A stretch of 64,000 nt of DNA, from positions 62,001-126,000 of the forward strand of contig NZ_JABWGX010000007.1 of the NCBI RefSeq assembly GCF_021730435.1, read 5' to 3'. This DNA is from Xanthobacter agilis. Its GTDB lineage: Bacteria; Pseudomonadota; Alphaproteobacteria; Rhizobiales; Xanthobacteraceae. Position numbers and translations under genes: made by a program. The notes below the pieces were generated by a model. It was not told the origin of the DNA and ran no database searches. It was given only the letters and a program-made list of their open reading frames with translations. Every line of letters begins with the position of its first letter. Position 1 is the first letter of the stretch. Below are positions 1 through 64,000 of this stretch, in pieces.

Positions 1-3000
1 TTGGAGCTGTATTTCTTGTATTGGCTGTAGGCTTCCGAAGCCCCGCCATTGCCGCCGCCGCCGCCCACGGACTGGGCGATGATCGCCGGCGACTGGTCGC
101 CATAGGTCACGATGCCGCCGCTCAACCTCCCCACGGTGAAGGACACCAGGACCGCGCCGCCATCGCCGCCCGCGCCGCCCGTGCCGCCGATGGCCAGGGA
201 CAGGGACACCTCGTTTGCGGTGGACATGGAATCGGCGGAGCCGCCATTGCCGCCCGATCCGCCGATGGACTGGGCAAGGATACCGGGCGCGAAGGATGTC
301 AGTGTGGTGGTGTCAGAGGTCAGTGCCGTGCCCGTCTGGATGTAGCCATTCCCGTTGTAGTCCGGGGCCACGGTGACGGTCACGTCGCCCGCATTTCCAC
401 CCGACGCTCCGTCGCCGCCCAGCGTGAGCGACATGGAGTAACCCGACGCGCTCGGGGTATAGGAGGTGCCCTCAACGCCCACGCTGGAGAGGCTTTCGGC
501 ACGGCTCTCGCCCCCGTTGCCACCCGCTCCGCCGATGGACTGGGCCACGATGCCGGCGGAGAGCAGCCCCTGCGTATAGATGTTGCTGTTGGTGGAGACG
601 CTGACATCCCCGGCATTTTGCCCGGAGCCGCCCGTGCCGCCGAAGGCAGAGGCATCGCCGATGCTCATCTCGCCGCCGTTGCCGACACCATAGGCACCAG
701 CGAGCGCATAACCGCCCGACCCGCCCGACCCGCCAATGGATTGAGCCAGGACGCCGATGGACTGATCCTGAGCGGTGGTGATCACGCCGCTGAGAGTAAC
801 GGTGACGTCATCGGAGGCTCCGCCGGTTCCACCGCCGGCGCCGATGGCAAAGCTGGCCGCCGACTGCATGGCCAGCGTCGCACCCGCGCTGAAGCCGCCA
901 TTGCCGCCATTGCCGCCAATGGACTGCGCGACCACACCGGGCGACAGCAGGCCATCGGTGGTGACCGCACCCGTGACGGTGACGGTGGTTGTCCCCGCGA
1001 CCTTGCCGCCCGCACCGCCCGTGCCACCGACACTGAGCGTGACCGCCGCGTCATCACCCACCTGTGCCGCCACGTCCCAGCCGCCATTGCCCCCCGCTCC
1101 ACCAATGGACTGGGCGAGCACGCCGGGGGATTGACTGCCGGCCGTGCTGATCGAGGCTGCGATGACCCCGACGCCGTAGGAGATGCCGCCGGCCCCGCCG
1201 CCGCCACCGATGCTGATCGAGGCCGCGGTCCCACCGGACAGGCCGCCGGCAACGGCAAGCCCGCCGTTTCCGCCCGCCCCGCCGATGCTCTGGTCGATCA
1301 CGCCGGCCGAGAGGGCGCCTGACGTGGTGACCGATCCGTACGTGTAAGCATAAGCGACCCCGCTGGTGCCGCCCGTGCCGCCGCTGCCGCCAAGAGCGAG
1401 CGAAAGGCTGCCGCTGGCCATGGAGCCGCTGACCGCGAAGCCGCCATTGCCCCCCGAGCCGCCCAGCGCCTGCACCACGACGCCCGGCGCATTCCCCGCC
1501 GTGCCCGCCTCCGAGATGATATTGCCGTAGCTGAGAACCCCGACCTCGTTGCCGAGCGAGCCGGCGCCGCCGCCGCCGCCAATGGCGAGGCTCGCGCCGT
1601 TGGAATCCGAGATGTTGCCGGCGATGGCGAAGCCGCCGGCGCCGCCGCCGCCGCCGATGGATTGGGCGAGCACCACCGGCGCCCCGCCGCCATAGGCCGC
1701 GAGCTGGCCGTAATTATAGACGTTGACGGTCCCCGCCGCGCCGCCGCTGCCGCCCGTGCCGCCGATGGACACGGCTGCGCCGGACGTGAGGGACACATCA
1801 GCGTCCACCGAAACCCCACCCACGCCGCCACCGCCGCCAATGGACTGGGCGATCAGGGCACTGGCGCCATAGCCATAAGTGGTGATATTCGCCGAGCCGT
1901 AGGCTGAATTGACCGAGCTGTCCTCGTTATAGACAAGGACGGTGCCGCCGGTGCCGCCCGACCCGCCCGAGCCGCCGATGGCAAGGCCCACCGAATAGTC
2001 TTCCCCGCCCGCCGTCACCGCGATCGCTTCGCCGCCCGCGCCGCCACCACCGCCGACGGATTGCGCGACGAGGCCGTGCGAGCGCTCACCATAGGTGGTG
2101 ATGACGCCGCCGGGATTGTCGGCGACCACGGATCCACCGTTCCCTCCGGTGCCGCCCGACCCGCCCAGGGCCAGCGCCACCGTGCCGCCGCTGGACAGGC
2201 TGCCGGTGATCGCGGCGCCCGCCGCGCCACCACCCCCGCCGATGGACTGGCCCATGATGCCGGCGGAATCATCGCCATAGGTGAGAATTTGCACGCCGTT
2301 CGTGGCGGCATAAATCGAGCCGGCCGACCCGCCGGTGCCGCCCGATCCGCCGTCGGAGCCGCCAAGCGACACGCTGAACTCACCGAAGGCCGAGGCGGAC
2401 AGGCTCACCGCGTAGCCGCCATTGCCGCCGCCCCCGCCAATGGATTGGGCGAGAATGCCCGGCGAGCTGGAGCCGAGGGTCGCGATCGTCGAGGATGGAA
2501 AGGGACCGCCAATGGTGGGGTCAGCAAAGGTCAGCGAGGCGCACGCATTGTTGGCGGAGGTGTGCCCGGTATAGGTGTCGCAGTTCGTCGCCACCGCACC
2601 GCCGGAGCCGCCCGAACCACCGGAACCACCATGGCTGATGGACGTCGCGGCGCCGGCCACCGTCATGCTGAAGGCCACCGCGCCGCCGGCATTGCCGCCG
2701 CCGCCGCCGATGGATTGGGCGAGGATGCCGGCCGAGTTGATTTCCGCCGTGGAGATGGACCCCACATTGTCCACCACGACCGCCTCGGCGCTGCCGCCGC
2801 CGCCGCCCGAGCCGCCCAGCGCCACCGAGGCCCCGGCCACCGCCGAGGCCGAACCGGAGAGGCCAAAGCCACCGTTGCCGCCGCCACCACCGAGCGACTG
2901 GGCGAGGATGCCGTAGGACCCGCCGGCCGTCGTGGACGATGCGACGATGCCGTTGCAGGTTCCCGTACAGATGTTACCTTCATTCACCACCAACACTTGG

Positions 3001-4244
3001 CCGCTGGTGCCGCCTCCTCCGCCCGAGCCGCCGATGGCCACGGCCAATCCAGGCGCGCCGCTGAAGGCCATGCCCCCGGCGCCGCCGGCGCCGCCCACGG
3101 ACTGGGCTACGATGGCGGCGGAGGAGGCCCCGGTGACCGTGATGTCATCATAATTGATGACCAACACCTGCCCGGCATTGCCCGCCGGCCCGCCCGAGCC
3201 GCCGAGCGCGACGAGCCCGGCGGCCACGCCCGCATCGCCGCCGCCGCCGCCCACGGACTGGGCGAAGATGCCATGGGAGCCGGCCGCCCATGTGGTGATC
3301 GTCGCCGTATGCGCCGTGCTGTTCGGACCCAGGGTGCTGACGCTGACGCCGGAGCTGTCTCCGCCATATCCGCCGCCGCCGCTCACCCCGCCGAACCAAC
3401 CCGACGCCGAGCCGCCATCGCCGCCAACGCCGCCGATACTTTGCACGAAGACGGCCGTGGCCGTCGCCGACGACACGGAGGCGTAATTCAGGAGCTGGAC
3501 GTTACCACCCGTTCCGCCGGCGCCCGCCTCGCCGCCATCGCCGGAACTCAGCGAGCTGTCCTCATCGCCGCCATCGCCGCCCTGGCCGCCAATGCTTTGC
3601 AGCCAGATGCCATAGGCGCTGGAGCCGGTGGTCGCGATCGGCAGGGCATTCTGGAGAAGGACGTCGCCGCCGTCCCCCCCCTTTCCGCCACCGCCGCCAC
3701 TATAACTGGTGGAACCGGTGTCGCCGCCATTCCCGCCCTTCCCCCCCTGGGAATAGGCGACGATGCCGGAATAGGTGAAATAATAAGTCCCTGAGGGGAC
3801 CGCACTGAAAGACACGCCATAAAGCTGCGTGATTAGGTTGACATCTCCGCCGGTGCCTCCTGAGCCGCCGGGGTAGCCACCATAGCCGCAGTCGGCTCCC
3901 GAGCCGCCATTGCCGCCCTTTCCGCCGACAGAGCTGGCAGAAACGAAGGTTCCGTCATAGGTCGAGCCAGCAGCCCCAGTGTATCCTATACTGGCATTTA
4001 CGACGTCCCCTGTTCCTCCGGTGTCTCCGCCCCCCGGCTTATCCAAGCAAGCATCGCTCATGCTCGCGTCTTTGCCATCTTTGCCGTTCGATCCGATTAA
4101 GGCAATGCTAGCGTAAGGCGTTGCGACGGAAGGCGTCTGCGCGGAAGCATGGACACTCAAGGCACCCACAGCCACCGAGGCCAAGAGTGTTGCTCGGGCG
4201 GACGCCAGAATGGCCCGCCCCTGACGCAGGTTGTCATAAATCAT
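1..4244 (-). CDS. Giant SIGGGGG-repeat autotransporter/adhesin, N-terminal part (runs off left edge)
   Basis: An open minus-strand frame of 1,414 codons starts at ATG 4244 and has no stop before the window edge. The codon phase checked at 4244, 1664 and 74 is the same. The first ~37 residues are a signal peptide (MIYDNLRQGR, then a hydrophobic run ending ASA-Q). The rest is Gly-rich, built on about 19 copies of a motif of the type GI(I/L/V)AQSIGGGGG(N/D)GG, spaced about 150-270 bp (mostly 180-200), near positions 74, 270, 540, 740, 925, 1111, 1291, 1471, 1664, 1843, 2062, 2248, 2443, 2713, 2900, 3103, 3260, 3442 and 3600. Such repeats are known from very large rhizobial autotransporters that end in an outer-membrane beta-barrel, which here would lie left of the window. 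Likely a surface-exposed passenger domain. Function (adhesion, biofilm) is inference. Long plus-strand frames here are antisense shadows. Confidence 0.85.
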   Translation of the reverse strand, partial: MIYDNLRQGRAILASARATLLASVAVGALSVHASAQTPSVATPYASIALIGSNGKDGKDASMSDACLDKPGGGDTGGTGDVVNASIGYTGAAGSTYDGTFVSASSVGGKGGNGGSGADCGYGGYPGGSGGTGGDVNLITQLYGVSFSAVPSGTYYFTYSGIVAYSQGGKGGNGGDTGSTSYSGGGGGKGGDGGDVLLQNALPIATTGSSAYGIWLQSIGGQGGDGGDEDSSLSSGDGGEAGAGGTGGNVQLLNYASVSSATATAVFVQSIGGVGGDGGSASGWFGGVSGGGGYGGDSSGVSVSTLGPNSTAHTATITTWAAGSHGIFAQSVGGGGGDAGVAAGLVALGGSGGPAGNAGQVLVINYDDITVTGASSAAIVAQSVGGAGGAGGMAFSGAPGLAVAIGGSGGGGGTSGQVLVVNEGNICTGTCNGIVASSTTAGGSYGILAQSLGGGGGNGGFGLSGSASAVAGASVALGGSGGGGGSAEAVVVDNVGSISTAEINSAGILAQSIGGGGGNAGGAVAFSMTVAGAATSISHGGSGGSGGSGGAVATNCDTYTGHTSANNACASLTFADPTIGGPFPSSTIATLGSSSPGILAQSIGGGGGNGGYAVSLSASAFGEFSVSLGGSDGGSGGTGGSAGSIYAATNGVQILTYGDDSAGIMGQSIGGGGGAAGAAITGSLSSGGTVALALGGSGGTGGNGGSVVADNPGGVITTYGERSHGLVAQSVGGGGGAGGEAIAVTAGGEDYSVGLAIGGSGGSGGTGGTVLVYNEDSSVNSAYGSANITTYGYGASALIAQSIGGGGGVGGVSVDADVSLTSGAAVSIGGTGGSGGAAGTVNVYNYGQLAAYGGGAPVVLAQSIGGGGGAGGFAIAGNISDSNGASLAIGGGGGAGSLGNEVGVLSYGNIISEAGTAGNAPGVVVQALGGSGGNGGFAVSGSMASGSLSLALGGSGGTGGTSGVAYAYTYGSVTTSGALSAGVIDQSIGGAGGNGGLAVAGGLSGGTAASISIGGGGGAGGISYGVGVIAASISTAGSQSPGVLAQSIGGAGGNGGWDVAAQVGDDAAVTLSVGGTGGAGGKVAGTTTVTVTGAVTTDGLLSPGVVAQSIGGNGGNGGFSAGATLAMQSAASFAIGAGGGTGGASDDVTVTLSGVITTAQDQSIGVLAQSIGGSGGSGGYALAGAYGVGNGGEMSIGDASAFGGTGGSGQNAGDVSVSTNSNIYTQGLLSAGIVAQSIGGAGGNGGESRAESLSSVGVEGTSYTPSASGYSMSLTLGGDGASGGNAGDVTVTVAPDYNGNGYIQTGTALTSDTTTLTSFAPGILAQSIGGSGGNGGSADSMSTANEVSLSLAIGGTGGAGGDGGAVLVSFTVGRLSGGIVTYGDQSPAIIAQSVGGGGGNGGASEAYSQYKKYSS

Positions 4245-5187
4245 CGCAATAGCCGCCCTTGCCCGGAGTTGCTGACTTGGCGCTAGCCAGATCGACGCTG
4301 TCCGCTCAAGTGAGTTTTAAAGCGGGAAGCCAATTCTCGGGACAATGTATATTTTTGACCGCAGTGCACACATCAATATAATAAGTTGACTAAATATATT
4401 TTGCATTCAAATTTCTTCTCAAAAAGATTTAAGTTTGTCGGCTTATGAAATTGTGATTATTCGTGCGCAATGTGTCGCACTGTAAGCGGCTGGTTGGGTT
4501 GCGGCCCTCCCATGTTCCGCCCTTCATTCCGATGCCGTCGGAGACTTCGGATGATATCGGCGCTGTGGTGGTGGGGCGCAATAAGCGGCCGGCGAACCGG
4601 TCGGCGGACGCCGCCGGTTGTCTGGGGCCATCGGGGCCTGTGGCCAGCCCTACCATCCGGCTGCGATCAGCCGTGTCCGCGCGCCGAACGGAGCATCCGA
4701 GCGTTCGTTGCGGGGACACCGGCGGAACACACAAGGTGGAGTGTCGAACTGTCGGCCTGAAGGAGCCCTTGTGCCGCCGCCAAACATGCGCAGATCCGGT
4801 TCAACGTCGGTGATCGCCGATGGCGAGGATTCTCTCTGCGTTTCGCTGTGTTCCGTCACGGACGATGCCGCTGTGTTCCGTCACGGGCGATGCCGCTGGG
4901 TTGACGCGCGTGGCGGGCGGAGCGGGGGGGATATGCCGGCGATATCTGCCCTTAACCGAAACGAAGCTCCGCGATGGCGGTGGGAGGTCTCGGCTTAGAG
5001 TCTTTTCAAGAGAGATAGATTCTGGTTCGCATAAAAATGCGAGATGCAAATATTTAGAGCGGTCGCGGCCAGCCAGTGCGAGCGGAAAACGCTTTAGCGT
5101 GCGGCCGATATCCTTCAGCGTCTGCCAGGGCCGGGCCTTCGCGAACGGATATCCTTAATTCTTCAATCGTTAGATAATCGATTCATG
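4245..5187. other. Gene-poor stretch between autotransporter start and tRNA-Lys
   Basis: No coding region can be supported. The first part (about 4310-4460) is strikingly AT-rich against a GC-rich background and probably holds the promoter of the autotransporter, which is read leftward. The remainder carries only short, unrelated overlapping frames in several phases without a convincing ribosome site or recognisable product. A perfect-but-one 25-bp direct duplication lies at 4844-4893. It may be a degraded gene or simply spacer. Confidence 0.5.
4844..4893. repeat. 25-bp tandem duplication
   Basis: Two adjacent copies of a 25-bp unit beginning CGCTGTGTTCCGTCACGG occupy 4844-4868 and 4869-4893 and differ at a single base (A/G in the ACGATGC part). 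A third copy starts but diverges after six bases. It lies in non-coding sequence. No function is apparent. Confidence 0.6.
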
Positions 5188-5263
5188 TGGTGAGCCCGTC
5201 GGGATTCGAACCCGAGACCCCATGATTAAAAGTCACGTGCTCTACCGGCTGAGCTACGGGCTC
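5188..5263 (-). tRNA. tRNA-Lys (anticodon UUU)
   Basis: Read on the minus strand, the sequence folds as a standard cloverleaf: acceptor GAGCCCG pairing with CGGGCTC, D-stem GCTC/GAGC, anticodon stem CGTGA/TCATG around the loop CTTTTAA (anticodon TTT), T-arm TCGGG-TTCGAAT-CCCGA, discriminator A, and an encoded CCA at 5188-5190. It reads AAA/AAG lysine codons. The gene stands alone, its 5' end about 160 bp from the start of the divergent M20 peptidase gene. Confidence 0.95.
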
Positions 5264-5421
5264 ACTGTTGGCAGTGGTTAGGCCGGCAGCGGCTCGGGGT
5301 CAAGGCCGCCGCGCCGGGGTTGGCTGATCCGGCGAAAGGCCCTGTGAACATCCTCAGGTCCGTTGACCCCGCGCGCCATGGTGCGCACCATGGCCAAACA
5401 CCCCTCGGGCCTGGGATCGGT

Positions 5422-6600
5422 ATGCCGCTCAACAACCGCATCGCCGCACGCGTGGAAGACATCGTCCAATGGCGTCGGCACCTGCATCGCCATCCGGAGC
5501 TCGAATACGACCTGCCGGAAACCAGCCGTTTCGTGGCCGAGCAATTGCGCGCCTTCGGGTGCGACGAGGTCGTGACCGGCATCGGCGGCACCGGCGTGGT
5601 GGCGGTGATCCGCGGCCAGGGCGAGGGGGCGCGCATGATCGGCCTCAGGGCCGACATGGATGCCTTGCCGGTCACGGAGGAGACCGGGGCGGAGCACGCC
5701 TCGCTGACCCCCGGCCGCATGCACGCCTGCGGACACGACGGTCACACCGCCATGCTGCTGGGCGCCGCACGCCATCTTGCGGAGACGCGCGGCTTCACCG
5801 GGACCGCAGTGCTGATCTTCCAGCCCGCCGAGGAGGCCGGTGCCGGCGCCAAGGCCATGATCGACGATGGCCTGTTCCAGCGCTTTCCGGTGGACGAGGT
5901 TTACAGCCTGCACAATCTGCCCGGCCTGCCGGTGGGCCATGTGGGCGTGCGGGACGGCGGGATCATGGCCTCGGCCGATCGGATCGAGATCGATATCCTG
6001 GGCTGCGGTGCGCACGCCGCGCGCCCCAATGAGGGGGTCGATGTGGTGCTGACCGGCGCCGCCATCGTCACCGCCCTGCAGCAGGTGGCCGCGCGCAATG
6101 TGGACCCCCAGAAGTCCGCCGTGGTGTCCATCAGCGTGTTCCAGGCCGGCGAGGTGGACAATGTGCTGCCGCCCATCGCGCGCCTGATCGGCACCGCGCG
6201 CACCCTCGACGGGGATGTGCGCGTTCAGGTGAAGGCGCGGGTCCGCGCCATTGCCGAGGGGATCGCGGCGGCCTATGGCGCGCAGGCGCAGGTGCGCTTC
6301 ATGGAGGGATATCCGGTGACGCGGAATCATCCCGCCCAGGCGGCATTCGCGGCCGAGGTGGCGCGCGAGGTCTGCGGCGACCATGCGGTCGATGCGAACG
6401 CCGAGCCCATGCTCGCGGCGGAGGATTTCGCGTTCATGCTGGAGCGGAAGCCGGGCGCCTATCTCTTCCTCGGCAACGGGCCCTCCGCCGGCCTGCATCA
6501 CCCGGCCTATGACTTTGCCGATGCGGCCATCGCTTATGGCGCTTCGTTTTGGGTGCGGCTGGTGGAACGGGCCTTGCCCTGTACCGCGCAAGATCGCTGA
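5422..6600 (+). CDS. M20 family amidohydrolase (hippurate hydrolase / N-acyl-amino-acid hydrolase type)
   Basis: A 392-residue cytoplasmic metallohydrolase of the HipO-like M20 family, which cleaves amide bonds of N-acyl or N-benzoyl amino acids. The metal-binding signature MHACGHDGH and the catalytic-glutamate motif QPAEE are present, followed by the dimerisation domain and a C-terminal AAEDFAF motif. The start at 5422 (MPLNNRIAARV) fits the family N-terminus; the frame is open another 34 codons upstream, but those residues (MADPAKGPVN...) look unlike a protein start. It stands alone, transcribed away from tRNA-Lys and convergent with the chemoreceptor. The substrate cannot be told from sequence. 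Confidence 0.88.
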   Translation: MPLNNRIAARVEDIVQWRRHLHRHPELEYDLPETSRFVAEQLRAFGCDEVVTGIGGTGVVAVIRGQGEGARMIGLRADMDALPVTEETGAEHASLTPGRMHACGHDGHTAMLLGAARHLAETRGFTGTAVLIFQPAEEAGAGAKAMIDDGLFQRFPVDEVYSLHNLPGLPVGHVGVRDGGIMASADRIEIDILGCGAHAARPNEGVDVVLTGAAIVTALQQVAARNVDPQKSAVVSISVFQAGEVDNVLPPIARLIGTARTLDGDVRVQVKARVRAIAEGIAAAYGAQAQVRFMEGYPVTRNHPAQAAFAAEVAREVCGDHAVDANAEPMLAAEDFAFMLERKPGAYLFLGNGPSAGLHHPAYDFADAAIAYGASFWVRLVERALPCTAQDR

Positions 6601-6719
6601 GGGGGCAGCCCCGCACCGGGGGACCCCATGTCGCCGAGACCGGGTCGCGGTTCCCGCTCTCGGCGTCTGAAGGGGCCAGCCCTTGGGCGTCGGCGCGCGT
6701 GGCGTGCCGCCGCCGCTCC

Positions 6720-8396
6720 TCAGGCTGCGGCAAAGCTGGTGACGAAGCTGTCCACCGCCGCGCGCAGTTCGTGCGCCTGCTCGGAAAGGCCGCTGGAGAG
6801 CGTCATCAATTGCGTGGATGCGGCGCCTGTCATGCTCGCCGCCTGGCCGACGCCGCCGATATTGTGCATCACCTGGTGGGTGCCGGTGGCCGCGCGCTGG
6901 CAATTGTGCGCGATCTCGCCGGTTGCCGCGCTTTGCTGTTCCACGGAGCCCGAGATCGCCTCGGCGATCTGCTTGACCGTGGCGATGGTGCGGGCGATGC
7001 CCCCCATGGATTCGACCGAGCTCTGCGTGGCTTGCTGAATCTCCTCCACTTTGGAACGAATATCCTCGGTGGCCTTGGCGGTCTGGTGGGCGAGCTGCTT
7101 CACTTCCGCGGCGACGACTGCGAAGCCCTTTCCGGCCTCGCCGGCGCGCGCGGCTTCGATGGTGGCGTTGAGGGCCAGAAGGTTCGTCTGCTCGGCGATG
7201 CTCTTGATGAGATCGATCACGTCCCCGATGTCGGAGGCGGCCTTCGCGAGTTCGGAGATGCGGACGTTGGAGCTTTCCGCCTCGGTGTAGGCGGTCTCCG
7301 TGATCTGCACGGAGCTTGCCACCTGTCCGTTGATCTCGCGGATGGAGGCCGCCATTTCTTCCGAGGATGCCGCCACCGTCTCGACGTTCGAAGAGGCTTC
7401 CTCGGCGGCGCCGGACACCGCCTGGGCCTGGCGCGTGGTTTCCTCAGCGGTGGCCGAGAGGCTCTTGGCGGCGTCAGCCACCTCGCGGGAGGAACCGGCG
7501 AATCCGGTGGCGAGGCGCTGCATGTGTTCCACAAATTCCTTTGCGAGGGCCTCGCGGCGGGCCAATGCCTCATGCTCGGCCCGCTCGCGGGCGCTTTGGG
7601 AGGCCTTCAGCTGTTCGCCCTCGCGCATCCGGTCGCGCATGTAGACCACGCTCTTGCCGATGGCGCCGATCTCGTCGCGGCGTCTCGCGGTGGCGATCTC
7701 GATGTCGAGATTGCCGTCGCCGATGGTCCGAAGCTCGGTGGACAAGGCGTCCAAAGGGCGGAACATGGAGCGCGCGAACAGATAGGACGCGACACCGAGG
7801 ATCAGAAGAATGACGACGATGACCCCGGCCAACACGCGCAATTGCGCGTAAAAGGTTGCGTCGATGTCATCCACGTAAACGCCGGCGGATACGACCCAGT
7901 CCCAGGGTGAGAAGGCCATGGCATAAGCGATTTTCTGGCGCGGTGTGGGGTCCGTGCCCGCCTTGGGGAAATAATATGTCGTATAGCCGCCGCCGGAATT
8001 GCCGTTCTCGATCATCTGGCGGGCGTAGAAGGTGCCATAGGCATCTTTCCGCTCCAGGGCATCGCTGCCCTCGAGGTCCCGACGGGTGCCATGAAGCGCG
8101 ATGACGCCTTCGGCATAGACGAAGAGGTAGTTGGTGCCGTCAAAACGGGTCGCGTGGATCAGGTCCGCCGCGCGCTTGCGCGCGTCCGCCGCCGTGATGG
8201 TGCCGTCGCGGACCGCTTGCTCGAGGCCCTTGAGCTGTGACACCGCCGCTTCGACGATGTGATACACCTCACTCTTGCGTTCGTTGACCATGCTGGCGCG
8301 CAAATCAGCAAGAAATATACCAGTGATTGCGATAAGCCCCGCCATGAAGGTTCCGACCAGCAAGAACAGCCGAATTTTCAATGAAATTGATCCCAC
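6720..8396 (-). CDS. Methyl-accepting chemotaxis protein with single Cache domain
   Basis: A 558-residue chemoreceptor. TM1 is at about residues 8-28, followed by a periplasmic single-Cache (sCache_2-type) sensor with the typical NYLFVYAEG and [13 protein letters not shown] segments. TM2 (about 190-212), a HAMP domain (about 213-266) and a cytoplasmic signalling domain follow, with the conserved hairpin tip ([20 protein letters not shown]). It should signal to CheA/CheW; neither they nor flagellar genes are in the window, so it is an orphan receptor here. sCache_2 receptors often sense small carboxylates, but no ligand can be assigned. A perfect 12-bp palindrome GCCGATATCGGC lies about 80 bp upstream (8475-8486). 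Confidence 0.95.
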
Positions 8397-8834
8397 CGCA
8401 GACCATCCCGATCTTAATCGCCTGATAGGTCTTATCTATGATGAGGGTGCGCCAAAATGTATAGATGGAAAAACGCCGATATCGGCAATTTCAAAAATAT
8501 AGATGTCAATCCGACACAGAGAAAAAATAGGTTCAGGTCAATATGGAATTGAGGATATATTGACAAACTGTGGGGATGAGTGCAGCCGCGGCGTGGCAGG
8601 TCGTCTGCTATATTGCGGATGGCCGGGTCAAGGTCCTACTTATGGTATAATTACAAAATTGCCCCTGGTGGGGGAGTTGCGGCAGCAGCGCGGGCGGGTT
8701 GGGGGAGCGGTTGTGCCCGTGGAGAGCGGGGCCTTGCCTGTATTGCGGAGGGTGTGCTTTTCGGCGCGGGGACATGCGGGCTGTCTGAGCCGCCGACGCC
8801 GCGCGGTCCCGATGCTTGCCGACAGGAGAGAAAT
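8397..8834. other. Divergent intergenic region (chemoreceptor / MFS exporter)
   Basis: A 438-bp region between two divergently read genes. The half nearest the chemoreceptor (8400-8570) is AT-rich and contains the 12-bp palindrome GCCGATATCGGC at 8475-8486. The half nearest the MFS gene is GC-rich and continues the MFS frame upstream of its ribosome site without recognisable coding character. No RNA gene is evident. Confidence 0.5.
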
Positions 8835-10016
8835 ATGACCGCGCGTGAGACGCAGGCGGCCGGTGCGGGACCCGGCGCGACCCTGGCCATGGCTGCCGCT
8901 GCGGGCGTGGCTGTCGCGAACATCTACTACAATCAGCCGATGCTGGCGGTGATCGGGCAGGACCTGCCCGGCCGCCTCATCGGCACGATTCCGACCGCGA
9001 CGCAGCTTGGCTATGCGGTGGGCCTGTTCATGCTGGTGCCGCTCGGGGATCTGGTGGAACGGCGCCGCCTGATCGTGCTGCAATTTGTCGTGCTGGCGGC
9101 GGCGCTGGTGGTCGCGGCGGTGGCGCCCAATGCGCTGGTGCTCGCGCTGGCGTCGTTTGCGGTCGGGCTCGCCGCCACCGTTGCCCAACAGGTCGTGCCG
9201 CTGGCGGCGCATCTGGCGGCGCCCGAGCGGCGCGGCGCCACCGTTGGCATGGTGATGGCCGGGCTGTTGAGCGGCATCCTGCTCAGTCGGACGCTGGCGG
9301 GCTTCGTGGCCACCCATGGGGGGTGGCGCGAGATGTTCTGGCTTGCGGTGCCCCTGTCCTTGGGCGCGGCGGTGCTCATGGCGATGATGCTGCCCCGGAG
9401 CCGGCCCGACGCCACGCTCGGCTATGGCGGGCTGCTGCGCTCTGTTTTCGAGCTCTGGCGCGAGTTTCCGGCCCTGCGGCTGGCCGCGGTTACCCAGGCT
9501 GCCTTGTTCGGAGCCTTCACCGTGTTCTGGACCATCCTTCCGTTCCGGCTGGCTTCGCCCGGATTTGATCTTGGAGCCGACATCGCGGGCCTGTTCGGCC
9601 TCGTCGGTGCCGTCGGCATCCTCGCGGCACCATTGGCGGGCCATTTCGCGGATCGCCATGGACCGGCACGCGCGGTGATGCTGGGGGTCACGGTGACGCT
9701 GGCGTCCTGGCTGCTGTTCGGGATCTGGGGGGCGATCGGCGGCCTCGTGGTTGGCTGCGTCCTGCTTGATTTCGGGATTCAGAGCGCGCTCGTGTCCCAG
9801 CAGCACATCATCTACGCGCTGCGCCCGCAGGCGCGTGCGCGAATCAACACCGTATTCATGGGCATCATGTTCACCGGCGGTGCCTTGGGGTCGGCGCTCG
9901 CTCTGCTGGCGTGGGCGAGCGCGGGGTGGACGGCTGTCTGTGCGCTGGGCATCGGCTTCGGCGCCATCGCCACGGTCCTGCAACTGAAGGCGCAACTTGC
10001 CCGACGCAGGACCTGA
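8835..10016 (+). CDS. MFS transporter (sugar/drug efflux type)
   Basis: A 393-residue integral membrane protein with about 12 predicted transmembrane segments. The N-terminal segment [11 protein letters not shown] is characteristic of an MFS efflux subgroup related to E. coli YgaY/AraJ-like exporters, and the loop 2-3 motif [10 protein letters not shown] matches the MFS motif A region. ATG 8835 is preceded by AGGAGAG at ideal spacing; an upstream in-frame ATG at 8580 has no such site and would add low-quality sequence. It is monocistronic, with a hairpin about 400 bp downstream shared with the convergent cytochrome gene. Substrate unknown. Confidence 0.88.
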
Positions 10017-10422
10017 ACCGCGACCAAGCCACGTCCAGCCCGGCGACGGCCGAGGGTGCCGAGCTATCGGTGTGTTGTTCCGCCCCGCGCGCCAGGGGGA
10101 GGCGGGGGCATCGGGGAGGCCGGGGGTGCATCGCTGGCGGATGTCCGCCGGCTGGTCACGCTCTCATGTCGTGGCGGCCCATGCCACACGCATCGCCGAC
10201 AAACCGGTCCCGGACTCTCCCTTCACGGGCGCACCCATCCCAAAGGCCCGCGCGCGTTGCGGTCGGGCCCGATGGGCGGGTTGGGGGAGTGTTGCCGTAA
10301 CGTGATGTCCAGTGGTTGCCCTCAAGAGGGCGTTCGTTCCGCCCACGGCCACCATCGGGCGGGGGATCCTCCCGCTTTGGGGTGGGAAGCGACGCTGCGG
10401 GGGCGCGTTGGCCTCGACATGA

Positions 10423-10452
10423 AATCGCCCGGGCCGTGGGACCCGGGCGATT
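10423..10452. terminator. 11-bp GC-rich hairpin between convergent genes
   Basis: Perfect inverted repeat AATCGCCCGGG / CCCGGGCGATT with an 8-base loop. It lies between the MFS gene (plus) and the pentaheme cytochrome gene (minus). There is no strong T-tract; on the plus strand it is followed by GGTTTG. Probably a bidirectional terminator or mRNA-stabilising structure. The preceding sequence 10017-10422 shows nothing recognisable. Confidence 0.5.
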
Positions 10453-10475
10453 GGTTTGCAAGCTGCGTCACTGGC

Positions 10476-10504
10476 CCGTCCGCGCCTCCAGGAGGCGCGG
10501 ACGG
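10476..10504 (-). terminator. 14-bp hairpin directly after the cytochrome stop codon
   Basis: Perfect inverted repeat CCGTCCGCGCCTCC / GGAGGCGCGGACGG centred on one base, six bases beyond the stop codon of the pentaheme cytochrome gene. No U-tract follows, so it may protect the 3' end or act with the second hairpin at 10423-10452. Confidence 0.5.
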
Positions 10505-10510
10505 AGGGGG

Positions 10511-12601
10511 TCAGTAGCGGGCGTCGGAGGGCCGGCCGCCCTTCGGCCAGTCGTTGACCTTGCCGGGGAAGTCCGGGCGCGGCATGTGGGTGAAGTATTC
10601 CGCCACGTCCACGGCGTCCTGATCAGAAAGGCCACCTTGGCCGAGCGGGAACTTCTCGTGGAAGCCGATGGGCATGTTGCGCTTCACAAAGGCGGCCGCG
10701 GTGTAGGTGCGGGCCATGCCGGCGCCGATGTTGAAGGACTTGTCGCCCCACAGCGGCGGATAGATGAAGGCGCCATTCGCGTCCTGAAGGCCCTCGCCAT
10801 CGGCGCCGTGGCAGACGGCGCATTGGGTCGTGTAGACCTGCTTTCCGTTGTCGACGTTGGGCTTGATCGCCTTGTCGATCTTGCCTACGCCGCGGCCCTC
10901 CACCTTGTCCTCGGGCTTGGTGGCGCCCTTCATCCAGTTGAAATAGGCGACCATGGCCTTCATGTCGTCGCCGTCCTTCGCAAGCGGCTTGCCGTTCATG
11001 GAGCGCAGGAAGCAGCCGTTGATGCGGTCTTCCAGGGTGATCTCCCGGCCGGCACGCGGCGCATAGCTCGGGAACATGGCCGAGACGCCCACATAAGGGG
11101 AGCCGTCCGCGACGGTGCCGCCGTTGAGATGGCAGCTGGTGCAGTTCAGCACGTCGCCCACATTCTTCGGCAACAGGGTGTGGGTCTCGGTGTTGAGGCG
11201 CATGCCCCATACGAGCTGCTTTGCGTTGGCTTCGTTCAGCAGGTTGGCAAGGCGCGGCGTCTCGAACTTGGACATGTCGATCTTGGGATCGAGCAGCGCA
11301 CGGGCCTTCTTCACCTGGTCCGCGCTCACCGGCGAGGCGGTGTTGCCCCAATTGGTGCGGATGAAGGTGAGGATGTCCGCCACTTCCTGGTCATCCAGCC
11401 GGGCGAAGCTCGGCATGGTGAAGACACGGGGATAGGCGTTGGTTTCCGCCGTCTTCCAGCCGGTGAGGGTGATGTGCATCAGCGTCGCGGCATCATTGGC
11501 CGTGACGGTTGGGTTGCCGGCCAGGGGCGGGAAGACCTTGGGCACGCCGGCACCGTTCAGGCGGTGGCAGTCGGTGCAGAACTGCGCGTAGCCGAGCCCG
11601 CCCCGCGTCGTGAACATGGCCTCGGGCACCGCATCGTTGTTCGGCAGCGGCGTCACCTCGTGCGGATGGTCCGTAGGCAGCGACTTCAGATAGGTGGCGA
11701 TGGCGGTCAGGTCATCGGCGCTGAAGTGCTGCGTGGAGTTGTGGATCACCTCCGTCATGGAGCCGGACACGGTCGCGAAGCGGTTCTGGCCGCTTTTCAG
11801 CAGTTCGACCGTGTCGGGAACAGTCCATAGATCGCGCAGGTTGATGGCGTTCCATTCCTCCACCTTGGCGCCGGAGACGAACTTGTCGCCGTTCGGCCCG
11901 CGGTTGGACATGGCGACTTCCTGGAAGCCGATGCCGCGCGGGGTGTGGCACGCGCCGCAATGGCCGAGGCCCTCGACCAGATAGGCGCCGCGATTCCACA
12001 CTGCGTCCTTGGTTGGGTCGGCCACGAAGGGGCGGCTGTCCAGGAATGCCAGGTTCCAGAAGGCAAGGCCCCAGCGCTGATTGAAGGGGAAGCCGATGCC
12101 GGGCGCCTTGTTGGGCTGCGCCACCGGCTCCACGCCCTGCATGAGGTACGCATAGAGCGCGTACATGTCGTCTGGCGTGATCTTCGCGTAGGATGGATAG
12201 GGCATGGCCGGGTACAGATGCGCCCCGTCCGCCGTCACCCCCTTGCGCATGGTGCGGTCGAACGCGCCGAAGCTGTACTGGCCGATGCCGGTCTTCGGAT
12301 CCGGCGTGATGTTGGTGGAGTAGAGCACGCCGAAGGGGGTTTCCAGCGGCAGGCCGCCGGCCATCGGACGGCCACCGGGAGCGGTGTGGCAGGCGACGCA
12401 ATCGCCCAATTCGGCCATGTATTTGCCGCGCGCGATCAGTTCCGTGTCCGTGGTCTTGGGCAGCGCGCGGCCGGCATCAGGGATGCGCGGCGGGGTGACC
12501 ACCCACCAGAAAAAGCCCGCGCCGGCGATGGCCGCCGCAGCCACAAGCGCCCCCGCCACCTTCCATTTCGATCTGCGTCTGCCTGAAACGTCGCTGTCCA
12601 T
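10511..12601 (-). CDS. Pentaheme c-type cytochrome: AdhB-like triheme module fused to TsdA-like diheme module
   Basis: A 696-residue membrane-anchored periplasmic electron carrier or oxidoreductase. An uncleaved TM anchor lies at about residues 15-36. Five heme-c motifs follow: CVACH (68-72), CGACH (215-219), CTDCH (342-346), CTSCH (487-491) and CAVCH (594-598). The first three, in their spacing and surroundings, match the cytochrome subunit of membrane alcohol/gluconate dehydrogenases. The last two resemble thiosulfate dehydrogenase TsdA, including Cys530 (INGCFLRSMNG) 39 residues after His491, where TsdA has its unusual axial Cys ligand. The start at 12601 has GGAGGCGAG upstream; the frame's 80 earlier codons are not protein-like. 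No dehydrogenase subunit gene is adjacent. A redox role is secure; the substrate (thiosulfate, alcohol) is inference. Confidence 0.88.
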   Translation of the reverse strand: MDSDVSGRRRSKWKVAGALVAAAAIAGAGFFWWVVTPPRIPDAGRALPKTTDTELIARGKYMAELGDCVACHTAPGGRPMAGGLPLETPFGVLYSTNITPDPKTGIGQYSFGAFDRTMRKGVTADGAHLYPAMPYPSYAKITPDDMYALYAYLMQGVEPVAQPNKAPGIGFPFNQRWGLAFWNLAFLDSRPFVADPTKDAVWNRGAYLVEGLGHCGACHTPRGIGFQEVAMSNRGPNGDKFVSGAKVEEWNAINLRDLWTVPDTVELLKSGQNRFATVSGSMTEVIHNSTQHFSADDLTAIATYLKSLPTDHPHEVTPLPNNDAVPEAMFTTRGGLGYAQFCTDCHRLNGAGVPKVFPPLAGNPTVTANDAATLMHITLTGWKTAETNAYPRVFTMPSFARLDDQEVADILTFIRTNWGNTASPVSADQVKKARALLDPKIDMSKFETPRLANLLNEANAKQLVWGMRLNTETHTLLPKNVGDVLNCTSCHLNGGTVADGSPYVGVSAMFPSYAPRAGREITLEDRINGCFLRSMNGKPLAKDGDDMKAMVAYFNWMKGATKPEDKVEGRGVGKIDKAIKPNVDNGKQVYTTQCAVCHGADGEGLQDANGAFIYPPLWGDKSFNIGAGMARTYTAAAFVKRNMPIGFHEKFPLGQGGLSDQDAVDVAEYFTHMPRPDFPGKVNDWPKGGRPSDARY

Positions 12602-12957
12602 CGTCTCGCCTCCGGGTGCGGGCGGAAGCGTGCTTCGATGCGTCCATGGCCGTCCCGTCGGGCATCCCGGCCCACAGGCAGTTTGCAACGCATCGAGGCC
12701 TGCCACCGCGGCGTACCTGCCACCTTCATCGACCGGGGACTGTATCGTCGCATTGACGTGCCGCAACTGTGAAATGTGGCGAGCACCCGTCCTGAGTGGT
12801 GGTCGGAGACCGCCCGCTTGTGTGTGGACGGTCCTTTGCACATGCCGGCGCCGTGATGGCGCTGGCGGTCACGATTGCGTGTGCAGTGCACTATGGCGGA
12901 CCACGCGGACGGGCGCGCCCTCTGTTCAGGCGTCGCCCTTCGTCGCCTGAAAGGACG
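12602..12957. other. Intergenic region upstream of the cytochrome gene
   Basis: 356 bp between the start of the cytochrome gene and the end of oxyR, both read leftward. It must hold the cytochrome promoter, but no convincing -35/-10 pair can be singled out. The only distinct structure is the hairpin at 12925-12951 after oxyR. Confidence 0.4.
12925..12951 (-). terminator. Hairpin after oxyR
   Basis: Inverted repeat TTCAGGCG / CGCCTGAA with an 11-base loop, six bases beyond the oxyR stop codon. No U-run follows. Likely the end of the ahpCF-oxyR transcript. Confidence 0.45.
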
Positions 12958-13866
12958 TCAGTTGGCGCGCTTCAGCAGGTTTTCCGGCAGTTTGCGGCAG
13001 AGATCCGCCACCTGCTTCAGCAGCGGCGCCATGGCCGATGTCTTTCGCCACAACAGGCCGATCTGACGGCTGGGATGGGAATCGATGAAGTCGAGAAAAT
13101 GGATGTTATCCGACGGCCGCGACTGGCTCTGAATGGCCAGCATGGGCAAAAGCGTGATACCGGCCCCCGCCACCACCATCTGCCGCAGGGTTTCAAGGCT
13201 GGTGGCGCGGAACTCGCTCTTTTCCCGTGCGCCCGAGAGCTGGCACACTTCCAGCGCCTGGTCGCGCAGGCAATGGCCATCTTCCAGCAGCATCAGATTG
13301 TGTTGGCCGAGCTCGTCCAGATGGAGGGAACGGCGCTTGGCCAGGGGATGATCGGCGGGAACCGCCAGCAGGAACGGTTCCTCGAACAGAAACTCGCTGT
13401 GCAGGTGATGATCGTGGACCGGCAGCGCCAGGAATGCGGCGTCGAGCGTCCCCGCATTGAGCCGCGCCAGGAGATCCGCGCTCTTCTCCTCGAATAGCAT
13501 CAGCTCCAACTGTGGAAAGCGCGCCCGGATCAGGGGCACCACATGGGGCAGCAGATAGGGTCCGAGGGTGGGGAACACGCCCAGCTTCAGCGTGCCGCCT
13601 TCGGCGGAGCGGCTGCGGCGGGCGCCTTCCTTCATCTGGTCCACTTCATTGAGAATCCGCCGGGCCCGTTCCACGGCGTCGCGGCCGGCGGCGGTCAGCA
13701 TTACCCGGCGCGGCGTGCGCTCCACCAGGGGCACGCCCAATTCCTCTTCCAGCTTGCGGATCTGCATGGACAGCGTGGGCTGGCTCACCAGGCACACTTC
13801 CGCGGCACGGCGGAAATTCCGATGGTCCGCCAAGGCGATGAGATATTGCAGCTCGCGCAGGGTCAT
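12958..13866 (-). CDS. oxyR: OxyR, hydrogen peroxide-sensing LysR-family regulator
   Basis: A 302-residue LysR-type activator. The winged helix-turn-helix is at residues 1-60 (EVCLVSQPTLSMQIRKLE) and a LysR substrate-binding domain follows. The redox switch cysteines fall at exactly Cys199 and Cys208 in GHCLRDQALEVC, as in E. coli OxyR, so this is a true peroxide sensor rather than a generic LysR protein. It is the third gene of ahpC-ahpF-oxyR, 74 bp behind ahpF with a strong hairpin in the gap (13882-13910). An OxyR-type operator lies upstream of ahpC, suggesting that it activates its own operon. A frame extension upstream of 13866 is not protein-like. Confidence 0.95.
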   Translation of the reverse strand: MTLRELQYLIALADHRNFRRAAEVCLVSQPTLSMQIRKLEEELGVPLVERTPRRVMLTAAGRDAVERARRILNEVDQMKEGARRSRSAEGGTLKLGVFPTLGPYLLPHVVPLIRARFPQLELMLFEEKSADLLARLNAGTLDAAFLALPVHDHHLHSEFLFEEPFLLAVPADHPLAKRRSLHLDELGQHNLMLLEDGHCLRDQALEVCQLSGAREKSEFRATSLETLRQMVVAGAGITLLPMLAIQSQSRPSDNIHFLDFIDSHPSRQIGLLWRKTSAMAPLLKQVADLCRKLPENLLKRAN

Positions 13867-13881
13867 CTCGTCTCGATGTGC

Positions 13882-13910
13882 GCCGCCCACCGGATGGACC
13901 GGTGGGCGGC
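13882..13910 (-). terminator. 12-bp hairpin between ahpF and oxyR
   Basis: Perfect inverted repeat GCCGCCCACCGG / CCGGTGGGCGGC with a 5-base loop (ATGGA), in the 74-bp gap between the ahpF stop and oxyR start. Very stable and without a U-tract; likely a partial terminator or processing barrier that keeps oxyR mRNA lower than ahpC/ahpF. Confidence 0.55.
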
Positions 13911-13940
13911 AGTGAGGGGCAAGCCATTCCCCGGTGTGGA

Positions 13941-15524
13941 TCAGGCCGCCTTGCTCTCCGGCTCGCCGGGCGCCGAGGAACGGATGAGGTAGTCGAACGC
14001 GCCCAGCGATGCCTTGGCACCCTCGCCCATGGCGATGATGATCTGCTTGTAGGGCACGGTTGTGCAATCACCGGCCGCGAACACGCCCGGCACCGAGGTC
14101 TGGCCGCGCTCGTCCACCACGATTTCGCCGCGGGGGGAAAGCTCCAGGCTGCCCTTCAGCCATTCGGTGTTCGGCAGCAGGCCGATCTGGACGAAGATGC
14201 CCTCCAGCTCCAGGGTCTGGATCTGGCCGGAGACGCGGTTCTCATAAGTGAGGCCGGTCACCTTCTGCCCGTCGCCGAGCACCTCGGTGGTGCGGGCCGA
14301 CAGCTTGACATCCACATTGGGCAGGCTCGCCAGCTTGCGCTGGAGCACCTCGTCGGCGCGCAGCTTGGTGTCGAACTCGAAGAGGGTCACATGGGCCACC
14401 ACGCCGGCGAGGTCGATGGCCGCCTCCACGCCGGAATTGCCGCCGCCGATCACCGCCACCCGCTTGCCCTTGAACAGGGGGCCGTCGCAATGGGGGCAAT
14501 AGGCGACGCCCTTGGCGCGGTACTTGTCCTCGCCGGGCACGCCCATCTGCCGCCAGCGGGCGCCGGTGGCGAGGATGACGCTCTTGGCCTTCAGCGCGGC
14601 ACCGTTGGCGAGCTCGATCGAGATGAAATCGTCGCCGGGCACCAGCTTCTGGGCCTTCTGGAGATTCATGATCTCCACCTCATACTCGCGCACATGCTGT
14701 TCCAGCGCCGTGGCGAGCTTCGGGCCCTCGGTGTAGGGCACGGAAATGAAGTTCTCGATGGCCATGGTGTCCAGCACCTGGCCGCCGAAGCGCTCGGCCG
14801 CGACACCGGTGCGGATGCCCTTGCGCGCCGCATAGATCGCCGCCGCGGCGCCGGCCGGACCGCCGCCCACCACCAGCACCTCGAACGGATCGAGGGTGGC
14901 GAGGCGCTTGGCCTCCCGCTCCACCGCGCCGGTGTCGAGCTTGGCGACGATCTCCTCGACGCCCATGCGGCCCTGGCCGAACACTTCGCCGTTCAGATAG
15001 ACGGTGGGCACCGACATCACCTGGCGTGCGTCCACTTCCTTTTGGAAGAGGGCGCCGTCGATGGCCGCGTGCTGGATCTTCGGGTTCAGCACGGCCATGA
15101 GGTTCAGGGCCTGCACCACATCCGGGCAATTCTGGCAGGACTGGGAGAAATAGGTTTCGAACTTGAAGTCGCCGTCGAGGCCCTTGATCTGGTCGATGAT
15201 CGCCTGCTCGACCTTCGGCGGATAACCGCCGGTCTGGAGCAGGGCGAGGATGAGCGAGGTGAATTCGTGGCCCATGGGCAGGCCGGCGAACGCCAGATGA
15301 ATGTCCTCGCCCGGGCTCGTCAGCGCGAAGGAGGGCACGCGCGCATCTGAGGCGCCGCGGCTCTCGGTGACGGTGATCTTGTCGGAGAGCTGCACCAGGT
15401 CGTTCAGAAGGTCCAGGGTTTCCCTGGACTTGGCGCCGTCGTCCACGAACGCGGTGATCTCGATCGGGCGGACCACGCGCTCCAGATAGGTCTTGAGTTG
15501 AGCCTTCATCGTGTCGTCGAGCAT
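13941..15524 (-). CDS. ahpF: Alkyl hydroperoxide reductase subunit F (NADH:peroxiredoxin oxidoreductase)
   Basis: A 527-residue flavoprotein that passes electrons from NADH through FAD and two disulfides to AhpC. The N-terminal double-thioredoxin-fold domain carries CQNC (130-133). The C-terminal thioredoxin-reductase-like part has the FAD motif [11 protein letters not shown], the NADH motif [10 protein letters not shown], the redox pair CPHC and the closing FAD signature [10 protein letters not shown]. Length and domain order are those of E. coli AhpF. It lies 126 bp behind ahpC, separated by an 11-bp hairpin, and 74 bp ahead of oxyR. Confidence 0.97.
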
Positions 15525-15577
15525 GGCAATCCTCCGATGAACCGAATGGAGTGAAACCCGGCCTCCCGCCGGGAGAA

Positions 15578-15607
15578 GCAGCCTTCCCCATGGAGAGGGA
15601 AGGCTGC
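15578..15607 (-). terminator. 11-bp attenuator-like hairpin between ahpC and ahpF
   Basis: Perfect inverted repeat GCAGCCTTCCC / GGGAAGGCTGC with an 8-base loop, midway in the 126-bp ahpC-ahpF gap. Peroxiredoxin is needed in large excess over its reductase in other bacteria, and a partial terminator here would give that ratio. Inference from position and stability only. Confidence 0.55.
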
Positions 15608-15650
15608 CATGCGCACGATCAAAGGAGCGTGCGCGTCGCGTTGCGGCAGA

Positions 15651-16214
15651 TCAGATCTTGCCGACGAGGTCGAGGGACGGAGCGAGGGTCTTCTCGCCTT
15701 CCTGCCACTTGGCGGGGCACACCTCACCGGGGTGGGACGCGACGTACTGGGCGGCCTTCACCTTGCGCAGCAGGTCGGAGGCATCACGGCCGATGCCCTC
15801 GGCGGTGATTTCCGTGGCCTGGATCACGCCATTCGGGTCGACGATGAAGGTGCCGCGGTCGGCAAGGCCCTGGCCGGGGCGCAGCACTTCAAAGTTGGTG
15901 GAGATCTCGTGGTTGGGATCGCCGAGCATGGTGTACTTGATCTTGGCGATGGTGTCGGAGGTGTCGTGCCACGCCTTGTGGGTGAAGTGGGTGTCGGTGG
16001 ACACCGAGTAGATCTCCACGCCGAGCTTCTGGAACTCAGCATAGTGATCGGCCACGTCGCCAAGCTCGGTCGGGCAGACGAAGGTGAAGTCGGCCGGGTA
16101 GAAGAAGAACACGGACCACTTGCCCGCAAGGTCGGCGTCGCTCACCTCGATGAACTTGCCATCCTTGAAAGCCTGGGCCTTGAAGGGCTTGATCTTGGTA
16201 TTCACGAGAGACAT
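15651..16214 (-). CDS. ahpC: Alkyl hydroperoxide reductase subunit C (2-Cys peroxiredoxin)
   Basis: A 187-residue typical 2-Cys peroxiredoxin of the AhpC/Prx1 class that reduces H2O2, organic hydroperoxides and peroxynitrite in the cytoplasm. The peroxidatic Cys47 is in FTFVCPTE and the resolving Cys166 in GEVCPAKW, equivalent to E. coli Cys46/Cys165. The GDPNHEIS and [13 protein letters not shown] segments are also conserved. The start has AAGGAA upstream. It is the first gene of the operon and lies behind an OxyR-type operator. Confidence 0.98.
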
Positions 16215-16266
16215 GACATTTCCTTGGGTCAGGTTGCGGTGCAGAAGGGCCGAAAGCCTTCGCGAC

Positions 16267-16339
16267 GCAACATATGGGGATGGTCCGGATAAGCAAAATA
16301 GATAAATTCGTCATTTTTGATAGGCTGAAGCTATCAAAA
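16267..16339 (-). promoter_or_regulatory. ahpC promoter with OxyR-type operator
   Basis: On the minus strand, -35 TTGCTT (16294-16289) and -10 TATGTT (16272-16267) are separated by 16 bp. Immediately upstream is a perfect dyad with 11-base arms (16311-16321 and 16329-16339) whose core is ATAG-N7-CTAT, the OxyR half-site pair. A third ATAG lies at 16296-16299, exactly 22 bp from the first, adjoining the -35 as expected for an OxyR tetramer. The fourth half-site is degenerate. Together with the linked oxyR gene this is a strong operator prediction. Confidence 0.8.
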
Positions 16340-16489
16340 ATGCCATAAAATCCTGTATCTGAAGGGATTTGTCGCGCTGTCGCAGGGCGGATGTCCCTGT
16401 CGATCGCCCCATTGTGCTATGCGGCAGAATGGCGCGGTTTGCCGGGGTGGGCAGATGCGCGGCCCGCACGCTGGCGCGCCGGGGCGGGG

Positions 16490-17419
16490 TCAGCGCGCGG
16501 GCGCCCCATCCCGGCGCGGCAGCAGCACCAGAAGCGCGCCGGTGAGCACCAGGGCGATGCCCAGGGCCGCGCCGAGGGTCCAATGAAAGGCTTCGAACCA
16601 GGTGGACAGGGCCAGCGCCACCAGCGGGAACAGCACGGTCACATAGCCCGCGCGGCTGGCGCCGATGCGGCGGATGAGGGCGAAGTAGATCGCGAATCCG
16701 GACAATGTCTGCGCCGCCACAAGATAGAGCAGGGAGCCCACATAGCGTGCCGTCCAATCGATCGTGAACGGCGCGCCGCGGAGGATCGCCACCACCAGCA
16801 TGATGGCGAAGCCATAGAAAAAGCCCCATGCGGTCATGGAAACGAGCGGGTAGCCCCGCCGTCCCGCCAGACCGGACACCAGGCTGCCGACCGAGAAGCA
16901 GAACGTGCCGGCCAGGGACAGCAGCAGCCCGACGCCCGCGCCCTCAACGCCTTCCCCGGAGGCGAGGGTGGGGCCGAACACCAGGGCAAGGCCCGCCACA
17001 CCCACCACCGCGCCCGCCACCACCTGCCGGTGCAGGGGTTGGCCCAGCACCGCCGCGCCGATGAGGGGAATCATCACCGCCGCCAGCGCGAACACCACCG
17101 ACAGCAAACCGGATGGCAAATGATAGCCGGCATAATAAAAGGTGATGAAGTTGAGGGAAAACAGGGTCACGCCCAGCACGGCGAACACCAGATGGTCGCG
17201 CCAATGGAACAGCAGCCGCTCACCCCGCACCGCCACCACGATGAACATGACCACGGTGGCGATGAGGAAGCGCCAGACCAGGGATACCTCGGGCACCACC
17301 ACGCCGAGCTGCATTCGCAACGGCAGCCAGCCGCTTCCAAAAATGAGGATGGTGGCCGCGTAAAGCAGCAGATCCACCGGTCCTATGGTGGCGGAAGGAG
17401 GCGCTGGCGCCTTTGGCAT
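16490..17419 (-). CDS. EamA/DMT family transporter
   Basis: A 309-residue membrane protein of the drug/metabolite transporter superfamily with about ten predicted TM segments arranged as two EamA repeats, for example SGLLSVVFALAAVMIPLIGA and GASRAGYVTVLFPLVALALS. It probably exports a small metabolite or amino acid. It is monocistronic, reading leftward; the 275 bp between it and the ahpC start contain the OxyR-controlled promoter of ahpC, which points the same way. The substrate cannot be inferred. Confidence 0.88.
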   Translation of the reverse strand: MPKAPAPPSATIGPVDLLLYAATILIFGSGWLPLRMQLGVVVPEVSLVWRFLIATVVMFIVVAVRGERLLFHWRDHLVFAVLGVTLFSLNFITFYYAGYHLPSGLLSVVFALAAVMIPLIGAAVLGQPLHRQVVAGAVVGVAGLALVFGPTLASGEGVEGAGVGLLLSLAGTFCFSVGSLVSGLAGRRGYPLVSMTAWGFFYGFAIMLVVAILRGAPFTIDWTARYVGSLLYLVAAQTLSGFAIYFALIRRIGASRAGYVTVLFPLVALALSTWFEAFHWTLGAALGIALVLTGALLVLLPRRDGAPAR

Positions 17420-17679
17420 CGGGCTGCTCCGGAAGCGGTCTGGAATCGTAAGGTTCCAGTATTAATAGGAGGATTCGCCGAGCCACGCGCGGCGTTTCGC
17501 GCGACGGGGCTCCGATCGCCCGGCGGACCGCGGCCTATGGGGGCGTTTGTCGAGCGCACACGCGTTTGCTGCCCGCCGGCCGGCGCTTCGGATCGGCGAC
17601 GATGCCCCTTGGGACCGGCCGGCGGCCCGTATCATTCCACCATGCACTTATCGCATGGCAGATAAGCTAACGGCGAAGA

Positions 17680-19050
17680 TCAGTAGGCGAGGGTGGTGAA
17701 GGCCGGCTCCACGGAACCGTCCCAATCCCCCTGGAAGTGGTCGAGCAGAATCTCGGCCGGCGCGCGCCCGGAGAAGACGGTTTCCTCCAACGGCGCCAGA
17801 AAGCGCGTTTCGTCCCGACCCTGGCGGTCGAGGAAGCCACGGCGCGCGAGGCCGGCGGAGGAAAGGGCAAGGGCCTGCCGCGCCACCTCCTTTAGCTTGT
17901 GGCCTCGGATTTCCGAATGGAGGGCGAGCCGGGGCACATCATCCCGCAGACGCTGGCGGTCCTCGGCGGTCCAGTCCTTCACGAGGTCGAAGGCGGCGTC
18001 GAGGCTGTCCCGGTCATAGAGCAGGCCCACCCAGAACGCGGGCAAGGCGCACAATTTCGCCCAGGGGCCGGCATCGGCGCCGCGCATTTCCAGGAAGCGC
18101 TTCAGCCGGACCTCGGGGAAGATGGTGGACAGGTGGTTCACCCAATCGGACAGGGTCGCCACTTCGCCGGGCAGTACCGGATGGCGCCCGGCCAGGAGAT
18201 CGCGGAAGGAGGTTCCCGCCACGTCGATATAGGTGTCGCCGCGCTTCACGAAATACATGGGCACGTCGAGGGCATAATCCACATAGGCCTCGAAGCCGAA
18301 GCCGTCCTCGAAGGCAAACGGCAGCATGCCGGAGCGGGCGTTGTCGGTGTCGCGCCAGATCTCCGAGCGGAATGACAGGAAGCCGTTCGGCTTGCCCTCG
18401 GTGAAGGGCGAGTTGGCGAACAAAGCCGTGGCCACCGGCTGCAAAGCGAGCCCCACCCGCATCTTCTTGACCATGTCGGCTTCGCTGGAGAAGTCGAGGT
18501 TCACCTGCACGGTGCAGGTGCGGAACATCATGTCGAGGCCGAACTTGCCCACCTTGGGCATGTAGTTGGCCATGATCTTGTAGCGGCCCTTGGGCATCAC
18601 CGGGGTTTCGGAGCGGCTCCACTTGGGGCTCATGCCGATGCCGAGGAAGCCGATGCCGAGCGGCTCGGCCACTTCCCGCACCTGGGCGAGGTGGGCATTC
18701 AACTCGGCGCAGGTCTCGTGGATGGTCGAGACCGGCGCGCCCGAAAGCTCGAACTGGCCGCCCGGCTCCAGGGAGATGGCGCCGCCGCCGGTCACGTCGG
18801 CAAGGCCGATGATGTGCTCGCCCTCCATGATCGGCTCCCAGCCGAGCAGAAGGCGCATGCCCTCCAACAGCTTGCGGATGCCTTTCGGCCCCTCGTAGGG
18901 CACCGGCTCGTGGCGGGCCAGGGTGAAGGGGATCTTTTCGTGCTCGGTGCCGATGCGGAAAGAGCTTTCCGGCTTATTGCCCTGTTCGATCCAGGCGATC
19001 AGTTCGTCGCGGGAGGTGATGGGGGTCGCGTCGAGCGTATCGCGGGCCAT
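17680..19050 (-). CDS. gshA: Glutamate--cysteine ligase (plant/alphaproteobacterial type)
   Basis: A 456-residue ATP-dependent ligase making gamma-glutamylcysteine, the first step of glutathione synthesis. It belongs to the GCS2/plant-type family used by alphaproteobacteria: the N-terminal SSFRIGTEHEK, GGGAISLEPGGQFELSGAP, GIGMSPKW, NYMPKVG and TCTVQVNLDF segments are all hallmark stretches. Length is typical. gshB is not in the window. Upstream lie three direct copies of GGTGCACTT (19074-19109), a possible regulator site. About 20 bp beyond the stop (17644-17667) is a weak hairpin CTTATC/GATAAG. Confidence 0.96.
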   Translation of the reverse strand: MARDTLDATPITSRDELIAWIEQGNKPESSFRIGTEHEKIPFTLARHEPVPYEGPKGIRKLLEGMRLLLGWEPIMEGEHIIGLADVTGGGAISLEPGGQFELSGAPVSTIHETCAELNAHLAQVREVAEPLGIGFLGIGMSPKWSRSETPVMPKGRYKIMANYMPKVGKFGLDMMFRTCTVQVNLDFSSEADMVKKMRVGLALQPVATALFANSPFTEGKPNGFLSFRSEIWRDTDNARSGMLPFAFEDGFGFEAYVDYALDVPMYFVKRGDTYIDVAGTSFRDLLAGRHPVLPGEVATLSDWVNHLSTIFPEVRLKRFLEMRGADAGPWAKLCALPAFWVGLLYDRDSLDAAFDLVKDWTAEDRQRLRDDVPRLALHSEIRGHKLKEVARQALALSSAGLARRGFLDRQGRDETRFLAPLEETVFSGRAPAEILLDHFQGDWDGSVEPAFTTLAY

Positions 19051-19073
19051 ACGGACATCTCTTCAGCACATCA

Positions 19074-19109
19074 GGTGCACTTCGGGGGGTGCACTTGGGC
19101 GGTGCACTT
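19074..19109. repeat. Triple GGTGCACTT direct repeat in the gshA leader
   Basis: Three copies of GGTGCACTT (each with the palindrome GTGCAC) at 19074-19082, 19088-19096 and 19101-19109, with start-to-start distances of 14 and 13 bp, 24-59 bp ahead of the gshA start codon. The number, spacing and place suggest a regulatory site or slippage in the leader. Function unproven. Confidence 0.55.
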
Positions 19110-19272
19110 TGGGGCGCGCGACCATACACGGCTGTTCGTCGGAGGCAAACGGGATGCGTGCCGGATCCCGCTCCGCGGTACCTTGCCGCTCCGCTCCCGC
19201 TCGCCGCGGCACGAGTGATGCAGTGCCAGGCTCCCTTTTTGCGGGGGCGGTCGGCGACGCCGGTTGGCGGCT

Positions 19273-20274
19273 TCAGGCTTTGCTCTGTGCCGGGTGGTGA
19301 TCGCGGAGCGAGGCGAACACCAGCACCGTGAGCGGGGTGGCGAGCAGGATGCCGAGCGGGCCGAACAGGCTGCCGAAGAGCACCACCGCGAACAGTGTCA
19401 CCGCCGGCGGCAGCGAGACCATGCGCTGCTGCAGCACGGGGGTGATGAGATTGCTCTCGGTCTGCTGCACCGCGACGAACATGGCGAGTGTCCACAATGC
19501 CGAATCAAGACCCAGCGTCAGCGCGATGAGCAGGGCTGGAATGGCCGCCACCACCGGCCCCACCATGGGCACGAACTCCGCCAGCGAGGCAAACAGCGCG
19601 AGCGCGAGCGCCGATGGGATGCCGAGAACGGTCAGGCCGATGAAGGTGAGCACCCCGACCACGATCATGGCGATGACCTGCGCCTTCAGGAAGCTGCGCA
19701 GATCCTCGGCGATCAGCGTCATGCGGCTCAGGATGCGCGGGCGCTCGTGCTCGGACCACAGCGCAAGGAACAGCTTGCGATAGAGCGCGGGGTCGACGGC
19801 GAAATAAAGCCCGCCCACCACCACCAGAAACAGGCCCACCAGCACCTGAACCAGATTGGTGGTGAAGCTCTGGAGCGCGGTGATGATGACCGAGCTCGGC
19901 GGGGCCGCGGCCTCCGCCCGCTGCAGCAGTTCCGGCATCATCTCGCTCAAATGAAAGCGGCTTTCGAACTCCTTCCAGCCGGTGGGCAGGTCCTGGATCA
20001 ACTGGCTGACCTGGGTCTGGATGGTGGAGCCGAACTGGTAGCCCACCAGCACCAGCCCGGCCAACACCATCAGAGCCACCGGAAACACCGCATATTGCTC
20101 GCGAATGCGGGTCAGGCGGGCGAACGGCGTCGCCAGGCTGTGCAGGCCGACCGCCACCAGAATCGCCGCGAACACCATCAGGAAGACGCTGACCACCTGC
20201 CAGGCGAAATAGAAGCCGCCCACCACGAGAACGCCGATGGCCACCCTGCGTGCCACGCTCCGGTCCGACACCAT
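19273..20274 (-). CDS. AI-2E family transporter (PerM/YdiK-like permease)
   Basis: A 333-residue membrane protein with about eight TM segments and the family's long central hydrophilic region between them (roughly residues 75-180). The C-terminal stretch SLAEFVPMVGPVVAAIPALLI and VQQTESNLITPVL are the family signature. Members range from TqsA (AI-2) to Na+/H+ antiporters and many unknowns, so the name does not fix the substrate. The start at 20274 has AAGGGAAGGG upstream; the frame is open 146 codons further, but those overlap the next gene and are not protein-like. Confidence 0.9.
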   Translation of the reverse strand: MVSDRSVARRVAIGVLVVGGFYFAWQVVSVFLMVFAAILVAVGLHSLATPFARLTRIREQYAVFPVALMVLAGLVLVGYQFGSTIQTQVSQLIQDLPTGWKEFESRFHLSEMMPELLQRAEAAAPPSSVIITALQSFTTNLVQVLVGLFLVVVGGLYFAVDPALYRKLFLALWSEHERPRILSRMTLIAEDLRSFLKAQVIAMIVVGVLTFIGLTVLGIPSALALALFASLAEFVPMVGPVVAAIPALLIALTLGLDSALWTLAMFVAVQQTESNLITPVLQQRMVSLPPAVTLFAVVLFGSLFGPLGILLATPLTVLVFASLRDHHPAQSKA

Positions 20275-20399
20275 GCGCGCCCTTCCCTTCTGCGCCCCCC
20301 ACGGGCGTGGTCGCAGTTTAGCCGATGCTGACGAAGGGGAGATGGCGTTTCGCCCCGCCTGACGGTCGCTTCCGCTGGGCCGCCAGCCTAAAAGCCCCC

Positions 20400-21200
20400 T
20401 TAATGGACGCTCAGCCGGAACAAGAGGTCGCGCACGGCCTCCCGGAGCGGCCGCGGCGCCAGCTTGCCGAGGCCGATCAGCGCCACCAGGGGCCAGGGGA
20501 AGTCCACGCGTCCGCGGCCGCGTGCCGCCGCCTCGGCGATATGGCGGGCGGCCTTCTCGGCGCTCCACTCCAGCGGACGCCAGCCCTCGTAGTGGCTGCT
20601 CATGCCGGTGGCGATGAAGCCGGGGCAGGCAACCGTGACCTGGATGCCGAACCGGCGCAGCCATGGCCGCGCGGCCTCGCCCCAGGCGAGCAGCCCGGCC
20701 TTGCTGGCGCAATAGGCGGGCTGGTCCGCCAACGGCTCCAGCGCCGCCAGGGACGAGACGAGAATCACGGCGCCGTGCCGCCGCGCCTGCATGGCGGGCA
20801 GCAGCGGCACCACGCTGGCAAGGGCGCCTGAAAGGTTGGTCTCGATCTGGGCCAGCACCGTGTCGAGGGGCTCGGGCGCGCCATCGGGACCGACGCTGGC
20901 CTCCACGCCCGCATTGGCGACCACGAGGTCCACCGGATGGGCGGCGTCGTGGGCCAGCAGCGCCGCCCGGAGGTCGTGAGCATTCCGCACGTCGCAGGAC
21001 AGTGTCGCCACGTCCGCGCCCCGTGCCGCGCAGTCGGCGGCGATGGCATCGAGCCGGCGGGCGTCGCGGGCGATCAGCAGCAACCGCACGCCGGGCGCAG
21101 CATAATGCCGCGCGAAGGCGGCGCCGAGCCCGCCCGAGGCGCCGGTGACGGCCACATGGCTGGGGCGCGCGGCAGGACGCCCGGCGGGACGTGAAGTCAT
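20400..21200 (-). CDS. SDR family oxidoreductase in polysaccharide cluster
   Basis: A 266-residue classical short-chain dehydrogenase. The cofactor motif TGASGGLG (about 19-26), the NAG motif (VANAG) and the catalytic YCASK are present. The arginine in LLIARDARRL after beta-2 favours NADP(H). ATG 21200 overlaps the stop of the kpsS-like gene by 4 bp (ATGA), so the two are translationally coupled and the enzyme probably acts on the surface polysaccharide or its lipid carrier. SDR genes of this kind accompany capsule clusters elsewhere (WcbP-type). The substrate is not identifiable. Confidence 0.87.
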   Translation of the reverse strand: MTSRPAGRPAARPSHVAVTGASGGLGAAFARHYAAPGVRLLLIARDARRLDAIAADCAARGADVATLSCDVRNAHDLRAALLAHDAAHPVDLVVANAGVEASVGPDGAPEPLDTVLAQIETNLSGALASVVPLLPAMQARRHGAVILVSSLAALEPLADQPAYCASKAGLLAWGEAARPWLRRFGIQVTVACPGFIATGMSSHYEGWRPLEWSAEKAARHIAEAAARGRGRVDFPWPLVALIGLGKLAPRPLREAVRDLLFRLSVH

Positions 21201-22492
21201 GGTGTGACGCTCGCCACGGCCGGCGCCGGTGTGGCGATGATGCGATCCGAGGCGCCGGCGACGGCGGCCGCGATGCCCTCCGGCGAGAAGAAGCCGCCGT
21301 TGATCTGGGTCCGCTCCAGCAGCACCCGGCGGTAGGCCCACCATAGCTTGGGGTCCGGGGGCTCGCCCATGGTCCAGAACTCGTCGAGACTGCCCTGAAA
21401 CGCGAGGCCGGGGATCTTGTAGGTGGCGCGGCCGAGCACCATCAGCGGCACCCCATGGCTGAGGGCGAAGGTGGCCGAGGTGGAGTTGACGACCAGGGTG
21501 CCCTCCGACTCCGAGATGAAGGGCACGATATCGCCGCTCTCCACGAAGGTGAGCCGGTCGGCGAAGCCGTGGCGCGCGGCCATCGCCTCGATCTGCCCGC
21601 GCCGGTCCGTGAGCGGCACGTCGAAGGGATGCCGCTTCACCATCAGCCGGCAATCGCGCGGCGCGGCGCGAGCGAAGGATGCGAACACGGCCTCGGCGGC
21701 TTCCGTCATGTCGCGGAAGTCCGAATGGACGCGGATCTGGAAGTCGCCGTCGAGCTGGAGCGGAAGCACGAAGTAGGGTGCACCGGACTCCACCAGCGCG
21801 TTCAGTTCTCCCTCATCCCGCTTCGCGATTTTGCGCTGGCGCGCGAATTGCCGCAGCCAGCCCGCATATTCCGCCACCGGATGCAGCACCGCATGGTGCC
21901 GGTAATGGGGATAGGCGATGGCGCCGACCAGCCGGTTGGCGTTCCAGGCCACGTCCCACAGCGCCCGCAGGGCGAACCGGTCGTGATAGATGTGCACCTT
22001 CGGCGGCAGGCCGAGGCGGTCGGCTTCGTCGAGCAGAAGCTGCGGATCCCGCGGGAAGTCGGAGTGGTCGTTGACCCCATGATGCTCGAGGGTGATCCAA
22101 TGGGGCCGCAGATAGCCCTCCTCGAACAGGTGCAGCCGCACGCCAAGCGCGCGCGCCTTGAGGATCGCCTGCGCGTGATAGTCGCGGCAGTCGCCGAACA
22201 GCACGAGGTCCGTGACGCCGTTCGTGCGCATGAGGTCGTCGACATAGTGCGGCCACCGCTCGCGCCGGCCGCGGTAGGAAATGGCCTTGCCCGGCCAGAA
22301 CACCCATTCGCCCGCGCACAGATGCACCTTGATGACGCGCGCGCCGCGCGCCTGAAGAGCGAGGCCCAGCCCCCAATGAAATTGCGAGGCGGCGCCCTGA
22401 AGCATCAGCACGACCCGGCCTCGCGCATCGGTGTCGTGCACGGGGGGAATGCCGGAGGCCTTCAGGCGGTGCGCCTGCTGTGGACCTCTCAT
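21197..22492 (-). CDS. KpsS-like capsular polysaccharide biosynthesis protein
   Basis: A 431-residue member of the capsule synthesis family (PF05159) containing KpsS and KpsC. In group 2 capsules these are Kdo transferases that build the poly-Kdo linker on lysophosphatidylglycerol. The N-terminal MLQGAASQFHWGLGLAL...GEWVFWPG block corresponds to the KpsS hallmark, and LFEEGYLRPHW plus VVNSTSATFALSHG are typical. The start at 22492 follows GGAGGAG; an earlier in-frame ATG at 22549 lacks such a site. It lies between the pyruvyl transferase (109-bp gap) and the overlapping SDR gene. No capsule ABC exporter or KpsC is in the window. Confidence 0.85.
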   Translation of the reverse strand: MRGPQQAHRLKASGIPPVHDTDARGRVVLMLQGAASQFHWGLGLALQARGARVIKVHLCAGEWVFWPGKAISYRGRRERWPHYVDDLMRTNGVTDLVLFGDCRDYHAQAILKARALGVRLHLFEEGYLRPHWITLEHHGVNDHSDFPRDPQLLLDEADRLGLPPKVHIYHDRFALRALWDVAWNANRLVGAIAYPHYRHHAVLHPVAEYAGWLRQFARQRKIAKRDEGELNALVESGAPYFVLPLQLDGDFQIRVHSDFRDMTEAAEAVFASFARAAPRDCRLMVKRHPFDVPLTDRRGQIEAMAARHGFADRLTFVESGDIVPFISESEGTLVVNSTSATFALSHGVPLMVLGRATYKIPGLAFQGSLDEFWTMGEPPDPKLWWAYRRVLLERTQINGGFFSPEGIAAAVAGASDRIIATPAPAVASVTP

Positions 22493-22601
22493 CTGTTCTC
22501 TCTCTCCTCCCCGCCGGACCGGCCTGGTGCGCCCCCGGCACATCCGCACCGCTCCTGCGCCGCGCCCGGCCTCAGGGGCGTCTTGTTACCGTTGCAGCCC
22601 T

Positions 22602-23711
22602 TCAGGCGAGCGCGATGGGCTTCAGCCATGGCCACGTCCGCTTCCTCTTAGAGGCATTTTGCAGCTGTGCAACGTCATGTTGAAGCTGAAGCGTGCGTAC
22701 CAGGGGATGGCTCCAGATCTCTGTTCCCGGCGCCGGCCGCAGTGGCGCGGCGCCGAAGGGGAAGGCCGCCATGAGGCGATCGCCGTCGAGATCGAGGGGT
22801 GTCCAGGCGCGGTCGATGGCATCAATGACGTCGTCCCAATCGGTCGTGGTGCGGCGCGGTTGGACATAGCCGAGACGCCGTTTGACCCCAAGTCCGCCGT
22901 AGAGGTCCGCGACCCTGGGGTTAACGAGGGTCTCGGGGTCGAGGCTGATGTCGCCCAATCCGGGCTTCAGCCCCGATGCCGCAAAATAGAGGCAGGGAAT
23001 GCCATAGGCCTCGGCAATGACCAATCCGTGCAGGCTCATGGAGACGATCCGCTCGCAGGCCAGGATTTCATCCACCTTGGCCTTGAGCGACAGCATGTCG
23101 ATGGGTGTGACCGTGGTGATGAGGCGTACCGCGCCGGCCAGGGTCTCGGGCACCACATAGCGCTGAAACTCGGGAAGGGGATGGGGCTCGTAGGCCCGGT
23201 CGGCGAGATCGGACAGGTGCAGCACCACGCCCAGGGCCCATTTCTTCTTCACCTGCGGCCGATAGAAGCGCGGGAGCAGCCAGACCGGATCGCCAAATAC
23301 GTTTGGCCCGCCCGCGCCGCCGAGCAGGAGGCGCTGCGAGAGGGGACCTCGGGTGGCGTGAATCACCATGCGGGTGTCGGTGGGCCGCTCATAGGGCCGG
23401 CGCGCGCTCAGGGGGGCGGAGGGATTGGCCCAGCGCGAGCAGCCGGCGCCCCATACATGCACCTCGCCGCCGCGGAAGCCGTGGGCGATGGTGCCGACCG
23501 CCGCGAGGCGCAGCTCGGACGACTCATAGGCGACCCGGCGCACCGGCCGCCCGCCCACCAGCGCCACCATCACCGGGCTCATGGCGTCGCCGAAGTTCAG
23601 ATAATCGGCTTTGAGCGATGCGCCGGCCCAGCCCAGCGGGATCGGCTCCGGCCTGTCGCTCCCGTGCGGCTCGCTCAGGTGGGGGGATGCTTGCGCGTCT
23701 TGATCCGGCAT
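22602..23711 (-). CDS. Polysaccharide pyruvyl transferase family protein
   Basis: A 369-residue protein of the PF04230 family, which transfers pyruvate from phosphoenolpyruvate to sugars of exopolysaccharides (as ExoV, CsaB, WcaK). Seen: NFGDAMSPVMVAL at the N-terminus, WGAGC, GDPVWLLP, and the CERIVSMSLHGLVIAEAYGIP core containing the conserved SLHG. The start at 23711 has AAGAGGAAA directly upstream. It is the first gene of the polysaccharide set, divergent from gatB across a 199-bp intergenic region. It probably adds a ketal-pyruvate charge to the surface polymer made with the KpsS-like protein. Confidence 0.88.
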   Translation of the reverse strand: MPDQDAQASPHLSEPHGSDRPEPIPLGWAGASLKADYLNFGDAMSPVMVALVGGRPVRRVAYESSELRLAAVGTIAHGFRGGEVHVWGAGCSRWANPSAPLSARRPYERPTDTRMVIHATRGPLSQRLLLGGAGGPNVFGDPVWLLPRFYRPQVKKKWALGVVLHLSDLADRAYEPHPLPEFQRYVVPETLAGAVRLITTVTPIDMLSLKAKVDEILACERIVSMSLHGLVIAEAYGIPCLYFAASGLKPGLGDISLDPETLVNPRVADLYGGLGVKRRLGYVQPRRTTTDWDDVIDAIDRAWTPLDLDGDRLMAAFPFGAAPLRPAPGTEIWSHPLVRTLQLQHDVAQLQNASKRKRTWPWLKPIALA

Positions 23712-23910
23712 TTTCCTCTTGTAGCATGCGCGCGTTCACATGCCATTCGGGAACGACAGAGGCGCTGCGCGCGGCTCGCAACCCGCCGGGGCCGTCCCCA
23801 TCTGAAGGAAGCGTTCGCCACCGCGCCGCGATGGTTGCCACGACGGCGGCTCGCGGAGTAGGGGAACACAAGACGAATGCGGCACCGCCGCGATACGGAC
23901 TAGGACGACG

Positions 23911-25401
23911 ATGACGGTTCACACGCGCCCCGCCGACGCCAAGAAGCTCATTCCCGGCGCGACCGGTGACTGGGAAGTGGTGATCGGCATGGAGGTCCAT
24001 GCTCAGGTCGCCTCCAACGCCAAGCTTTTTTCCGGTGCCGCCACCGCCTTCGGTGGCGAGCCCAATGACCATGTGTCGCTCGTCGACGCGGCGATGCCGG
24101 GCATGCTGCCGGTCATCAACAAGGCGTGCGTGGCCCAGGCGGTGCGCACCGGCCTCGGCCTCAAGGCCCAGATCAACCTGCACTCGGTATTCGACCGGAA
24201 GAATTATTTCTATCCGGACCTGCCCCAGGGTTACCAGATCAGCCAGTTCAAATACCCCATCGTGGGCGAGGGCGAGGTGATCGTGGATCTGCTCGACGGC
24301 GAGAGCATCGCGGTGGGCATCGAGCGCCTGCATCTCGAGCAGGACGCCGGCAAGTCCATCCATGACCTGTCCCCCACCCAGAGCTTCGTCGACCTCAACC
24401 GGTCGGGCGTGGCGCTGATGGAGATCGTGTCGCGTCCGGACCTGCGCTCCTCGGAAGAGGCGAAGGCCTATGTGACCAAGCTGCGCACCATCCTGCGCTA
24501 TCTGGGCACCTGCGACGGCGACATGGAAAAGGGCAACCTGCGCGCCGACGTGAACGTTTCCGTGCGCCGGCCGGGCAGGCCGCTCGGCACTCGCTGCGAG
24601 ATCAAGAACGTCAATTCCATCCGCTTCATCGGCCAGGCCATCGAGGTGGAGGCCCGCCGGCAGATCGAGATCCTGGAGGACGGCGGCAAGATCGACCAGG
24701 AGACCCGCCTGTTCGATCCGGGCAAGGGCGAGACGCGGTCCATGCGCTCCAAGGAGGAGGCGCACGACTACCGTTATTTCCCAGATCCGGACCTGCTGCC
24801 CCTGGACCTGAAGGCGGAGTTCGTGGACGGGCTGAAGGCCGACCTGCCCGAGCTGCCGGATGAGAAAAAGGCGCGCTTCATCGCCGATTACGGCCTTTCG
24901 CCCTATGACGCGAGCGTGCTGGTGGCCGAGCGCGAGACGGCGGACTTCTTCGAGAAGGTCGCCAGGGGTGAGGCTTCCGGGCGCGACGGCAAGGCCGCGG
25001 CCAATTTCATCATCAACGAGCTGTTCGGCCGCCTGAACAAGGAAGGCAAGGATCTGGCCACCTCTCCGGTGTCACCGGAGCAGATCGGCGCGATCCTCGA
25101 CCTGATCGCGGAAAAGACCATCTCGTCCAAGATCGCCAAGGACCTGTTCGAGATCATCTTCACCGAGGGGGGCGACCCCCGCGTGGTGGTGGAGGCGCGC
25201 GGCCTGAAGCAGGTGACCGATACCGGCGCCATCGAGAAGGTGGTCGACGAGATCATCGCCAAGAATCCGGACAAGGTGGCCCAGGTTCAGGCCAAGCCCA
25301 CCATGCTCGGCTGGTTCGTCGGCCAGGCCATGAAGGCCTCCGGCGGCAAGGCCAACCCGCAGGCGTTGAACGACATCCTGAAGGCAAAGCTCGGGATCTG
25401 A
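23911..25401 (+). CDS. gatB: Aspartyl/glutamyl-tRNA amidotransferase subunit B
   Basis: A 496-residue subunit of the GatCAB amidotransferase, which converts Glu-tRNA(Gln) and/or Asp-tRNA(Asn) to the amidated forms. The N-terminal [28 protein letters not shown] and [16 protein letters not shown] segments are invariant GatB stretches, and [14 protein letters not shown] follows. The C-terminal tail domain, ending about VGQAMKAS...[13 protein letters not shown], binds tRNA. Full length. gatA and gatC are not adjacent here. Confidence 0.98.
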
Positions 25402-25460
25402 TCCTCGGGCATCGGGGGCAGGCCGGCGCCGGGGCAGCTTCCGGCGTCCCGCCGCCCCGG

Positions 25461-26177
25461 TCAGGGCCGTTCGGGCGGCGGCGACAGGATCGTGCGCCCG
25501 AACACCTCCTCGAACCCCACGCGCAGCACCGCATCCACCTCGGGCATGCTCACCGGCAGGCCGAGATCGGCTAGGCTCGTCACGCCGTGTTCACGCACGC
25601 CGCACGGCACGATGCCGCCGAAATGGGACAGGTCCGGCTCCACGTTCAGCGAGATGCCGTGGAAGGTCACCCACCGCCGCACGCGGATGCCGATGGCGGC
25701 GATCTTGTCCTCGTCCCCATGGCGGCGCACCCACACCCCGACCCGGTCTTCCCGCCGCTCGCCGGTGACGTTGAAGGCCGAGAGCGTGCCGATGAGCCAC
25801 GCCTCCAGCGCGCTCACATAGCGCCGTACGTCCGGCGCGCGGCGGTGGAGGTCCAGCATCACATAAGCCACCCGCTGGCCGGGGCCGTGATAGGTGAACT
25901 GCCCGCCGCGCCCGGCTTCGAAGACCGGAAAGCGAGCCTCCACCAGATCCTCCGGCCGGGCGCTGGTGCCGGCGGTGTAGAGGGGCGGATGCTCCAGCAG
26001 CCACACCGCTTCGCCCGCCGTGCCATCGGCGATGGCGGCCACGCGGGCCTCCATGGTCGCGCGCGCGACCTCATAGGGCACGAGGCCGTCGCTGATCATC
26101 CATTGGACCGGCGGGTTTGACGGGTCCTGCGGCAGGAAGGTGGCGTCGAGGGTGGCGCGCGGCACGGGCTGGGACAT
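25461..26177 (-). CDS. lipB: Octanoyl-[acyl-carrier-protein]:protein transferase (LipB)
   Basis: A 238-residue enzyme that moves octanoate from ACP to lipoyl domains of 2-oxoacid dehydrogenases and GcvH. The active-site motif [12 protein letters not shown] (90-101), the catalytic Lys158 (KIAAIGIRV) and the catalytic Cys192 (GGIVPCGV) are present. The start is uncertain: ATG 26177 (MSQPVPRAT) is used here, ATG 26189 (MPTGMSQ) is equally possible, and the frame upstream of that is not LipB-like. It converges with gatB across a 59-bp GC-rich gap. lipA is not in the window. Confidence 0.95.
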
Positions 26178-26488
26178 GCCCGTGGGCATATACCATCCGT
26201 GCGCGGCGTCTAGAGTGATTTCAGATGAGGCTGCTTTGCCGGCGTGATTCCCGATCCGATCATGGTCTCCAGCCCGGTCCGCTGGCCCCCTCTCAACCCG
26301 GTGGGGCCGTTGGCATCCGCAGCAAAGCGTTGCGGTACAACAGATCGCGTGCCCGCCATCCACAGGCTCCGGCGCCGGCGGGCGGAAGCTGCATGAAGTT
26401 CTTGTGGCACCCGAGTCGATCTGTTAGACGATGGCTCCCCGCCGGAAACGGCCCCTTCAAACGGGTCCCGGCGGTGCCATCCCTGACT
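26178..26488. other. Spacer between lipB and tRNA-Leu
   Basis: 311 bp holding the divergent promoters of lipB (leftward) and tRNA-Leu (rightward). No further gene or structure is recognisable. Confidence 0.4.
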
Positions 26489-26573
26489 GCGGTCGTGGCG
26501 GAATTGGTAGACGCGCTAGCTTGAGGTGCTAGTGGGGAGACCCGTGGAGGTTCGAGTCCTCTCGTCCGCACCA
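26489..26573 (+). tRNA. tRNA-Leu (anticodon GAG)
   Basis: An 85-base class II tRNA with a long variable arm. The anticodon stem CTAGC/GCTAG surrounds the loop TTGAGGT (anticodon GAG, reading CUC/CUU). The T-arm GGAGG-TTCGAGT-CCTCT and an encoded CCA at 26571-26573 are present. The acceptor stem GCGGTCG pairs with CGTCCGC except for a T-T mismatch at 5:68, which is unusual. A strong terminator follows 20 bp later. Confidence 0.93.
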
Positions 26574-26592
26574 GTGGATTGAAGGCATAACG

Positions 26593-26630
26593 AAAAGGCC
26601 GGTTTCGGAGATACTCCGAACCGGCCTTTT
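26593..26630 (+). terminator. Rho-independent terminator of tRNA-Leu
   Basis: A 17-bp stem beginning AAAAGGCCGG and closing CCGGCCTTTT, with one bulged T and a 3-base loop (ATA). Its A- and T-runs at the two ends make it potentially bidirectional. It lies 20 bp after the tRNA-Leu gene and runs directly into the 16-bp tandem repeat. Confidence 0.85.
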
Positions 26631-26737
26631 CGTTATCCGGGCCCGTCGTTATCCGGGCCCGTCGTTATCCGGGCCCGTCGTTATCCGGGCCCGTCGTTAT
26701 CCGGGCCCGTCGTTATCCGGGCCCGTCGTTATCCGGG
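26631..26737. repeat. 16-bp tandem repeat, 6.7 copies
   Basis: Six identical head-to-tail copies of CGTTATCCGGGCCCGT (26631-26646, 26647-26662 and so on to 26726) followed by 11 bases of a seventh. Each unit contains the palindrome GGGCCC. It starts at the last base of the tRNA-Leu terminator. No spacers, so it is not a CRISPR array. Copy identity suggests recent slippage expansion. 26738-26948 contains nothing recognisable except the promoter region of the next gene. Confidence 0.95.
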
Positions 26738-26948
26738 GTGCGGGGCCGATGCCGGGCGTCGTTCGCGGGGGCCTCTCCGGTTTCATCTCGCAGCGGAAAC
26801 CGAGTGTTGGCGCTATGTTGCTGAAGGTTTCTGTCCGTTTCTCCGCAGGTGCGGGCAAGCCTGATGCAAGCTCCTGGACACATCGTGCCGGCGTTACCGT
26901 GGAACCAGCATGGCGCCATAGGTATCGCATGCACGACAGGCACATATC

Positions 26949-27671
26949 ATGACCATCTCGTCCATCGGTCAGAACAGCGCCTCCTCGCTTCAAGAGCTGT
27001 ACAAGCAGCGGCGGGAGGCAGCACAGCAAAGTGAAACCCAATCCAGCGATACGGCGGCGGCCCAGGCGTTTTCAGAGCCGACGCTGACCATCCAGACCCT
27101 TGAGTCCACCTCGGACAGCGGCGATTCCAGCGATTTTTCCTATGGCAGTCTCGCGAGTTCCGATCTCACCAGCATGCTGGCAAGTCTCGGCGCCAGCAGC
27201 GAGAGCAGCGACGCGACGCAAACCGATGATTCCGCATCATTCGAGATGATGCCGCCGCCTCCGCCGCCCCCGCCGGCTGACGCGACGATGGATACCTCGA
27301 CCACGGATACGTCCACCACCGACAGCTCCAGCACGGACACCACGACGACCTCCAGCGACACGACCTCGACGAGCAGCCTCGCCGATGATCTGAGCGCGCT
27401 GGCGGACGCCATCGATTCCGGTGATGCGAGCAGCCTGCAGGCGGCGTTGCAGACCCTCCAGCAGGATCTCCAGTCGGGCCTCGGCACGCAGGCGGCCGAC
27501 AACAGCAGCGAGGCACCGCCTCCGCCGCCTCCGCCGCCGGTGGACGCTTCAAGCAGCGACACGAGCGCGACGAGCAGTTCCACGGCCTCGGCGACCACGA
27601 CCACCAGCAGCGACACCACCGCGACAAGCAGCGCCTCGGAACTGCTGGACCTGCTGAACCAGTTCAGCTGA
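26949..27671 (+). CDS. Low-complexity Ser/Thr/Asp-rich protein with two poly-proline tracts
   Basis: A 240-residue protein of unknown function. It starts MTISSIGQNSASSLQELYK, with a charged helix (about 14-27). The rest is dominated by Ser, Thr, Asp and Ala and contains two runs of eight prolines (near residues 102-109 and 190-197), each followed by an S/T/D-rich stretch and a Leu-rich amphipathic segment (LADDLSALADAI; ELLDLLNQF). It therefore looks like an internally duplicated module. No signal peptide or TM. Acidic, cysteine-free low complexity suggests a secreted or intrinsically disordered protein. A smaller protein of similar composition is at 44909-45292. It is followed by a hairpin at 27697-27721. 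Confidence 0.75.
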   Translation: MTISSIGQNSASSLQELYKQRREAAQQSETQSSDTAAAQAFSEPTLTIQTLESTSDSGDSSDFSYGSLASSDLTSMLASLGASSESSDATQTDDSASFEMMPPPPPPPPADATMDTSTTDTSTTDSSSTDTTTTSSDTTSTSSLADDLSALADAIDSGDASSLQAALQTLQQDLQSGLGTQAADNSSEAPPPPPPPPVDASSSDTSATSSSTASATTTTSSDTTATSSASELLDLLNQFS

Positions 27672-27696
27672 TTTGAGCATGGGATCGTCTTCTTGT

Positions 27697-27721
27697 GCCG
27701 GGCAGGGGCGAGCTGCCCGGC
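27697..27721. terminator. 9-bp hairpin between convergent genes
   Basis: Inverted repeat GCCGGGCAG / CTGCCCGGC with a 7-base loop, between the end of the low-complexity gene (plus) and the end of the deacetylase gene (minus). No U-tract. Probably a shared transcript end. Confidence 0.5.
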
Positions 27722-27774
27722 GCGGGATGGACGGTCCCCAGGCTTGACCTCCCGCGGAGCGAAGCGGCGCGCCC

Positions 27775-28587
27775 TCAGCGCGCCGTTTGCTTTTGTGCCG
27801 GCACGATGTGCACCACCTTGTAGCCCCGCTCCTTCAGGGTTCGCAGGAAGGCGGGAATCATCTCCGCCGTCTGGGCCTTGGTGTCGTGGAACAGCACGAT
27901 GCCGCCGCCGGCCGAGTCGAGCCGCTTCAGCACCAGCGCCAGCTCCTCATCGGGCGTCATCTTGTTCCAGTCGCTGGCCCAGAAGTCCGCGCCGAACACC
28001 GCGAACCCGGAACGGTCGAGATCATCGAGCAGCTCCGGCGTCGAGGCAAAGCCCGGGAAGCGGAAGAACGGCACGCGCGGCACGGCCCCGCCCGTGCCGT
28101 AGGCGGCGGCCTCGTCGGCGGCGACGCCGTTGCGGATTTCGGCGACGGCGGCTTCGAACGGCAGCTTCGCCAGGGTCGCGGCCGGGTGCGTCATGGAATG
28201 ATGCGCCACCGTGTGCCCTTCCGCCAGCTCGCGGCGCACCAGGGCCGGGCGGGCCTTCGCATTGTCGCCGATGAGGAAGAAGGTGGCGCGCACGCATTCG
28301 GCCTTGAGCGCGTCGAGAATGGCGGGGGTGGTCTTTGGCCAGGGGCCGTCGTCGAAGGTGAGCACCACTTCGCGCGGCGCCAGCGGCAGCGTACCGGGGA
28401 AGGATTTGGTGCCCACCCGCACGCCCTTGGGATCGATCTCCAGCACCCGTTCGGTGCCGAGGGCATCGGGATGTCCGGGGCAGTCCCCCGCCATGGCCTG
28501 CGTCGCCATGGCCACAAGGCCTACAGATGTAAGGGCAAGGGCGCCAAGGATGCCGCGCGCTGCCGCCCTTCGGTAGCCGTGAACCAT
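27775..28587 (-). CDS. Secreted polysaccharide deacetylase (NodB homology domain)
   Basis: A 270-residue carbohydrate esterase 4 family protein that removes N- or O-acetyl groups from glycans. An N-terminal signal peptide (about 1-33, ending AMA) sends it to the periplasm. All NodB motifs are visible: TFDDGP with the metal-binding and catalytic Asp, HSMTHP with the zinc His pair, RFPG, DFWASDW and IVLFHD. ATG 28587 has AGGAG eight bases upstream; a GTG at 28596 abuts that site and is less likely. Targets could be peptidoglycan or the capsule; not resolvable. Confidence 0.92.
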   Translation of the reverse strand: MVHGYRRAAARGILGALALTSVGLVAMATQAMAGDCPGHPDALGTERVLEIDPKGVRVGTKSFPGTLPLAPREVVLTFDDGPWPKTTPAILDALKAECVRATFFLIGDNAKARPALVRRELAEGHTVAHHSMTHPAATLAKLPFEAAVAEIRNGVAADEAAAYGTGGAVPRVPFFRFPGFASTPELLDDLDRSGFAVFGADFWASDWNKMTPDEELALVLKRLDSAGGGIVLFHDTKAQTAEMIPAFLRTLKERGYKVVHIVPAQKQTAR

Positions 28588-28847
28588 TTTGCGCACTCCT
28601 TTCCCGTCCCGGCGGGCTTCGGACGCGGGCTTAGGCGGCGGTCAGGGCGAAATGAAGGTGTTGCAATCGCGTCTCGCTTCACTTTTGTTGCAATGCCCTC
28701 CCATTGGCGCCTCGGTTTGGCGCTTCCCTAAACCGTGGGGGCACTCTAGAGGCAAAGCAGCGCTCCGCAGTGACGGCGTCGCCGACACGTCGGCCGCGAC
28801 CGGCGGCGGCGGCCCATTTCCCCTTTTCGTCCGGACCGGGAGCAGTC

Positions 28848-30263
28848 ATGCGCGAGGATATCGATCCCGCCGACGCGGAACGCGTCGATCACCTGCCATC
28901 GGTGCGTGACGAGGCGGACAATATCGCCGAGGCGTTTCGCCTCTCGGTGGCCTCCGCCATCAACGAGCGGGATCTCGATCGGCTCCGGGCGCTCACCCGC
29001 AGCCTGCACGAAGCCGACATGGGCGACTTGCTGGAATCCCTCGACGGGGATGAGCGGCGGCGCCTGATCGAGCTGCTCGGCGACGACTTCGACTTTACCG
29101 CCTTGACCGAGCTCGACGAGACGGTGCGCGTGCAGATCCTGCACGGCCTGTCGCCCAGGACCGTGGCGCGCGGCATGCGCGGGCTCGATTCGGACGATGC
29201 CGTTTACATCCTGGAGGACCTGTCCGAGGAGGATGTCGCCGCCATCCTCGAGCACATGCCGGCGCCCGAGCGGGTGGCGTTGCTGCGCTCCCTCGACTAT
29301 CCCGAGGAAAGCGCCGGCCGGCGCATGCAGACCGAGTTCATCGCCGTGCCCCCGTTCTGGACGGTGGGCCGCACCATCGACTACATGCGCGAGACCGAGG
29401 GGCTGCCGGAGACCTTCTACGAGGTGTTCGTGGTGGACCCGGCCTATCGCCTGGTCGGGGCGGTGTCGCTCGACCGGCTGCTGCGCACCAAGCGGCAGGT
29501 GCTCATCACCCAGGTGAAGACGGCCCACGTCCAGGTGGTCAATGCCGCCGAGGATCAGGAGGAAGTGGCCCGCACGTTCGAGCACTACAATCTTGTCTCC
29601 GCCCCGGTGGTGGACGATGCGAACCGCCTCGTGGGCGTCATGACCATCGACGACGTGGTGGACGTGATCCAGGAGGAGGCGGACGAGGATCTGCGCGCCC
29701 TCGCCGGCGTGGGTTCGGACGAGGAACTGTCCGACACGGTGGCCTACACGGCGCGCAGCCGGCTGCCGTGGCTGGTGGTGAATTTGGGTACGGCCTTCGT
29801 CTCGGCCTCCATCATCTCGCTGTTCGAGGGGACCATCGAGAAAATGGTGGCGCTCGCCGTGCTGATGCCCATTGTCGCCTCCATGGGCGGCAATGCCGGT
29901 ACCCAGACCATGACGGTGGCGGTGCGCGCCCTCGCCACCAAGGACCTGTCCACGCACAATGCCCGGCGCATCGTCTCGCGCGAGCTTCTGGTCGGTCTTT
30001 TCAACGGGACCGCGCTTGCCTGCCTGCTCGGCGGGATCGCCGCGCTGTGGTTCGCCAACCTGCACCTGGGCTTTGTCATCTCGGCGGCGCTGGTGCTGAA
30101 CATGGCGGCGGCGGGCCTGTTCGGCATCCTCATTCCGCTGGGGATCTCGCGGCTGCGGCTCGATCCGGCGGTGGCGTCGGGCGTGTTCGTGACCATGGTC
30201 ACGGACTGCGTTGGGTTCATGGCGTTCCTGGGGCTCGCCACATGGTGGTTTGGCGGGCCGTAG
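28848..30263 (+). CDS. mgtE: Magnesium transporter MgtE
   Basis: A 471-residue Mg2+ channel. The N-terminal MgtE-N superhelical domain (about 40-140, with repeated EDLSEEDVAAILEHMP-like units), paired CBS domains (about 145-270) and five C-terminal TM helices are in the standard order. The pore signature is MPIVASMGGNAGTQT. GGGAG precedes ATG 28848; the frame is open 48 codons upstream but without homology-like sequence. MgtE gating is by cytoplasmic Mg2+ through the N and CBS domains. No Mg riboswitch is visible in the 260-bp leader. Confidence 0.96.
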   Translation: MREDIDPADAERVDHLPSVRDEADNIAEAFRLSVASAINERDLDRLRALTRSLHEADMGDLLESLDGDERRRLIELLGDDFDFTALTELDETVRVQILHGLSPRTVARGMRGLDSDDAVYILEDLSEEDVAAILEHMPAPERVALLRSLDYPEESAGRRMQTEFIAVPPFWTVGRTIDYMRETEGLPETFYEVFVVDPAYRLVGAVSLDRLLRTKRQVLITQVKTAHVQVVNAAEDQEEVARTFEHYNLVSAPVVDDANRLVGVMTIDDVVDVIQEEADEDLRALAGVGSDEELSDTVAYTARSRLPWLVVNLGTAFVSASIISLFEGTIEKMVALAVLMPIVASMGGNAGTQTMTVAVRALATKDLSTHNARRIVSRELLVGLFNGTALACLLGGIAALWFANLHLGFVISAALVLNMAAAGLFGILIPLGISRLRLDPAVASGVFVTMVTDCVGFMAFLGLATWWFGGP

Positions 30264-30391
30264 CAATTTTCCCGGCGCGACCTCTGGATCACTTGCGCAG
30301 CCCTTGGAACTGTCGAACATTCGCGTGGGGTGTGACGCGGCCGTGCTCATGCGTGGGCCGCGCGGACGATCGGGGTGACAGGGGGATAATC

Positions 30392-32605
30392 ATTCTACCG
30401 CGCGAGAATGCCGTTGCGCATCGATCCTTGATTCTTGGGGTGGTGACCCTCGTGGTGCTGTTCGTGGCATCGGCGGTGGCGTTGGGTTACGCCGTCATGA
30501 ACCATGACAAGATGGTGGCCGCGCGTGAAAGCGAGGCGGTGAGAAGCTCCATCCACGACCGGGCGGCCGCCATGAAGGATGCGATGGCGGCGGCGATGAC
30601 GGAGCGCGATGTGCTGGCGCACATTGCGCTGAAGGATTTCGAAAATCTCCATCGGCGCTTCGGCCAGCGTCTGCACGAGGCGGCCAGTCTCGAATACGTC
30701 TACATCCTCGATGCCGAGGGCAACATCGTCTACGCCTCCGAAAACGGCCAGCAGGGGCCCGGCGCGGCGGCCCGGGCGCTGGCCCCGGCGTTGCGGCGGC
30801 TGACCGAGGAATTGCGCGCCGCGCCGCCGAGTCGCGGACGTGAAGGGTTGTCCATCGGAGACGGCGAGGGGGTTCTGCTCAGCGCCTACGTTCTTCGTGC
30901 GCAAAGCGAGGCGGTGCCCCATCCTCAGCCGCTCATGGTGCTGGGGGCGGACGTCCTGGATGCGGAGTTGCTCGCGTCGCTGGCGCGATCGGCGGCGCTT
31001 GAAGGCGGCGCCATCACCGTGTCCGACGGGCCGGGCAGTCCGGGACGGAATGCCGTGTCGGCGACCAATCTGCTCGACGGCTCCCTGGTGCAGCTCACCT
31101 GGCGCAGCGACCGGCCGGCGGCTTCGCTGCTCCTGACCGCCACGCCCTTGCTGCTGGTGGTGGCGGTGGTGCTGTGCGCGATCTTCTTCGTGCTGATGCT
31201 GCGCGCCCGCCGCCTCGCCGCGGCGCTGTCGGAAAGCGAATCGCGCGCTCAGGAGTTGGTCAAATGCGATCAACTCACGGGCCTGTTCAGCCGGAACCAT
31301 TTTACCGTCCTGCTGGATCAGGCGCTGAGGGCGCCGATGGCGACGCCGTATCTGGCGGTGGTCTTCGTGGATCTGGATGGGTTCAAGGCCGTCAACGACA
31401 CCCACGGCCATGCGGTGGGAGATGCCTTGCTTCAGGTGGTTGGCCGGCGGCTGCGCGGGTGCTTGGGCGAGCGTGGAGCGGTGGCGCGGATCGGTGGCGA
31501 CGAGTTCGTGCTGTATGCGGGCTACACGACCGAGGCGGAGTTTGGCAGCCTCGTGGCGAGCCTTTACGGCGTGCTCAGCATTCCGGTCCAGGTGGAGGCT
31601 CTCGATCTGCGTGTGGATGCCTCCATGGGGGCCGCTCGGGCGCCACAGAACGGGTCGACCTCGGGTGAGCTGATGCGGCTCGCGGATATCGCGCTTTACC
31701 GGGCCAAGGCGGATGGTGGCGGCATCTTCCGGAATTTCGAGCCGGCGTTCGAGCAGGAGCAGCTGCGGATTCGCCGCACGGAGCAGGAACTGCTGAGGGC
31801 GCTGGAGCGCGGCGAACTGACGGTGCTCTATCAGCCTCAGGTCGACGTGGAGACCGAACGCATAGTCGGCTTCGAGGCGCTGGTACGCTGGGATCATCCC
31901 ACCCGCGGGCGTCTGCTGCCCGGGGTCTTCGTGCCCATCGCCGAACGCTCGCGCCTCATCACCCGCATTGATGCATTTGTTCTGCGACGGGCGTGCGCCG
32001 ATGCCAAGTTGCTCACCGGGGTGACGCTCTCGGTCAACCTGTCTCCCATTAATCTGCGCGCCGCCGGCATCGCGGATGACATCCTGGCCACGCTTCGGGA
32101 GACCGGCTTCGACCCCAACCGCCTGGAGCTGGAGATCACCGAGAGCGCGCTGATCGATCCGGGCGCGGCCATGCCCTTGAACCGCCTGCGTGAGAGCGGC
32201 ATCCGCCTCGCGCTCGATGACTTCGGCACCGGCCATGCCTCGCTGGTGCATGTGCGGCGCTACCCCATCACCAAGATCAAGGTGGACCGGTCCTTCATCA
32301 TGAACCTGGGCATCCAGCGGGATGCGGCCTCGATCGTGGAATATGTCGTGCGTCTGGGGCGGTCGCTGGGGGTGACGGTGACGGCTGAAGGTGTGGAGAC
32401 ACGAGAGCAACTGCGGTTCCTCCGGGCGTTCGGCGCGCACCATGCCCAGGGCTATCTGTTTTCTCCACCGCTGCCCCTGGAGGCGGCCGTGAAGCTGCTG
32501 GAGTGCCAGCGTTCCGGCGGCGCCGGCTCCGAAAGCGACACCGGCCCCGCTGCCAGCAGGCCCGCCGCCAGTGCCGACAGCGTTCCTGCGGCTTCGGTCG
32601 ATTGA
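30392..32605 (+). CDS. Membrane GGDEF-EAL cyclic-di-GMP turnover protein
   Basis: About 737 residues. TM1 is at about 12-35, a periplasmic sensor of about 210 residues follows, then TM2 at about 246-270. A GGDEF domain has an intact GGDEF motif (about 368-372) but no RxxD inhibitory site in front of it. A complete EAL domain follows: EAL at about 495-497, then NLSPIN, EITES, DDFGTGH, KVDRSF and AEGVET. Both synthase and phosphodiesterase activities are possible. The start is unclear: the only good ribosome site (AGGGGG, 30380-30385) precedes ATT 30392 in frame. TTG 30428 or GTG 30440 are alternatives with poor sites, and the first in-frame ATG would remove TM1. It lies 128 bp after mgtE. Confidence 0.88.
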   Translation: MLPRENAVAHRSLILGVVTLVVLFVASAVALGYAVMNHDKMVAARESEAVRSSIHDRAAAMKDAMAAAMTERDVLAHIALKDFENLHRRFGQRLHEAASLEYVYILDAEGNIVYASENGQQGPGAAARALAPALRRLTEELRAAPPSRGREGLSIGDGEGVLLSAYVLRAQSEAVPHPQPLMVLGADVLDAELLASLARSAALEGGAITVSDGPGSPGRNAVSATNLLDGSLVQLTWRSDRPAASLLLTATPLLLVVAVVLCAIFFVLMLRARRLAAALSESESRAQELVKCDQLTGLFSRNHFTVLLDQALRAPMATPYLAVVFVDLDGFKAVNDTHGHAVGDALLQVVGRRLRGCLGERGAVARIGGDEFVLYAGYTTEAEFGSLVASLYGVLSIPVQVEALDLRVDASMGAARAPQNGSTSGELMRLADIALYRAKADGGGIFRNFEPAFEQEQLRIRRTEQELLRALERGELTVLYQPQVDVETERIVGFEALVRWDHPTRGRLLPGVFVPIAERSRLITRIDAFVLRRACADAKLLTGVTLSVNLSPINLRAAGIADDILATLRETGFDPNRLELEITESALIDPGAAMPLNRLRESGIRLALDDFGTGHASLVHVRRYPITKIKVDRSFIMNLGIQRDAASIVEYVVRLGRSLGVTVTAEGVETREQLRFLRAFGAHHAQGYLFSPPLPLEAAVKLLECQRSGGAGSESDTGPAASRPAASADSVPAASVD

Positions 32606-32845
32606 GAAGGGCTCAAGAATTTCTTTTAAAGAAAACTTTTTTCTGTATAAAGTCTGCATCTCGCCTCTGGGCCGGTTTCCGGTGGTTTTGTCTTGCGTCC
32701 GCGCGGCGGGTGGCCAAGAAGGCGGGTGAAGCGTGCGCACAATCGAGCCTGCCGCGATGGCTTGCGGCCGGCGCGGGGGTGCTCATCGCCATGAGCCGCA
32801 GCCTCAGTTCGCCCTGGCCGGCGTCAAACGACGGGACCGTCTTCC

Positions 32846-33718
32846 GTGATCGAAACCAAGCCCATTGATGGAAAAGCCTTCGCCGCCAACCTGCGCGCCC
32901 GGATCGCCGAACAGGTTGCAGACCTCGTCCGCACGCGCGGCGTCACGCCGGGCCTTGCGGTGGTCCTGGTGGGGGAGGACCCGGCCAGCCAGGTCTATGT
33001 GCGCAACAAGGCGGCCCAGACTCTGGAAGCCGGCATGGCCTCGTTCGAGCACAAGCTGCCCGCCGACACCGCCGAGGCGGATCTGCTCGCGCTGGTGGCC
33101 AGGCTGAACGCCGATCCCGCCGTCAACGGCATCCTGGTCCAGCTTCCCCTGCCGGGCCACATCGATTCCACCAAGGTGCTGGCGGCGATCGAGCCGGCCA
33201 AGGACGTGGACGGCTTCCATGTGGTCAATGCCGGCCGCCTCGCCGTGGGTCTCGACGCGCTGGTGCCGTGCACGCCGCTGGGCTGCGTGATGCTCCTGAA
33301 GCATCACCTCGGCAATCTCTCCGGCCTCAAGGCGGTGGTGGTGGGGCGCTCCAACATCGTCGGCAAGCCGGCCGCCCAACTCCTGCTGAAAGAAGATTGC
33401 ACCGTCACCATCGCCCATTCGCGCACCCGTGACTTGCCCGGCGAGTGCCGTCAGGCGGATATTCTGGTGGCGGCGGTGGGTCGTCCGGAGATGGTGCGCG
33501 GGGATTGGATCAAGCCCGGCGCGACAGTGATCGACGTGGGCATCAACCGGGTCCCGAAGGAAGACGGCAAGACCCGCCTCGTGGGCGACGTGGCCTATGG
33601 GGAGGCGCAGGGTATCGCCGGGCTCATCACTCCGGTGCCGGGCGGCGTCGGCCCCATGACCATCGCCTGCCTGCTCCAGAACACGCTGACTGCCACGCGT
33701 CGCCAGAACGGGTTGTGA
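32846..33718 (+). CDS. folD: Bifunctional methylenetetrahydrofolate dehydrogenase / methenyl-THF cyclohydrolase
   Basis: A 290-residue NADP-dependent enzyme interconverting 5,10-methylene-, methenyl- and 10-formyl-tetrahydrofolate. Family signatures are present: [14 protein letters not shown] with the catalytic Lys, [20 protein letters not shown], and the dinucleotide-binding [12 protein letters not shown], closing with [10 protein letters not shown]. It starts with GTG at 32846. It leads a small plus-strand group with the pterin dehydratase-like gene (51-bp gap) and faces the cofactor cluster of 35.6-39.6 kb, in keeping with one-carbon metabolism. Confidence 0.97.
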
Positions 33719-33769
33719 GCGGGGCGGGAGCGATCTCGCTCCAAGGGCGCCTAGACCGGAGCTTGCACC

Positions 33770-34150
33770 ATGACCATCGATCGGAAACAGACCTTCACGC
33801 CGCTGGAGATCGAGGAGCGGCTGAAGGCGGATCTGCCCCACTGGCGCTATGAGGACGGTTGGATCCGCAGGACCTACCGTACCAACAGCTGGAAGGGCAC
33901 GCTGATGGTCATCAACACGGTGGGCCACCTCGCCGAGGCGGCGTGGCACCACCCGGACCTCACAGCCTCCTATGCCTGGGTGGAGGTGCGGCTGATGTCC
34001 CATGACGCAAAGGGCATCACCGTGCGCGACTTCGCCCTCGCGCAGAAGATCGAGGAGGTGGTGCAGTGGCAACCCGGCGCCGGCACCGACGCGCCGCTGG
34101 AGGGCACGCCGGCCGGCGACCTGCGTTTCGCCTACATCAAGTACGATTGA
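33770..34150 (+). CDS. 4a-hydroxytetrahydrobiopterin dehydratase-like protein (PCD/DCoH)
   Basis: A 126-residue pterin-4a-carbinolamine dehydratase family protein. The core GHLAEAAWHHPDLTASYAWVEVRL contains the His-His-Pro and Trp of the pterin site, followed by GITVRDFALAQKIEEV. It is longer than classical PhhB (about 100 residues) through a C-terminal extension. No phenylalanine hydroxylase gene is nearby. Its place just after folD and close to the methanofuran/tetrahydromethanopterin genes suggests a role in C1-pterin metabolism instead. That role is inference. Confidence 0.85.
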   Translation: MTIDRKQTFTPLEIEERLKADLPHWRYEDGWIRRTYRTNSWKGTLMVINTVGHLAEAAWHHPDLTASYAWVEVRLMSHDAKGITVRDFALAQKIEEVVQWQPGAGTDAPLEGTPAGDLRFAYIKYD

Positions 34151-34415
34151 GGCCCATGCGCCTGCGGGGCCAGCGCCGTGCCGGCCCCGCGTCGTGCCGG
34201 GCGCGGCGGCTTGGCCCCTCGCGGGGGTGCGCTCCGGCCAAGGCAAGACCGGCTGGCCGGGGCGTGCGGAGGCCGGTGCCGGTGTGACGAGCGTTGTTCG
34301 CACCCGCGTCATGGCCCCGCGGCCCGACGCGTGTCGGATTCAGCTTTTCGCGCGGTGCTGGACTGAGGCGGGCGGGCCGCCCTAAGAAGGCGGCAACGAA
34401 CCGGAAACTGCCGTC

Positions 34416-35489
34416 ATGACCTCGCTGCTTCATCGTCTCGGCTTGGCGATCCCCCTCATTCAGGCGCCGATGGCGGGAACCTCCACCCCGGCGCTTGCCG
34501 CGGCGGTGGCCTCGGCCGGGGGGCTCGGCTCCATCGCCCTTGGCGCCGCCGATGCCGAAGGCGGACGCGCGATGATTGCCGCGACTCGCGCGCTGACGGA
34601 GAAGTCCTTCAACGTCAACGTGTTCTGCCATGCCCCGGCGGTGCGTGACGCGGGCTGCGAGGCGGCGTGGCTCAAGGCTCTTGAACCCGCATTCCAGCGT
34701 TTCGGGGCGGCGCCCCCACCGGCAATCCACGAAATCTACAAGAGCTTCCGTGCGGACGACGCCATGGTCGAGATGCTGGTGGCGGAGCGGCCGGCCGTGG
34801 TGAGCTTTCACTTCGGCCTGCCGGACGCGGAGGTGATCGGCCGGCTGAAGGCGGCGGGCACCGTGCTCCTGGCCACCGCAACCAGCCTCGCCGAGGGGCG
34901 CCACGTGGCGCGGGCGGGCCTGGATGCGGTGGTGGCCCAGGGCTATGAGGCCGGCGGCCATCGTGGCCAGTTCGATCCGCAGGCGCCCGACGACCGGCTG
35001 TCCACCCTGGCGCTGGTCCAGCTTCTGGCGCGGGAGCTGCCCATTCCCGTGATCGCGGCCGGGGGCATCATGACCGGCGGCGGCATCGCGGCGGCGCTGG
35101 CGGCGGGGGCAAGCGCCGCGCAGCTCGGCACCGCGTTCATTGCCTGCCCGGAGAGCGCGGCGGACGGGGCGCACCGCGCCGCGTTGTTCAGCGATGCGGC
35201 GCTCCACACGGTGATGACCGATGCCATTTCGGGCCGTCCGGCGCGCTGCCTCGCCAATGGCTTCACCGCGCTCGCCGCCACCCTCGACACGCCGCGCGCC
35301 GCCTATCCGGTGGCCTATGATGCCGGCAAGGCCCTCAATGGGGCGGCGAAGGCGGCCGGCGACGGGACGTTCGGCGCGCAGTGGGCGGGGCAGGGCGCGC
35401 CGCTGGCCCGTGCCCTGCCAGCGGCGGAATTGTGCGACCTCCTGATGCGCGAATACGCCTCGGTGCGGGCGGCGCTGGCGGTGCGGTGA
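34416..35489 (+). CDS. Nitronate monooxygenase family FMN enzyme (2-nitropropane dioxygenase-like)
   Basis: A 357-residue TIM-barrel flavoprotein. Family segments are seen: IPLIQAPMAG at the N-terminus, VVAQGYEAGGHRG (FMN phosphate site), IPVIAAGGIMTGGGIAAALAAGASAAQLGTAF. It oxidises alkyl nitronates to carbonyl compounds and nitrite, or acts as an NADH:quinone reductase-like member; the subclass is not certain. The start at 34416 ends a 265-bp spacer after the pterin dehydratase gene. It is convergent with mfnB. Confidence 0.88.
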   Translation: MTSLLHRLGLAIPLIQAPMAGTSTPALAAAVASAGGLGSIALGAADAEGGRAMIAATRALTEKSFNVNVFCHAPAVRDAGCEAAWLKALEPAFQRFGAAPPPAIHEIYKSFRADDAMVEMLVAERPAVVSFHFGLPDAEVIGRLKAAGTVLLATATSLAEGRHVARAGLDAVVAQGYEAGGHRGQFDPQAPDDRLSTLALVQLLARELPIPVIAAGGIMTGGGIAAALAAGASAAQLGTAFIACPESAADGAHRAALFSDAALHTVMTDAISGRPARCLANGFTALAATLDTPRAAYPVAYDAGKALNGAAKAAGDGTFGAQWAGQGAPLARALPAAELCDLLMREYASVRAALAVR

Positions 35490-35496
35490 CGCGATA

Positions 35497-35529
35497 TCTC
35501 CGTGCCGGAGACGCGCATCGTGTTTTTTT
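35497..35529 (+). terminator. Possible terminator after the nitronate monooxygenase gene
   Basis: Short inverted repeat TCTCCG/CGGAGA with a 3-base loop (35497-35511), eight bases beyond the stop, then a run of seven T at 35523-35529. The T-run is 11 bases from the stem, so the terminator is weak or coincidental. The rest of the gap to 35630 shows nothing else. Confidence 0.3.
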
Positions 35530-35629
35530 CGTTTCCAGCCCGCTTCGGGCGACAGCCCGCCCACCAGCGGATTCGCCCCGGCTGTCGGAGCCGGCCGCGA
35601 TCCGAAGGGGGAGGAGCTTCACCGCGCCC

Positions 35630-36349
35630 TCAGACGGCCACCACATGCGCCCCGCGCACGGCGCGGGCCACCGCCGCCAGCCGCTGGGGATCGAGCGCGC
35701 CGGTGCGGCCTTCGGCGCACAGGGCGCCGCGAAAGCCGAGATAGTCCGGCCCCACGGCCGCCAGGGGTGCCACGTCCGCCAGCTTCAGCGCGCCGGCGAG
35801 GCCGGTCATGAGGCCATGCGCGCGGGCGATGTCCACGAAGCGGGCGAGGGCGGCCGCGTCGAGGTGGTGGCGCAGGCCGCCGGCGGTCTTGTCCGCCGTG
35901 TCCAGCATCACGCCCGCGAATCCCGCCGCTGCAAACGCCGGCACGAGACTGGTATCGGGGGCTTGATCGGCGAACAGCACGGCGATGAGCCGCGCATCGC
36001 GCGCGATCGGGGCAAGGGCGAATAGGCAGGGCGCCAGCGCCGCTTCCGCCCCCTGTGCCGGCAGGGCGAAGCCGATCTTCACCAGCGGCACGCCGGTTGC
36101 GGCGGTACGGGTCGCGGCCTGCGCCAAGGTCGCGGCGTCGAGGGGATGATCGCCCACGGTGGCGCTGAGGTTGGAACCGTTGCCGTGCTCACGCCAGCGC
36201 GCCAGCGCCAGCTCGATCATGGCGATCGGCCAAGCGCCGAGCGCCCCTTCCGCCGGATTCTTCAGGTCCACGATGTCCACGCCGAAGGCGAGGGCCGTCT
36301 CCATTTCCTCGAGGTTCGCCACGGAGGCGAGAAAACCCGGCGTGCTCAT
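35630..36349 (-). CDS. mfnB: (5-formylfuran-3-yl)methyl phosphate synthase, methanofuran biosynthesis
   Basis: A 239-residue DUF556/MfnB family aldolase-like TIM barrel that makes the furan precursor of methanofuran from two glyceraldehyde-3-phosphates. The active-site lysines are visible: Lys30 in DIVDLKNP, Lys91 in PLVKIGF and Lys154 in MLDTADKTAG. In methylotrophic bacteria this gene (an orf of the tetrahydromethanopterin cluster) supports the formaldehyde-oxidising C1 pathway. ATG 36349 overlaps the DUF447 stop by 4 bp. It is the last gene of the five-gene operon. Confidence 0.92.
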   Translation of the reverse strand: MSTPGFLASVANLEEMETALAFGVDIVDLKNPAEGALGAWPIAMIELALARWREHGNGSNLSATVGDHPLDAATLAQAATRTAATGVPLVKIGFALPAQGAEAALAPCLFALAPIARDARLIAVLFADQAPDTSLVPAFAAAGFAGVMLDTADKTAGGLRHHLDAAALARFVDIARAHGLMTGLAGALKLADVAPLAAVGPDYLGFRGALCAEGRTGALDPQRLAAVARAVRGAHVVAV

Positions 36350-36906
36350 GAGGCCTCCCGCGTGAGGTGGGTAGCCACGGCGTCGGTCAGCCAGCCCCAG
36401 GCTTCGCGCTCAAGGGGGCCGGCGGTCTTCTCGACGGCGATGGAAAGGTGCGCCATCTCGCGTTCCACCTGATCGCGCGGCAGCATGTGGAGGCGCGACA
36501 CCAGAACGGCGGCTTCCACCACGGCGGCGGTGGCGCGGTTGAGGCCATGGAACAGGCGGTGGCTCTCCTCTTTCACCACCCGGCAGAAGACGCGCGGGCG
36601 CGCGGGGTCATCCTCCACCCGGTCCACGACGAATTCGGCATGGGCCAGCGTCTCGGCCAGCCGAACGGTCGCCCCCGCGGGGACGGTGGGCCAGTCGCGA
36701 CGGCGGCCGGTGACGCAGCCGGCGAACAGGCGGGCGTCGTCGGTATAATTGATGGCGCCTCGGCCGGTCGCCACGAGATTGTCGAGGGTGCGCGAGGGGC
36801 GGAACGGCAGGAGCAGGTAGCCGCTCTCCAGGACGGTTGCTCCCATGGGCGCCACGTGGGGCTCACCGGTGGGCGAGGCCGTGGTGACGATGGTCTCCCT
36901 AATCAC
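36346..36906 (-). CDS. DUF447 family protein of the C1-cofactor cluster
   Basis: A 186-residue protein of the DUF447 family, found in methanogens and in methylotrophs next to tetrahydromethanopterin genes. The N-terminal half (IVTTASPTGEPHVAPMG, then NLVATGRGAINYTDD) resembles a flavin-reductase/FMN-binding split barrel, and the C-terminal half is helical (GLNRATAAVVEAAVLVSRLHML). The precise reaction is not known; a redox step in cofactor synthesis is possible. It overlaps the upstream gene by 8 bp and mfnB by 4 bp. Confidence 0.85.
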   Translation of the reverse strand: MIRETIVTTASPTGEPHVAPMGATVLESGYLLLPFRPSRTLDNLVATGRGAINYTDDARLFAGCVTGRRRDWPTVPAGATVRLAETLAHAEFVVDRVEDDPARPRVFCRVVKEESHRLFHGLNRATAAVVEAAVLVSRLHMLPRDQVEREMAHLSIAVEKTAGPLEREAWGWLTDAVATHLTREAS

Positions 36907-38329
36907 TTTGTGCGCCTTTCTGTGCGGCTTGCTTCTTATCGGAGAGCGTCGATCCGGCCTCCTTGAAAGTCAACTTGTGGGCCTCGTCCACCTGGCCGCC
37001 GGTCGATCCCGCGACGCCCCAGCGCAGGGGCTCGTCCTGGGCGTAGCGTTTGCCGAGCTGGAACGCGATTTCCGCCCGCGCGGTCTCCACCCCCAGGTAA
37101 AAAGCATGGGCGCCGTCCGCTTCCACTTTCAGATGAGGAAACAGCGCGAACGGCTCCGCCGCCACATGATGGCCGTCGCGATTGTAGACGTGGATGCCGT
37201 CTTGCGTCACTTCGATGCGGTAGGCGCGGTCGGTCACCTCGCCGGCGAGCCGCGCCACTTCCTGCGGCGTGGTGGTGAACGGCTTGCGGTCGCGCAGGGC
37301 CATCAGCCCGCCGCCGAAGCCCTGGGGCAGGGAACGCGCTTCGCGGGCGGCGTAGAATTCGCGCCGTGCCCGGTCGAACTCGCGCACCGCGGTGCGGCAA
37401 TGGGGGCTCACCTGCACCGCCAGCACCGCGTTCAGGTGCAATTCCGAGATGACGCCCATGAGGATGGCGTTGATGCCGGTGGTGTCGGCGTCCGTCAGCT
37501 CGGTGACGTTGCCGATGCCCATGAGAATGGGAATGTCCGGCTTCAGCCGCCGGAGTTCGGCATAGCGCACCAGGGACGAGGTGAAGCCGAAATGGATGGG
37601 GTCGAGGATGGGGTCGGCCAGAAAGGCCTGTCCCCGCGCCTCGCAGGTCTCGATGGCGCGCAGCAGCGAGGGCAGGTCACCCTGTTTGGCCGGCACCAGC
37701 ACCGGCACCGCCGGGCCTTCCTTGGCGATATCGAGCGTGGTCTCGTTGAGGCTGAGCAGAAAATCCGCCCCGGCGCGGGTGGCGCGGGCCAGCTCCCTCG
37801 TGTCGAACGAATCGACACTCACCGGGAACCCCTCGGCCTTCAGCGCGGCGATGGCCTCCTCCAGCTGTGGAAAGGGCTCGTCCGGCAGCGCGCCAAGGTC
37901 GATCACGTCGGCGCCCTCGGCGGTGAGCTGCCGGGCGCGCGCCACGAGGCCCTCCACCGAAAGACGGGTGGCGTCCACGATCTCCGCGAACAGCAGCACC
38001 TCTTGCCGGGAAAGGTCGGCCTGGCCCTTGCCCTTCCCGAAATAGTCGGGAATGTCCGCCGCCTCCTCGGGCCCGCGCGCGAACGGGATGCCGAAATGGG
38101 CGGCCAGCCGGTCAAGATCGCCCCGGAACCGGCCGGGCATTACCACGCGGTCGATGCCTTCGGGCAGCTTCAGCCGCCGTTCCACGATTTCGGCGGTCAT
38201 CAGCGCGGCCACCTTGACGCCGATGTTGATGACCACCGGATGCAAGGCCTCGTCCGCGATCGCCTCCGCGATGCGGGCGATGCGCGGCTCGGCCAGCGAT
38301 CCGGTGATGAGCGCGACCCGCTCGGCCAT
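36899..38329 (-). CDS. Dihydropteroate synthase-like protein of the methanopterin cluster
   Basis: A 476-residue protein with an N-terminal DUF6513-type domain (MAERVALITGSLAEPRIARI) and a central pterin-binding TIM barrel (GADVIDLGALPDEPFPQLEEAI; FPVSVDSFDTRE) like dihydropteroate synthase. It corresponds to the DHPS-like gene of methylotroph tetrahydromethanopterin clusters, where it is needed for C1 oxidation and probably joins the pterin to its arylamine. The start is taken at ATG 38329; GTG 38344, right behind the upstream stop, is an alternative. It overlaps the DUF447 gene by 8 bp. Confidence 0.88.
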   Translation of the reverse strand: MAERVALITGSLAEPRIARIAEAIADEALHPVVINIGVKVAALMTAEIVERRLKLPEGIDRVVMPGRFRGDLDRLAAHFGIPFARGPEEAADIPDYFGKGKGQADLSRQEVLLFAEIVDATRLSVEGLVARARQLTAEGADVIDLGALPDEPFPQLEEAIAALKAEGFPVSVDSFDTRELARATRAGADFLLSLNETTLDIAKEGPAVPVLVPAKQGDLPSLLRAIETCEARGQAFLADPILDPIHFGFTSSLVRYAELRRLKPDIPILMGIGNVTELTDADTTGINAILMGVISELHLNAVLAVQVSPHCRTAVREFDRARREFYAAREARSLPQGFGGGLMALRDRKPFTTTPQEVARLAGEVTDRAYRIEVTQDGIHVYNRDGHHVAAEPFALFPHLKVEADGAHAFYLGVETARAEIAFQLGKRYAQDEPLRWGVAGSTGGQVDEAHKLTFKEAGSTLSDKKQAAQKGAQSD

Positions 38330-38345
38330 CGGTTCGCCCACCACG

Positions 38346-38918
38346 TCAGCTCGCGGGGGCGATGAGGCCGGCGGCGGCGAGTTCCGCGCGCCGGCGGGCG
38401 ATGGCCACTTTCAGGTCGGCGAGGCTCTCGGCTACGTCGGTGGCCTCGAAGTCCTTGAGTTTCTGCGTGTTTTCAAGGTCGATGCGGCGCGGATAGACCG
38501 GCACCGGGCCTTCCGGCGCCATGGTGATGAGCTCCGGCGCGCTGTCGCAGGCGAAGACGATGCAGTGCACCCGGCACTTGCCGGCCTGGGCGAAGCAATT
38601 GGTGACGAGGGAATCGGAGATGCCGCAGACCGCCTTCGCCACCGTGTTGGAGGTGGCGGGGGAGACCACGAGCGTGTGATATTCGCCGTGATAGAACCGG
38701 CCCACCGAGGCGGACGAGGCGCTGTCGTCGCGATAGATATTCACGGTGTCCGGCAACGGCTCCTTGTCCTGCCGGTACATGCGCAGCACCTCGGCGGCGG
38801 CGGCCGAGATGAAGAGGTCCACGTCTCCCAGTTCGCGGATGATCTCCATGCTCTCCGTGAAGAAATGGCCGGAGCCCGTCAGGGCCCAGGCCCAGCGGGG
38901 ATGGGTCACTTTTTTCAT
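38346..38918 (-). CDS. Flavoprotein of the dihydromethanopterin reductase / AfpA type
   Basis: A 190-residue flavodoxin-like FMN protein of the flavoprotein (UbiX/Dfp-like) family, close to archaeoflavoprotein AfpA and to the dihydromethanopterin reductase (acceptor) proteins of methylotrophs. Seen: WALTGSGHFFTESMEII at the nucleotide site, VVSPATSNTVAKAVCGISDSLVTNCFAQA in the middle, and several cysteines (GKCRVHCIVFAC) reminiscent of an iron-sulfur or redox segment. It probably reduces dihydromethanopterin to the active cofactor. It lies between the kinase (15-bp gap) and the DHPS-like gene. Confidence 0.87.
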   Translation of the reverse strand: MKKVTHPRWAWALTGSGHFFTESMEIIRELGDVDLFISAAAAEVLRMYRQDKEPLPDTVNIYRDDSASSASVGRFYHGEYHTLVVSPATSNTVAKAVCGISDSLVTNCFAQAGKCRVHCIVFACDSAPELITMAPEGPVPVYPRRIDLENTQKLKDFEATDVAESLADLKVAIARRRAELAAAGLIAPAS

Positions 38919-38933
38919 CGGGGCCTTCGCCCT

Positions 38934-39578
38934 TCAAGGTTCGTGGGTCCTGCCCGCCGCTTCATATGGGGCAAGGACGGTGTCGAGGGTGGACGCGTCG
39001 TCCGCGGCGGCAAGCACAATATCGCCTTCGTAGCCGAGCGCCATGCCCTCGAAGGCGCCATCCACGAGACCGAGGCGGCTCCAGGTGGCGACATCCTCCG
39101 CCCGCGTGCCGGAACGGGGCGGGACGGCGGCCCCCTCGGCCTTCACCAGCAGCAGACGCGGGGCACCGAGCGCGCCCGCCAGCCACAGGGCGAGGCTGTC
39201 GGAGGTCACGTCCCAGCTCTCGGCGATCTCAAGATGACCGGTGAGCAGCGCCGCCGGAAACCACACGGCGGCACCGGGGCCGGCGGCGGCAAGCCCGGCC
39301 AGGGTGCGGGCGCCGCGCAGGCCGGGGGCGAGATCCTGGAGCATGCAGGCGGTCTGCTCCATGGCGAGGAGAGCCATGCGGTGGGCGGCGCCGTCGCTGA
39401 AGCCCAGGCGCGGCTGAGCGTCGCGCACCGCATCGGCGAAAACGCCGCCGCCCGGCACCAGCACCAGGCCGGCCAAAGGCGCAAGGCGCTCCAGCAGCAC
39501 GCGCGGTGGCGCTTCGCGCATGAGGCTGCCGCCAAGCTTGACCACGAGGGGCGGAAGGCATGGGGGGAGGGGGCTCAA
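38934..39578 (-). CDS. Amino acid kinase family protein, MfnE-like
   Basis: A 214-residue amino-acid-kinase fold protein. The N-terminal VVKLGGSL and LVLVPGGGVFADAVR motifs bind ATP and phosphate, and TSDSLALWLAGALGAPRLLLVKAEG is the typical second half. It is equivalent to MfnE, which phosphorylates the aminomethylfuran phosphate in methanofuran synthesis, and to the kinase gene of methylotroph H4MPT clusters. It appears to begin with TTG 39578: the only nearby ATG (39586) is out of frame. It is the first gene of the five-gene minus-strand operon. Confidence 0.85.
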   Translation of the reverse strand: MSPLPPCLPPLVVKLGGSLMREAPPRVLLERLAPLAGLVLVPGGGVFADAVRDAQPRLGFSDGAAHRMALLAMEQTACMLQDLAPGLRGARTLAGLAAAGPGAAVWFPAALLTGHLEIAESWDVTSDSLALWLAGALGAPRLLLVKAEGAAVPPRSGTRAEDVATWSRLGLVDGAFEGMALGYEGDIVLAAADDASTLDTVLAPYEAAGRTHEP

Positions 39579-39799
39579 GGTCGCATCCGTCTAACGATTT
39601 GAGTCATGATAATGAAAAAGCATGATCCGTCCCGGATCGGATTGTCCGTTCGCGCGTGCGGTATACTCACGCACGCAGTCCCCAGCGGCTGAACGGCAAT
39701 GCCGGTCCGGCTCAGCCCGTCTGGCGCCGAGGTGCCGGCGCGGGTGAAACGACACGGCGCGCTGCGGCGGTCCACCGCGCCTAGATTGAGGAATACGTC

Positions 39800-40267
39800 A
39801 TGCGTCTCATTTTGGCTTCGATGCTCCTCATCGCCGCGACGGGCGCGGCACTTGCCGAGTCCGAGCCGGCCAAGGAGGCCGCGCCCGCCGCAAGCGAGGC
39901 CGCGCCGGCCGCCGTTGCCGCCACCGCCGAAGCGGGCGATCCCGCGAAGGGCGAGACTGTCTTCAAGAAGTGCATGGCCTGCCACGCCATCGGTCCGGGC
40001 GCCAAGACCAAGGTCGGTCCGCCCCTGAACGGCATCGTCGGCGCCAAGTGGGCGCACTTCGAGGGCTATCCCTATTCGGAGGATATCAAGGCCGGCGCCG
40101 CCGCCGGCAAGGTCTGGGACCTTGCCACCCTCGACAATTACGTGACCAATCCCAAGGTGCTCGCACCCAAGGGCAAGATGGCGTTTCCCGGCCTCAAGGA
40201 CGCGGCCGATCGCGCCAATCTGATTGCGTTCCTCTCCCAGTTCGACGCGGACGGCAACAAGAAGTGA
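39800..40267 (+). CDS. Class I cytochrome c (c2/c550-like), periplasmic
   Basis: A 155-residue secreted monoheme cytochrome. The signal peptide is at about 1-19 (ends ALA), followed by an Ala/Glu/Pro-rich linker of about 28 residues. One heme motif CMACH, the GPPLNGIVGAKWAHFEGYPYS region and the axial Met in KGKMAFPG are seen. It is likely a soluble electron shuttle to a terminal oxidase or from a periplasmic dehydrogenase. GAGGAA precedes ATG 39800. It is divergent from the cofactor operon and followed by a strong terminator. Confidence 0.93.
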   Translation: MRLILASMLLIAATGAALAESEPAKEAAPAASEAAPAAVAATAEAGDPAKGETVFKKCMACHAIGPGAKTKVGPPLNGIVGAKWAHFEGYPYSEDIKAGAAAGKVWDLATLDNYVTNPKVLAPKGKMAFPGLKDAADRANLIAFLSQFDADGNKK

Positions 40268-40273
40268 GTGCTG

Positions 40274-40302
40274 CGGCCGCGCGCCGGGCGCGCGGCCGTT
40301 TC
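40274..40302 (+). terminator. Rho-independent terminator of the cytochrome c gene
   Basis: Perfect 11-bp stem CGGCCGCGCGC / GCGCGCGGCCG with a 3-base loop, followed by TTTCT, six bases beyond the cytochrome stop codon. Confidence 0.8.
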
Positions 40303-40386
40303 TGAAATCGCGCACCCGCCTGCCAGGGCTCTCCCAGACCACGGATTCGGCGTGGACTGAGCGGCGGGAGCCGCCGCCTTTCGCCC

Positions 40387-40442
40387 CCATGTCCGGCAAC
40401 CCGCGCCCGGCAACCCATGTCGGGCAACCCGTGCCCGGCAAC
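40387..40442. repeat. 14-bp tandem repeat, four copies
   Basis: Four head-to-tail 14-bp units ending CGGCAAC or GGGCAAC (CC-R-T/C-G-... type): 40387-40400, 40401-40414, 40415-40428 and 40429-40442. Units 1 and 3 begin CCATGT; units 2 and 4 begin CCGCGC and CCGTGC. The alternation suggests doubling of a 28-bp pair. It is non-coding, between the cytochrome terminator and the HpaB-type operon. The remaining sequence 40303-40650 has no recognisable feature. Confidence 0.8.
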
Positions 40443-40658
40443 CCGCCGCGCGGCCGCGGGCCGGCGCTGGTGCCCCCTTCCTCATATTTTCGATGCCCTC
40501 GGCCTCGAGCTCGGTTGCGCCCACACGCGTGCCTTGATGCACGCGTGATCCTCCGCGCGCGCCGCCGGGGAGGGGCCCTGCTCACCATCGCGTGATGCGC
40601 CGACGGGCATCTCGACGTCGCCTTTTCGGGAACGGGGCTTGATCCCATACCTGTTTCA

Positions 40659-40683
40659 TAATAGCTTTCTTACAAAGCTAATT
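40659..40683. promoter_or_regulatory. Putative GntR operator upstream of the flavin reductase / monooxygenase operon
   Basis: A 25-bp dyad TAATAG-N13-CTAATT containing the perfect inner palindrome TAGCTTT-CTTAC-AAAGCTA (40662-40680), ending 20 bp before the flavin reductase start codon. ACAAAGCTAATT plus the flank CGCAT recurs at 51500-51516 ahead of the liv operon in the same dyad spacing. It overlaps a possible -10 (TAGCTT, 17 bp after TTGATC at 40639), which suits a repressor. The linked GntR protein (45420-46115) is the likely ligand. Confidence 0.65.
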
Positions 40684-40703
40684 ACGCATCGGCGAGCCCC
40701 GAG

Positions 40704-41219
40704 ATGTCGAGCCCCGACTTTCCTCCTCTGGATTCGCGCACCTTCCGACAGGTGCTGGGCCAGTTTGCCACCGGCGTTGCCGTGGTGACCGCCAGCGCCG
40801 CCGATGGCACGCGCATCGGCATGACCATGAGTTCCTTCAATTCGGTGTCGCTGGACCCGCCGCTGGTGCTGTTCTCGGTGGATCGGCGCGCCCACTCGCT
40901 GCCGGCCATGCGCGAGGCTCGCGGCTTCGGCATCAATATCCTGGGTGAAGGCCAGCGCGCCCTGTCCGATCGCTTCGCCCGCGCGCTCGACGATAAATGG
41001 AACGCGGTGGACCATCACCTTGGCGCCCATGACGTGCCGCTGCTGGCGGGCGCCCTCGCGCACCTCGAATGCGCGCCCCACGCCATCCATGAGGGCGGTG
41101 ACCACGAGATCTTCATTGCCCGCGTGCTGCGCGTATCTGCTGCCAGCGCCGAGGCCCCTCTCATCTTCTTTCGTGGGCGTTATCATGCGCTCGCGTCCAC
41201 CGACATGCCGCAGCGCTGA
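40704..41219 (+). CDS. NAD(P)H:flavin reductase component of a two-component monooxygenase
   Basis: A 171-residue split-barrel flavin reductase (HpaC/RutF-like). Seen: FRQVLGQFATGVAVVTA at the N-terminus, GMTMSSFNSVSLDPPLVLFSVDR at the flavin site, FGINIL and LSDRFA. It supplies reduced FAD or FMN to the HpaB-type oxygenase encoded 45 bp downstream. It is the first gene of a plus-strand operon behind the putative GntR operator. Confidence 0.93.
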   Translation: MSSPDFPPLDSRTFRQVLGQFATGVAVVTASAADGTRIGMTMSSFNSVSLDPPLVLFSVDRRAHSLPAMREARGFGINILGEGQRALSDRFARALDDKWNAVDHHLGAHDVPLLAGALAHLECAPHAIHEGGDHEIFIARVLRVSAASAEAPLIFFRGRYHALASTDMPQR

Positions 41220-41264
41220 GGCCCGGCCTCGGACCCCTGCGGCCAACATCGAAGGACTTTCCAG

Positions 41265-42749
41265 ATGATCAAGACCGGAGCCCAGCACACCGCCAGCCTG
41301 AAGGATGGTCGCGAGGTTTTCCTCGATGGCAAGCTGGTGAAGGACGTGACCACCCACCCCGCCTACACGCGTGCGGTGGCCTCGGTGGCGAAGATGTTCG
41401 ACTTTCACAGCGCGCCGGAAAACGCCGAGCTGATGACCTTCGCCACCGAGACCGGCACCCGCGCCAACCGCATCTGGCAGCTTCCGAAGAGCTATGAGGA
41501 TCTCGTGACCCGCCGCAAGGGTCTGGAGGCCTGGACCGAGCTGCACGCCGGCTTCCTTGGCCGTGCGCCGGACCATGTGGCCTCCTGCATCGCCGGGATG
41601 TACATGGGGCTCGACCAGTTCGAGGCCTATGACAAGGCCCGCGCCAATGCGCTCGCGGATTATTACCGCTACGCCCGCGACAACGACCTCTATCTCACTT
41701 ACGTCATCATCAATCCGCAGGCCGACCGCTCCAAGAACGCGGCGGGGCAGGCCGACCCGTTCCTCTCCGCCGCCATCGTGGACCGCGACGCCGAGGGCAT
41801 CACCGTGCGCGGCGCCAAGATGCTGGCCACTGGCGGCATCATGGCCAATGAGGTGTTCGTCACCTGCATCCAGCCGCTCCAGCCGGGCGAGGAGAAATAT
41901 GCCCTGTCCTTCGCCATTCCGATGAATGCGAAGGGCCTGAAGGTGCTCTCCCGCAAGTCCTATGAGGCGGCATCTCCCTCCGTGTTCGACAATCCGCTGG
42001 CGAGCCGCTTCGACGAGAACGACGCGGTGCTGTATTTCGACGATGTGAAGGTGCCGTGGGACCGTATCTTCATTGTCGACGATATCGCCATGACGGCGAA
42101 GCAGTTCCACGCGACCCCGGCCCATGTCTACCAGAACTATCAGGCGCAGATCCGCCTTTCGGTGAAGGTGCGGTTCCTGGCGGGCCTCGCCCGGCGCATC
42201 GCCGAGGTGAATGGCATCCTCAATTTCCCGCAGGTGCGCGAGATCCTGGGCCAGCTCGCCGCCGAGGTGGGCATGGTGGAGGCCTTCGTGACCGCCATGG
42301 AGGCCAAGGGCACCCACTACGGGCCTTATTTCATCCCCGATCGGCATACTCTTTATGCCGCCCAGACCATGGCGCAGCAGCTCTATGGCAAGCTCATCAC
42401 CACTTTGCGGGAGCTGGCCGGCGGCGGCCTCATCATGCTGCCCTCGTCGGTGCATGATTACGAGAATCCGGAACTTGCGGCCCTCATTCGCAAGACCCAG
42501 CAGTCGCCGGTGGCGAGCGCGGACGAGCGGGTGAAGTTCTTCAAGCTGGCCTGGGACGCGGTGGGCTCGGAGTTTGCGTCCCGCCACGCCCAGTATGAGA
42601 TGTTCTATGCGGGCGCGAGCTTCGTGGTGAAGAACCACTCGTTCCGCACCTACGATTGGGCGCGGGCCGGCAACCTCGTGGATCGCATGCTGTCGAGCTA
42701 TGACCTTGCCGACGAGGTGTCCGCGGCGCCCGCCCAGGCGGCGGAGTGA
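41265..42749 (+). CDS. HpaB-family FADH2-dependent monooxygenase (4-hydroxyphenylacetate 3-hydroxylase type)
   Basis: A 494-residue oxygenase component of the 4-hydroxyphenylacetate 3-monooxygenase family, which inserts oxygen into phenols or N-heterocycles with reduced flavin from a partner reductase. The acyl-CoA-dehydrogenase-like fold is recognisable: GTRANRIWQLPKSYEDLVTRRK near the N-terminus, TGGIMANEVFVTCIQP in the middle, and FHATPAHVYQNYQAQIRLSVK at the start of the C-terminal helical domain. Neighbours (cupin, amidase, DUF2848 hydrolase, LIV-type importer) are not those of the homoprotocatechuate pathway, so 4-hydroxyphenylacetate is unlikely to be the substrate; a pyrrole- or pyridine-type acid or aromatic amide is possible. 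Inference. Confidence 0.9.
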   Translation: MIKTGAQHTASLKDGREVFLDGKLVKDVTTHPAYTRAVASVAKMFDFHSAPENAELMTFATETGTRANRIWQLPKSYEDLVTRRKGLEAWTELHAGFLGRAPDHVASCIAGMYMGLDQFEAYDKARANALADYYRYARDNDLYLTYVIINPQADRSKNAAGQADPFLSAAIVDRDAEGITVRGAKMLATGGIMANEVFVTCIQPLQPGEEKYALSFAIPMNAKGLKVLSRKSYEAASPSVFDNPLASRFDENDAVLYFDDVKVPWDRIFIVDDIAMTAKQFHATPAHVYQNYQAQIRLSVKVRFLAGLARRIAEVNGILNFPQVREILGQLAAEVGMVEAFVTAMEAKGTHYGPYFIPDRHTLYAAQTMAQQLYGKLITTLRELAGGGLIMLPSSVHDYENPELAALIRKTQQSPVASADERVKFFKLAWDAVGSEFASRHAQYEMFYAGASFVVKNHSFRTYDWARAGNLVDRMLSSYDLADEVSAAPAQAAE

Positions 42750-42789
42750 GGCTGTCGCGCGCAAGACGTTTCAAGTAAGGACTGCCCCA

Positions 42790-43170
42790 ATGGCCATCAA
42801 CAAGATCCACGACGAGTTCAAGGCGGTCGATCTTTCGACCGGCTGGGAGGTGCCGCCGGGCTACCCTTCCGGCATCCAGCAGAAGGTTCTTTCCGGAATC
42901 CTGGACGAAAAGAACAAGAGCGGCTCGCGCACCCGCATCTTGCGGTTTAGCCCCGGCATCTACACAACGAAGCCGTTCGTGCATGATTATTGGGAAGAGG
43001 TGTTTCTGTTCTCCGGTGATCTCACGGTAGGTAATGACGAGAAGGGGGAGGGCGGGGAAGCCTTCCAGCCCTTCACCTATGCTGTGCGGCCGCCGGGTGC
43101 CTTCCATGGACCCTTCAAATCCGAGAAGGGCTGCATGCTGCTCGAAATTCACTATTACGATCCAGTCTGA
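42790..43170 (+). CDS. Small cupin domain protein
   Basis: A 126-residue single-domain cupin. The first cupin motif is atypical (PFVHDYWEEVFLFSGDLTVG) but keeps His and Glu ligands; the second is RPPGAFHGPFKSEKGCMLLEIHYYD. It could be a metal-dependent dioxygenase, isomerase or small-molecule binding protein acting after the monooxygenase. ATG 42790 has AAGGA ten bases upstream; the frame opens 30 codons earlier inside the preceding gene. 40-bp gap to the monooxygenase gene; a hairpin follows. Confidence 0.8.
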   Translation: MAINKIHDEFKAVDLSTGWEVPPGYPSGIQQKVLSGILDEKNKSGSRTRILRFSPGIYTTKPFVHDYWEEVFLFSGDLTVGNDEKGEGGEAFQPFTYAVRPPGAFHGPFKSEKGCMLLEIHYYDPV

Positions 43171-43187
43171 TCCGCTTCGCCACCCCG

Positions 43188-43216
43188 GCCCGCCCCGTGT
43201 CCCTGACGGGGCGGGC
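43188..43216 (+). terminator. 10-bp hairpin between cupin and amidase genes
   Basis: Perfect inverted repeat GCCCGCCCCG / CGGGGCGGGC with a 9-base loop, followed by TTCTCATT. It lies in the 65-bp gap after the cupin gene and can act as a partial terminator reducing amidase expression. Confidence 0.55.
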
Positions 43217-43235
43217 TTCTCATTGTGGTAACCTC

Positions 43236-44609
43236 ATGTCTGCTCTGCCCCTCCTGTCTTCGCCCACGCCCACCCTCGCCGTTCTCGCCGCGGATCTTGC
43301 CGCGGGCCGCACGACCGCGCGCGCCCTCACCGAGGCGTGCCTCGCCCGCATCCAGGACCCCGATGGGGAGGGCGCCCGCGCCTTTGTCTCCGTGGATGCC
43401 GAGGGTGCCGTTGCCGTTGCCGATGCCCAGGACGCGCTGCGCAAGGCGGGCGCCGCGACCTCGCCATTTGCCGGCATTCCGATTGCGGTGAAGGATCTGT
43501 TCGACATCGCGGGGCAGGTGACCGCCGCCGGCTCCCGCGTGCTGGCCGATGCCGCGCCCGCCACCCGCGATGCGCCGGCCGTGGCGCGGCTGCGCCGGGC
43601 CGGGTTCGTGATCGTCGGTCGCAACACCATGAGCGAGTTCGCCTATTCGGGCCTCGGCATGAACCCCCATTCCGGCGATCCCCGCGCCCCGTTCGAGCGC
43701 GCCATCGGCCGGGTGTCCGGCGGCTCCACCTCCGGTGGCGCGGTGGCGGTGGCGGATGGCATGGCCCATGCGGCGCTGGGCACGGACACCGGCGGCTCCT
43801 GCCGCATTCCGGCGGCGTTCTGCGGCATCACCGGGTTCAAGCCGACCGCGCGCCGGGTCCCGCGGGAAGGAGCTTTCCCGCTCTCCGCAACCCTGGACAG
43901 CGTGGGGCCGCTCGCCCGCTCCGTGGCCTGTTGCGCGGCTCTCGATGCGCTTCTTTCCGGCGCCGAGCCGGCACCGCTGGTGGCGCGCGCCGTGACGGGC
44001 CTGCGCCTGCTGGTGCCCACCACCATTGCCCTGGACGGGCTGGAAGGCGAGGTGGCGTCGACTTTCGCGGCGGCGCTGACTCGTCTTTCGGCGGCCGGTG
44101 CCCAGATCATCGAGGCGCCGTTCCCCGAGTTCGCCGACATCGCCCCCATGAACGCCAAGGGTGGCTTCACGGCGGCGGAGAGCTATGCCACGCATCGCAA
44201 GCTGCTGGAGGAGAAAGGCGATGCCTATGATCCCCGCGTCCTGGTGCGCATCCGCCGGGGCGCGGAGCAATCGGCGGCCGACTATCTCGACCTTGTGGCC
44301 GCCCGCGCGGCACTGGTGGAACATGCGACGGCGCGCCTTGCGCCGTTCGATGCGCTGCTGCTGCCCACCGCGCCCATCCTGCCGCCGCGCATCGCCGACC
44401 TCGCCACCGACGATGCGGCTTATGGGAAGGTGAATCTTGCCGCCCTGCGCAACCCCACCCTCATCAACATGATCGACGGCTGCGCCATCTCGCTGCCCCT
44501 GTCGGGCACGGGGGGCGCGCCGGTGGGGTTGATGGTGGCGGGTGCGGGGGGGCAGGACGCCGCGCTGCTGGCCATCGCGGCGGGCATCGAGGCCACCCTC
44601 AAAGGCTGA
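43236..44609 (+). CDS. Amidase signature family hydrolase
   Basis: A 457-residue Ser-cisSer-Lys amidase. The catalytic Lys86 is in GIPIAVKDLF, the Gly/Ser-rich signature is GGSTSGGA (about 162-169, containing the cis-Ser) and the nucleophile Ser188 is in TDTGGSCRIP. It hydrolyses a carboxamide, allophanate-like or lactam-derived bond to acid plus ammonia. It is the last gene of the operon with the flavin monooxygenase. MSALPLL at 43236 is chosen as the start; an upstream in-frame ATG at 43197 lies within the hairpin. Confidence 0.92.
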   Translation: MSALPLLSSPTPTLAVLAADLAAGRTTARALTEACLARIQDPDGEGARAFVSVDAEGAVAVADAQDALRKAGAATSPFAGIPIAVKDLFDIAGQVTAAGSRVLADAAPATRDAPAVARLRRAGFVIVGRNTMSEFAYSGLGMNPHSGDPRAPFERAIGRVSGGSTSGGAVAVADGMAHAALGTDTGGSCRIPAAFCGITGFKPTARRVPREGAFPLSATLDSVGPLARSVACCAALDALLSGAEPAPLVARAVTGLRLLVPTTIALDGLEGEVASTFAAALTRLSAAGAQIIEAPFPEFADIAPMNAKGGFTAAESYATHRKLLEEKGDAYDPRVLVRIRRGAEQSAADYLDLVAARAALVEHATARLAPFDALLLPTAPILPPRIADLATDDAAYGKVNLAALRNPTLINMIDGCAISLPLSGTGGAPVGLMVAGAGGQDAALLAIAAGIEATLKG

Positions 44610-44908
44610 ATGGGCTGGGGCTGAATGGGCTGACGGCGCTGGGCGCCCGCGCGCCCGGCTTCCATCGGGCGCCACCTCGTGTGCGCATGGAACGCGGCGG
44701 CACTCTGAAGCTGAATGTGGCGCGCTCGGGGGTCCTGCGCGCGTCGGCGGCGTTTCCGGTGCGCCTTAGCCGGAGTGAGGGAACTGGCCGGGAGGTGTTG
44801 CGGGTGTGAATCTGCCTTCGGCGCGGGCCGCCCGCCCTTTGAATGCGGCCCTTGCTGTGGCGGATGTCACGCATGGGACGGCGAAACGCCGCTCCGCAGG
44901 CGGAAGGT
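44610..44908. other. Spacer between amidase and small coiled-coil gene
   Basis: 299 bp between convergent genes. It contains a short repeated GGCTGAATGGGCT motif right after the amidase stop and otherwise nothing recognisable. Short frames here have no ribosome site. Confidence 0.4.
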
Positions 44909-45292
44909 TCAGCCGTTGCTCTGATTGAGGATCGAAAGGTCGGTCTTGGCGAGTGGCGCGTAAGGATTGGTCTCGTCGTCCGAGCTCTGGGACGTGGACG
45001 AATCGCTCGAATTTGACGCACTCGTGGTGCTCTGAGCGTTTTGCGCATTGAGGCGCGCCGTGAGATTGGCGATCTGAGCCTGAATCTGCTTGAGGCTTTC
45101 TTCGGCCTTCTGGACGGTCTTTTCCTTTTCGTCTTCAGTCAGCTCATCCGAACTGTTCGCATCGTCAATCTCTTTTTGCAATGCCTCCGCATTGGCCTTC
45201 AGCTTGGCGATGGTGGAAGAGAGGTCGGTGGATGCGCTGCTCGTCGAGCTGCTGCTGAGAAGTGATGTTGAGACGGAAGAAACGGAAACCAT
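44909..45292 (-). CDS. Small Ser-rich coiled-coil protein of unknown function
   Basis: A 127-residue protein. The N-terminus is Ser/Thr-rich (MVSVSSVSTSLLSSSSTSSAS). The centre (about 25-85) is a highly charged heptad-patterned helix with LKANAEALQKEI and IQAQIANLTARLNAQ. The C-terminus is Ser/Asp-rich and ends PLAKTDLSILNQSNG. No Cys, TM or signal peptide. A strong GGAGGT lies 7 bases before ATG 45292, which supports a real gene. Its composition recalls the larger low-complexity protein at 26949-27671. It sits inside the catabolic island between the two facing units, but nothing links it to catabolism. Confidence 0.7.
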   Translation of the reverse strand: MVSVSSVSTSLLSSSSTSSASTDLSSTIAKLKANAEALQKEIDDANSSDELTEDEKEKTVQKAEESLKQIQAQIANLTARLNAQNAQSTTSASNSSDSSTSQSSDDETNPYAPLAKTDLSILNQSNG

Positions 45293-45419
45293 AATTCACC
45301 TCCGCATGGCATATGCGGGGCGCATTTTCTAATAAATGGCTGGCGTCAAACTGTATTTCCGAATGTTCGCGCCATGTTGCCGAAGATTGCTCGACCGCGG
45401 ACCGCGCGGCCGGCTCCGC

Positions 45420-46115
45420 TCAGAGCTGGCGGTTGAGATTGTCGGCGAAGGAGCGGATATGGGTGCGCACCGCCGCTTCGGCGGCGTCCGGATCGCGGGA
45501 GCGCAGGGCTTCCACGATGGCGGCGTGCTCCACCACCACCCGGTGATGATGCTCCGGTGCGCGCAGGGAGACGAACCACACCCGTTGCGCTTTCTCGTGC
45601 AAGCTTTTCAGGATCTCGGCAAGCACCGGATTGCCCGCCGCCGCCGAGATGATGGCATGGAACTCGCGGTCGAGGGCCATCAGCTCCGCGATATCGCGCT
45701 TGGCGGCGGCGTCGATGCCCAGGGCCACGTTGGTGGCGAGGGCGGCCAGATGCCCGGGCTCCGCCCGCTCCGCGGCGAGGCGGGCGCAGAAGCATTCGTT
45801 GAGCAGGCGCACTTCCACCATGTCGTGCACCTCATCCTGGGAGATGGGGCGCACCACGATGCCCTTGCGCGGCAGCACCTCCACCAGGCTATCCCGCATG
45901 AGCCGGTCGAACGCCTGGCGTACCGGTGTGCGGCCGATGTTGAGCGCGGCGGAGACGGCCGCCTCGCTCAGCACTTCTCCGGGGCGGAACACGCACATGA
46001 TGATGCGCGCCTTGATGAGCTCATAGGCTTCGTCACGCAGCGAACGGGCCGGCGTCGCAGCATCGGACGGCCCCACGGATATCTCCTGCATGGCGTTTGC
46101 CACCGGCGTTCCCAT
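45420..46115 (-). CDS. GntR family regulator (FadR/FCD subfamily)
   Basis: A 231-residue repressor-type regulator. The N-terminal winged helix (LRDEAYELIKARIIMCVFRPGEVLSEAAVSAALNIGRTPVRQAFDRL) matches GntR. The C-terminal all-helical FCD domain carries the Asp/His metal-site pattern (DREFHAIIS, HHRVVVEHAAIVEAL, VRTHIRSF). It is the last gene of the livHMGF-binding protein-DUF2848 operon (56-bp gap) and probably binds the dyads at 40659 and 51487, with a pathway substrate as inducer. ATG 46115 is used; Met at 46091 is an alternative. Confidence 0.92.
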   Translation of the reverse strand: MGTPVANAMQEISVGPSDAATPARSLRDEAYELIKARIIMCVFRPGEVLSEAAVSAALNIGRTPVRQAFDRLMRDSLVEVLPRKGIVVRPISQDEVHDMVEVRLLNECFCARLAAERAEPGHLAALATNVALGIDAAAKRDIAELMALDREFHAIISAAAGNPVLAEILKSLHEKAQRVWFVSLRAPEHHHRVVVEHAAIVEALRSRDPDAAEAAVRTHIRSFADNLNRQL

Positions 46116-46171
46116 TATCGTCTCATTTCTGAATACGCCGGCCGCCGCGTGGTGACCGGCGAGATTGCCGG

Positions 46172-46858
46172 TTAGCCCGCCACCGGCAGGGTCATCACGT
46201 CGTAGCCGTGGCGGATGGCGCGGCCGAGCACCGGGTCCACCAGCTCATATTCGAAGCGCTCGGCGGGCCGGATGCCGCCATGGGCGGCGAGGGTGCCGCA
46301 GTACATCACCGCGCCGTCGGTGAACGGGGCGCCATAGCCGGAGAGGATGTCCGCGGGCGGCAGCATGGAAGCGACCGAGCCTTCCTGATACAGCACCTTC
46401 TTGCCGTCGAAGACCGCGTATGAGCGCAGGATGAGGTCGTCCCAATGGGGCGCCACTTCGTCCAGGGCCCACAGGTCCGGCGCGATCGGCTTGTCGCACA
46501 TCTGCTTGGACGCCGTGATGTTGTAGGTTTCGACCTTGCGGTCGGTGTGATCGGAGCCGACGCCGAGGTAATAGCGACCGCCCACCGCCACGATCACGAA
46601 CTCCACCTCGCCGGAGGAGTCGGCGCCCACGCACTCGATGGCGTCCGCGCCGGTCAGCCGCGCGGCGCCGACCCGATAATAGATGGGCGTGGAGGCGGGG
46701 CGCGGCACGCCCAGGGCTTCGAGTTCGGCGATGTGCTTTTCCAGCGCGGCCTTGTCGCGGCCGGTCCAGCCGGCGATGACCGCCGTGCGGATCAGCAGCG
46801 TGTCTTCATAGCTGCGGCCGTCGGCATGAATGGTGAAGGTGAGGGCGGTGCCTGACAT
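46172..46858 (-). CDS. DUF2848 family hydrolase (fumarylacetoacetase-like)
   Basis: A 228-residue DUF2848 protein, distantly related to the fumarylacetoacetate hydrolase superfamily. Seen: PIYYRVGAARLTGADAIECVGADSSGEVEFV, VGSDHTDRKVE and GTLAAHGGIRPAERFEYELVDP, the latter like the metal/substrate segment GTxxxTG of FAH enzymes. Members sit in catabolic clusters and are thought to cleave or hydrate a ring-fission product; no reaction is established that I know of. Placed between the binding-protein gene (93-bp gap) and gntR, it is probably a pathway enzyme. Confidence 0.87.
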   Translation of the reverse strand: MSGTALTFTIHADGRSYEDTLLIRTAVIAGWTGRDKAALEKHIAELEALGVPRPASTPIYYRVGAARLTGADAIECVGADSSGEVEFVIVAVGGRYYLGVGSDHTDRKVETYNITASKQMCDKPIAPDLWALDEVAPHWDDLILRSYAVFDGKKVLYQEGSVASMLPPADILSGYGAPFTDGAVMYCGTLAAHGGIRPAERFEYELVDPVLGRAIRHGYDVMTLPVAG

Positions 46859-46951
46859 CAGGTTTCCTCGAACAGATCGTGCAAAAAGGAGAGGGTGCCG
46901 GCGCCCCAGGTCAGGGCAGAATGGGGCGCCGGCCTTACGCGTCGGCCGAGG

Positions 46952-48124
46952 TCAGTTCGGCAGCCGCGTGTCGAGAAGGGTCCACTTGCCGCCCTTCACC
47001 TCGATCACATAGACCGGCTTCACGGCATCGCCGTCGGTGAAGGAGATGGAGCCCTCCATGGCGGGGTAGTCCTTCAGCGTGGAGAGCTGGTCCCGGATGG
47101 CGGTGCGCTCGGCGGCGACCTTCGCCTTGTCGCCGGTGACGCCGGCCCGCTTCATGGCCTCTGCGTAGAGGTAGACGATGTCATAGACCGACGCGTCCAT
47201 CTGGTTGGGGTCGGTGCGAAGGCCCGCGGCCTTGGTCCGGGTGGCGAACTTGTCCGTGAAGGCCTTGGTCTTGTCGTTGGCATCGGCGAAGAAGGTGGTG
47301 CCGATGGTGAGGTTCTCACCGGCGCCGTCCATGCGCTTGGGCAGGTCAGGGTCGGCGATGGTGGTGCCGCCGATGACGCGGGTGGAAACACCCTGCCGCT
47401 TCAGCTCCTTGGCGAGGTTCACGGCGCCTTCGGGCGGGGAGCCGAGGCCGACGATGTCCGGGCTGATCTGCTTGAGCTGGGCCACCTGGGGCGACAGGTC
47501 GAAGGCGCCGAGCTGGAAGTCCACCGAGCCCTTCAGCGGAATGGAGAACTTTTCGAACTCGGCCGGCACCACCTTGGTGCCGATGGACTTGGACACCACA
47601 TCGTCGGTGGCGTAGGCCGCCGCGCCCGAAGCCATGGGCAGCTTCTTGTCCTTGATGGCGCCGAGGACGGCATCGATCACCTTGCCTTCGTCGGTGGTGT
47701 TACGGAAGCCGTAGGTGAAGCCCTTGGTGAGGCCGGGGGCGGAGGAGGCCATGGACATCTGCGCCAGCCCCTCGCGCTCGCCCACCGGGAAGGTGGTGCG
47801 CACCTCGGAGGAGGAGAACGGGCCGATCACGGCCAAGGCGCCGGCGTCCTGGGCGAACGAGCGCAGGGCGGTGGTGGCCTGCTTGGGATCGCCGGCGGTG
47901 TCGAACTTCACCACCTTGATCTTCTTGCCGTTGATGCCACCCTTGGCATTGATTTCCTCGACCGCCATGTCGACGGCGATCTCGTTGGTATTGGCAAGGC
48001 TCACATAGGGGCCGCTCTTGGCCATCATATAGCCGAGGACCAGATCATCCTCGGCCCGCGCGGCGCCACTGGCGGTGAGCACCGCCGCCAGCATGGTGGC
48101 ACCCAACAGAACCTGCTTCTTCAT
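46952..48124 (-). CDS. ABC transporter substrate-binding protein (branched-chain amino acid/urea type)
   Basis: A 390-residue periplasmic binding protein of the LivK/peripla_BP_6 family, with a signal peptide at about 1-24 (ending ARA-E). Typical segments: GYMMAKSGPYVSLANTNEIAVDMAVEEINAKGGINGK and AVIGPFSSSEVRTTFPVGE. In such proteins from catabolic clusters the ligand is often an aromatic acid or amide rather than leucine. It lies 35 bp behind livF and ahead of the DUF2848 gene, so it defines the ligand of this importer. Confidence 0.93.
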   Translation of the reverse strand: MKKQVLLGATMLAAVLTASGAARAEDDLVLGYMMAKSGPYVSLANTNEIAVDMAVEEINAKGGINGKKIKVVKFDTAGDPKQATTALRSFAQDAGALAVIGPFSSSEVRTTFPVGEREGLAQMSMASSAPGLTKGFTYGFRNTTDEGKVIDAVLGAIKDKKLPMASGAAAYATDDVVSKSIGTKVVPAEFEKFSIPLKGSVDFQLGAFDLSPQVAQLKQISPDIVGLGSPPEGAVNLAKELKRQGVSTRVIGGTTIADPDLPKRMDGAGENLTIGTTFFADANDKTKAFTDKFATRTKAAGLRTDPNQMDASVYDIVYLYAEAMKRAGVTGDKAKVAAERTAIRDQLSTLKDYPAMEGSISFTDGDAVKPVYVIEVKGGKWTLLDTRLPN

Positions 48125-48159
48125 GCCCTCTACTCCTCTGAAAGGATTATGGTGACGGG

Positions 48160-48888
<729 letters not shown>

Positions 48889-48889
48889 G

Positions 48890-49651
48890 TCACACCTCCT
48901 CCGCGCCGATATAGGCCTCGCGCACCTTGGCGTTCTGCCGCACCTGCGACAGCGGACCCTCGGCGATCTTCTCGCCGAAATTCAGCACCACCACGTTCTC
49001 GCAGATGCTGTCCACGAAGTGCATGTCGTGCTCCACCACCAAGAGGGTGATGCCCTTGGCCATCAGCGCTTTCAGGTGATCGCGCAAAGCGTTGGTCTCG
49101 GACGGGTTGAGGCCGGCGGCGGGCTCGTCCAGCATCAGCACGCTGGCCCCGGCAAGGGTGGCGCGCACAAGGTCGATGCGCTTCCTCACCCCATAGGGCA
49201 GGGCGCCCACGGTCTCGTTCGCCCATTCCTCCAGGCCGCTTTCGGCAAGGGCGGCCCTCGCCTCCACCTTCCAGCGATGGTTGGGAAACAGGCGGTAGGG
49301 GGTGAGCAGCGCGCGCAGCGAGGTATTGCGCACATGCTGGCCCACCAGCATGTTCTCCAGCACCGTCAGATGCGACATCAGCCGGATGTTCTGGAACGAG
49401 CGGGCGATGCCGGTCGAGATCCGCTTGCGCGACGGCATGTGGGTGATGTCCACGCCGTTCGCGGTGATGGTGCCGGCATCGACGCCATAGACCCCGCTCA
49501 CCAGATTGAACACGGTGGTCTTGCCCGCGCCGTTGGGGCCGATGAGCGCGGTGGTGACACCCTTCGGCACCTCGAACGACAGGTCGGTGATGGCCCGGAC
49601 CCCGGCGAAGGACTTGTTGAGCCCCTGGATGGACAGCGCTGCGGTCATCAT
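48890..49651 (-). CDS. livG: ABC transporter ATP-binding protein (LivG type)
   Basis: A 253-residue ATPase. Walker A is GPNGAGKT, and GIARSFQNIRLMSHLTVLENMLVG is a LivG hallmark. The signature loop is divergent (LPYGVRKRIDLVRA), as usual in LivG; Walker B is VLMLDEPAAGLNP. The start is ATG 49651 or the adjacent ATG 49648; GGAGG lies just upstream. The first overlaps the livM stop as ATGA. Confidence 0.93.
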   Translation of the reverse strand: MMTAALSIQGLNKSFAGVRAITDLSFEVPKGVTTALIGPNGAGKTTVFNLVSGVYGVDAGTITANGVDITHMPSRKRISTGIARSFQNIRLMSHLTVLENMLVGQHVRNTSLRALLTPYRLFPNHRWKVEARAALAESGLEEWANETVGALPYGVRKRIDLVRATLAGASVLMLDEPAAGLNPSETNALRDHLKALMAKGITLLVVEHDMHFVDSICENVVVLNFGEKIAEGPLSQVRQNAKVREAYIGAEEV

Positions 49652-50499
49652 GCGGCCTCCGAGCTTTCGGCGGCGGGCTTGCGACGGGCGAAGCGCAGCA
49701 GCGAGGTGGTCACCAGCCCTTGCGGCCGGATCGCCATGAAGACGATGATGAACACCGCGAACAGGGCATAGCGCCACTGGTCGGAGGCGCGCAGCAACTC
49801 CGGCGCCAGGGTGAAGAAGGCCGCGCCCACCAGCGGGCCCCACACCGTCTGGGTGCCGCCGAACAGAACGTAAAGCACCGTGAAAACGGACAGCAGCACG
49901 TTGAAATGCTGGGCTTCCACGAAGTTGTAATGGTGGGCATAGAACGCGCCGCCGAAGCCGGCCACCGCCGCGCCCAAGGCGAACGCCGCCACCTGGATGC
50001 CCCGCACCGACACGCCGAGCAGGTCGGCGACCGTCGGATCGCTCTTCACCGCCGTGAGATAGAGCGCGAAACGGGTGCGCGAGAGGTAGAGCATGAGCAC
50101 CACCACCGCGGCGGCGGCGAGGAACACGCCGTTCGGCCCCACATAATCGCTGACCGGATAGCCGGCCGCGCCGCCCACCACCTCGAGGTTGAGGAACAGG
50201 GCCGAGATCACCTGCCCCAGGGCAAAGGTGGCCATGGCCAGATAGATGCCATGGGTGCGCAGCACCGGAATGCCGATGAGAAGACCGGTCAGGCCGGCAA
50301 GCCCCGCGCCCACCGGAATGGCCGCCCACATGGGCCAGGCATATTCGTTGGTGAGGAAGGCGGAGGCATAGGCGCCGATGGCCATGAAGCCGGCGATGCC
50401 GAGGTTCAACTGGCCCGCCGCCAGCGGCAGGTAAACCGCATAGGCGGCCATCACATTGAAGGCGAGGACGACGAGGACGCCGGTCAGATAGCCGCTCAT
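49648..50499 (-). CDS. livM: ABC transporter permease (LivM type)
   Basis: A 283-residue inner-membrane permease with about nine TM segments. The LivM motif GIYLAMATFALGQVISALFLN and FGGAFYAHHYNFVEAQ...FTVLYVLFGGTQTVWGPLVGA are conserved. The start codon shares one base with the livH stop (TGATG), so translation is coupled. Confidence 0.93.
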   Translation of the reverse strand: MSGYLTGVLVVLAFNVMAAYAVYLPLAAGQLNLGIAGFMAIGAYASAFLTNEYAWPMWAAIPVGAGLAGLTGLLIGIPVLRTHGIYLAMATFALGQVISALFLNLEVVGGAAGYPVSDYVGPNGVFLAAAAVVVLMLYLSRTRFALYLTAVKSDPTVADLLGVSVRGIQVAAFALGAAVAGFGGAFYAHHYNFVEAQHFNVLLSVFTVLYVLFGGTQTVWGPLVGAAFFTLAPELLRASDQWRYALFAVFIIVFMAIRPQGLVTTSLLRFARRKPAAESSEAA

Positions 50500-51371
50500 C
50501 ACAGCTTCTCCCGGGTGGCGGGGCGGCCGAGCAGCCCCTGCGGACGCAGAATGAGGATCACGAGCAGAAGCCCATAGACAGTGATGTTGACCACGTCGGC
50601 GCCGATGAAGCTGATGGACAGCACTTCCGCGAGGCCGATCAAGAGCCCGCCCAGCACCGCGCCCCAGATGGAGCCCATGCCGCCGACGATCATGGCGGCG
50701 ACCCCCTTGAAGCCGACACCTTCGCCCATGAACGGCGACACCTGCTGGTAATTGACCGCGAACAGCAGCCCCGCCACCGCCGCCAGCAAGGCCGAGGCGA
50801 TGAACAGCATGGGCACGAGCCGGCCGGTATCGATCCCCATGAGCACGGCCGTGTCGCGGTTTTCCGCAACGGTGCGGATGCAACGCCCGGTGGAGGTGGA
50901 CGACAGGAACCAGGAGAGCCACAGCACCAGCAGCACCGAGAGCGCCAGAGAGCCCAGTTGCGCGATGCCGATCACCAGCCCGCCGAGACGCAGGTTGAGA
51001 TCCGGCACCAGCGCCGGAAACGCCTGCTGGTCGGAGCCGAAATAGATCAGCATCAGGTTTTCCAGCAGCACCAGGAAGCCGAGGGAGGAGACCAGCGGCA
51101 CTTCCGGATCGCCCCCCTGCATGGGCCGGTAGGCGAAGCGCTCCACCAGCAGGGACACCAGCGCCGCCACCGCCAGCGCGGCGGCAAAGGCGAACAGGGT
51201 CGGCCAGCCGAACTTGATGAAGCCGTAGGCGACCATGCCGCCGAGCATGAACAGGCCCGGCAGGGAGAAATTGAGAAAGTTCAGCACGCCGATGGCAAGC
51301 GTGAAAGCCACCGCCATCAGCATGTAGATGGCCCCGAGCATCAGGCCGTTGACGATCTGCTGAGCGAGCAT
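50499..51371 (-). CDS. livH: ABC transporter permease (LivH type)
   Basis: A 290-residue permease and first gene of the minus-strand operon. Typical LivH segments: MLAQQIVNGLMLGAIYMLMA at the N-terminus, GVLNFLNFSLPGLFMLGGM, RCIRTVAENRDTAVLMGID and FKGVAAMIVGGMGSIWGAVLGG. ATG 51371 has GGGG close upstream; an in-frame ATG at 51383 would add four residues. The putative GntR operator is 116-140 bp upstream. Confidence 0.93.
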   Translation of the reverse strand: MLAQQIVNGLMLGAIYMLMAVAFTLAIGVLNFLNFSLPGLFMLGGMVAYGFIKFGWPTLFAFAAALAVAALVSLLVERFAYRPMQGGDPEVPLVSSLGFLVLLENLMLIYFGSDQQAFPALVPDLNLRLGGLVIGIAQLGSLALSVLLVLWLSWFLSSTSTGRCIRTVAENRDTAVLMGIDTGRLVPMLFIASALLAAVAGLLFAVNYQQVSPFMGEGVGFKGVAAMIVGGMGSIWGAVLGGLLIGLAEVLSISFIGADVVNITVYGLLLVILILRPQGLLGRPATREKL

Positions 51372-51486
51372 GGAACCCCGCATGAAACGCGCTCTGGACG
51401 CGTAGGAAACGCTTGGGCGCGGCCGGGACCGGCACCGTGCGCGATGAACCGCCGGAGTGCGCGGGCGCCACCGCGCCCCGCTCCGA

Positions 51487-51511
51487 AATTAGGTAATAGA
51501 CAAAGCTAATT
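51487..51511. promoter_or_regulatory. Putative GntR operator upstream of livH
   Basis: A 25-bp dyad AATTAG-N13-CTAATT. The right half and flank (ACAAAGCTAATT, then CGCAT one base later) repeat the sequence at 40672-40688 ahead of the monooxygenase operon, with identical half-site spacing. It overlaps the likely livH promoter, which suits repression by the GntR protein encoded at the end of this operon. Confidence 0.65.
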
Positions 51512-51770
51512 CCGCATTCGGTTCAAGCTGAAATTTCAAGCGTATTTCAGAATGGTCTCAGGGAAGTGACAGCCTGCCACAACTGCCCCAGAGGAAATGG
51601 CTTTTCAGCCAGCCATGCGTCCCTGTGCGGAGCCGGGATGTGCCGCAATCGACCACAGCCTGTCTAAAATGCAAGCGTGCAGACTTATTTTTGGGCAATG
51701 GGACGGTCCTCTCCCCGTGGCGTCGGAGTCCCGTCCCGCGTTGCACCCGGCCAGGCATTGAATTTTAAAA

Positions 51771-51798
51771 TTGACAAAAACAATCGATTTAATATTTT
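51771..51798 (+). promoter_or_regulatory. Sigma-70-type promoter of the dioxygenase/ABC operon
   Basis: A consensus -35 TTGACA (51771-51776), a 16-bp spacer and -10 TATTTT (51793-51798) in an AT-rich stretch, 43 bp before the start codon of the TauD-type gene. AGGAG lies eight to nine bases ahead of that ATG. Confidence 0.65.
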
Positions 51799-51840
51799 CA
51801 ATCGGGCAACTGCCTGCCCCGCCTCCCTAGGAGCCCCTCC

Positions 51841-52743
51841 ATGAGCGAGCATTCGGTACTCAATCTGCGGCCTCTCGGCGGCCGGATCGGCGCGGAAATC
51901 TCGGACCTTCGCGTCTCCGGCGATCTTCATCCCGCAACCGTCAAGGCGCTCCACGCCGCGATCTTGAAGTATAAGGTGGTGTTCTTCCGAGGGCAGGACC
52001 ATCTGGACGACGCCACCCAGGAGGCGTTCGCCAAGCTGTTCGGTGGCCTCAACGAACACCCCACGCTTCCGTCCAAGGACGGCACCGAGGCCATCCTGGA
52101 GGTGGCGGCCGAGCGCGGCGAGGTGGCGAGCAACTGGCACGCCGATTTCACCTTCGTGGACACCTATCCGCAGCTCACCTTCCTGCGGCCGGTGGTGCTG
52201 CCGAGCCACGGCGGTGACACGCTGTGGGGCAATACCGAGGCCGCCTATGACGAACTGCCCGAGTCCCTGAAGGCGCTTGCCGAGCAACTGTGGACCCTGC
52301 ACACCAACGACTATGACTATGTGAGCGATCGTCCGGTCCGCGAAAAGGGCAAGATTCGCCACGGCGAGGTCTTCATCCGCAAGGTGTTCGAGACCGAGCA
52401 GCCGCTGGTGGCGGTGCATCCGCACACGGGCAAGAAGGTGCTCATCGTCGGCAATTTCATCCAGCGCATCATCGGCTACCGCTCGCCGGATTCCCACGAC
52501 CTGCTCCAGATCTTCCAGCGCCACGCGACCAGCCCGGAAAACACCCTGCGCTGGTCGTGGAAACTGGGCGACATCGCGGTGTGGGACAACCGCGCCACGG
52601 TGCATCGCGCGGTGGACGATTTCGACCGCGAGCCGCGCACCCTGCGCCGCTCCACCGTGGTGGGCGAGCCGGCGGTGAGCGTCGATGGGCGCCGGGCCTC
52701 CACCCGCATCGTCGGCGAGAAGCCGAAGGCTGTCGTCGCCTGA
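51841..52743 (+). CDS. TauD/TfdA family 2-oxoglutarate-dependent dioxygenase
   Basis: A 300-residue Fe(II)/2-oxoglutarate dioxygenase. The iron ligands His100 and Asp102 (NWHADFTF) and His255 (ATVHRAVDDF) and the 2-oxoglutarate-binding arginine (RTLRR, about 269-270) are present. Family members desulfonate taurine, cleave alkyl sulfates or degrade phenoxy acids. Linked to a sulfonate-type ABC importer, an organosulfonate or sulfate-ester substrate is likely, with sulfite or sulfate released as a sulfur source. TauD itself is similar in length, but taurine specificity cannot be claimed. Confidence 0.92.
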   Translation: MSEHSVLNLRPLGGRIGAEISDLRVSGDLHPATVKALHAAILKYKVVFFRGQDHLDDATQEAFAKLFGGLNEHPTLPSKDGTEAILEVAAERGEVASNWHADFTFVDTYPQLTFLRPVVLPSHGGDTLWGNTEAAYDELPESLKALAEQLWTLHTNDYDYVSDRPVREKGKIRHGEVFIRKVFETEQPLVAVHPHTGKKVLIVGNFIQRIIGYRSPDSHDLLQIFQRHATSPENTLRWSWKLGDIAVWDNRATVHRAVDDFDREPRTLRRSTVVGEPAVSVDGRRASTRIVGEKPKAVVA

Positions 52744-52805
52744 GACCCCTGCGGTCCGGGCGTTCCCCGCCGCCTGGACCGCTCATTCATCCGGAGCGTC
52801 GTCCC

Positions 52806-53867
52806 ATGTCCCTGCTGGTCCGTGTGGCAGCCCTGCTGCTGGCTGTCTTTCTGCCCGTCGCGGCCTTTGCCGAGTCGGTGGTCATCCGCATCGGCTTTGC
52901 CGAGGTGGGCGTCGGCGGACGCCAGTTCGGTACCCAGGGCGGTGCCAGCGTCGCCCACGCCAGGACGCTTCTGGAAAAGGAGTTCGCGGGCGAGGATGTG
53001 ACCGTGCAATGGGTCTTCTTCCGGGGCGCCGGACCGGCCGTGAACGAGGCCATCGCCGCCGGCCAGCTCGATCTTGCGCTCCAGGGCGACCTGCCGGCCA
53101 TCGTCGGCCGGGCCAACGGCCTGAAGACCAAGCTTCTGATGGGCTCGGGCGTGCGCAACAACATCTATCTCGCGGTGCGGCCCGATGCGCCCATCACTGG
53201 CATCGACGACCTGAAGGGGCGAAAGGTGGCCCAGTTCCGTGGCACCAACCTCCAGCTCGCCGCCGACCGGGTGCTCGCCGCGCACCACCTGACCGAGCGC
53301 GACATCCGTTTCCTGTCCATGGATTTCGAGGCGGCGGTGGCGGCCCTGCGGTCCGGCGACATCGACGCCACGTTCGGACAGGCGGACCTGTTCGCCTTGC
53401 AGGACCAGGGGCTGGCCAAGGTGGTCTATTCCACCCGTGGCGACGATCCCACCTTCACCCGCCACAGCCATGTGCTGGTGACGGAAGCTTTCGAGACCGC
53501 CCATCCCGAACTCGTGCAGCGGGTGGTGACCACTTTCGTGAAGGCCGCCGACTGGGCCAGCGACGAGAACAACCGCAAGGAATTGTTCGAGATCTGGGCG
53601 CTGTCGGGCCGCCCGGTCGCCGGCTTCGAGCATGATTACGAGGGCCAGACCCTCGCCTATCGCCAGAGCCCGCTGATCGATCCGTTCCTGATCGAGTCCT
53701 ACGCCTCCAAGATCCAGCAGGCCAAGGACTACCGCCTGTTGCGCGGCAACGCGAGCGTGGAGGGGTGGTTCGAGCCGAAATACCTCAATACGGCCTTGAA
53801 GCAGCTCGGTCTCGAGCGGCGCTGGACCCCCCTCGACGCCGCCGGCAAGCCGGTCGCCACCAACTGA
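52806..53867 (+). CDS. ABC transporter substrate-binding protein (sulfonate/nitrate/taurine type)
   Basis: A 353-residue periplasmic binding protein of the SsuA/TauA/NMT1-like family with a signal peptide at about 1-22 (ending AFA-E). Core segments: WVFFRGAGPAVNEAIAAGQLDLALQGDLPAIVGRANG and IDDLKGRKVAQFRGTNLQLAADRVL. The Gly-Ala-Gly-Pro ligand-loop region is typical of alkanesulfonate binders. Start at 52806; the open frame further upstream overlaps the dioxygenase gene. Second gene of the operon. Confidence 0.92.
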   Translation: MSLLVRVAALLLAVFLPVAAFAESVVIRIGFAEVGVGGRQFGTQGGASVAHARTLLEKEFAGEDVTVQWVFFRGAGPAVNEAIAAGQLDLALQGDLPAIVGRANGLKTKLLMGSGVRNNIYLAVRPDAPITGIDDLKGRKVAQFRGTNLQLAADRVLAAHHLTERDIRFLSMDFEAAVAALRSGDIDATFGQADLFALQDQGLAKVVYSTRGDDPTFTRHSHVLVTEAFETAHPELVQRVVTTFVKAADWASDENNRKELFEIWALSGRPVAGFEHDYEGQTLAYRQSPLIDPFLIESYASKIQQAKDYRLLRGNASVEGWFEPKYLNTALKQLGLERRWTPLDAAGKPVATN

Positions 53868-53877
53868 GGGGCCGGAC

Positions 53878-54708
53878 ATGACCTCCACCACGTCAGCGGT
53901 TGATCTGCCGCTGCCCTCCGGGGCGGTGGCCCGCCCCCGCCGCCTCTTCCTGCCGCACCCGCGCCGGCTGTTGCCGGTGCTGGAAGGGCTGGTGCTGCCG
54001 GCCGTTCTCCTGGGCGCGTGGGCACTGACATCCCATCAGGGCTGGCTGCCGGCGCAGATCCTGCCGGGGCCGGGCAGCGTCCTCGACGCCTTCCGCGAGC
54101 TTCTGGCCAGCGGCGAGCTGGGCGATCACATCCGCGCCAGCCTCTCGCGGGTGATCCTCGGGTTCGCTCTGGGCGGTGGCCTGGGGCTGCTGCTCGGCGT
54201 CGCCATGGGCGTGTCGCGTGCCGCGTCCGAGATCATCGAGCCGGTATTCGTCTGGTTCGCCCAGGTGCCGCCCATCGCGCTGGCGCCGCTCCTCATTCTC
54301 TTGGTGGGCATTGATGAGGCGCTGAAGGTGCTCATCGTCGCCAAGGCGGCCATGATCCCGCTCGCGGTCAATACCGCCGAGGGCGTGCGCAATGTGCCGC
54401 GGCAGTGGCGGGAGGTGGGGCGCGTGTTCGGCTTTTCGCCGGCGCGCACGGTGTTCGGCCTGGTGCTGCCGGCGGCGCTGCCGACCGTATTCTCGGGCGT
54501 GCGCACAGGTCTCACCCATGCCTGGCTCACGCTGGTGGCGGTGGAACTGATCGCCTCCACGGAGGGGCTCGGCTATCTCATGGTGTGGGGTCGCCAGTTG
54601 TTCCAGCTCGAATTCGTGCTGCTGTCGGTGGTGGTGATCGCCCTCATCGGCTTCGCCCTGGACCGCGGCCTCAACCGTATCGAGGCCCGCATCGGGGCTT
54701 GGCGATGA
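53878..54708 (+). CDS. ABC transporter permease 1 (sulfonate type)
   Basis: A 276-residue BPD-type permease with about six TM segments. The cytoplasmic EAA loop is recognisable (NVPRQWREVGRVFGFSPARTVFGLVLPAALPTVFSGVRTG). It corresponds to SsuC/TauC. It lies 10 bp after the binding protein gene and overlaps the second permease gene by 4 bp (ATGA). Confidence 0.92.
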   Translation: MTSTTSAVDLPLPSGAVARPRRLFLPHPRRLLPVLEGLVLPAVLLGAWALTSHQGWLPAQILPGPGSVLDAFRELLASGELGDHIRASLSRVILGFALGGGLGLLLGVAMGVSRAASEIIEPVFVWFAQVPPIALAPLLILLVGIDEALKVLIVAKAAMIPLAVNTAEGVRNVPRQWREVGRVFGFSPARTVFGLVLPAALPTVFSGVRTGLTHAWLTLVAVELIASTEGLGYLMVWGRQLFQLEFVLLSVVVIALIGFALDRGLNRIEARIGAWR

Positions 54709-55463
54709 CGGCCGGTCTTGCGCCACGTGTGCTGCGCTTCAGCCTGTTGCCATTGGCGCTGCTGGCCCTGTGGCAGGGGGTGACGGCGGCGGGCTGGACC
54801 GACCTTCGGGAATTCCCGGCCCCCGCCACCGTATTCGCCCGCGCGCTTGGCGAATGGCAAAGCGGTGTGCTGCCAGAGGCGTTGCTTGCGTCTCTGGCGC
54901 GTGACCTTGCGGGCTTCGCCTTGGGCGCGGCGGCGGGTATTCCGCTGGGCCTGACGCTCGGCCTCTCGCCGTGGTTCGGGCGCCTGGTGGGGCCGACGTT
55001 CGATTCCTTCAAGCAGATCGCCATTTTCGCCTGGATTCCTCTGTTTGGCCTGTGGTTCGGCATGGGGGAGAGTGCCAAGGTGGTCTTCATCGCCACCGCG
55101 GCGTTCGTGCCGATCACGGTGAATGCCTGGGCCGGGGCGCGGGCCCTGCCGCAGACCCTGGAGGAAGCCACCGCGGTCTTGCGCTTCTCTCCCTGGCAGC
55201 GACTCATATGGGCGCGGTTGCCGGCGGCCTTGCCGGACATTGTCGCCGGTCTGCGGGTGGGGCTCATCAATGCCTGGCTTGCCACCGTCGGGGCTGAATA
55301 TTTCATGAGCGTGGCGCCCGGCCTCGGCTCGGTGCTCATCTCCGGGCGCGATCTCTATGCGATGGATCTGGTTCTGGTCGGGGTGCTGGTGCTCGGGTTG
55401 ACGGGCGTTGCCCTCGACACCGTCGCAAGCCGGCTCGGCGCCATCCTCATCCGCTGGCAGTGA
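54705..55463 (+). CDS. ABC transporter permease 2 (sulfonate type)
   Basis: A 252-residue permease of the same family but clearly different in sequence from permease 1. It has about six TM segments and the EAA loop LPQTLEEATAVLRFSPWQRLIWARLPAALPDIVAGLRVG. SsuC and TauC systems normally use one permease as a homodimer, so two suggest a heterodimeric channel. ATG 54705 overlaps the preceding stop; the open frame further upstream is a shadow of permease 1. Confidence 0.9.
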   Translation: MTAGLAPRVLRFSLLPLALLALWQGVTAAGWTDLREFPAPATVFARALGEWQSGVLPEALLASLARDLAGFALGAAAGIPLGLTLGLSPWFGRLVGPTFDSFKQIAIFAWIPLFGLWFGMGESAKVVFIATAAFVPITVNAWAGARALPQTLEEATAVLRFSPWQRLIWARLPAALPDIVAGLRVGLINAWLATVGAEYFMSVAPGLGSVLISGRDLYAMDLVLVGVLVLGLTGVALDTVASRLGAILIRWQ

Positions 55464-55475
55464 CGGGAGCAGACC

Positions 55476-56228
55476 ATGGCCGCGACGGCCCTCGAAATCC
55501 GCGATCTCAGCAAGTCCTATGTGGTGAACGGCGCGCCGCTGCCGGTGCTCGCTGGCATCAGCCTCGATGTGGCGCCGGGCGAATTCGTCTCCGTGGTGGG
55601 GGCGTCGGGCTGCGGCAAGTCCACCTTGCTGCGCCTCATCGTCGGGCTGGAACAGGAGCACGACGGGCGGCTCGCTTATGATGGGCGGCCCATCGACGGG
55701 CCTGGCCGGGAGCGGGCTATCGTATTCCAGGAGCACCGGCTTTTCCCGTGGCTGACGGCGGTGCAGAACGTGGAGGCGGGCCTTGCCCGGTCCGATCTCG
55801 GCAAGTCTGAGCGGCGGCGTATCGCGCTCGAACATCTCGCTTTGGTCGGGTTGTCGAACTTTGCCGAGGCGCTGCCGAAGCAGCTCTCCGGTGGCATGGC
55901 GCAGCGGGTCGCCATCGCCCGCGCGCTGGTGAGCCGGCCCGGCCTGCTGCTGCTGGACGAGCCCTTCGGCGCGCTCGATGCGCTCACCCGCAGCCACCTC
56001 CAGCGCGAGGTGCTGCGCATCGTGCGGCAAGAGGGTTTGTCGGCCATCATCGTGACCCACGATGTGGACGAGGCCATTCTGCTCGGTGATCGGGTGGTGG
56101 TGATGCAGCCCCATCCCGGTCGCATCGCCGAGGTGATCGTGGAGGAGGAGGGGCCGGCACGCGAGCCGGGCACGCCCGAAGCGGTGGCGCTGCGCAGGCG
56201 CATCCTGCATCGGCTCGGCGAGGACTGA
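55476..56228 (+). CDS. ABC transporter ATP-binding protein (SsuB/TauB type)
   Basis: A 250-residue ATPase with Walker A GASGCGKST, Q-loop FQEHRLFPWL, signature LSGGMAQR, Walker B LLLDEPFGALD and switch His in IIVTHDVDEA. It energises the two preceding permeases and closes the five-gene operon. No flavin-dependent alkanesulfonate monooxygenase (SsuD/SsuE) accompanies it; the TauD-type enzyme is the only metabolic gene. Confidence 0.94.
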   Translation: MAATALEIRDLSKSYVVNGAPLPVLAGISLDVAPGEFVSVVGASGCGKSTLLRLIVGLEQEHDGRLAYDGRPIDGPGRERAIVFQEHRLFPWLTAVQNVEAGLARSDLGKSERRRIALEHLALVGLSNFAEALPKQLSGGMAQRVAIARALVSRPGLLLLDEPFGALDALTRSHLQREVLRIVRQEGLSAIIVTHDVDEAILLGDRVVVMQPHPGRIAEVIVEEEGPAREPGTPEAVALRRRILHRLGED

Positions 56229-56435
56229 ACCGCATCGCCGCCGCCGGCCACAAGCTAAGGGTCCGATAGCCGGGTCCATGAAGCTTGGCTCAAAACCTGG
56301 TGTGCTGCTTCAGCGTCGCCGGCGTGGCGCTCCCTGGCGTGTCTTCTGTTCGTGCTGAATGATGTCATCTGCCCCAGGCTTTGCATTTACGCATTTTCTT
56401 CACGCGAACCGGAATCCACTTCGGTTGAAAATGCT

Positions 56436-58592
56436 CTAATACTTCAGCCGCGCGTAATAAGAATCCTCCGAAGCCGCGCGCGCCTCGCCCAGGGTGCGGA
56501 TGCCCTGCTGGCGCAGCAGGGGCAGCAATTTCAGGAACACCTCGGCGCAGGCCAGCGCGTCGCCAAGGGCGGTATGGCGTCCGCAGACCGTCACCCCAAG
56601 CCGGGCCGCGATGGCCTCCAGGCTCTGGGCGTCCGCATGGGGATGCACGATCGAGGCGAGCAGGAGCGTGTCGAGCACCGGCTGGTCGAAGATGGCGCCG
56701 GTCGCGGCTTCCTTCAGCTTCAGAAACCTGAGGTCGAACGCCACATTGTGCCCGACGAGAACGGTGTCGGAGGCGAAAGCGTGGAAGGCGGGCAGCGCTT
56801 CGCCGATGGTGGGCTGGCCACGCACCATGGCGGGGCGGATGCCGTGGATGGCGATGCCGGCCTCGGGAATGGAGCGGCGCGGGTCCACCAATTGGTCGAA
56901 GCATTCCGCCCGCAGTAGCTTGCCGTTGACGATCCGGGCCGCGCCAATCTGGATGATCTCGTCGCCGCCGGCGGGATCAAGGCCGGTGGTCTCGGTGTCG
57001 AACACCGTAAAGCTCAGGTCCTCCAGCGGGCGATCGTCGCGCTCGTGGTGGGCGTCGCTGGCGGCGAACAGGTCGAAATCGTAGAATTCCGGGCGGCTCT
57101 CGCCGGGATGGGATGGGCCATCGACGCCGCCCGCCGCCAGCGGCAGCAGGAAGCGGAATGCCGCGCGGGGCGCCTCCGCCGTGCGCTTATGCTCCAGCCA
57201 GACTTCGCCGCCGTGACGCTCGGCCACGTCACGCACGCTCAGGGAGGCGCCCCCTTCGGTCCCGTCCATGGGACAGGCCTGCCAGCCGGCGGCAATGGCG
57301 GCGCCACCGGCGAAGGCAAGGTCCAGATGGGCGTGACCGTCGGCGCGGGCGAGGCGCAATTCCAGGCTTGGCGCGGCGCGCCCCTCGGCCGCCCGCCGTG
57401 CCAGGAACGAGAGGGCGGCGATAAGGGAGAAACTGTCGACGCTCAGCCAGAGTCCGGTATCCACGTCAGGGGTGGCCACCGCTTGCCCGGTCTCGTCGTG
57501 GATGCGTTGGGCCGCCGCGGCGACGAGGTCAGCGCCCAGCATCTCCTGAAGCGGCCAGCGGCTCTTGAGGGCGGTGGAGGCCTCGATCGCGAGCGCGGTG
57601 ATGCGGGCGCCCAGCGCGGCCACTTCCTCCCGCACCACCTGTTGGAAGCGGTCCCGGTCGGCGCCGTCGAGATCGGGATAGTCCAGCATGTCCAGGGCCG
57701 CCTGAATACTGGCCAGGCCGGCGCGGCTGGTTTCGGTGAGGGCGAGCCATTGCCGGTCGGTGCGGGCCTCGGCCTCGTATTCGTCGGTGATGTCGTCCAG
57801 CAGCAGCACGAAGCCGGTGGCGGGCGCCCCTTCCGCCGCTTCGCGCACGGGGGCAAGGCTGACGCGGAGCAGATGGCCCGAGGGCGTATGGGTGACGAAA
57901 CGGGCCGAGGGCGCCGGCTCACCCCGCACGATGCGCCGCTCCACGCCGTCGCGGGCATGGGCGATAAGGGCGGCGTCCACCACCTTGTGAATGGAGCGGC
58001 CAAGGCCGATCAATTCCGCGCCGGCCGCTCCGCCCGGCGCGCGGGAGATGCGGCGGCACAAAGCGCGCGCTCGGGCATTGTAGAGCAGGATGCGCCCGTC
58101 GAGATTGCAGACCACCACGCTTTGCTGAAGCTCCGCCACCAGGGCGCCGAGCTGATCGCGCTGATGGGCGACGGCGCGGCTGGCGTCCTCCACGAGGCGC
58201 GCCATCTCCTGCCGGAGCGTGCGACGCTCCAGGGCCAGCCCATTGAGGGCGTCCGCGAGCGCCCCATTGGCGGAAGCGCCTACCGCTGCCACCGGCGGGG
58301 CGCTGGCGTCGCTCACCAGGACGCGCGCACCCTCGGCAAGGCGGGCCGGGGCGGCCACATAACGGATGTGCAGCAACCGCACCGCCCAGGCGGCGCCGGC
58401 GGCCGCCACCAGCCACCAGAACCCCAGCAGCATGCCGTGGGTTTCCACGAGCGGGGCGAGGAGGGCGGAAAGGGCGGTCGCGGCCGAAGTATCGAGGGCG
58501 GCATAGACACCGGCCGCGCCCAGCGCCAGCCACAGCGCCAGGGCAAGCCCCGGCGCCAGCATGGCGGCGATCAGCGACCGGTCGAAGTTCAT
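56436..58592 (-). CDS. Membrane-anchored PAS / degenerate kinase / DEDDh exonuclease fusion
   Basis: 718 residues. Two TM helices are at about 5-35 and 55-75, then a coiled-coil linker and a PAS domain (about 155-285; ELQQSVVVCNLDGRILLYNARA). A histidine-kinase-like helical region follows, in which the H-box reads TETSRAGLASI, with Glu where the phospho-accepting His should be, and a degenerate ATPase-like region follows that. The C-terminal DnaQ-type 3'-5' exonuclease is intact: DTE (Asp532, Glu534; FDTETTGL), VGHNVAFDLRFL and HTALGD. Its start overlaps the response regulator stop by 4 bp. Homologues accompany SSS-kinase loci; their role is not known to me. It is the last gene of the acetate-switch-type operon. 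Confidence 0.88.
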   Translation of the reverse strand: MNFDRSLIAAMLAPGLALALWLALGAAGVYAALDTSAATALSALLAPLVETHGMLLGFWWLVAAAGAAWAVRLLHIRYVAAPARLAEGARVLVSDASAPPVAAVGASANGALADALNGLALERRTLRQEMARLVEDASRAVAHQRDQLGALVAELQQSVVVCNLDGRILLYNARARALCRRISRAPGGAAGAELIGLGRSIHKVVDAALIAHARDGVERRIVRGEPAPSARFVTHTPSGHLLRVSLAPVREAAEGAPATGFVLLLDDITDEYEAEARTDRQWLALTETSRAGLASIQAALDMLDYPDLDGADRDRFQQVVREEVAALGARITALAIEASTALKSRWPLQEMLGADLVAAAAQRIHDETGQAVATPDVDTGLWLSVDSFSLIAALSFLARRAAEGRAAPSLELRLARADGHAHLDLAFAGGAAIAAGWQACPMDGTEGGASLSVRDVAERHGGEVWLEHKRTAEAPRAAFRFLLPLAAGGVDGPSHPGESRPEFYDFDLFAASDAHHERDDRPLEDLSFTVFDTETTGLDPAGGDEIIQIGAARIVNGKLLRAECFDQLVDPRRSIPEAGIAIHGIRPAMVRGQPTIGEALPAFHAFASDTVLVGHNVAFDLRFLKLKEAATGAIFDQPVLDTLLLASIVHPHADAQSLEAIAARLGVTVCGRHTALGDALACAEVFLKLLPLLRQQGIRTLGEARAASEDSYYARLKY

Positions 58593-59011
58593 TCGGCGGC
58601 GTCCCGCGCCATCATCTCCTTCACCGTCTGCACCAGGTCACGGGTGGAAAACGGCTTGGTGACATAGGCATCCGCCCCGGCGCCGACGCCGCGCGCCTTG
58701 TCGGTCTCGCGTCCCTTGGCGGTGAGCATCACGATGCGGGTGTCGCGGGTGTCCACGTCGGACCGCACGGCTTCGCACACGTCGAAGCCGGTCATGCCGG
58801 GCATGGTGGCGTCCAGCAGCACGAGGCGCGGATGCTCGCGGCGGATGGCCTCCAGCGCGCCGAGCCCGTCGCGCGCCACCAGCACATGGAAGCCCTCGCG
58901 CTTCATCATGAATTCGAGCGACACGACAATGTTCGGCTCGTCGTCGGCGATCAGCACCTTCTCGCCGGCCTTGCCGCTTGCGCCCGCGCGCGCGTTCACC
59001 TGTCCGTTCAT
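58589..59011 (-). CDS. Single-domain response regulator
   Basis: A 140-residue CheY-like receiver without an output domain. The phospho-acceptor Asp67 (LVLLDATMPGM), acidic pocket DDE (23-25), Thr97 and Lys119 (VTKPF) are intact. GGAGGAGG precedes ATG 59011. It overlaps both the kinase gene (ATGA) and the exonuclease-fusion gene (ATGA). Unlike CrbR of gammaproteobacteria it lacks a LuxR-type DNA-binding domain, so its output must be by protein contact or phosphotransfer. Confidence 0.93.
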   Translation of the reverse strand: MNGQVNARAGASGKAGEKVLIADDEPNIVVSLEFMMKREGFHVLVARDGLGALEAIRREHPRLVLLDATMPGMTGFDVCEAVRSDVDTRDTRIVMLTAKGRETDKARGVGAGADAYVTKPFSTRDLVQTVKEMMARDAAE

Positions 59012-61728
59012 GGCGTTCTTCCTCCTCCGGGCTGGAGGGGCAGTCTGAACGCGAAGGTCGCGCCGCCGCCCGATTCTTGCTCCAGCCACATGGCTCCCCC
59101 GAAATGATCCACGATCTGGCGGCTGATCGGAAGCCCCAGACCCGTGCCTGAAGGCCGGGACAGGGCATCGCCACCTTGGCGGAACTTTTCGAATATGGTG
59201 TCCCCCTCGCCCGCAGGCACCCCCGGCCCATTATCTTTTACCGCCACCACCAGGCTGTCACCCTCCCGCCGCAGGGTCACATCCACCCGGCCGCCGCCTT
59301 CGGGCACGAATTTGGCGGCATTGGAGAGAAGGTTCATCAACACCTGCATCAGGCGGTCGGCGTCGGCCCGCACGGTGGGCAGGCCCTGCGGCAGATGAGC
59401 TTCCACCTGGGCGCCGCGGGCGCGGAACAATTCACCGGTGGCCTTCACGGCGGCTTCCACAAGGTGGGCGAGATCCACGTCCGCGGTGTGCCAGTCGGCA
59501 AGGCCGGATTCGATCTTGGCGAGGTCCAGCACCTGGTTCACCAGCCGCCCCAGCCGCTCGCTCTCGGCGACGATGATGCGCAGGAACTCCGCCTTTTGGG
59601 CCTCGTCCATGTCGGGGGCGTCCAGCATCAGCTCGGACAGGGCGCGGATGGAGGTGAGGGGCGTGCGCAATTCATGGGTGACGGACGAGACGAAATCGTC
59701 CTTGAGCTGGTCCAAGGTCTTGAGCTGTGCGTTGGCGGCCTTCAATTCGGCGCTCGCGGCCTCCAGCTTGTGCGCATAAATGCGCACCTGGGACGCCTCG
59801 TCGAGGATCTGGAGCACGTCTTCCATGTCCACCGGCTCCTCGTCCACGACCGAGGCCACCAGTACGCGGGCCGAGGCGCTGCCCACGGCGCCGGCAAGCG
59901 CCCGTTCCACCCGTTCCACGAGGCGGGCATCGGGCGTGAGGTCGCCGATATCGGCGATCCCGGTTTCCGTCGCATGGGCCTCGAACACGGCGCGGGCGCG
60001 CTCGGGGCCGAGCAGCCGCCCCGCCAGCGCCATGAGGTCGTCGAGCCGCGCCGCGCCGCGCCAGAACACCGGGGCGCCGGCCCCCGGATGGCGCGCGAAC
60101 GCGTCGACGAACAGCAGGGCCTGGCTGGCCTCCGCGCCGGAAGGCGCGCGGCGCAGGGATAGCCCCACATAGAGCCCGATATTGACGAGGAGGCTCCAGA
60201 ACAAGGCATGGGTGAGCGGATCGAGCGCGCTCAGGCCGAGCAGCCGCTCGGGCGCGAGAAGGGCGATGCCCAGCGGTCCGTCCCGCACGAAAGCGTCGGG
60301 GATCCAGCCCGATTTCGCCACCGACGGCAGCATGAGCGTGTAAGCCCACACCAGGAAGCCGCCCGCAAGTCCCCCGAAAGCCCCGGCGCGTGTCGCGCCG
60401 CGCCAATACATGCCGCCCAACAGCGCGGGGCCGAACTGCGCCACCGCCGCGAAGCTGATGAGGCCGATGGAGACAAGGGCATAGGCCTCCCCGGCCACCT
60501 GGAAATACAGATAGCCGAGCAGCAGCACACCGACGATGGCGAGGCGGCGGATGTTGAGCAGCAGCCCGGTGAGGTCGCCGGGCGCGCGCGCCGCAAATCC
60601 AGGCCGCCGCAGCACCGCGGGCATCACGAGGTCATTGCAGACCATGGTGGAGACGGCGATGGTCTCCACGATCAGCATGCCGGTCGCCGCCGAGAGCCCG
60701 CCCACATAGGCAAACAATGCCAGCGCCGGCGCGCCCTGTGTAAGCGGCAGGGACAGCACGAAGGTTTCCGCATCCATGCGGCCGGGGCCGAACAGCACCA
60801 GCCCGCCGATCGCTACCGGCAGCACGAACACGTTGATGGCCAGGAGATAGGCCGGAAACACCCAGGCGGCGCGCCGCACATGCCGCTCGTCGGTGCACTC
60901 CACGACCATCATCTGGAACTGCCGCGGCAGCAGCAGCACCGAGAGCATGGACAGAAGCGTCAGCGCGAACCACTGCGTGTAGTCGAACGCCCGGCTGGTG
61001 TTGGGCGAGAACAACGCGGCGATTTCCGGCACCGACTGGGCCTTGGCCCAGATGTCCGCCATGCCGCCGAACAGCCCGTAGGTGACGAACAGGCCGACCG
61101 CGAGGAATGCCACCAGCTTCACTACCGATTCGAAGGCGATGGCCGCCACCATGCCCTCGTGCCGCTCGGCGCTGTCGAGGTGGCGGGTGCCGAACAGAAT
61201 GGTGAACAGGGCGAGGGCCAGGGTGACGATGAGCGTGCCGTCCCGCCACCACGGCAGGGCCGCGGCCGGCGTCGCGCCGCCGCTCGCGGTGAGGATCTGG
61301 TAGCCGGCGGATACCGCCTTCAGCTGGAGCGCGATGTAGGGAATGATGCCGATCACTGTGATGAGCGTCACCAGGGCCGCCAGGGTCGGGCTCTTGCCAT
61401 AGCGGCTGGCGATGAAATCGGCGATGGAGGTGATGCGGTGGGCGTGGGCGATGCGCACCATCTTGCGCACCACGATCCAGGCAACAAGCATCGCCACCAT
61501 GGGGCCGAGATAGATGGGCAGAAACCAGATGCCCCCCGCGGCCGCCCGCCCGACGCTGCCGAAATAGGTCCAGGCGGTGCAATAGACCGCCAGCGACAAC
61601 GCATAGACCCAGGCATTGGAAATCATCGAGCGCCCGTGCGCCGCCGCACGGTTCGCCGCCGCCGCGATGGTGAACAGCAGCGCCAGATAGCCGATGGAAA
61701 CGGCAAGCACGAGGGGCGCGGGGATCAT
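59008..61728 (-). CDS. SSS-transporter / histidine kinase fusion (CrbS-like)
   Basis: 906 residues. The N-terminal ~490 residues form a sodium:solute symporter (SSS/SLC5) domain with about 13 TM helices (AWTYFGSVGRAAAGGIWFLPIYLGP; RHLDSAERHEGMVAAIAFESVVKL). After a linker and coiled coil comes a complete kinase: His685 in SSVTHELRTPLTS, N-box LMNLLSNAAKF, G-boxes DNGPGVP and GTGLGLPI. In Vibrio and Pseudomonas, CrbS (MxtR) kinases govern acetate use through acs and actP. Its place next to an ActP gene supports this. The start at 61728 overlaps the small membrane protein gene as ATGA. Confidence 0.93.
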   Translation of the reverse strand: MIPAPLVLAVSIGYLALLFTIAAAANRAAAHGRSMISNAWVYALSLAVYCTAWTYFGSVGRAAAGGIWFLPIYLGPMVAMLVAWIVVRKMVRIAHAHRITSIADFIASRYGKSPTLAALVTLITVIGIIPYIALQLKAVSAGYQILTASGGATPAAALPWWRDGTLIVTLALALFTILFGTRHLDSAERHEGMVAAIAFESVVKLVAFLAVGLFVTYGLFGGMADIWAKAQSVPEIAALFSPNTSRAFDYTQWFALTLLSMLSVLLLPRQFQMMVVECTDERHVRRAAWVFPAYLLAINVFVLPVAIGGLVLFGPGRMDAETFVLSLPLTQGAPALALFAYVGGLSAATGMLIVETIAVSTMVCNDLVMPAVLRRPGFAARAPGDLTGLLLNIRRLAIVGVLLLGYLYFQVAGEAYALVSIGLISFAAVAQFGPALLGGMYWRGATRAGAFGGLAGGFLVWAYTLMLPSVAKSGWIPDAFVRDGPLGIALLAPERLLGLSALDPLTHALFWSLLVNIGLYVGLSLRRAPSGAEASQALLFVDAFARHPGAGAPVFWRGAARLDDLMALAGRLLGPERARAVFEAHATETGIADIGDLTPDARLVERVERALAGAVGSASARVLVASVVDEEPVDMEDVLQILDEASQVRIYAHKLEAASAELKAANAQLKTLDQLKDDFVSSVTHELRTPLTSIRALSELMLDAPDMDEAQKAEFLRIIVAESERLGRLVNQVLDLAKIESGLADWHTADVDLAHLVEAAVKATGELFRARGAQVEAHLPQGLPTVRADADRLMQVLMNLLSNAAKFVPEGGGRVDVTLRREGDSLVVAVKDNGPGVPAGEGDTIFEKFRQGGDALSRPSGTGLGLPISRQIVDHFGGAMWLEQESGGGATFAFRLPLQPGGGRTP

Positions 61729-61967
61729 GCCGGCCCGTCTCCGCCCTCGCGCCGGCGCTCGCTGACCATCGCCAGGATGGCCACCAGCCCGGCCCAGATG
61801 ACGAACAGCGCCACCGGCAGCACCGGCAGGCCGAACACGGTGGCCGGCACGTTCCACACCGCGAGCAGCGGGAAATTGAAGAGCAGCAGCGCCGCCGCGA
61901 ACAGGGCGAGCAGCACCTCCGGCCGTGGGCCTGGGTCATTGCCGGGCCGGTTGCGCGCGCCTTTCAT
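61725..61967 (-). CDS. Small two-TM membrane protein of the kinase operon
   Basis: 80 residues: a basic N-terminus, TM1 about 20-40 (LLALFAAALLLFNFPLLAV), a short loop and TM2 about 47-70 (LPVLPVALFVIWAGLVAILAMV), then a charged tail. ATG 61967 overlaps the DUF294 stop (ATGA) and its own stop overlaps the kinase start (ATGA). Small membrane proteins in this place are regular in such loci and may be symporter-domain partners. Function inferred only from context. Confidence 0.8.
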   Translation of the reverse strand: MKGARNRPGNDPGPRPEVLLALFAAALLLFNFPLLAVWNVPATVFGLPVLPVALFVIWAGLVAILAMVSERRREGGDGPA

Positions 61968-63520
61968 AGCAGGTCGAACCGGTAGTGGCGGCCGAGCCAT
62001 TGCTTGAAGCCGCGCACGATGGCGAGCGAATCCCTCAGGGCCTGTCGGTCCAGGGTGCCGAGCGCGCTCAGGGGCAATGTGTTGCCTGGTGCCTGGCCGG
62101 CGGCCATCTGGCGCAGGTTGTTGGACAGTTTCAGCCCCATCAGGCAATGGAGCGCGTCGGCGAGGTCACGGCCCAGGGGCGCGTCGAGCCGCCCCTCGTC
62201 CACCAGCGCCTTGATGCGCGCCACCGTGGCGAGCGGCATCACCCGATACTGAAGCGACAGCGCGCGCACCCCGTGCACGATCGGGAAGATGCCGAGCTTC
62301 TTCAGGTCGATCTCCGCCGCCGCACGGCCCCTGAGGCCCGGCAGGCGCGACCACCAGGCGCCGCCATCACCGAATTGCTCCACGGCGCGGGCGAAGCGCC
62401 CGAAATAGGCGGCATCATCCTGCAGCAGGAAATCCAGGTGGGCGCGGGCCTGCTCCAGCAGGTGCGGGTCGCCGGCCGCCACGGCGGCATCCAGGAAGAT
62501 GGCGAGATTCATGGGGCCGTCGGCCTCGGCGGCGAACAGCCAGCGCTTCAACGTGTCCTTGAAGCCGGCGAGCGGCTGGCACCACAGGGGCCGGCTCACC
62601 ATGATGCCGCCGGGGCAAGGGGGATAGCCGAAGTCGATCAGGCCGGCGGTAAAGGCTGCCGTGATGGCCTCCAGCCCCTCCAGGGCGAACCCGTCGCGCA
62701 GGATGAGGGCGTTGTCCTGGTCGGTCTTGATGAGCTGCTCGCCGCGCCCCTCGGAGCCCATCACCAGCAGGCAGGAGTTCTCGCGCAGGCTCTGCGGCGC
62801 CAGAAGCTCCCACAGCCGTTGGAACAGGCGGCGGTTCAGCTCGCCCACCAGCTCGCCGATCACCTCCACCCGCACGCCATCGTCCTGAAGGTCGGCGATC
62901 AGGTCGTCGATTTGCCGGGCGGCGGTCTTCAACTCGTCCTGATCGGTGGCTTCGGCGATCTCCAGCGCGATCAGGTGGGAATGGCTGGCCACGAAGGCCA
63001 TGAGGTCGATCTGGCTCAGGAGCCCGACGATGCTCGGCCCCTCCCGCACCACCACGCGGTGGATGCGGTGGCGCAGCATCAGCAGCATGGCGTCATAGAG
63101 CTCGTCGTCGATGGAGACGGAATAGGGGTCGAACGTGGCCGCCTCCCGCACTGGCAGGAGATGGGGCGGGGTCTCGCGCAGGAGCGCGTCGCGCAGGTTG
63201 GTGGTGGTGAAGACGCCGATGCGGTCCCCGTCGCGGACCAGCGCGTCGGTCAGCCCGCGCTGGGACAAGGCGCGGCAGAGGCTGACGAGGTCGGTGCCCC
63301 CGTCCACGAAAAACGGCTTGCGCACATAGGCGTCGCGCACCCGCGAGGCCATGACGGAAACGAACTCCCGGCGCTCGCGGCGCCGGGAGCGGACCCGCCC
63401 TTGTTCGGGCAGGTCGTGGGGGGATGGTGTCCCGACGGGGAGGGACCCTGCGGAGGAAGCCTCCGCCGCGGGGTCCTGGGGCACCGATCCCCCTGCCGAG
63501 GAAGAGCCCGGCCGCGACAT
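61964..63520 (-). CDS. DUF294 CBS-domain nucleotidyltransferase-like protein
   Basis: A 518-residue cytoplasmic protein. A Pro/Ser-rich N-terminus is followed by paired CBS domains (about 65-185; VFTTTNLRDALLR, RIHRVVVREGPSIVGLLSQIDLMAF), a DUF294 nucleotidyltransferase domain with GSEGRGEQLIKTDQDNAL, and a DUF294 C-terminal helical domain. It resembles the GlnD uridylyltransferase core. The intact Gly-Ser and TDQD residues suggest it may modify a protein, with CBS domains sensing adenylates. It lies 9 bp after the actP stop and is translationally coupled to the next gene. Confidence 0.92.
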   Translation of the reverse strand: MSRPGSSSAGGSVPQDPAAEASSAGSLPVGTPSPHDLPEQGRVRSRRRERREFVSVMASRVRDAYVRKPFFVDGGTDLVSLCRALSQRGLTDALVRDGDRIGVFTTTNLRDALLRETPPHLLPVREAATFDPYSVSIDDELYDAMLLMLRHRIHRVVVREGPSIVGLLSQIDLMAFVASHSHLIALEIAEATDQDELKTAARQIDDLIADLQDDGVRVEVIGELVGELNRRLFQRLWELLAPQSLRENSCLLVMGSEGRGEQLIKTDQDNALILRDGFALEGLEAITAAFTAGLIDFGYPPCPGGIMVSRPLWCQPLAGFKDTLKRWLFAAEADGPMNLAIFLDAAVAAGDPHLLEQARAHLDFLLQDDAAYFGRFARAVEQFGDGGAWWSRLPGLRGRAAAEIDLKKLGIFPIVHGVRALSLQYRVMPLATVARIKALVDEGRLDAPLGRDLADALHCLMGLKLSNNLRQMAAGQAPGNTLPLSALGTLDRQALRDSLAIVRGFKQWLGRHYRFDLL

Positions 63521-63529
63521 GGCTCCGGC

Positions 63530-64000
63530 CTAGTGGGCCGAGGCTTCCGACGCGCCGATGCCAGTCTCCGAGCGCACTTCCTGCGCCGGGAAGCCGGCAC
63601 GGTCAATGCTGGCCCGCGGGCTCTTGTCCAGGATGGAGAACAGCCAGATGCCCGCGAAGCCCAGGGTCATGGAGAACAGGGCCGGCGAGGTGTAGGGGAA
63701 CGGCGCGGAGCCGACCGGATAGCCGAGCGTGGCCTCCCACACCGATGGCGACAGGATGGTGAGGAGCACCGAGGAGGCGAGCCCCAGGAAGCCGCCGATC
63801 ACCGCGCCCCTGGTGGTGCAGTCCTTCCACAGCACCGACATGAACAGCACCGGGAAGTTGGCCGAGGCCGCCACCGCGAACGCCAGCGACACCATGAAGG
63901 CAATGTTCTGCTTCTCGAAGGCGATGCCCAGCAGCACCGCGATGATGCCCAGGCAGATGGTGGTGATGCGCGAGACCTTCAGCTCGGACGCGCTGTCGGC
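63530..64000 (-). CDS. actP: Cation/acetate symporter ActP, C-terminal part (runs off right edge)
   Basis: The last 156 complete codons of an SSS-family symporter read leftward. The visible part begins ADSASELKVSRITTICLG, then FEKQNIAFMVSLAFAVAASANFPVLFMSVLWKDCTTRGAVIGG, a signature of the acetate/glycolate permease ActP. TM segments alternate to a cytoplasmic tail ending EASAH. The N-terminal ~400 residues lie right of the window. It heads the kinase/exonuclease operon in the visible sequence and probably imports acetate with Na+. Confidence 0.92.
   Translation of the reverse strand, partial: ADSASELKVSRITTICLGIIAVLLGIAFEKQNIAFMVSLAFAVAASANFPVLFMSVLWKDCTTRGAVIGGFLGLASSVLLTILSPSVWEATLGYPVGSAPFPYTSPALFSMTLGFAGIWLFSILDKSPRASIDRAGFPAQEVRSETGIGASEASAH

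What the first reader, a model, noticed from the sequence alone, without database searches (positions are those of the whole stretch)
40659..51511. Convergent catabolic island bounded by a shared dyad
Seen: a plus-strand unit (flavin reductase, HpaB-family monooxygenase, cupin, amidase) and a minus-strand unit (livHMGF, binding protein, DUF2848 hydrolase, GntR regulator) face each other, and the outer promoter of each carries the same dyad. Known: two-component flavin monooxygenases hydroxylate aromatic or N-heterocyclic rings; amidases release ammonia; LIV-type importers in catabolic clusters carry aromatic acids or amides. Inference: one uptake-and-degradation pathway for an unassigned amide or N-heterocyclic acid (for example a pyrrole-2-carboxylate-like compound), with DUF2848 as the ring-fission hydrolase. 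I cannot match the full set to a described pathway.
Basis: partly seen in the sequence, partly recalled or inferred. Interest (0 to 1): 0.7.

Follow-up and report, generated by a model that had tools for sequence, protein, structure and literature searches.

The report
One split catabolic regulon, substrate unknown
Two gene groups that face each other on a soil-type bacterium's chromosome belong, by their conserved company and a shared DNA control site, to a single uptake-and-breakdown pathway for a still unknown ring compound, and a protein family of unknown function in it has the predicted shape of a known class of breakdown enzymes.

Summary
Both convergent units are present, and the shared motif ACAAAGCTAATTnCGCAT lies in both outer promoters; its 12-base core occurs only twice in the 4.8-Mb genome.

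One pathway is supported. Of 249 genomes searched in the order, 27 have this cupin (60% identity or more); all 27 have DUF2848 (59 of 249 overall), 24 within 16 kb. Some relatives carry reductase, HpaB, cupin, amidase and DUF2848 in one row.

The site is most likely a MarR operator. Where MarR is divergent from the reductase, TAGCTTTGnnnCAAAGCTA lies upstream of the reductase in 28 of 29 loci. In the window's genome the MarR homologue sits on another contig behind the same palindrome. Where the units are apart, 5 of 15 genomes carry the site just before the DUF2848 unit: five of the six Xanthobacter, Aquabacter and Azorhizobium genomes.

DUF2848 has the predicted fumarylacetoacetate-hydrolase (FAH) fold, and its metal residues align. 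The HpaB clade has an altered substrate-site signature in 81 of 81 sequences. The substrate is not established; an oxygenated N-heteroaromatic is most likely. New variant of a known kind.

The parts
40662..40689 (+). Operator-like palindrome TAGCTTTCTTACAAAGCTA plus the shared 18-mer ACAAAGCTAATTACGCAT, in the promoter of the reductase/HpaB unit
   Evidence: conserved at this promoter in many relatives
40704..41219 (+). Flavin reductase, 171 aa (expected to supply reduced flavin to the oxygenase)
   Evidence: Pfam Flavin_Reduct 3.9e-44; no NCBIfam equivalog cut-off reached
41265..42749 (+). HpaB-type two-component flavin monooxygenase, 494 aa, clade with R100/H104/Y146
   Evidence: Pfam HpaB_N and HpaB; below both HpaB equivalog cut-offs; the three residues conserved in 81 of 81 sequences
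42790..43170 (+). Small single-domain cupin, 126 aa, with a His65/Glu69/His106 set at the expected metal positions
   Evidence: Cupin_7; model and Foldseek; residues invariant in 37 sequences
43236..44609 (+). Amidase-signature hydrolase, 457 aa (start codon chosen by us)
   Evidence: Pfam Amidase 8.1e-79; NF005460 subfamily 676.3 bits against a cut-off of 447
45420..46115 (-). GntR/FCD regulator, last gene of the importer unit
   Evidence: Pfam GntR and FCD
46172..46858 (-). DUF2848 protein, 228 aa; FAH-fold hydrolase by predicted structure
   Evidence: Pfam DUF2848 5.6e-82; model and Foldseek; hhalign
46952..48124 (-). Periplasmic binding protein of the LIV/HAAT type
   Evidence: Pfam Peripla_BP_6 2.5e-52
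48160..48888 (-). LivF-type ATPase
   Evidence: ORF and homologues in relatives; named by reading, not by a family search
48890..49651 (-). LivG-type ATPase (start approximate)
   Evidence: ORF and homologues in relatives; named by reading
49648..50499 (-). LivM-type permease
   Evidence: ORF and homologues in relatives; named by reading
50499..51383 (-). LivH-type permease, first gene of the importer unit
   Evidence: ORF and homologues in relatives; named by reading
51490..51517 (-). Operator-like imperfect palindrome (AATTAGGTAATAGACAAAGCTAATT on the + strand) with the shared 18-mer, in the livH promoter
   Evidence: 11 bases TTAGGTAATAG shared within the genome only with the unlinked MarR promoter

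Best explanation
The two convergent units are one catabolic regulon. A LIV-type importer takes up a substrate. The HpaB-type oxygenase with its flavin reductase hydroxylates the ring. The cupin opens or rearranges the hydroxylated ring. The amidase cleaves the resulting amide or enamide. DUF2848, an FAH-fold metal hydrolase, finishes the opened chain to central metabolites. Transcription of both units is most likely held down by one MarR-type repressor that binds the shared palindrome and, in this genome, is encoded on another contig behind the same palindrome. Shown by computation: gene content, conserved company, the shared and partly conserved site, the predicted FAH fold. Inferred: that MarR binds the site, the order of the steps, the activity of the cupin, and that the substrate is an oxygenated aromatic ring, probably an N-heteroaromatic of the hydroxypyridine or hydroxypyrrole kind.
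For: Co-occurrence: of 249 genomes of the order (the window's own included), 27 have the cupin at 60% identity or more; 27 of 27 also have DUF2848 (59 of 249 overall), 24 of 27 within 16 kb and 23 within 10 kb. Of 9 plasmid records with HpaB at 60-80% identity, 9 carry DUF2848 within about 3 kb (two pairs are near relatives). Of 53 HpaB loci with full flanks, cupin is near 50, reductase 49, DUF2848 31, amidase 27. Reductase-HpaB-cupin-amidase-DUF2848 lie in a row on one strand in L056 and L062 and on a Thioclava plasmid.

Regulation: with MarR divergent from the reductase, the palindrome lies within 220 bases upstream of the reductase in 28 of 29 loci at up to 4 mismatches, 29 of 29 at up to 5 (shuffled mean 7.0, lowest shuffle 4). 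In the window's genome the reductase and livH promoters share a word found nowhere else, livH and MarR promoters another, and reductase and MarR promoters are the only two places with the extended palindrome at up to 3 mismatches, control 0. The MarR homologue is 66% identical. In five Xanthobacter, Aquabacter and Azorhizobium genomes with split units the site lies 56-99 bases before livH or DUF2848.

Enzymes: DUF2848 model pLDDT 93.9; 37 Foldseek hits at E 0.001 or better, 36 with FAH-type titles or recalled FAH-fold enzymes and one titled uncharacterised. hhalign puts E84, E86 and D103 on the FAH metal residues; all three are invariant in 34 sequences.
Against: No binding, expression or growth data. 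In 22 of 53 full-flank loci DUF2848 is not nearby; 7 of these 22 genomes gave no DUF2848 at all (L046, L054, L061, L065, L066, L078, L080), so reductase-HpaB can occur without it. With MarR on the same strand only 8 of 22, and with none detected nearby only 6 of 18, show the palindrome at up to 4 mismatches. Of 16 livH promoters scored in relatives, 4 have it at up to 4 mismatches and 8 at up to 5; in five of the others livH follows the cupin on the same strand. With the shorter palindrome a third genome site appears at 2 mismatches and the reversed control gives 6 per strand. Five Tardiphaga-type split genomes have the word inside a coding sequence, so I dropped them; six further regions, among them Aquabacter spiritensis, have no site at the unit. 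The DUF2848-amidase pair also occurs without HpaB or cupin. The sequence match of DUF2848 to FAH is weak: hhalign probability 50%, best PDB profile E 0.026.
Confidence: 0.6

Rival explanations
1. One pathway, but the dyad is read by the GntR protein encoded in the importer unit, and the MarR resemblance is secondary.
For: GntR is encoded in the importer unit; a GntR at 40% identity or more lies in 20 of 80 loci (16 of 53 with full flanks). FCD-type GntR proteins usually read palindromes near their own genes (recalled). In L007 and L010 the GntR gene lies elsewhere in the genome and could act from there.
Against: The palindrome stands at the reductase promoter in L020 and L032, where no such GntR was found near the HpaB unit or near the genome's DUF2848. 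It lies upstream of the reductase in 28 of 29 loci with divergent MarR. Genome-wide the palindrome also stands before the MarR gene.
Confidence: 0.15
2. One pathway, but for a benzenoid rather than an N-heterocycle: the amidase strips an amide from the imported compound, HpaB hydroxylates the phenol, and the cupin and DUF2848 carry out gentisate- or homoprotocatechuate-like cleavage.
For: Solved HpaB relatives bear names of phenol hydroxylases. LIV importers often carry aromatic acids (recalled). In L159 and L164 the amidase-DUF2848 pair lies next to genes that look like a homoprotocatechuate meta-cleavage set (read by eye from ORFs). UbiD, in some with UbiX, sits beside the core in several relatives.
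Against: The Tyr and His of the HpaB substrate site are replaced by His and Tyr in 81 of 81 (five of 13 solved relatives were shown as alignments). The amidase pairs with DUF2848, the late hydrolase, even without HpaB, which suggests a late amide rather than an entry amide.
Confidence: 0.3
3. The substrate is pyrrole-2-carboxylate, oxidised by a two-component pyrrole-2-carboxylate monooxygenase.
For: Pyrrole-2-carboxylate monooxygenase is listed among two-component group D flavin enzymes (PMC6165268, passages). Core relatives occur in Xanthobacter tagetidis, a thiophene degrader (PMC6624754, search listing).
Against: Core relatives are spread over many genera. A 5-hydroxypyrrole would need neither a cupin nor an FAH-type hydrolase to reach 2-oxoglutarate (inference). 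No sequence of the known enzyme was available to compare.
Confidence: 0.1
4. Two unrelated units that happen to be neighbours.
For: The two units are apart in several relatives, and seven genomes with the HpaB unit gave no DUF2848.
Against: Co-occurrence 27 of 27 by the cupin, single rows of genes, and the shared control site even in five genomes where the units are apart.
Confidence: 0.03

Closest known systems
kpi pathway for 4-hydroxypyridine, Arthrobacter sp. IN13 (PMC7356986, abstract and passages)
   Same: Same division of labour: flavin monooxygenase (KpiA), ring-opening dioxygenase (KpiC), hydrolase of the N-formyl product (KpiB), fumarylacetoacetate-family hydrolase proposed for the last step (KpiD)
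   Different: Other protein families: KpiA is FAD_binding_3, KpiC amidohydrolase-1, KpiB an alpha/beta hydrolase, KpiD a PF01557 member; here HpaB plus reductase, cupin, amidase-signature enzyme and DUF2848
4-hydroxyphenylacetate 3-hydroxylase (HpaB/HpaC)
   Same: Same two-component architecture and Pfam domains
   Different: Below the equivalog cut-offs (341.6 against 480.2 and 292.3 against 885.2 bits); Tyr/His of the substrate site exchanged for His/Tyr
Fumarylacetoacetate hydrolase superfamily (Cg1458, fumarylpyruvate hydrolases, HpcE)
   Same: Same predicted fold and aligned metal ligands
   Different: No Pfam PF01557 hit at E 0.001; 228-aa single domain with its own conserved motifs
TM1459, KdgF and acetylacetone dioxygenase small cupins
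   Same: Same predicted fold; H65 and H106 align with His residues of TM1459 that bind metal (alignment, E 0.037; metal role recalled)
   Different: Of the TM1459 ligand positions one His is Phe63 and one is Glu69 here, leaving 2 His + 1 Glu

Membership tests
HpaB / 4-hydroxyphenylacetate 3-hydroxylase oxygenase | HpaB_N and HpaB domains | tested here: met
   E 2.6e-90 and 1.1e-58
HpaB / 4-hydroxyphenylacetate 3-hydroxylase oxygenase | NCBIfam equivalog score | tested here: not met
   341.6 against 480.2 bits; 292.3 against 885.2 bits
HpaB / 4-hydroxyphenylacetate 3-hydroxylase oxygenase | Arg-Tyr-His at the phenol-binding positions (100, 104, 142 of the Thermus enzyme; roles recalled) | tested here: not met
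   Arg kept, Tyr to His104, His to Tyr146 in 81 of 81
Fumarylacetoacetate hydrolase superfamily (DUF2848) | FAH fold | tested here: met
   Predicted model only: Foldseek E down to 5.7e-10, TM about 0.6, on a pLDDT 93.9 model
Fumarylacetoacetate hydrolase superfamily (DUF2848) | Glu-Glu-Asp metal triad | tested here: met
   E84, E86, D103 align with FAH residues (probability 50%) and are invariant in 34 sequences; that these bind metal in FAH is recalled
Fumarylacetoacetate hydrolase superfamily (DUF2848) | PF01557 profile hit | tested here: not met
   Only the DUF2848 model hits at E 0.001, so a separate branch
Fumarylacetoacetate hydrolase superfamily (DUF2848) | Hydrolysis of an acylpyruvate-like substrate | not testable with these tools
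   Needs an assay
Amidase-signature family | Amidase domain above cut-off | tested here: met
   266.2 against 27 bits
Cupin metal oxygenase (Cupin_7-like) | Cupin fold with residues for a three-ligand metal site | tested here: met
   Predicted fold; H65, E69, H106 invariant; the metal itself is not shown
Cupin metal oxygenase (Cupin_7-like) | Ring-opening dioxygenase activity | not testable with these tools
   Needs an assay
kpi-type 4-hydroxypyridine pathway | KpiA, KpiC and KpiB families present in the cluster | tested here: not met
   The window's enzymes hit other families
MarR-controlled regulon | MarR gene with its palindrome at its own and the target promoters | tested here: met
   the livH form is imperfect and seen at up to 4 mismatches in 4 of 16 linked relatives
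MarR-controlled regulon | Direct MarR binding and ligand release | not testable with these tools
   Needs gel shift or footprint
Pyrrole-2-carboxylate monooxygenase system | Similarity to the characterised Rhodococcus enzyme | not tested

The most novel reading that the evidence does not exclude
A previously undescribed aerobic route for an N-heteroaromatic compound, widespread in Proteobacteria, in which a small 2-His-1-Glu monocupin opens the ring made by an HpaB-clade oxygenase with an exchanged substrate site, and DUF2848 founds a new branch of FAH-fold hydrolases paired with an amidase. In this genome the whole is one MarR regulon whose regulator gene lies elsewhere while the sites at both units and at the regulator gene stayed.
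Probability: 0.3. Interest if true: 0.75.

Novelty: new variant of a known kind. Interest (0 to 1): 0.55.

Why it matters
It gives a testable function class (FAH-fold hydrolase) to DUF2848, a family for which two searches of the held open-access library found no paper (the three hits are Plasmodium papers, seen as a listing only, where the matched word looks like a gene name). It also points to a five-enzyme pathway whose cupin marker is present in 27 of 249 genomes searched in the order. Because the control site is known, one inducer screen with a reporter on the reductase promoter could reveal the substrate. It also looks like a regulon held together by its operator after the units, and here even the regulator gene, have moved apart.

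Tried and rejected
GntR as reader of the dyad: kept as a rival only, because the palindrome tracks MarR.

Counting the five Tardiphaga-type genomes (L159-L163) as split-regulon evidence: rejected. One search showed the palindrome upstream of their amidase-DUF2848 pair in all five, but one search showed it inside a coding sequence (reading IAFDAKL), so all five were dropped. An earlier notebook entry still counts them as ten of ten; this report supersedes it.

Six further regions (L164-L169) of the 16 fetched had no site at the DUF2848 unit. One of them, L169, is Aquabacter spiritensis, a near relative, with a DUF2848 only 49% identical.

Raw inverted-repeat search of the promoters did not list the dyad among pairs of 10 bases or more; the pattern searches did.

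The open-reading-frame filter missed some genes (for instance reductases found by tblastn), so counts of MarR are lower bounds. For the window and L002 the absence of a linked MarR was checked with tblastn.

Paper searches for a described pathway or for DUF2848. No listed row matched the full set; several lists were capped (15 of 381, 10 of 19, 10 of 33 and 10 of 2,559 rows). led to the kpi paper, read as abstract and passages; PMC6165268 was read as passages; the others were seen as search listings only. The library lacks most subscription papers.

A second structural aligner was not available.
Full report
What is there. The plus-strand unit codes for a flavin reductase, an HpaB-type oxygenase, a 126-aa cupin and an amidase. 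The minus-strand unit codes for LivH, LivM, LivG, LivF, a binding protein, DUF2848 and a GntR/FCD regulator (the liv genes named by reading and by annotated relatives). The nearest relative in the genome collection is Xanthobacter sp. NM-59, with HpaB 95% identical and the same convergent layout (L002). One search kept the best 80 of 246 confirmed HpaB loci, so counts over these 80 describe close relatives only.

The shared site. ACAAAGCTAATTnCGCAT stands without mismatch at 40672 and 51500 and nowhere else in the window at up to 3 mismatches. The 12-base core occurs twice in 4.8 Mb. The palindrome WTAGCTTTGNNNCAAAGCTAW at up to 3 mismatches occurs at two places in the genome: the reductase promoter (1 mismatch) and another contig, C33, position 137919 (3 mismatches); the reversed control gave none. 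A shorter form, TAGCTTTN5AAAGCTA, finds the same two places at up to 1 mismatch; at 2 mismatches it adds one on C5, and its reversed control then gives 6 per strand, so 2-mismatch hits are chance. At C33 the palindrome lies upstream of a MarR gene. An 11-base word, TTAGGTAATAG, is found only in the livH promoter and that MarR promoter. So the three promoters are tied pair by pair. These words were picked after seeing the sites.

Why MarR. A MarR family (f1) was found in 58 of 80 HpaB loci; in 51 of 69 loci scored it lies within 1.5 kb of the reductase. tblastn found none in the window or in L002. The C33 gene is 66% identical to the linked MarR of L003. Of the 69 loci scored, MarR was divergent from the reductase in 29, and 28 of these have TAGCTTTGnnnCAAAGCTA at up to 4 mismatches in the 220 bases upstream of the reductase (29 at up to 5; the exception is L039; shuffled mean 7.0, lowest shuffle 4). 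With MarR on the same strand it is 8 of 22, with none detected nearby 6 of 18. In loci with a different GntR gene in place of MarR (L065, L066, L078, L079, L080) the best match is at background level, 6 to 8 mismatches.

The livH promoter. In relatives with a LivH at more than 50% identity, 16 upstream regions could be scored: 4 have the palindrome at up to 4 mismatches (L002, L003, L015, L036), 4 more at 5, and 8 at background; in five of those 8 livH follows the cupin on the same strand and needs no promoter of its own.

Regulon without linkage. Of 53 loci with full flanks (21.4 kb or more), 22 lack a nearby DUF2848. Of these 22 genomes, 15 have DUF2848 elsewhere, at 16 places, and I fetched all 16 regions. 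In five (Xanthobacter tagetidis, Aquabacter cavernae, Xanthobacter oligotrophicus, Xanthobacter sp. YC-JY1, Azorhizobium oxalatiphilum; DUF2848 71-80% identical) a palindrome with 1 to 4 mismatches lies 56-99 bases before livH or, in X. tagetidis, 82 bases before DUF2848. Shuffles give 0.105 such sites per region and 0.0017 per 300 bases. Long open frames cross four of these five sites, as is common in such GC-rich DNA; I recognised no gene in them (by eye). These five are related, so they are not five independent cases. A sixth near relative, Aquabacter spiritensis (L169), has a DUF2848 only 49% identical and no site. In five Tardiphaga-type genomes the match lies in coding sequence and was dropped; six regions in all, L164-L169, have none at the unit.

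Conserved company. In 249 genomes of the order, the window's own included, 27 carry the cupin at 60% identity or more. All 27 carry DUF2848 (59 of 249 overall; hypergeometric 5e-20, without correction for relatedness), 24 within 16 kb. The three exceptions are G211, G236 and G047. Among 53 full-flank HpaB loci (half the query covered, identity at least 40-50% by gene): cupin 50, reductase 49, DUF2848 31, amidase 27, GntR 16; of the 31 with DUF2848, 21 also have the amidase. Nine of nine plasmid records with HpaB at 60-80% identity carry DUF2848 within about 3 kb. Single-strand rows reductase-HpaB-cupin-amidase-DUF2848 occur in L056 and L062 and in Thioclava; in Caballeronia and Roseateles the same genes lie together with LIV-type importers. 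Seven genomes with the HpaB unit gave no DUF2848.

Variants that speak to function. DUF2848 and amidase form a pair without HpaB or cupin nearby on Phyllobacterium, Pantoea and Paracoccus plasmids. In Bradyrhizobium sp. 187 a FAD_binding_3 monooxygenase stands with DUF2848 and cupin; a similar gene lies near DUF2848 in L015 and in X. tagetidis, and near HpaB in L059 (read by eye). Several Bradyrhizobium-type loci and Nitratireductor add UbiD and, in some, UbiX, a TPP enzyme and genes that look like a tripartite tricarboxylate importer (importer names by eye). So the hydroxylase and the importer can be exchanged, while cupin, amidase and DUF2848 look like a reusable lower pathway (inference).

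Enzymes. DUF2848: model pLDDT 93.9 from an alignment of 34 sequences; Foldseek top hit Cg1458, E 5.7e-10, TM 0.62; of 37 hits at E 0.001 or better, 36 are FAH-type by title or by recalled fold and one is titled uncharacterised. hhalign against eight FAH-family proteins of the same genome: E 1.7e-4, probability 50%, with E84, E86 and D103 on the FAH Glu-Glu-Asp residues. Of nine PDB sequences matched by the profile at E up to 10, six are FAH family, best E 0.026. No direct sequence match in the PDB. Cupin: model pLDDT 93.9, top Foldseek hits TM1459, KdgF and acetylacetone dioxygenase; H65, E69 and H106 invariant in 37 sequences; H65 and H106 align with TM1459 His residues (ligand roles recalled). 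HpaB: Arg100 kept, His104 and Tyr146 in 81 of 81, where the five solved relatives shown (of 13 listed) have Tyr and His (role of these residues recalled).

Mechanism. Import by the LIV system; hydroxylation by HpaB with reduced flavin; opening or rearrangement by the cupin; release of nitrogen by the amidase; final hydrolysis by DUF2848. The order is inferred by analogy with the kpi pathway of 4-hydroxypyridine, where flavin monooxygenase, ring-opening dioxygenase, hydrolase and, as its authors propose, an FAH-family enzyme act in turn (PMC7356986, abstract and passages). The protein families differ, so this is not a member of that pathway.

Limits. No wet data. The MarR assignment rests on co-occurrence of gene and site. 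The substrate is open; a benzenoid with an amide remains possible at about 0.3. Pathway literature was sought in ten searches of one open-access library, some with capped lists, and the library misses most subscription papers.

Noticed in passing
G000 contig C33, about 137978-138595 (L090:7979-8596): MarR gene, 66% identical to the one beside the reductase in L003, unlinked here and next to what looks like a short-chain dehydrogenase gene, with the same palindrome in front.
   Followed up: yes
window 44909-45292, minus strand: Small Ser-rich ORF of 127 aa between the two units; among the fetched HpaB loci a homologue was clustered only in the nearest relative L002.
   Followed up: no
window 38346-39578, minus strand, and 39800-40267, plus strand: A flavoprotein-family gene and an amino-acid-kinase-family gene (resembling tetrahydromethanopterin-pathway genes, recalled) and a cytochrome c-like ORF (by eye) stand where relatives have MarR.
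   Followed up: partly
window 51841-54708: A TauD-type dioxygenase and what looks like a sulfonate or taurine ABC importer (by eye) start directly beyond the livH promoter, divergently transcribed.
   Followed up: no
L026, L027, L028, L029, L030, L033: A second HpaB (56-59% identical to the window's) with an amidohydrolase of the enamidase kind (name recalled), an AA_synth (PF06684) protein and its own LIV-type importer lies beside the core cluster in Bradyrhizobium: perhaps a sister N-heterocycle pathway.
   Followed up: partly
L164:5799-9500: Two ORFs that look like AtuA and AtuA C-terminal proteins (by eye), then amidase and DUF2848, next to a LIV-type importer and genes resembling a homoprotocatechuate meta-cleavage set.
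   Followed up: no
L132, L133: DUF2848-amidase pairs with DUF4286 and an MFS transporter on Phyllobacterium and Pantoea plasmids, a different front end for the same pair.
   Followed up: no
G000 contig C24, 23684-24475: A second HpaB-type gene in the window's genome, not linked to this cluster; region fetched but not studied.
   Followed up: no
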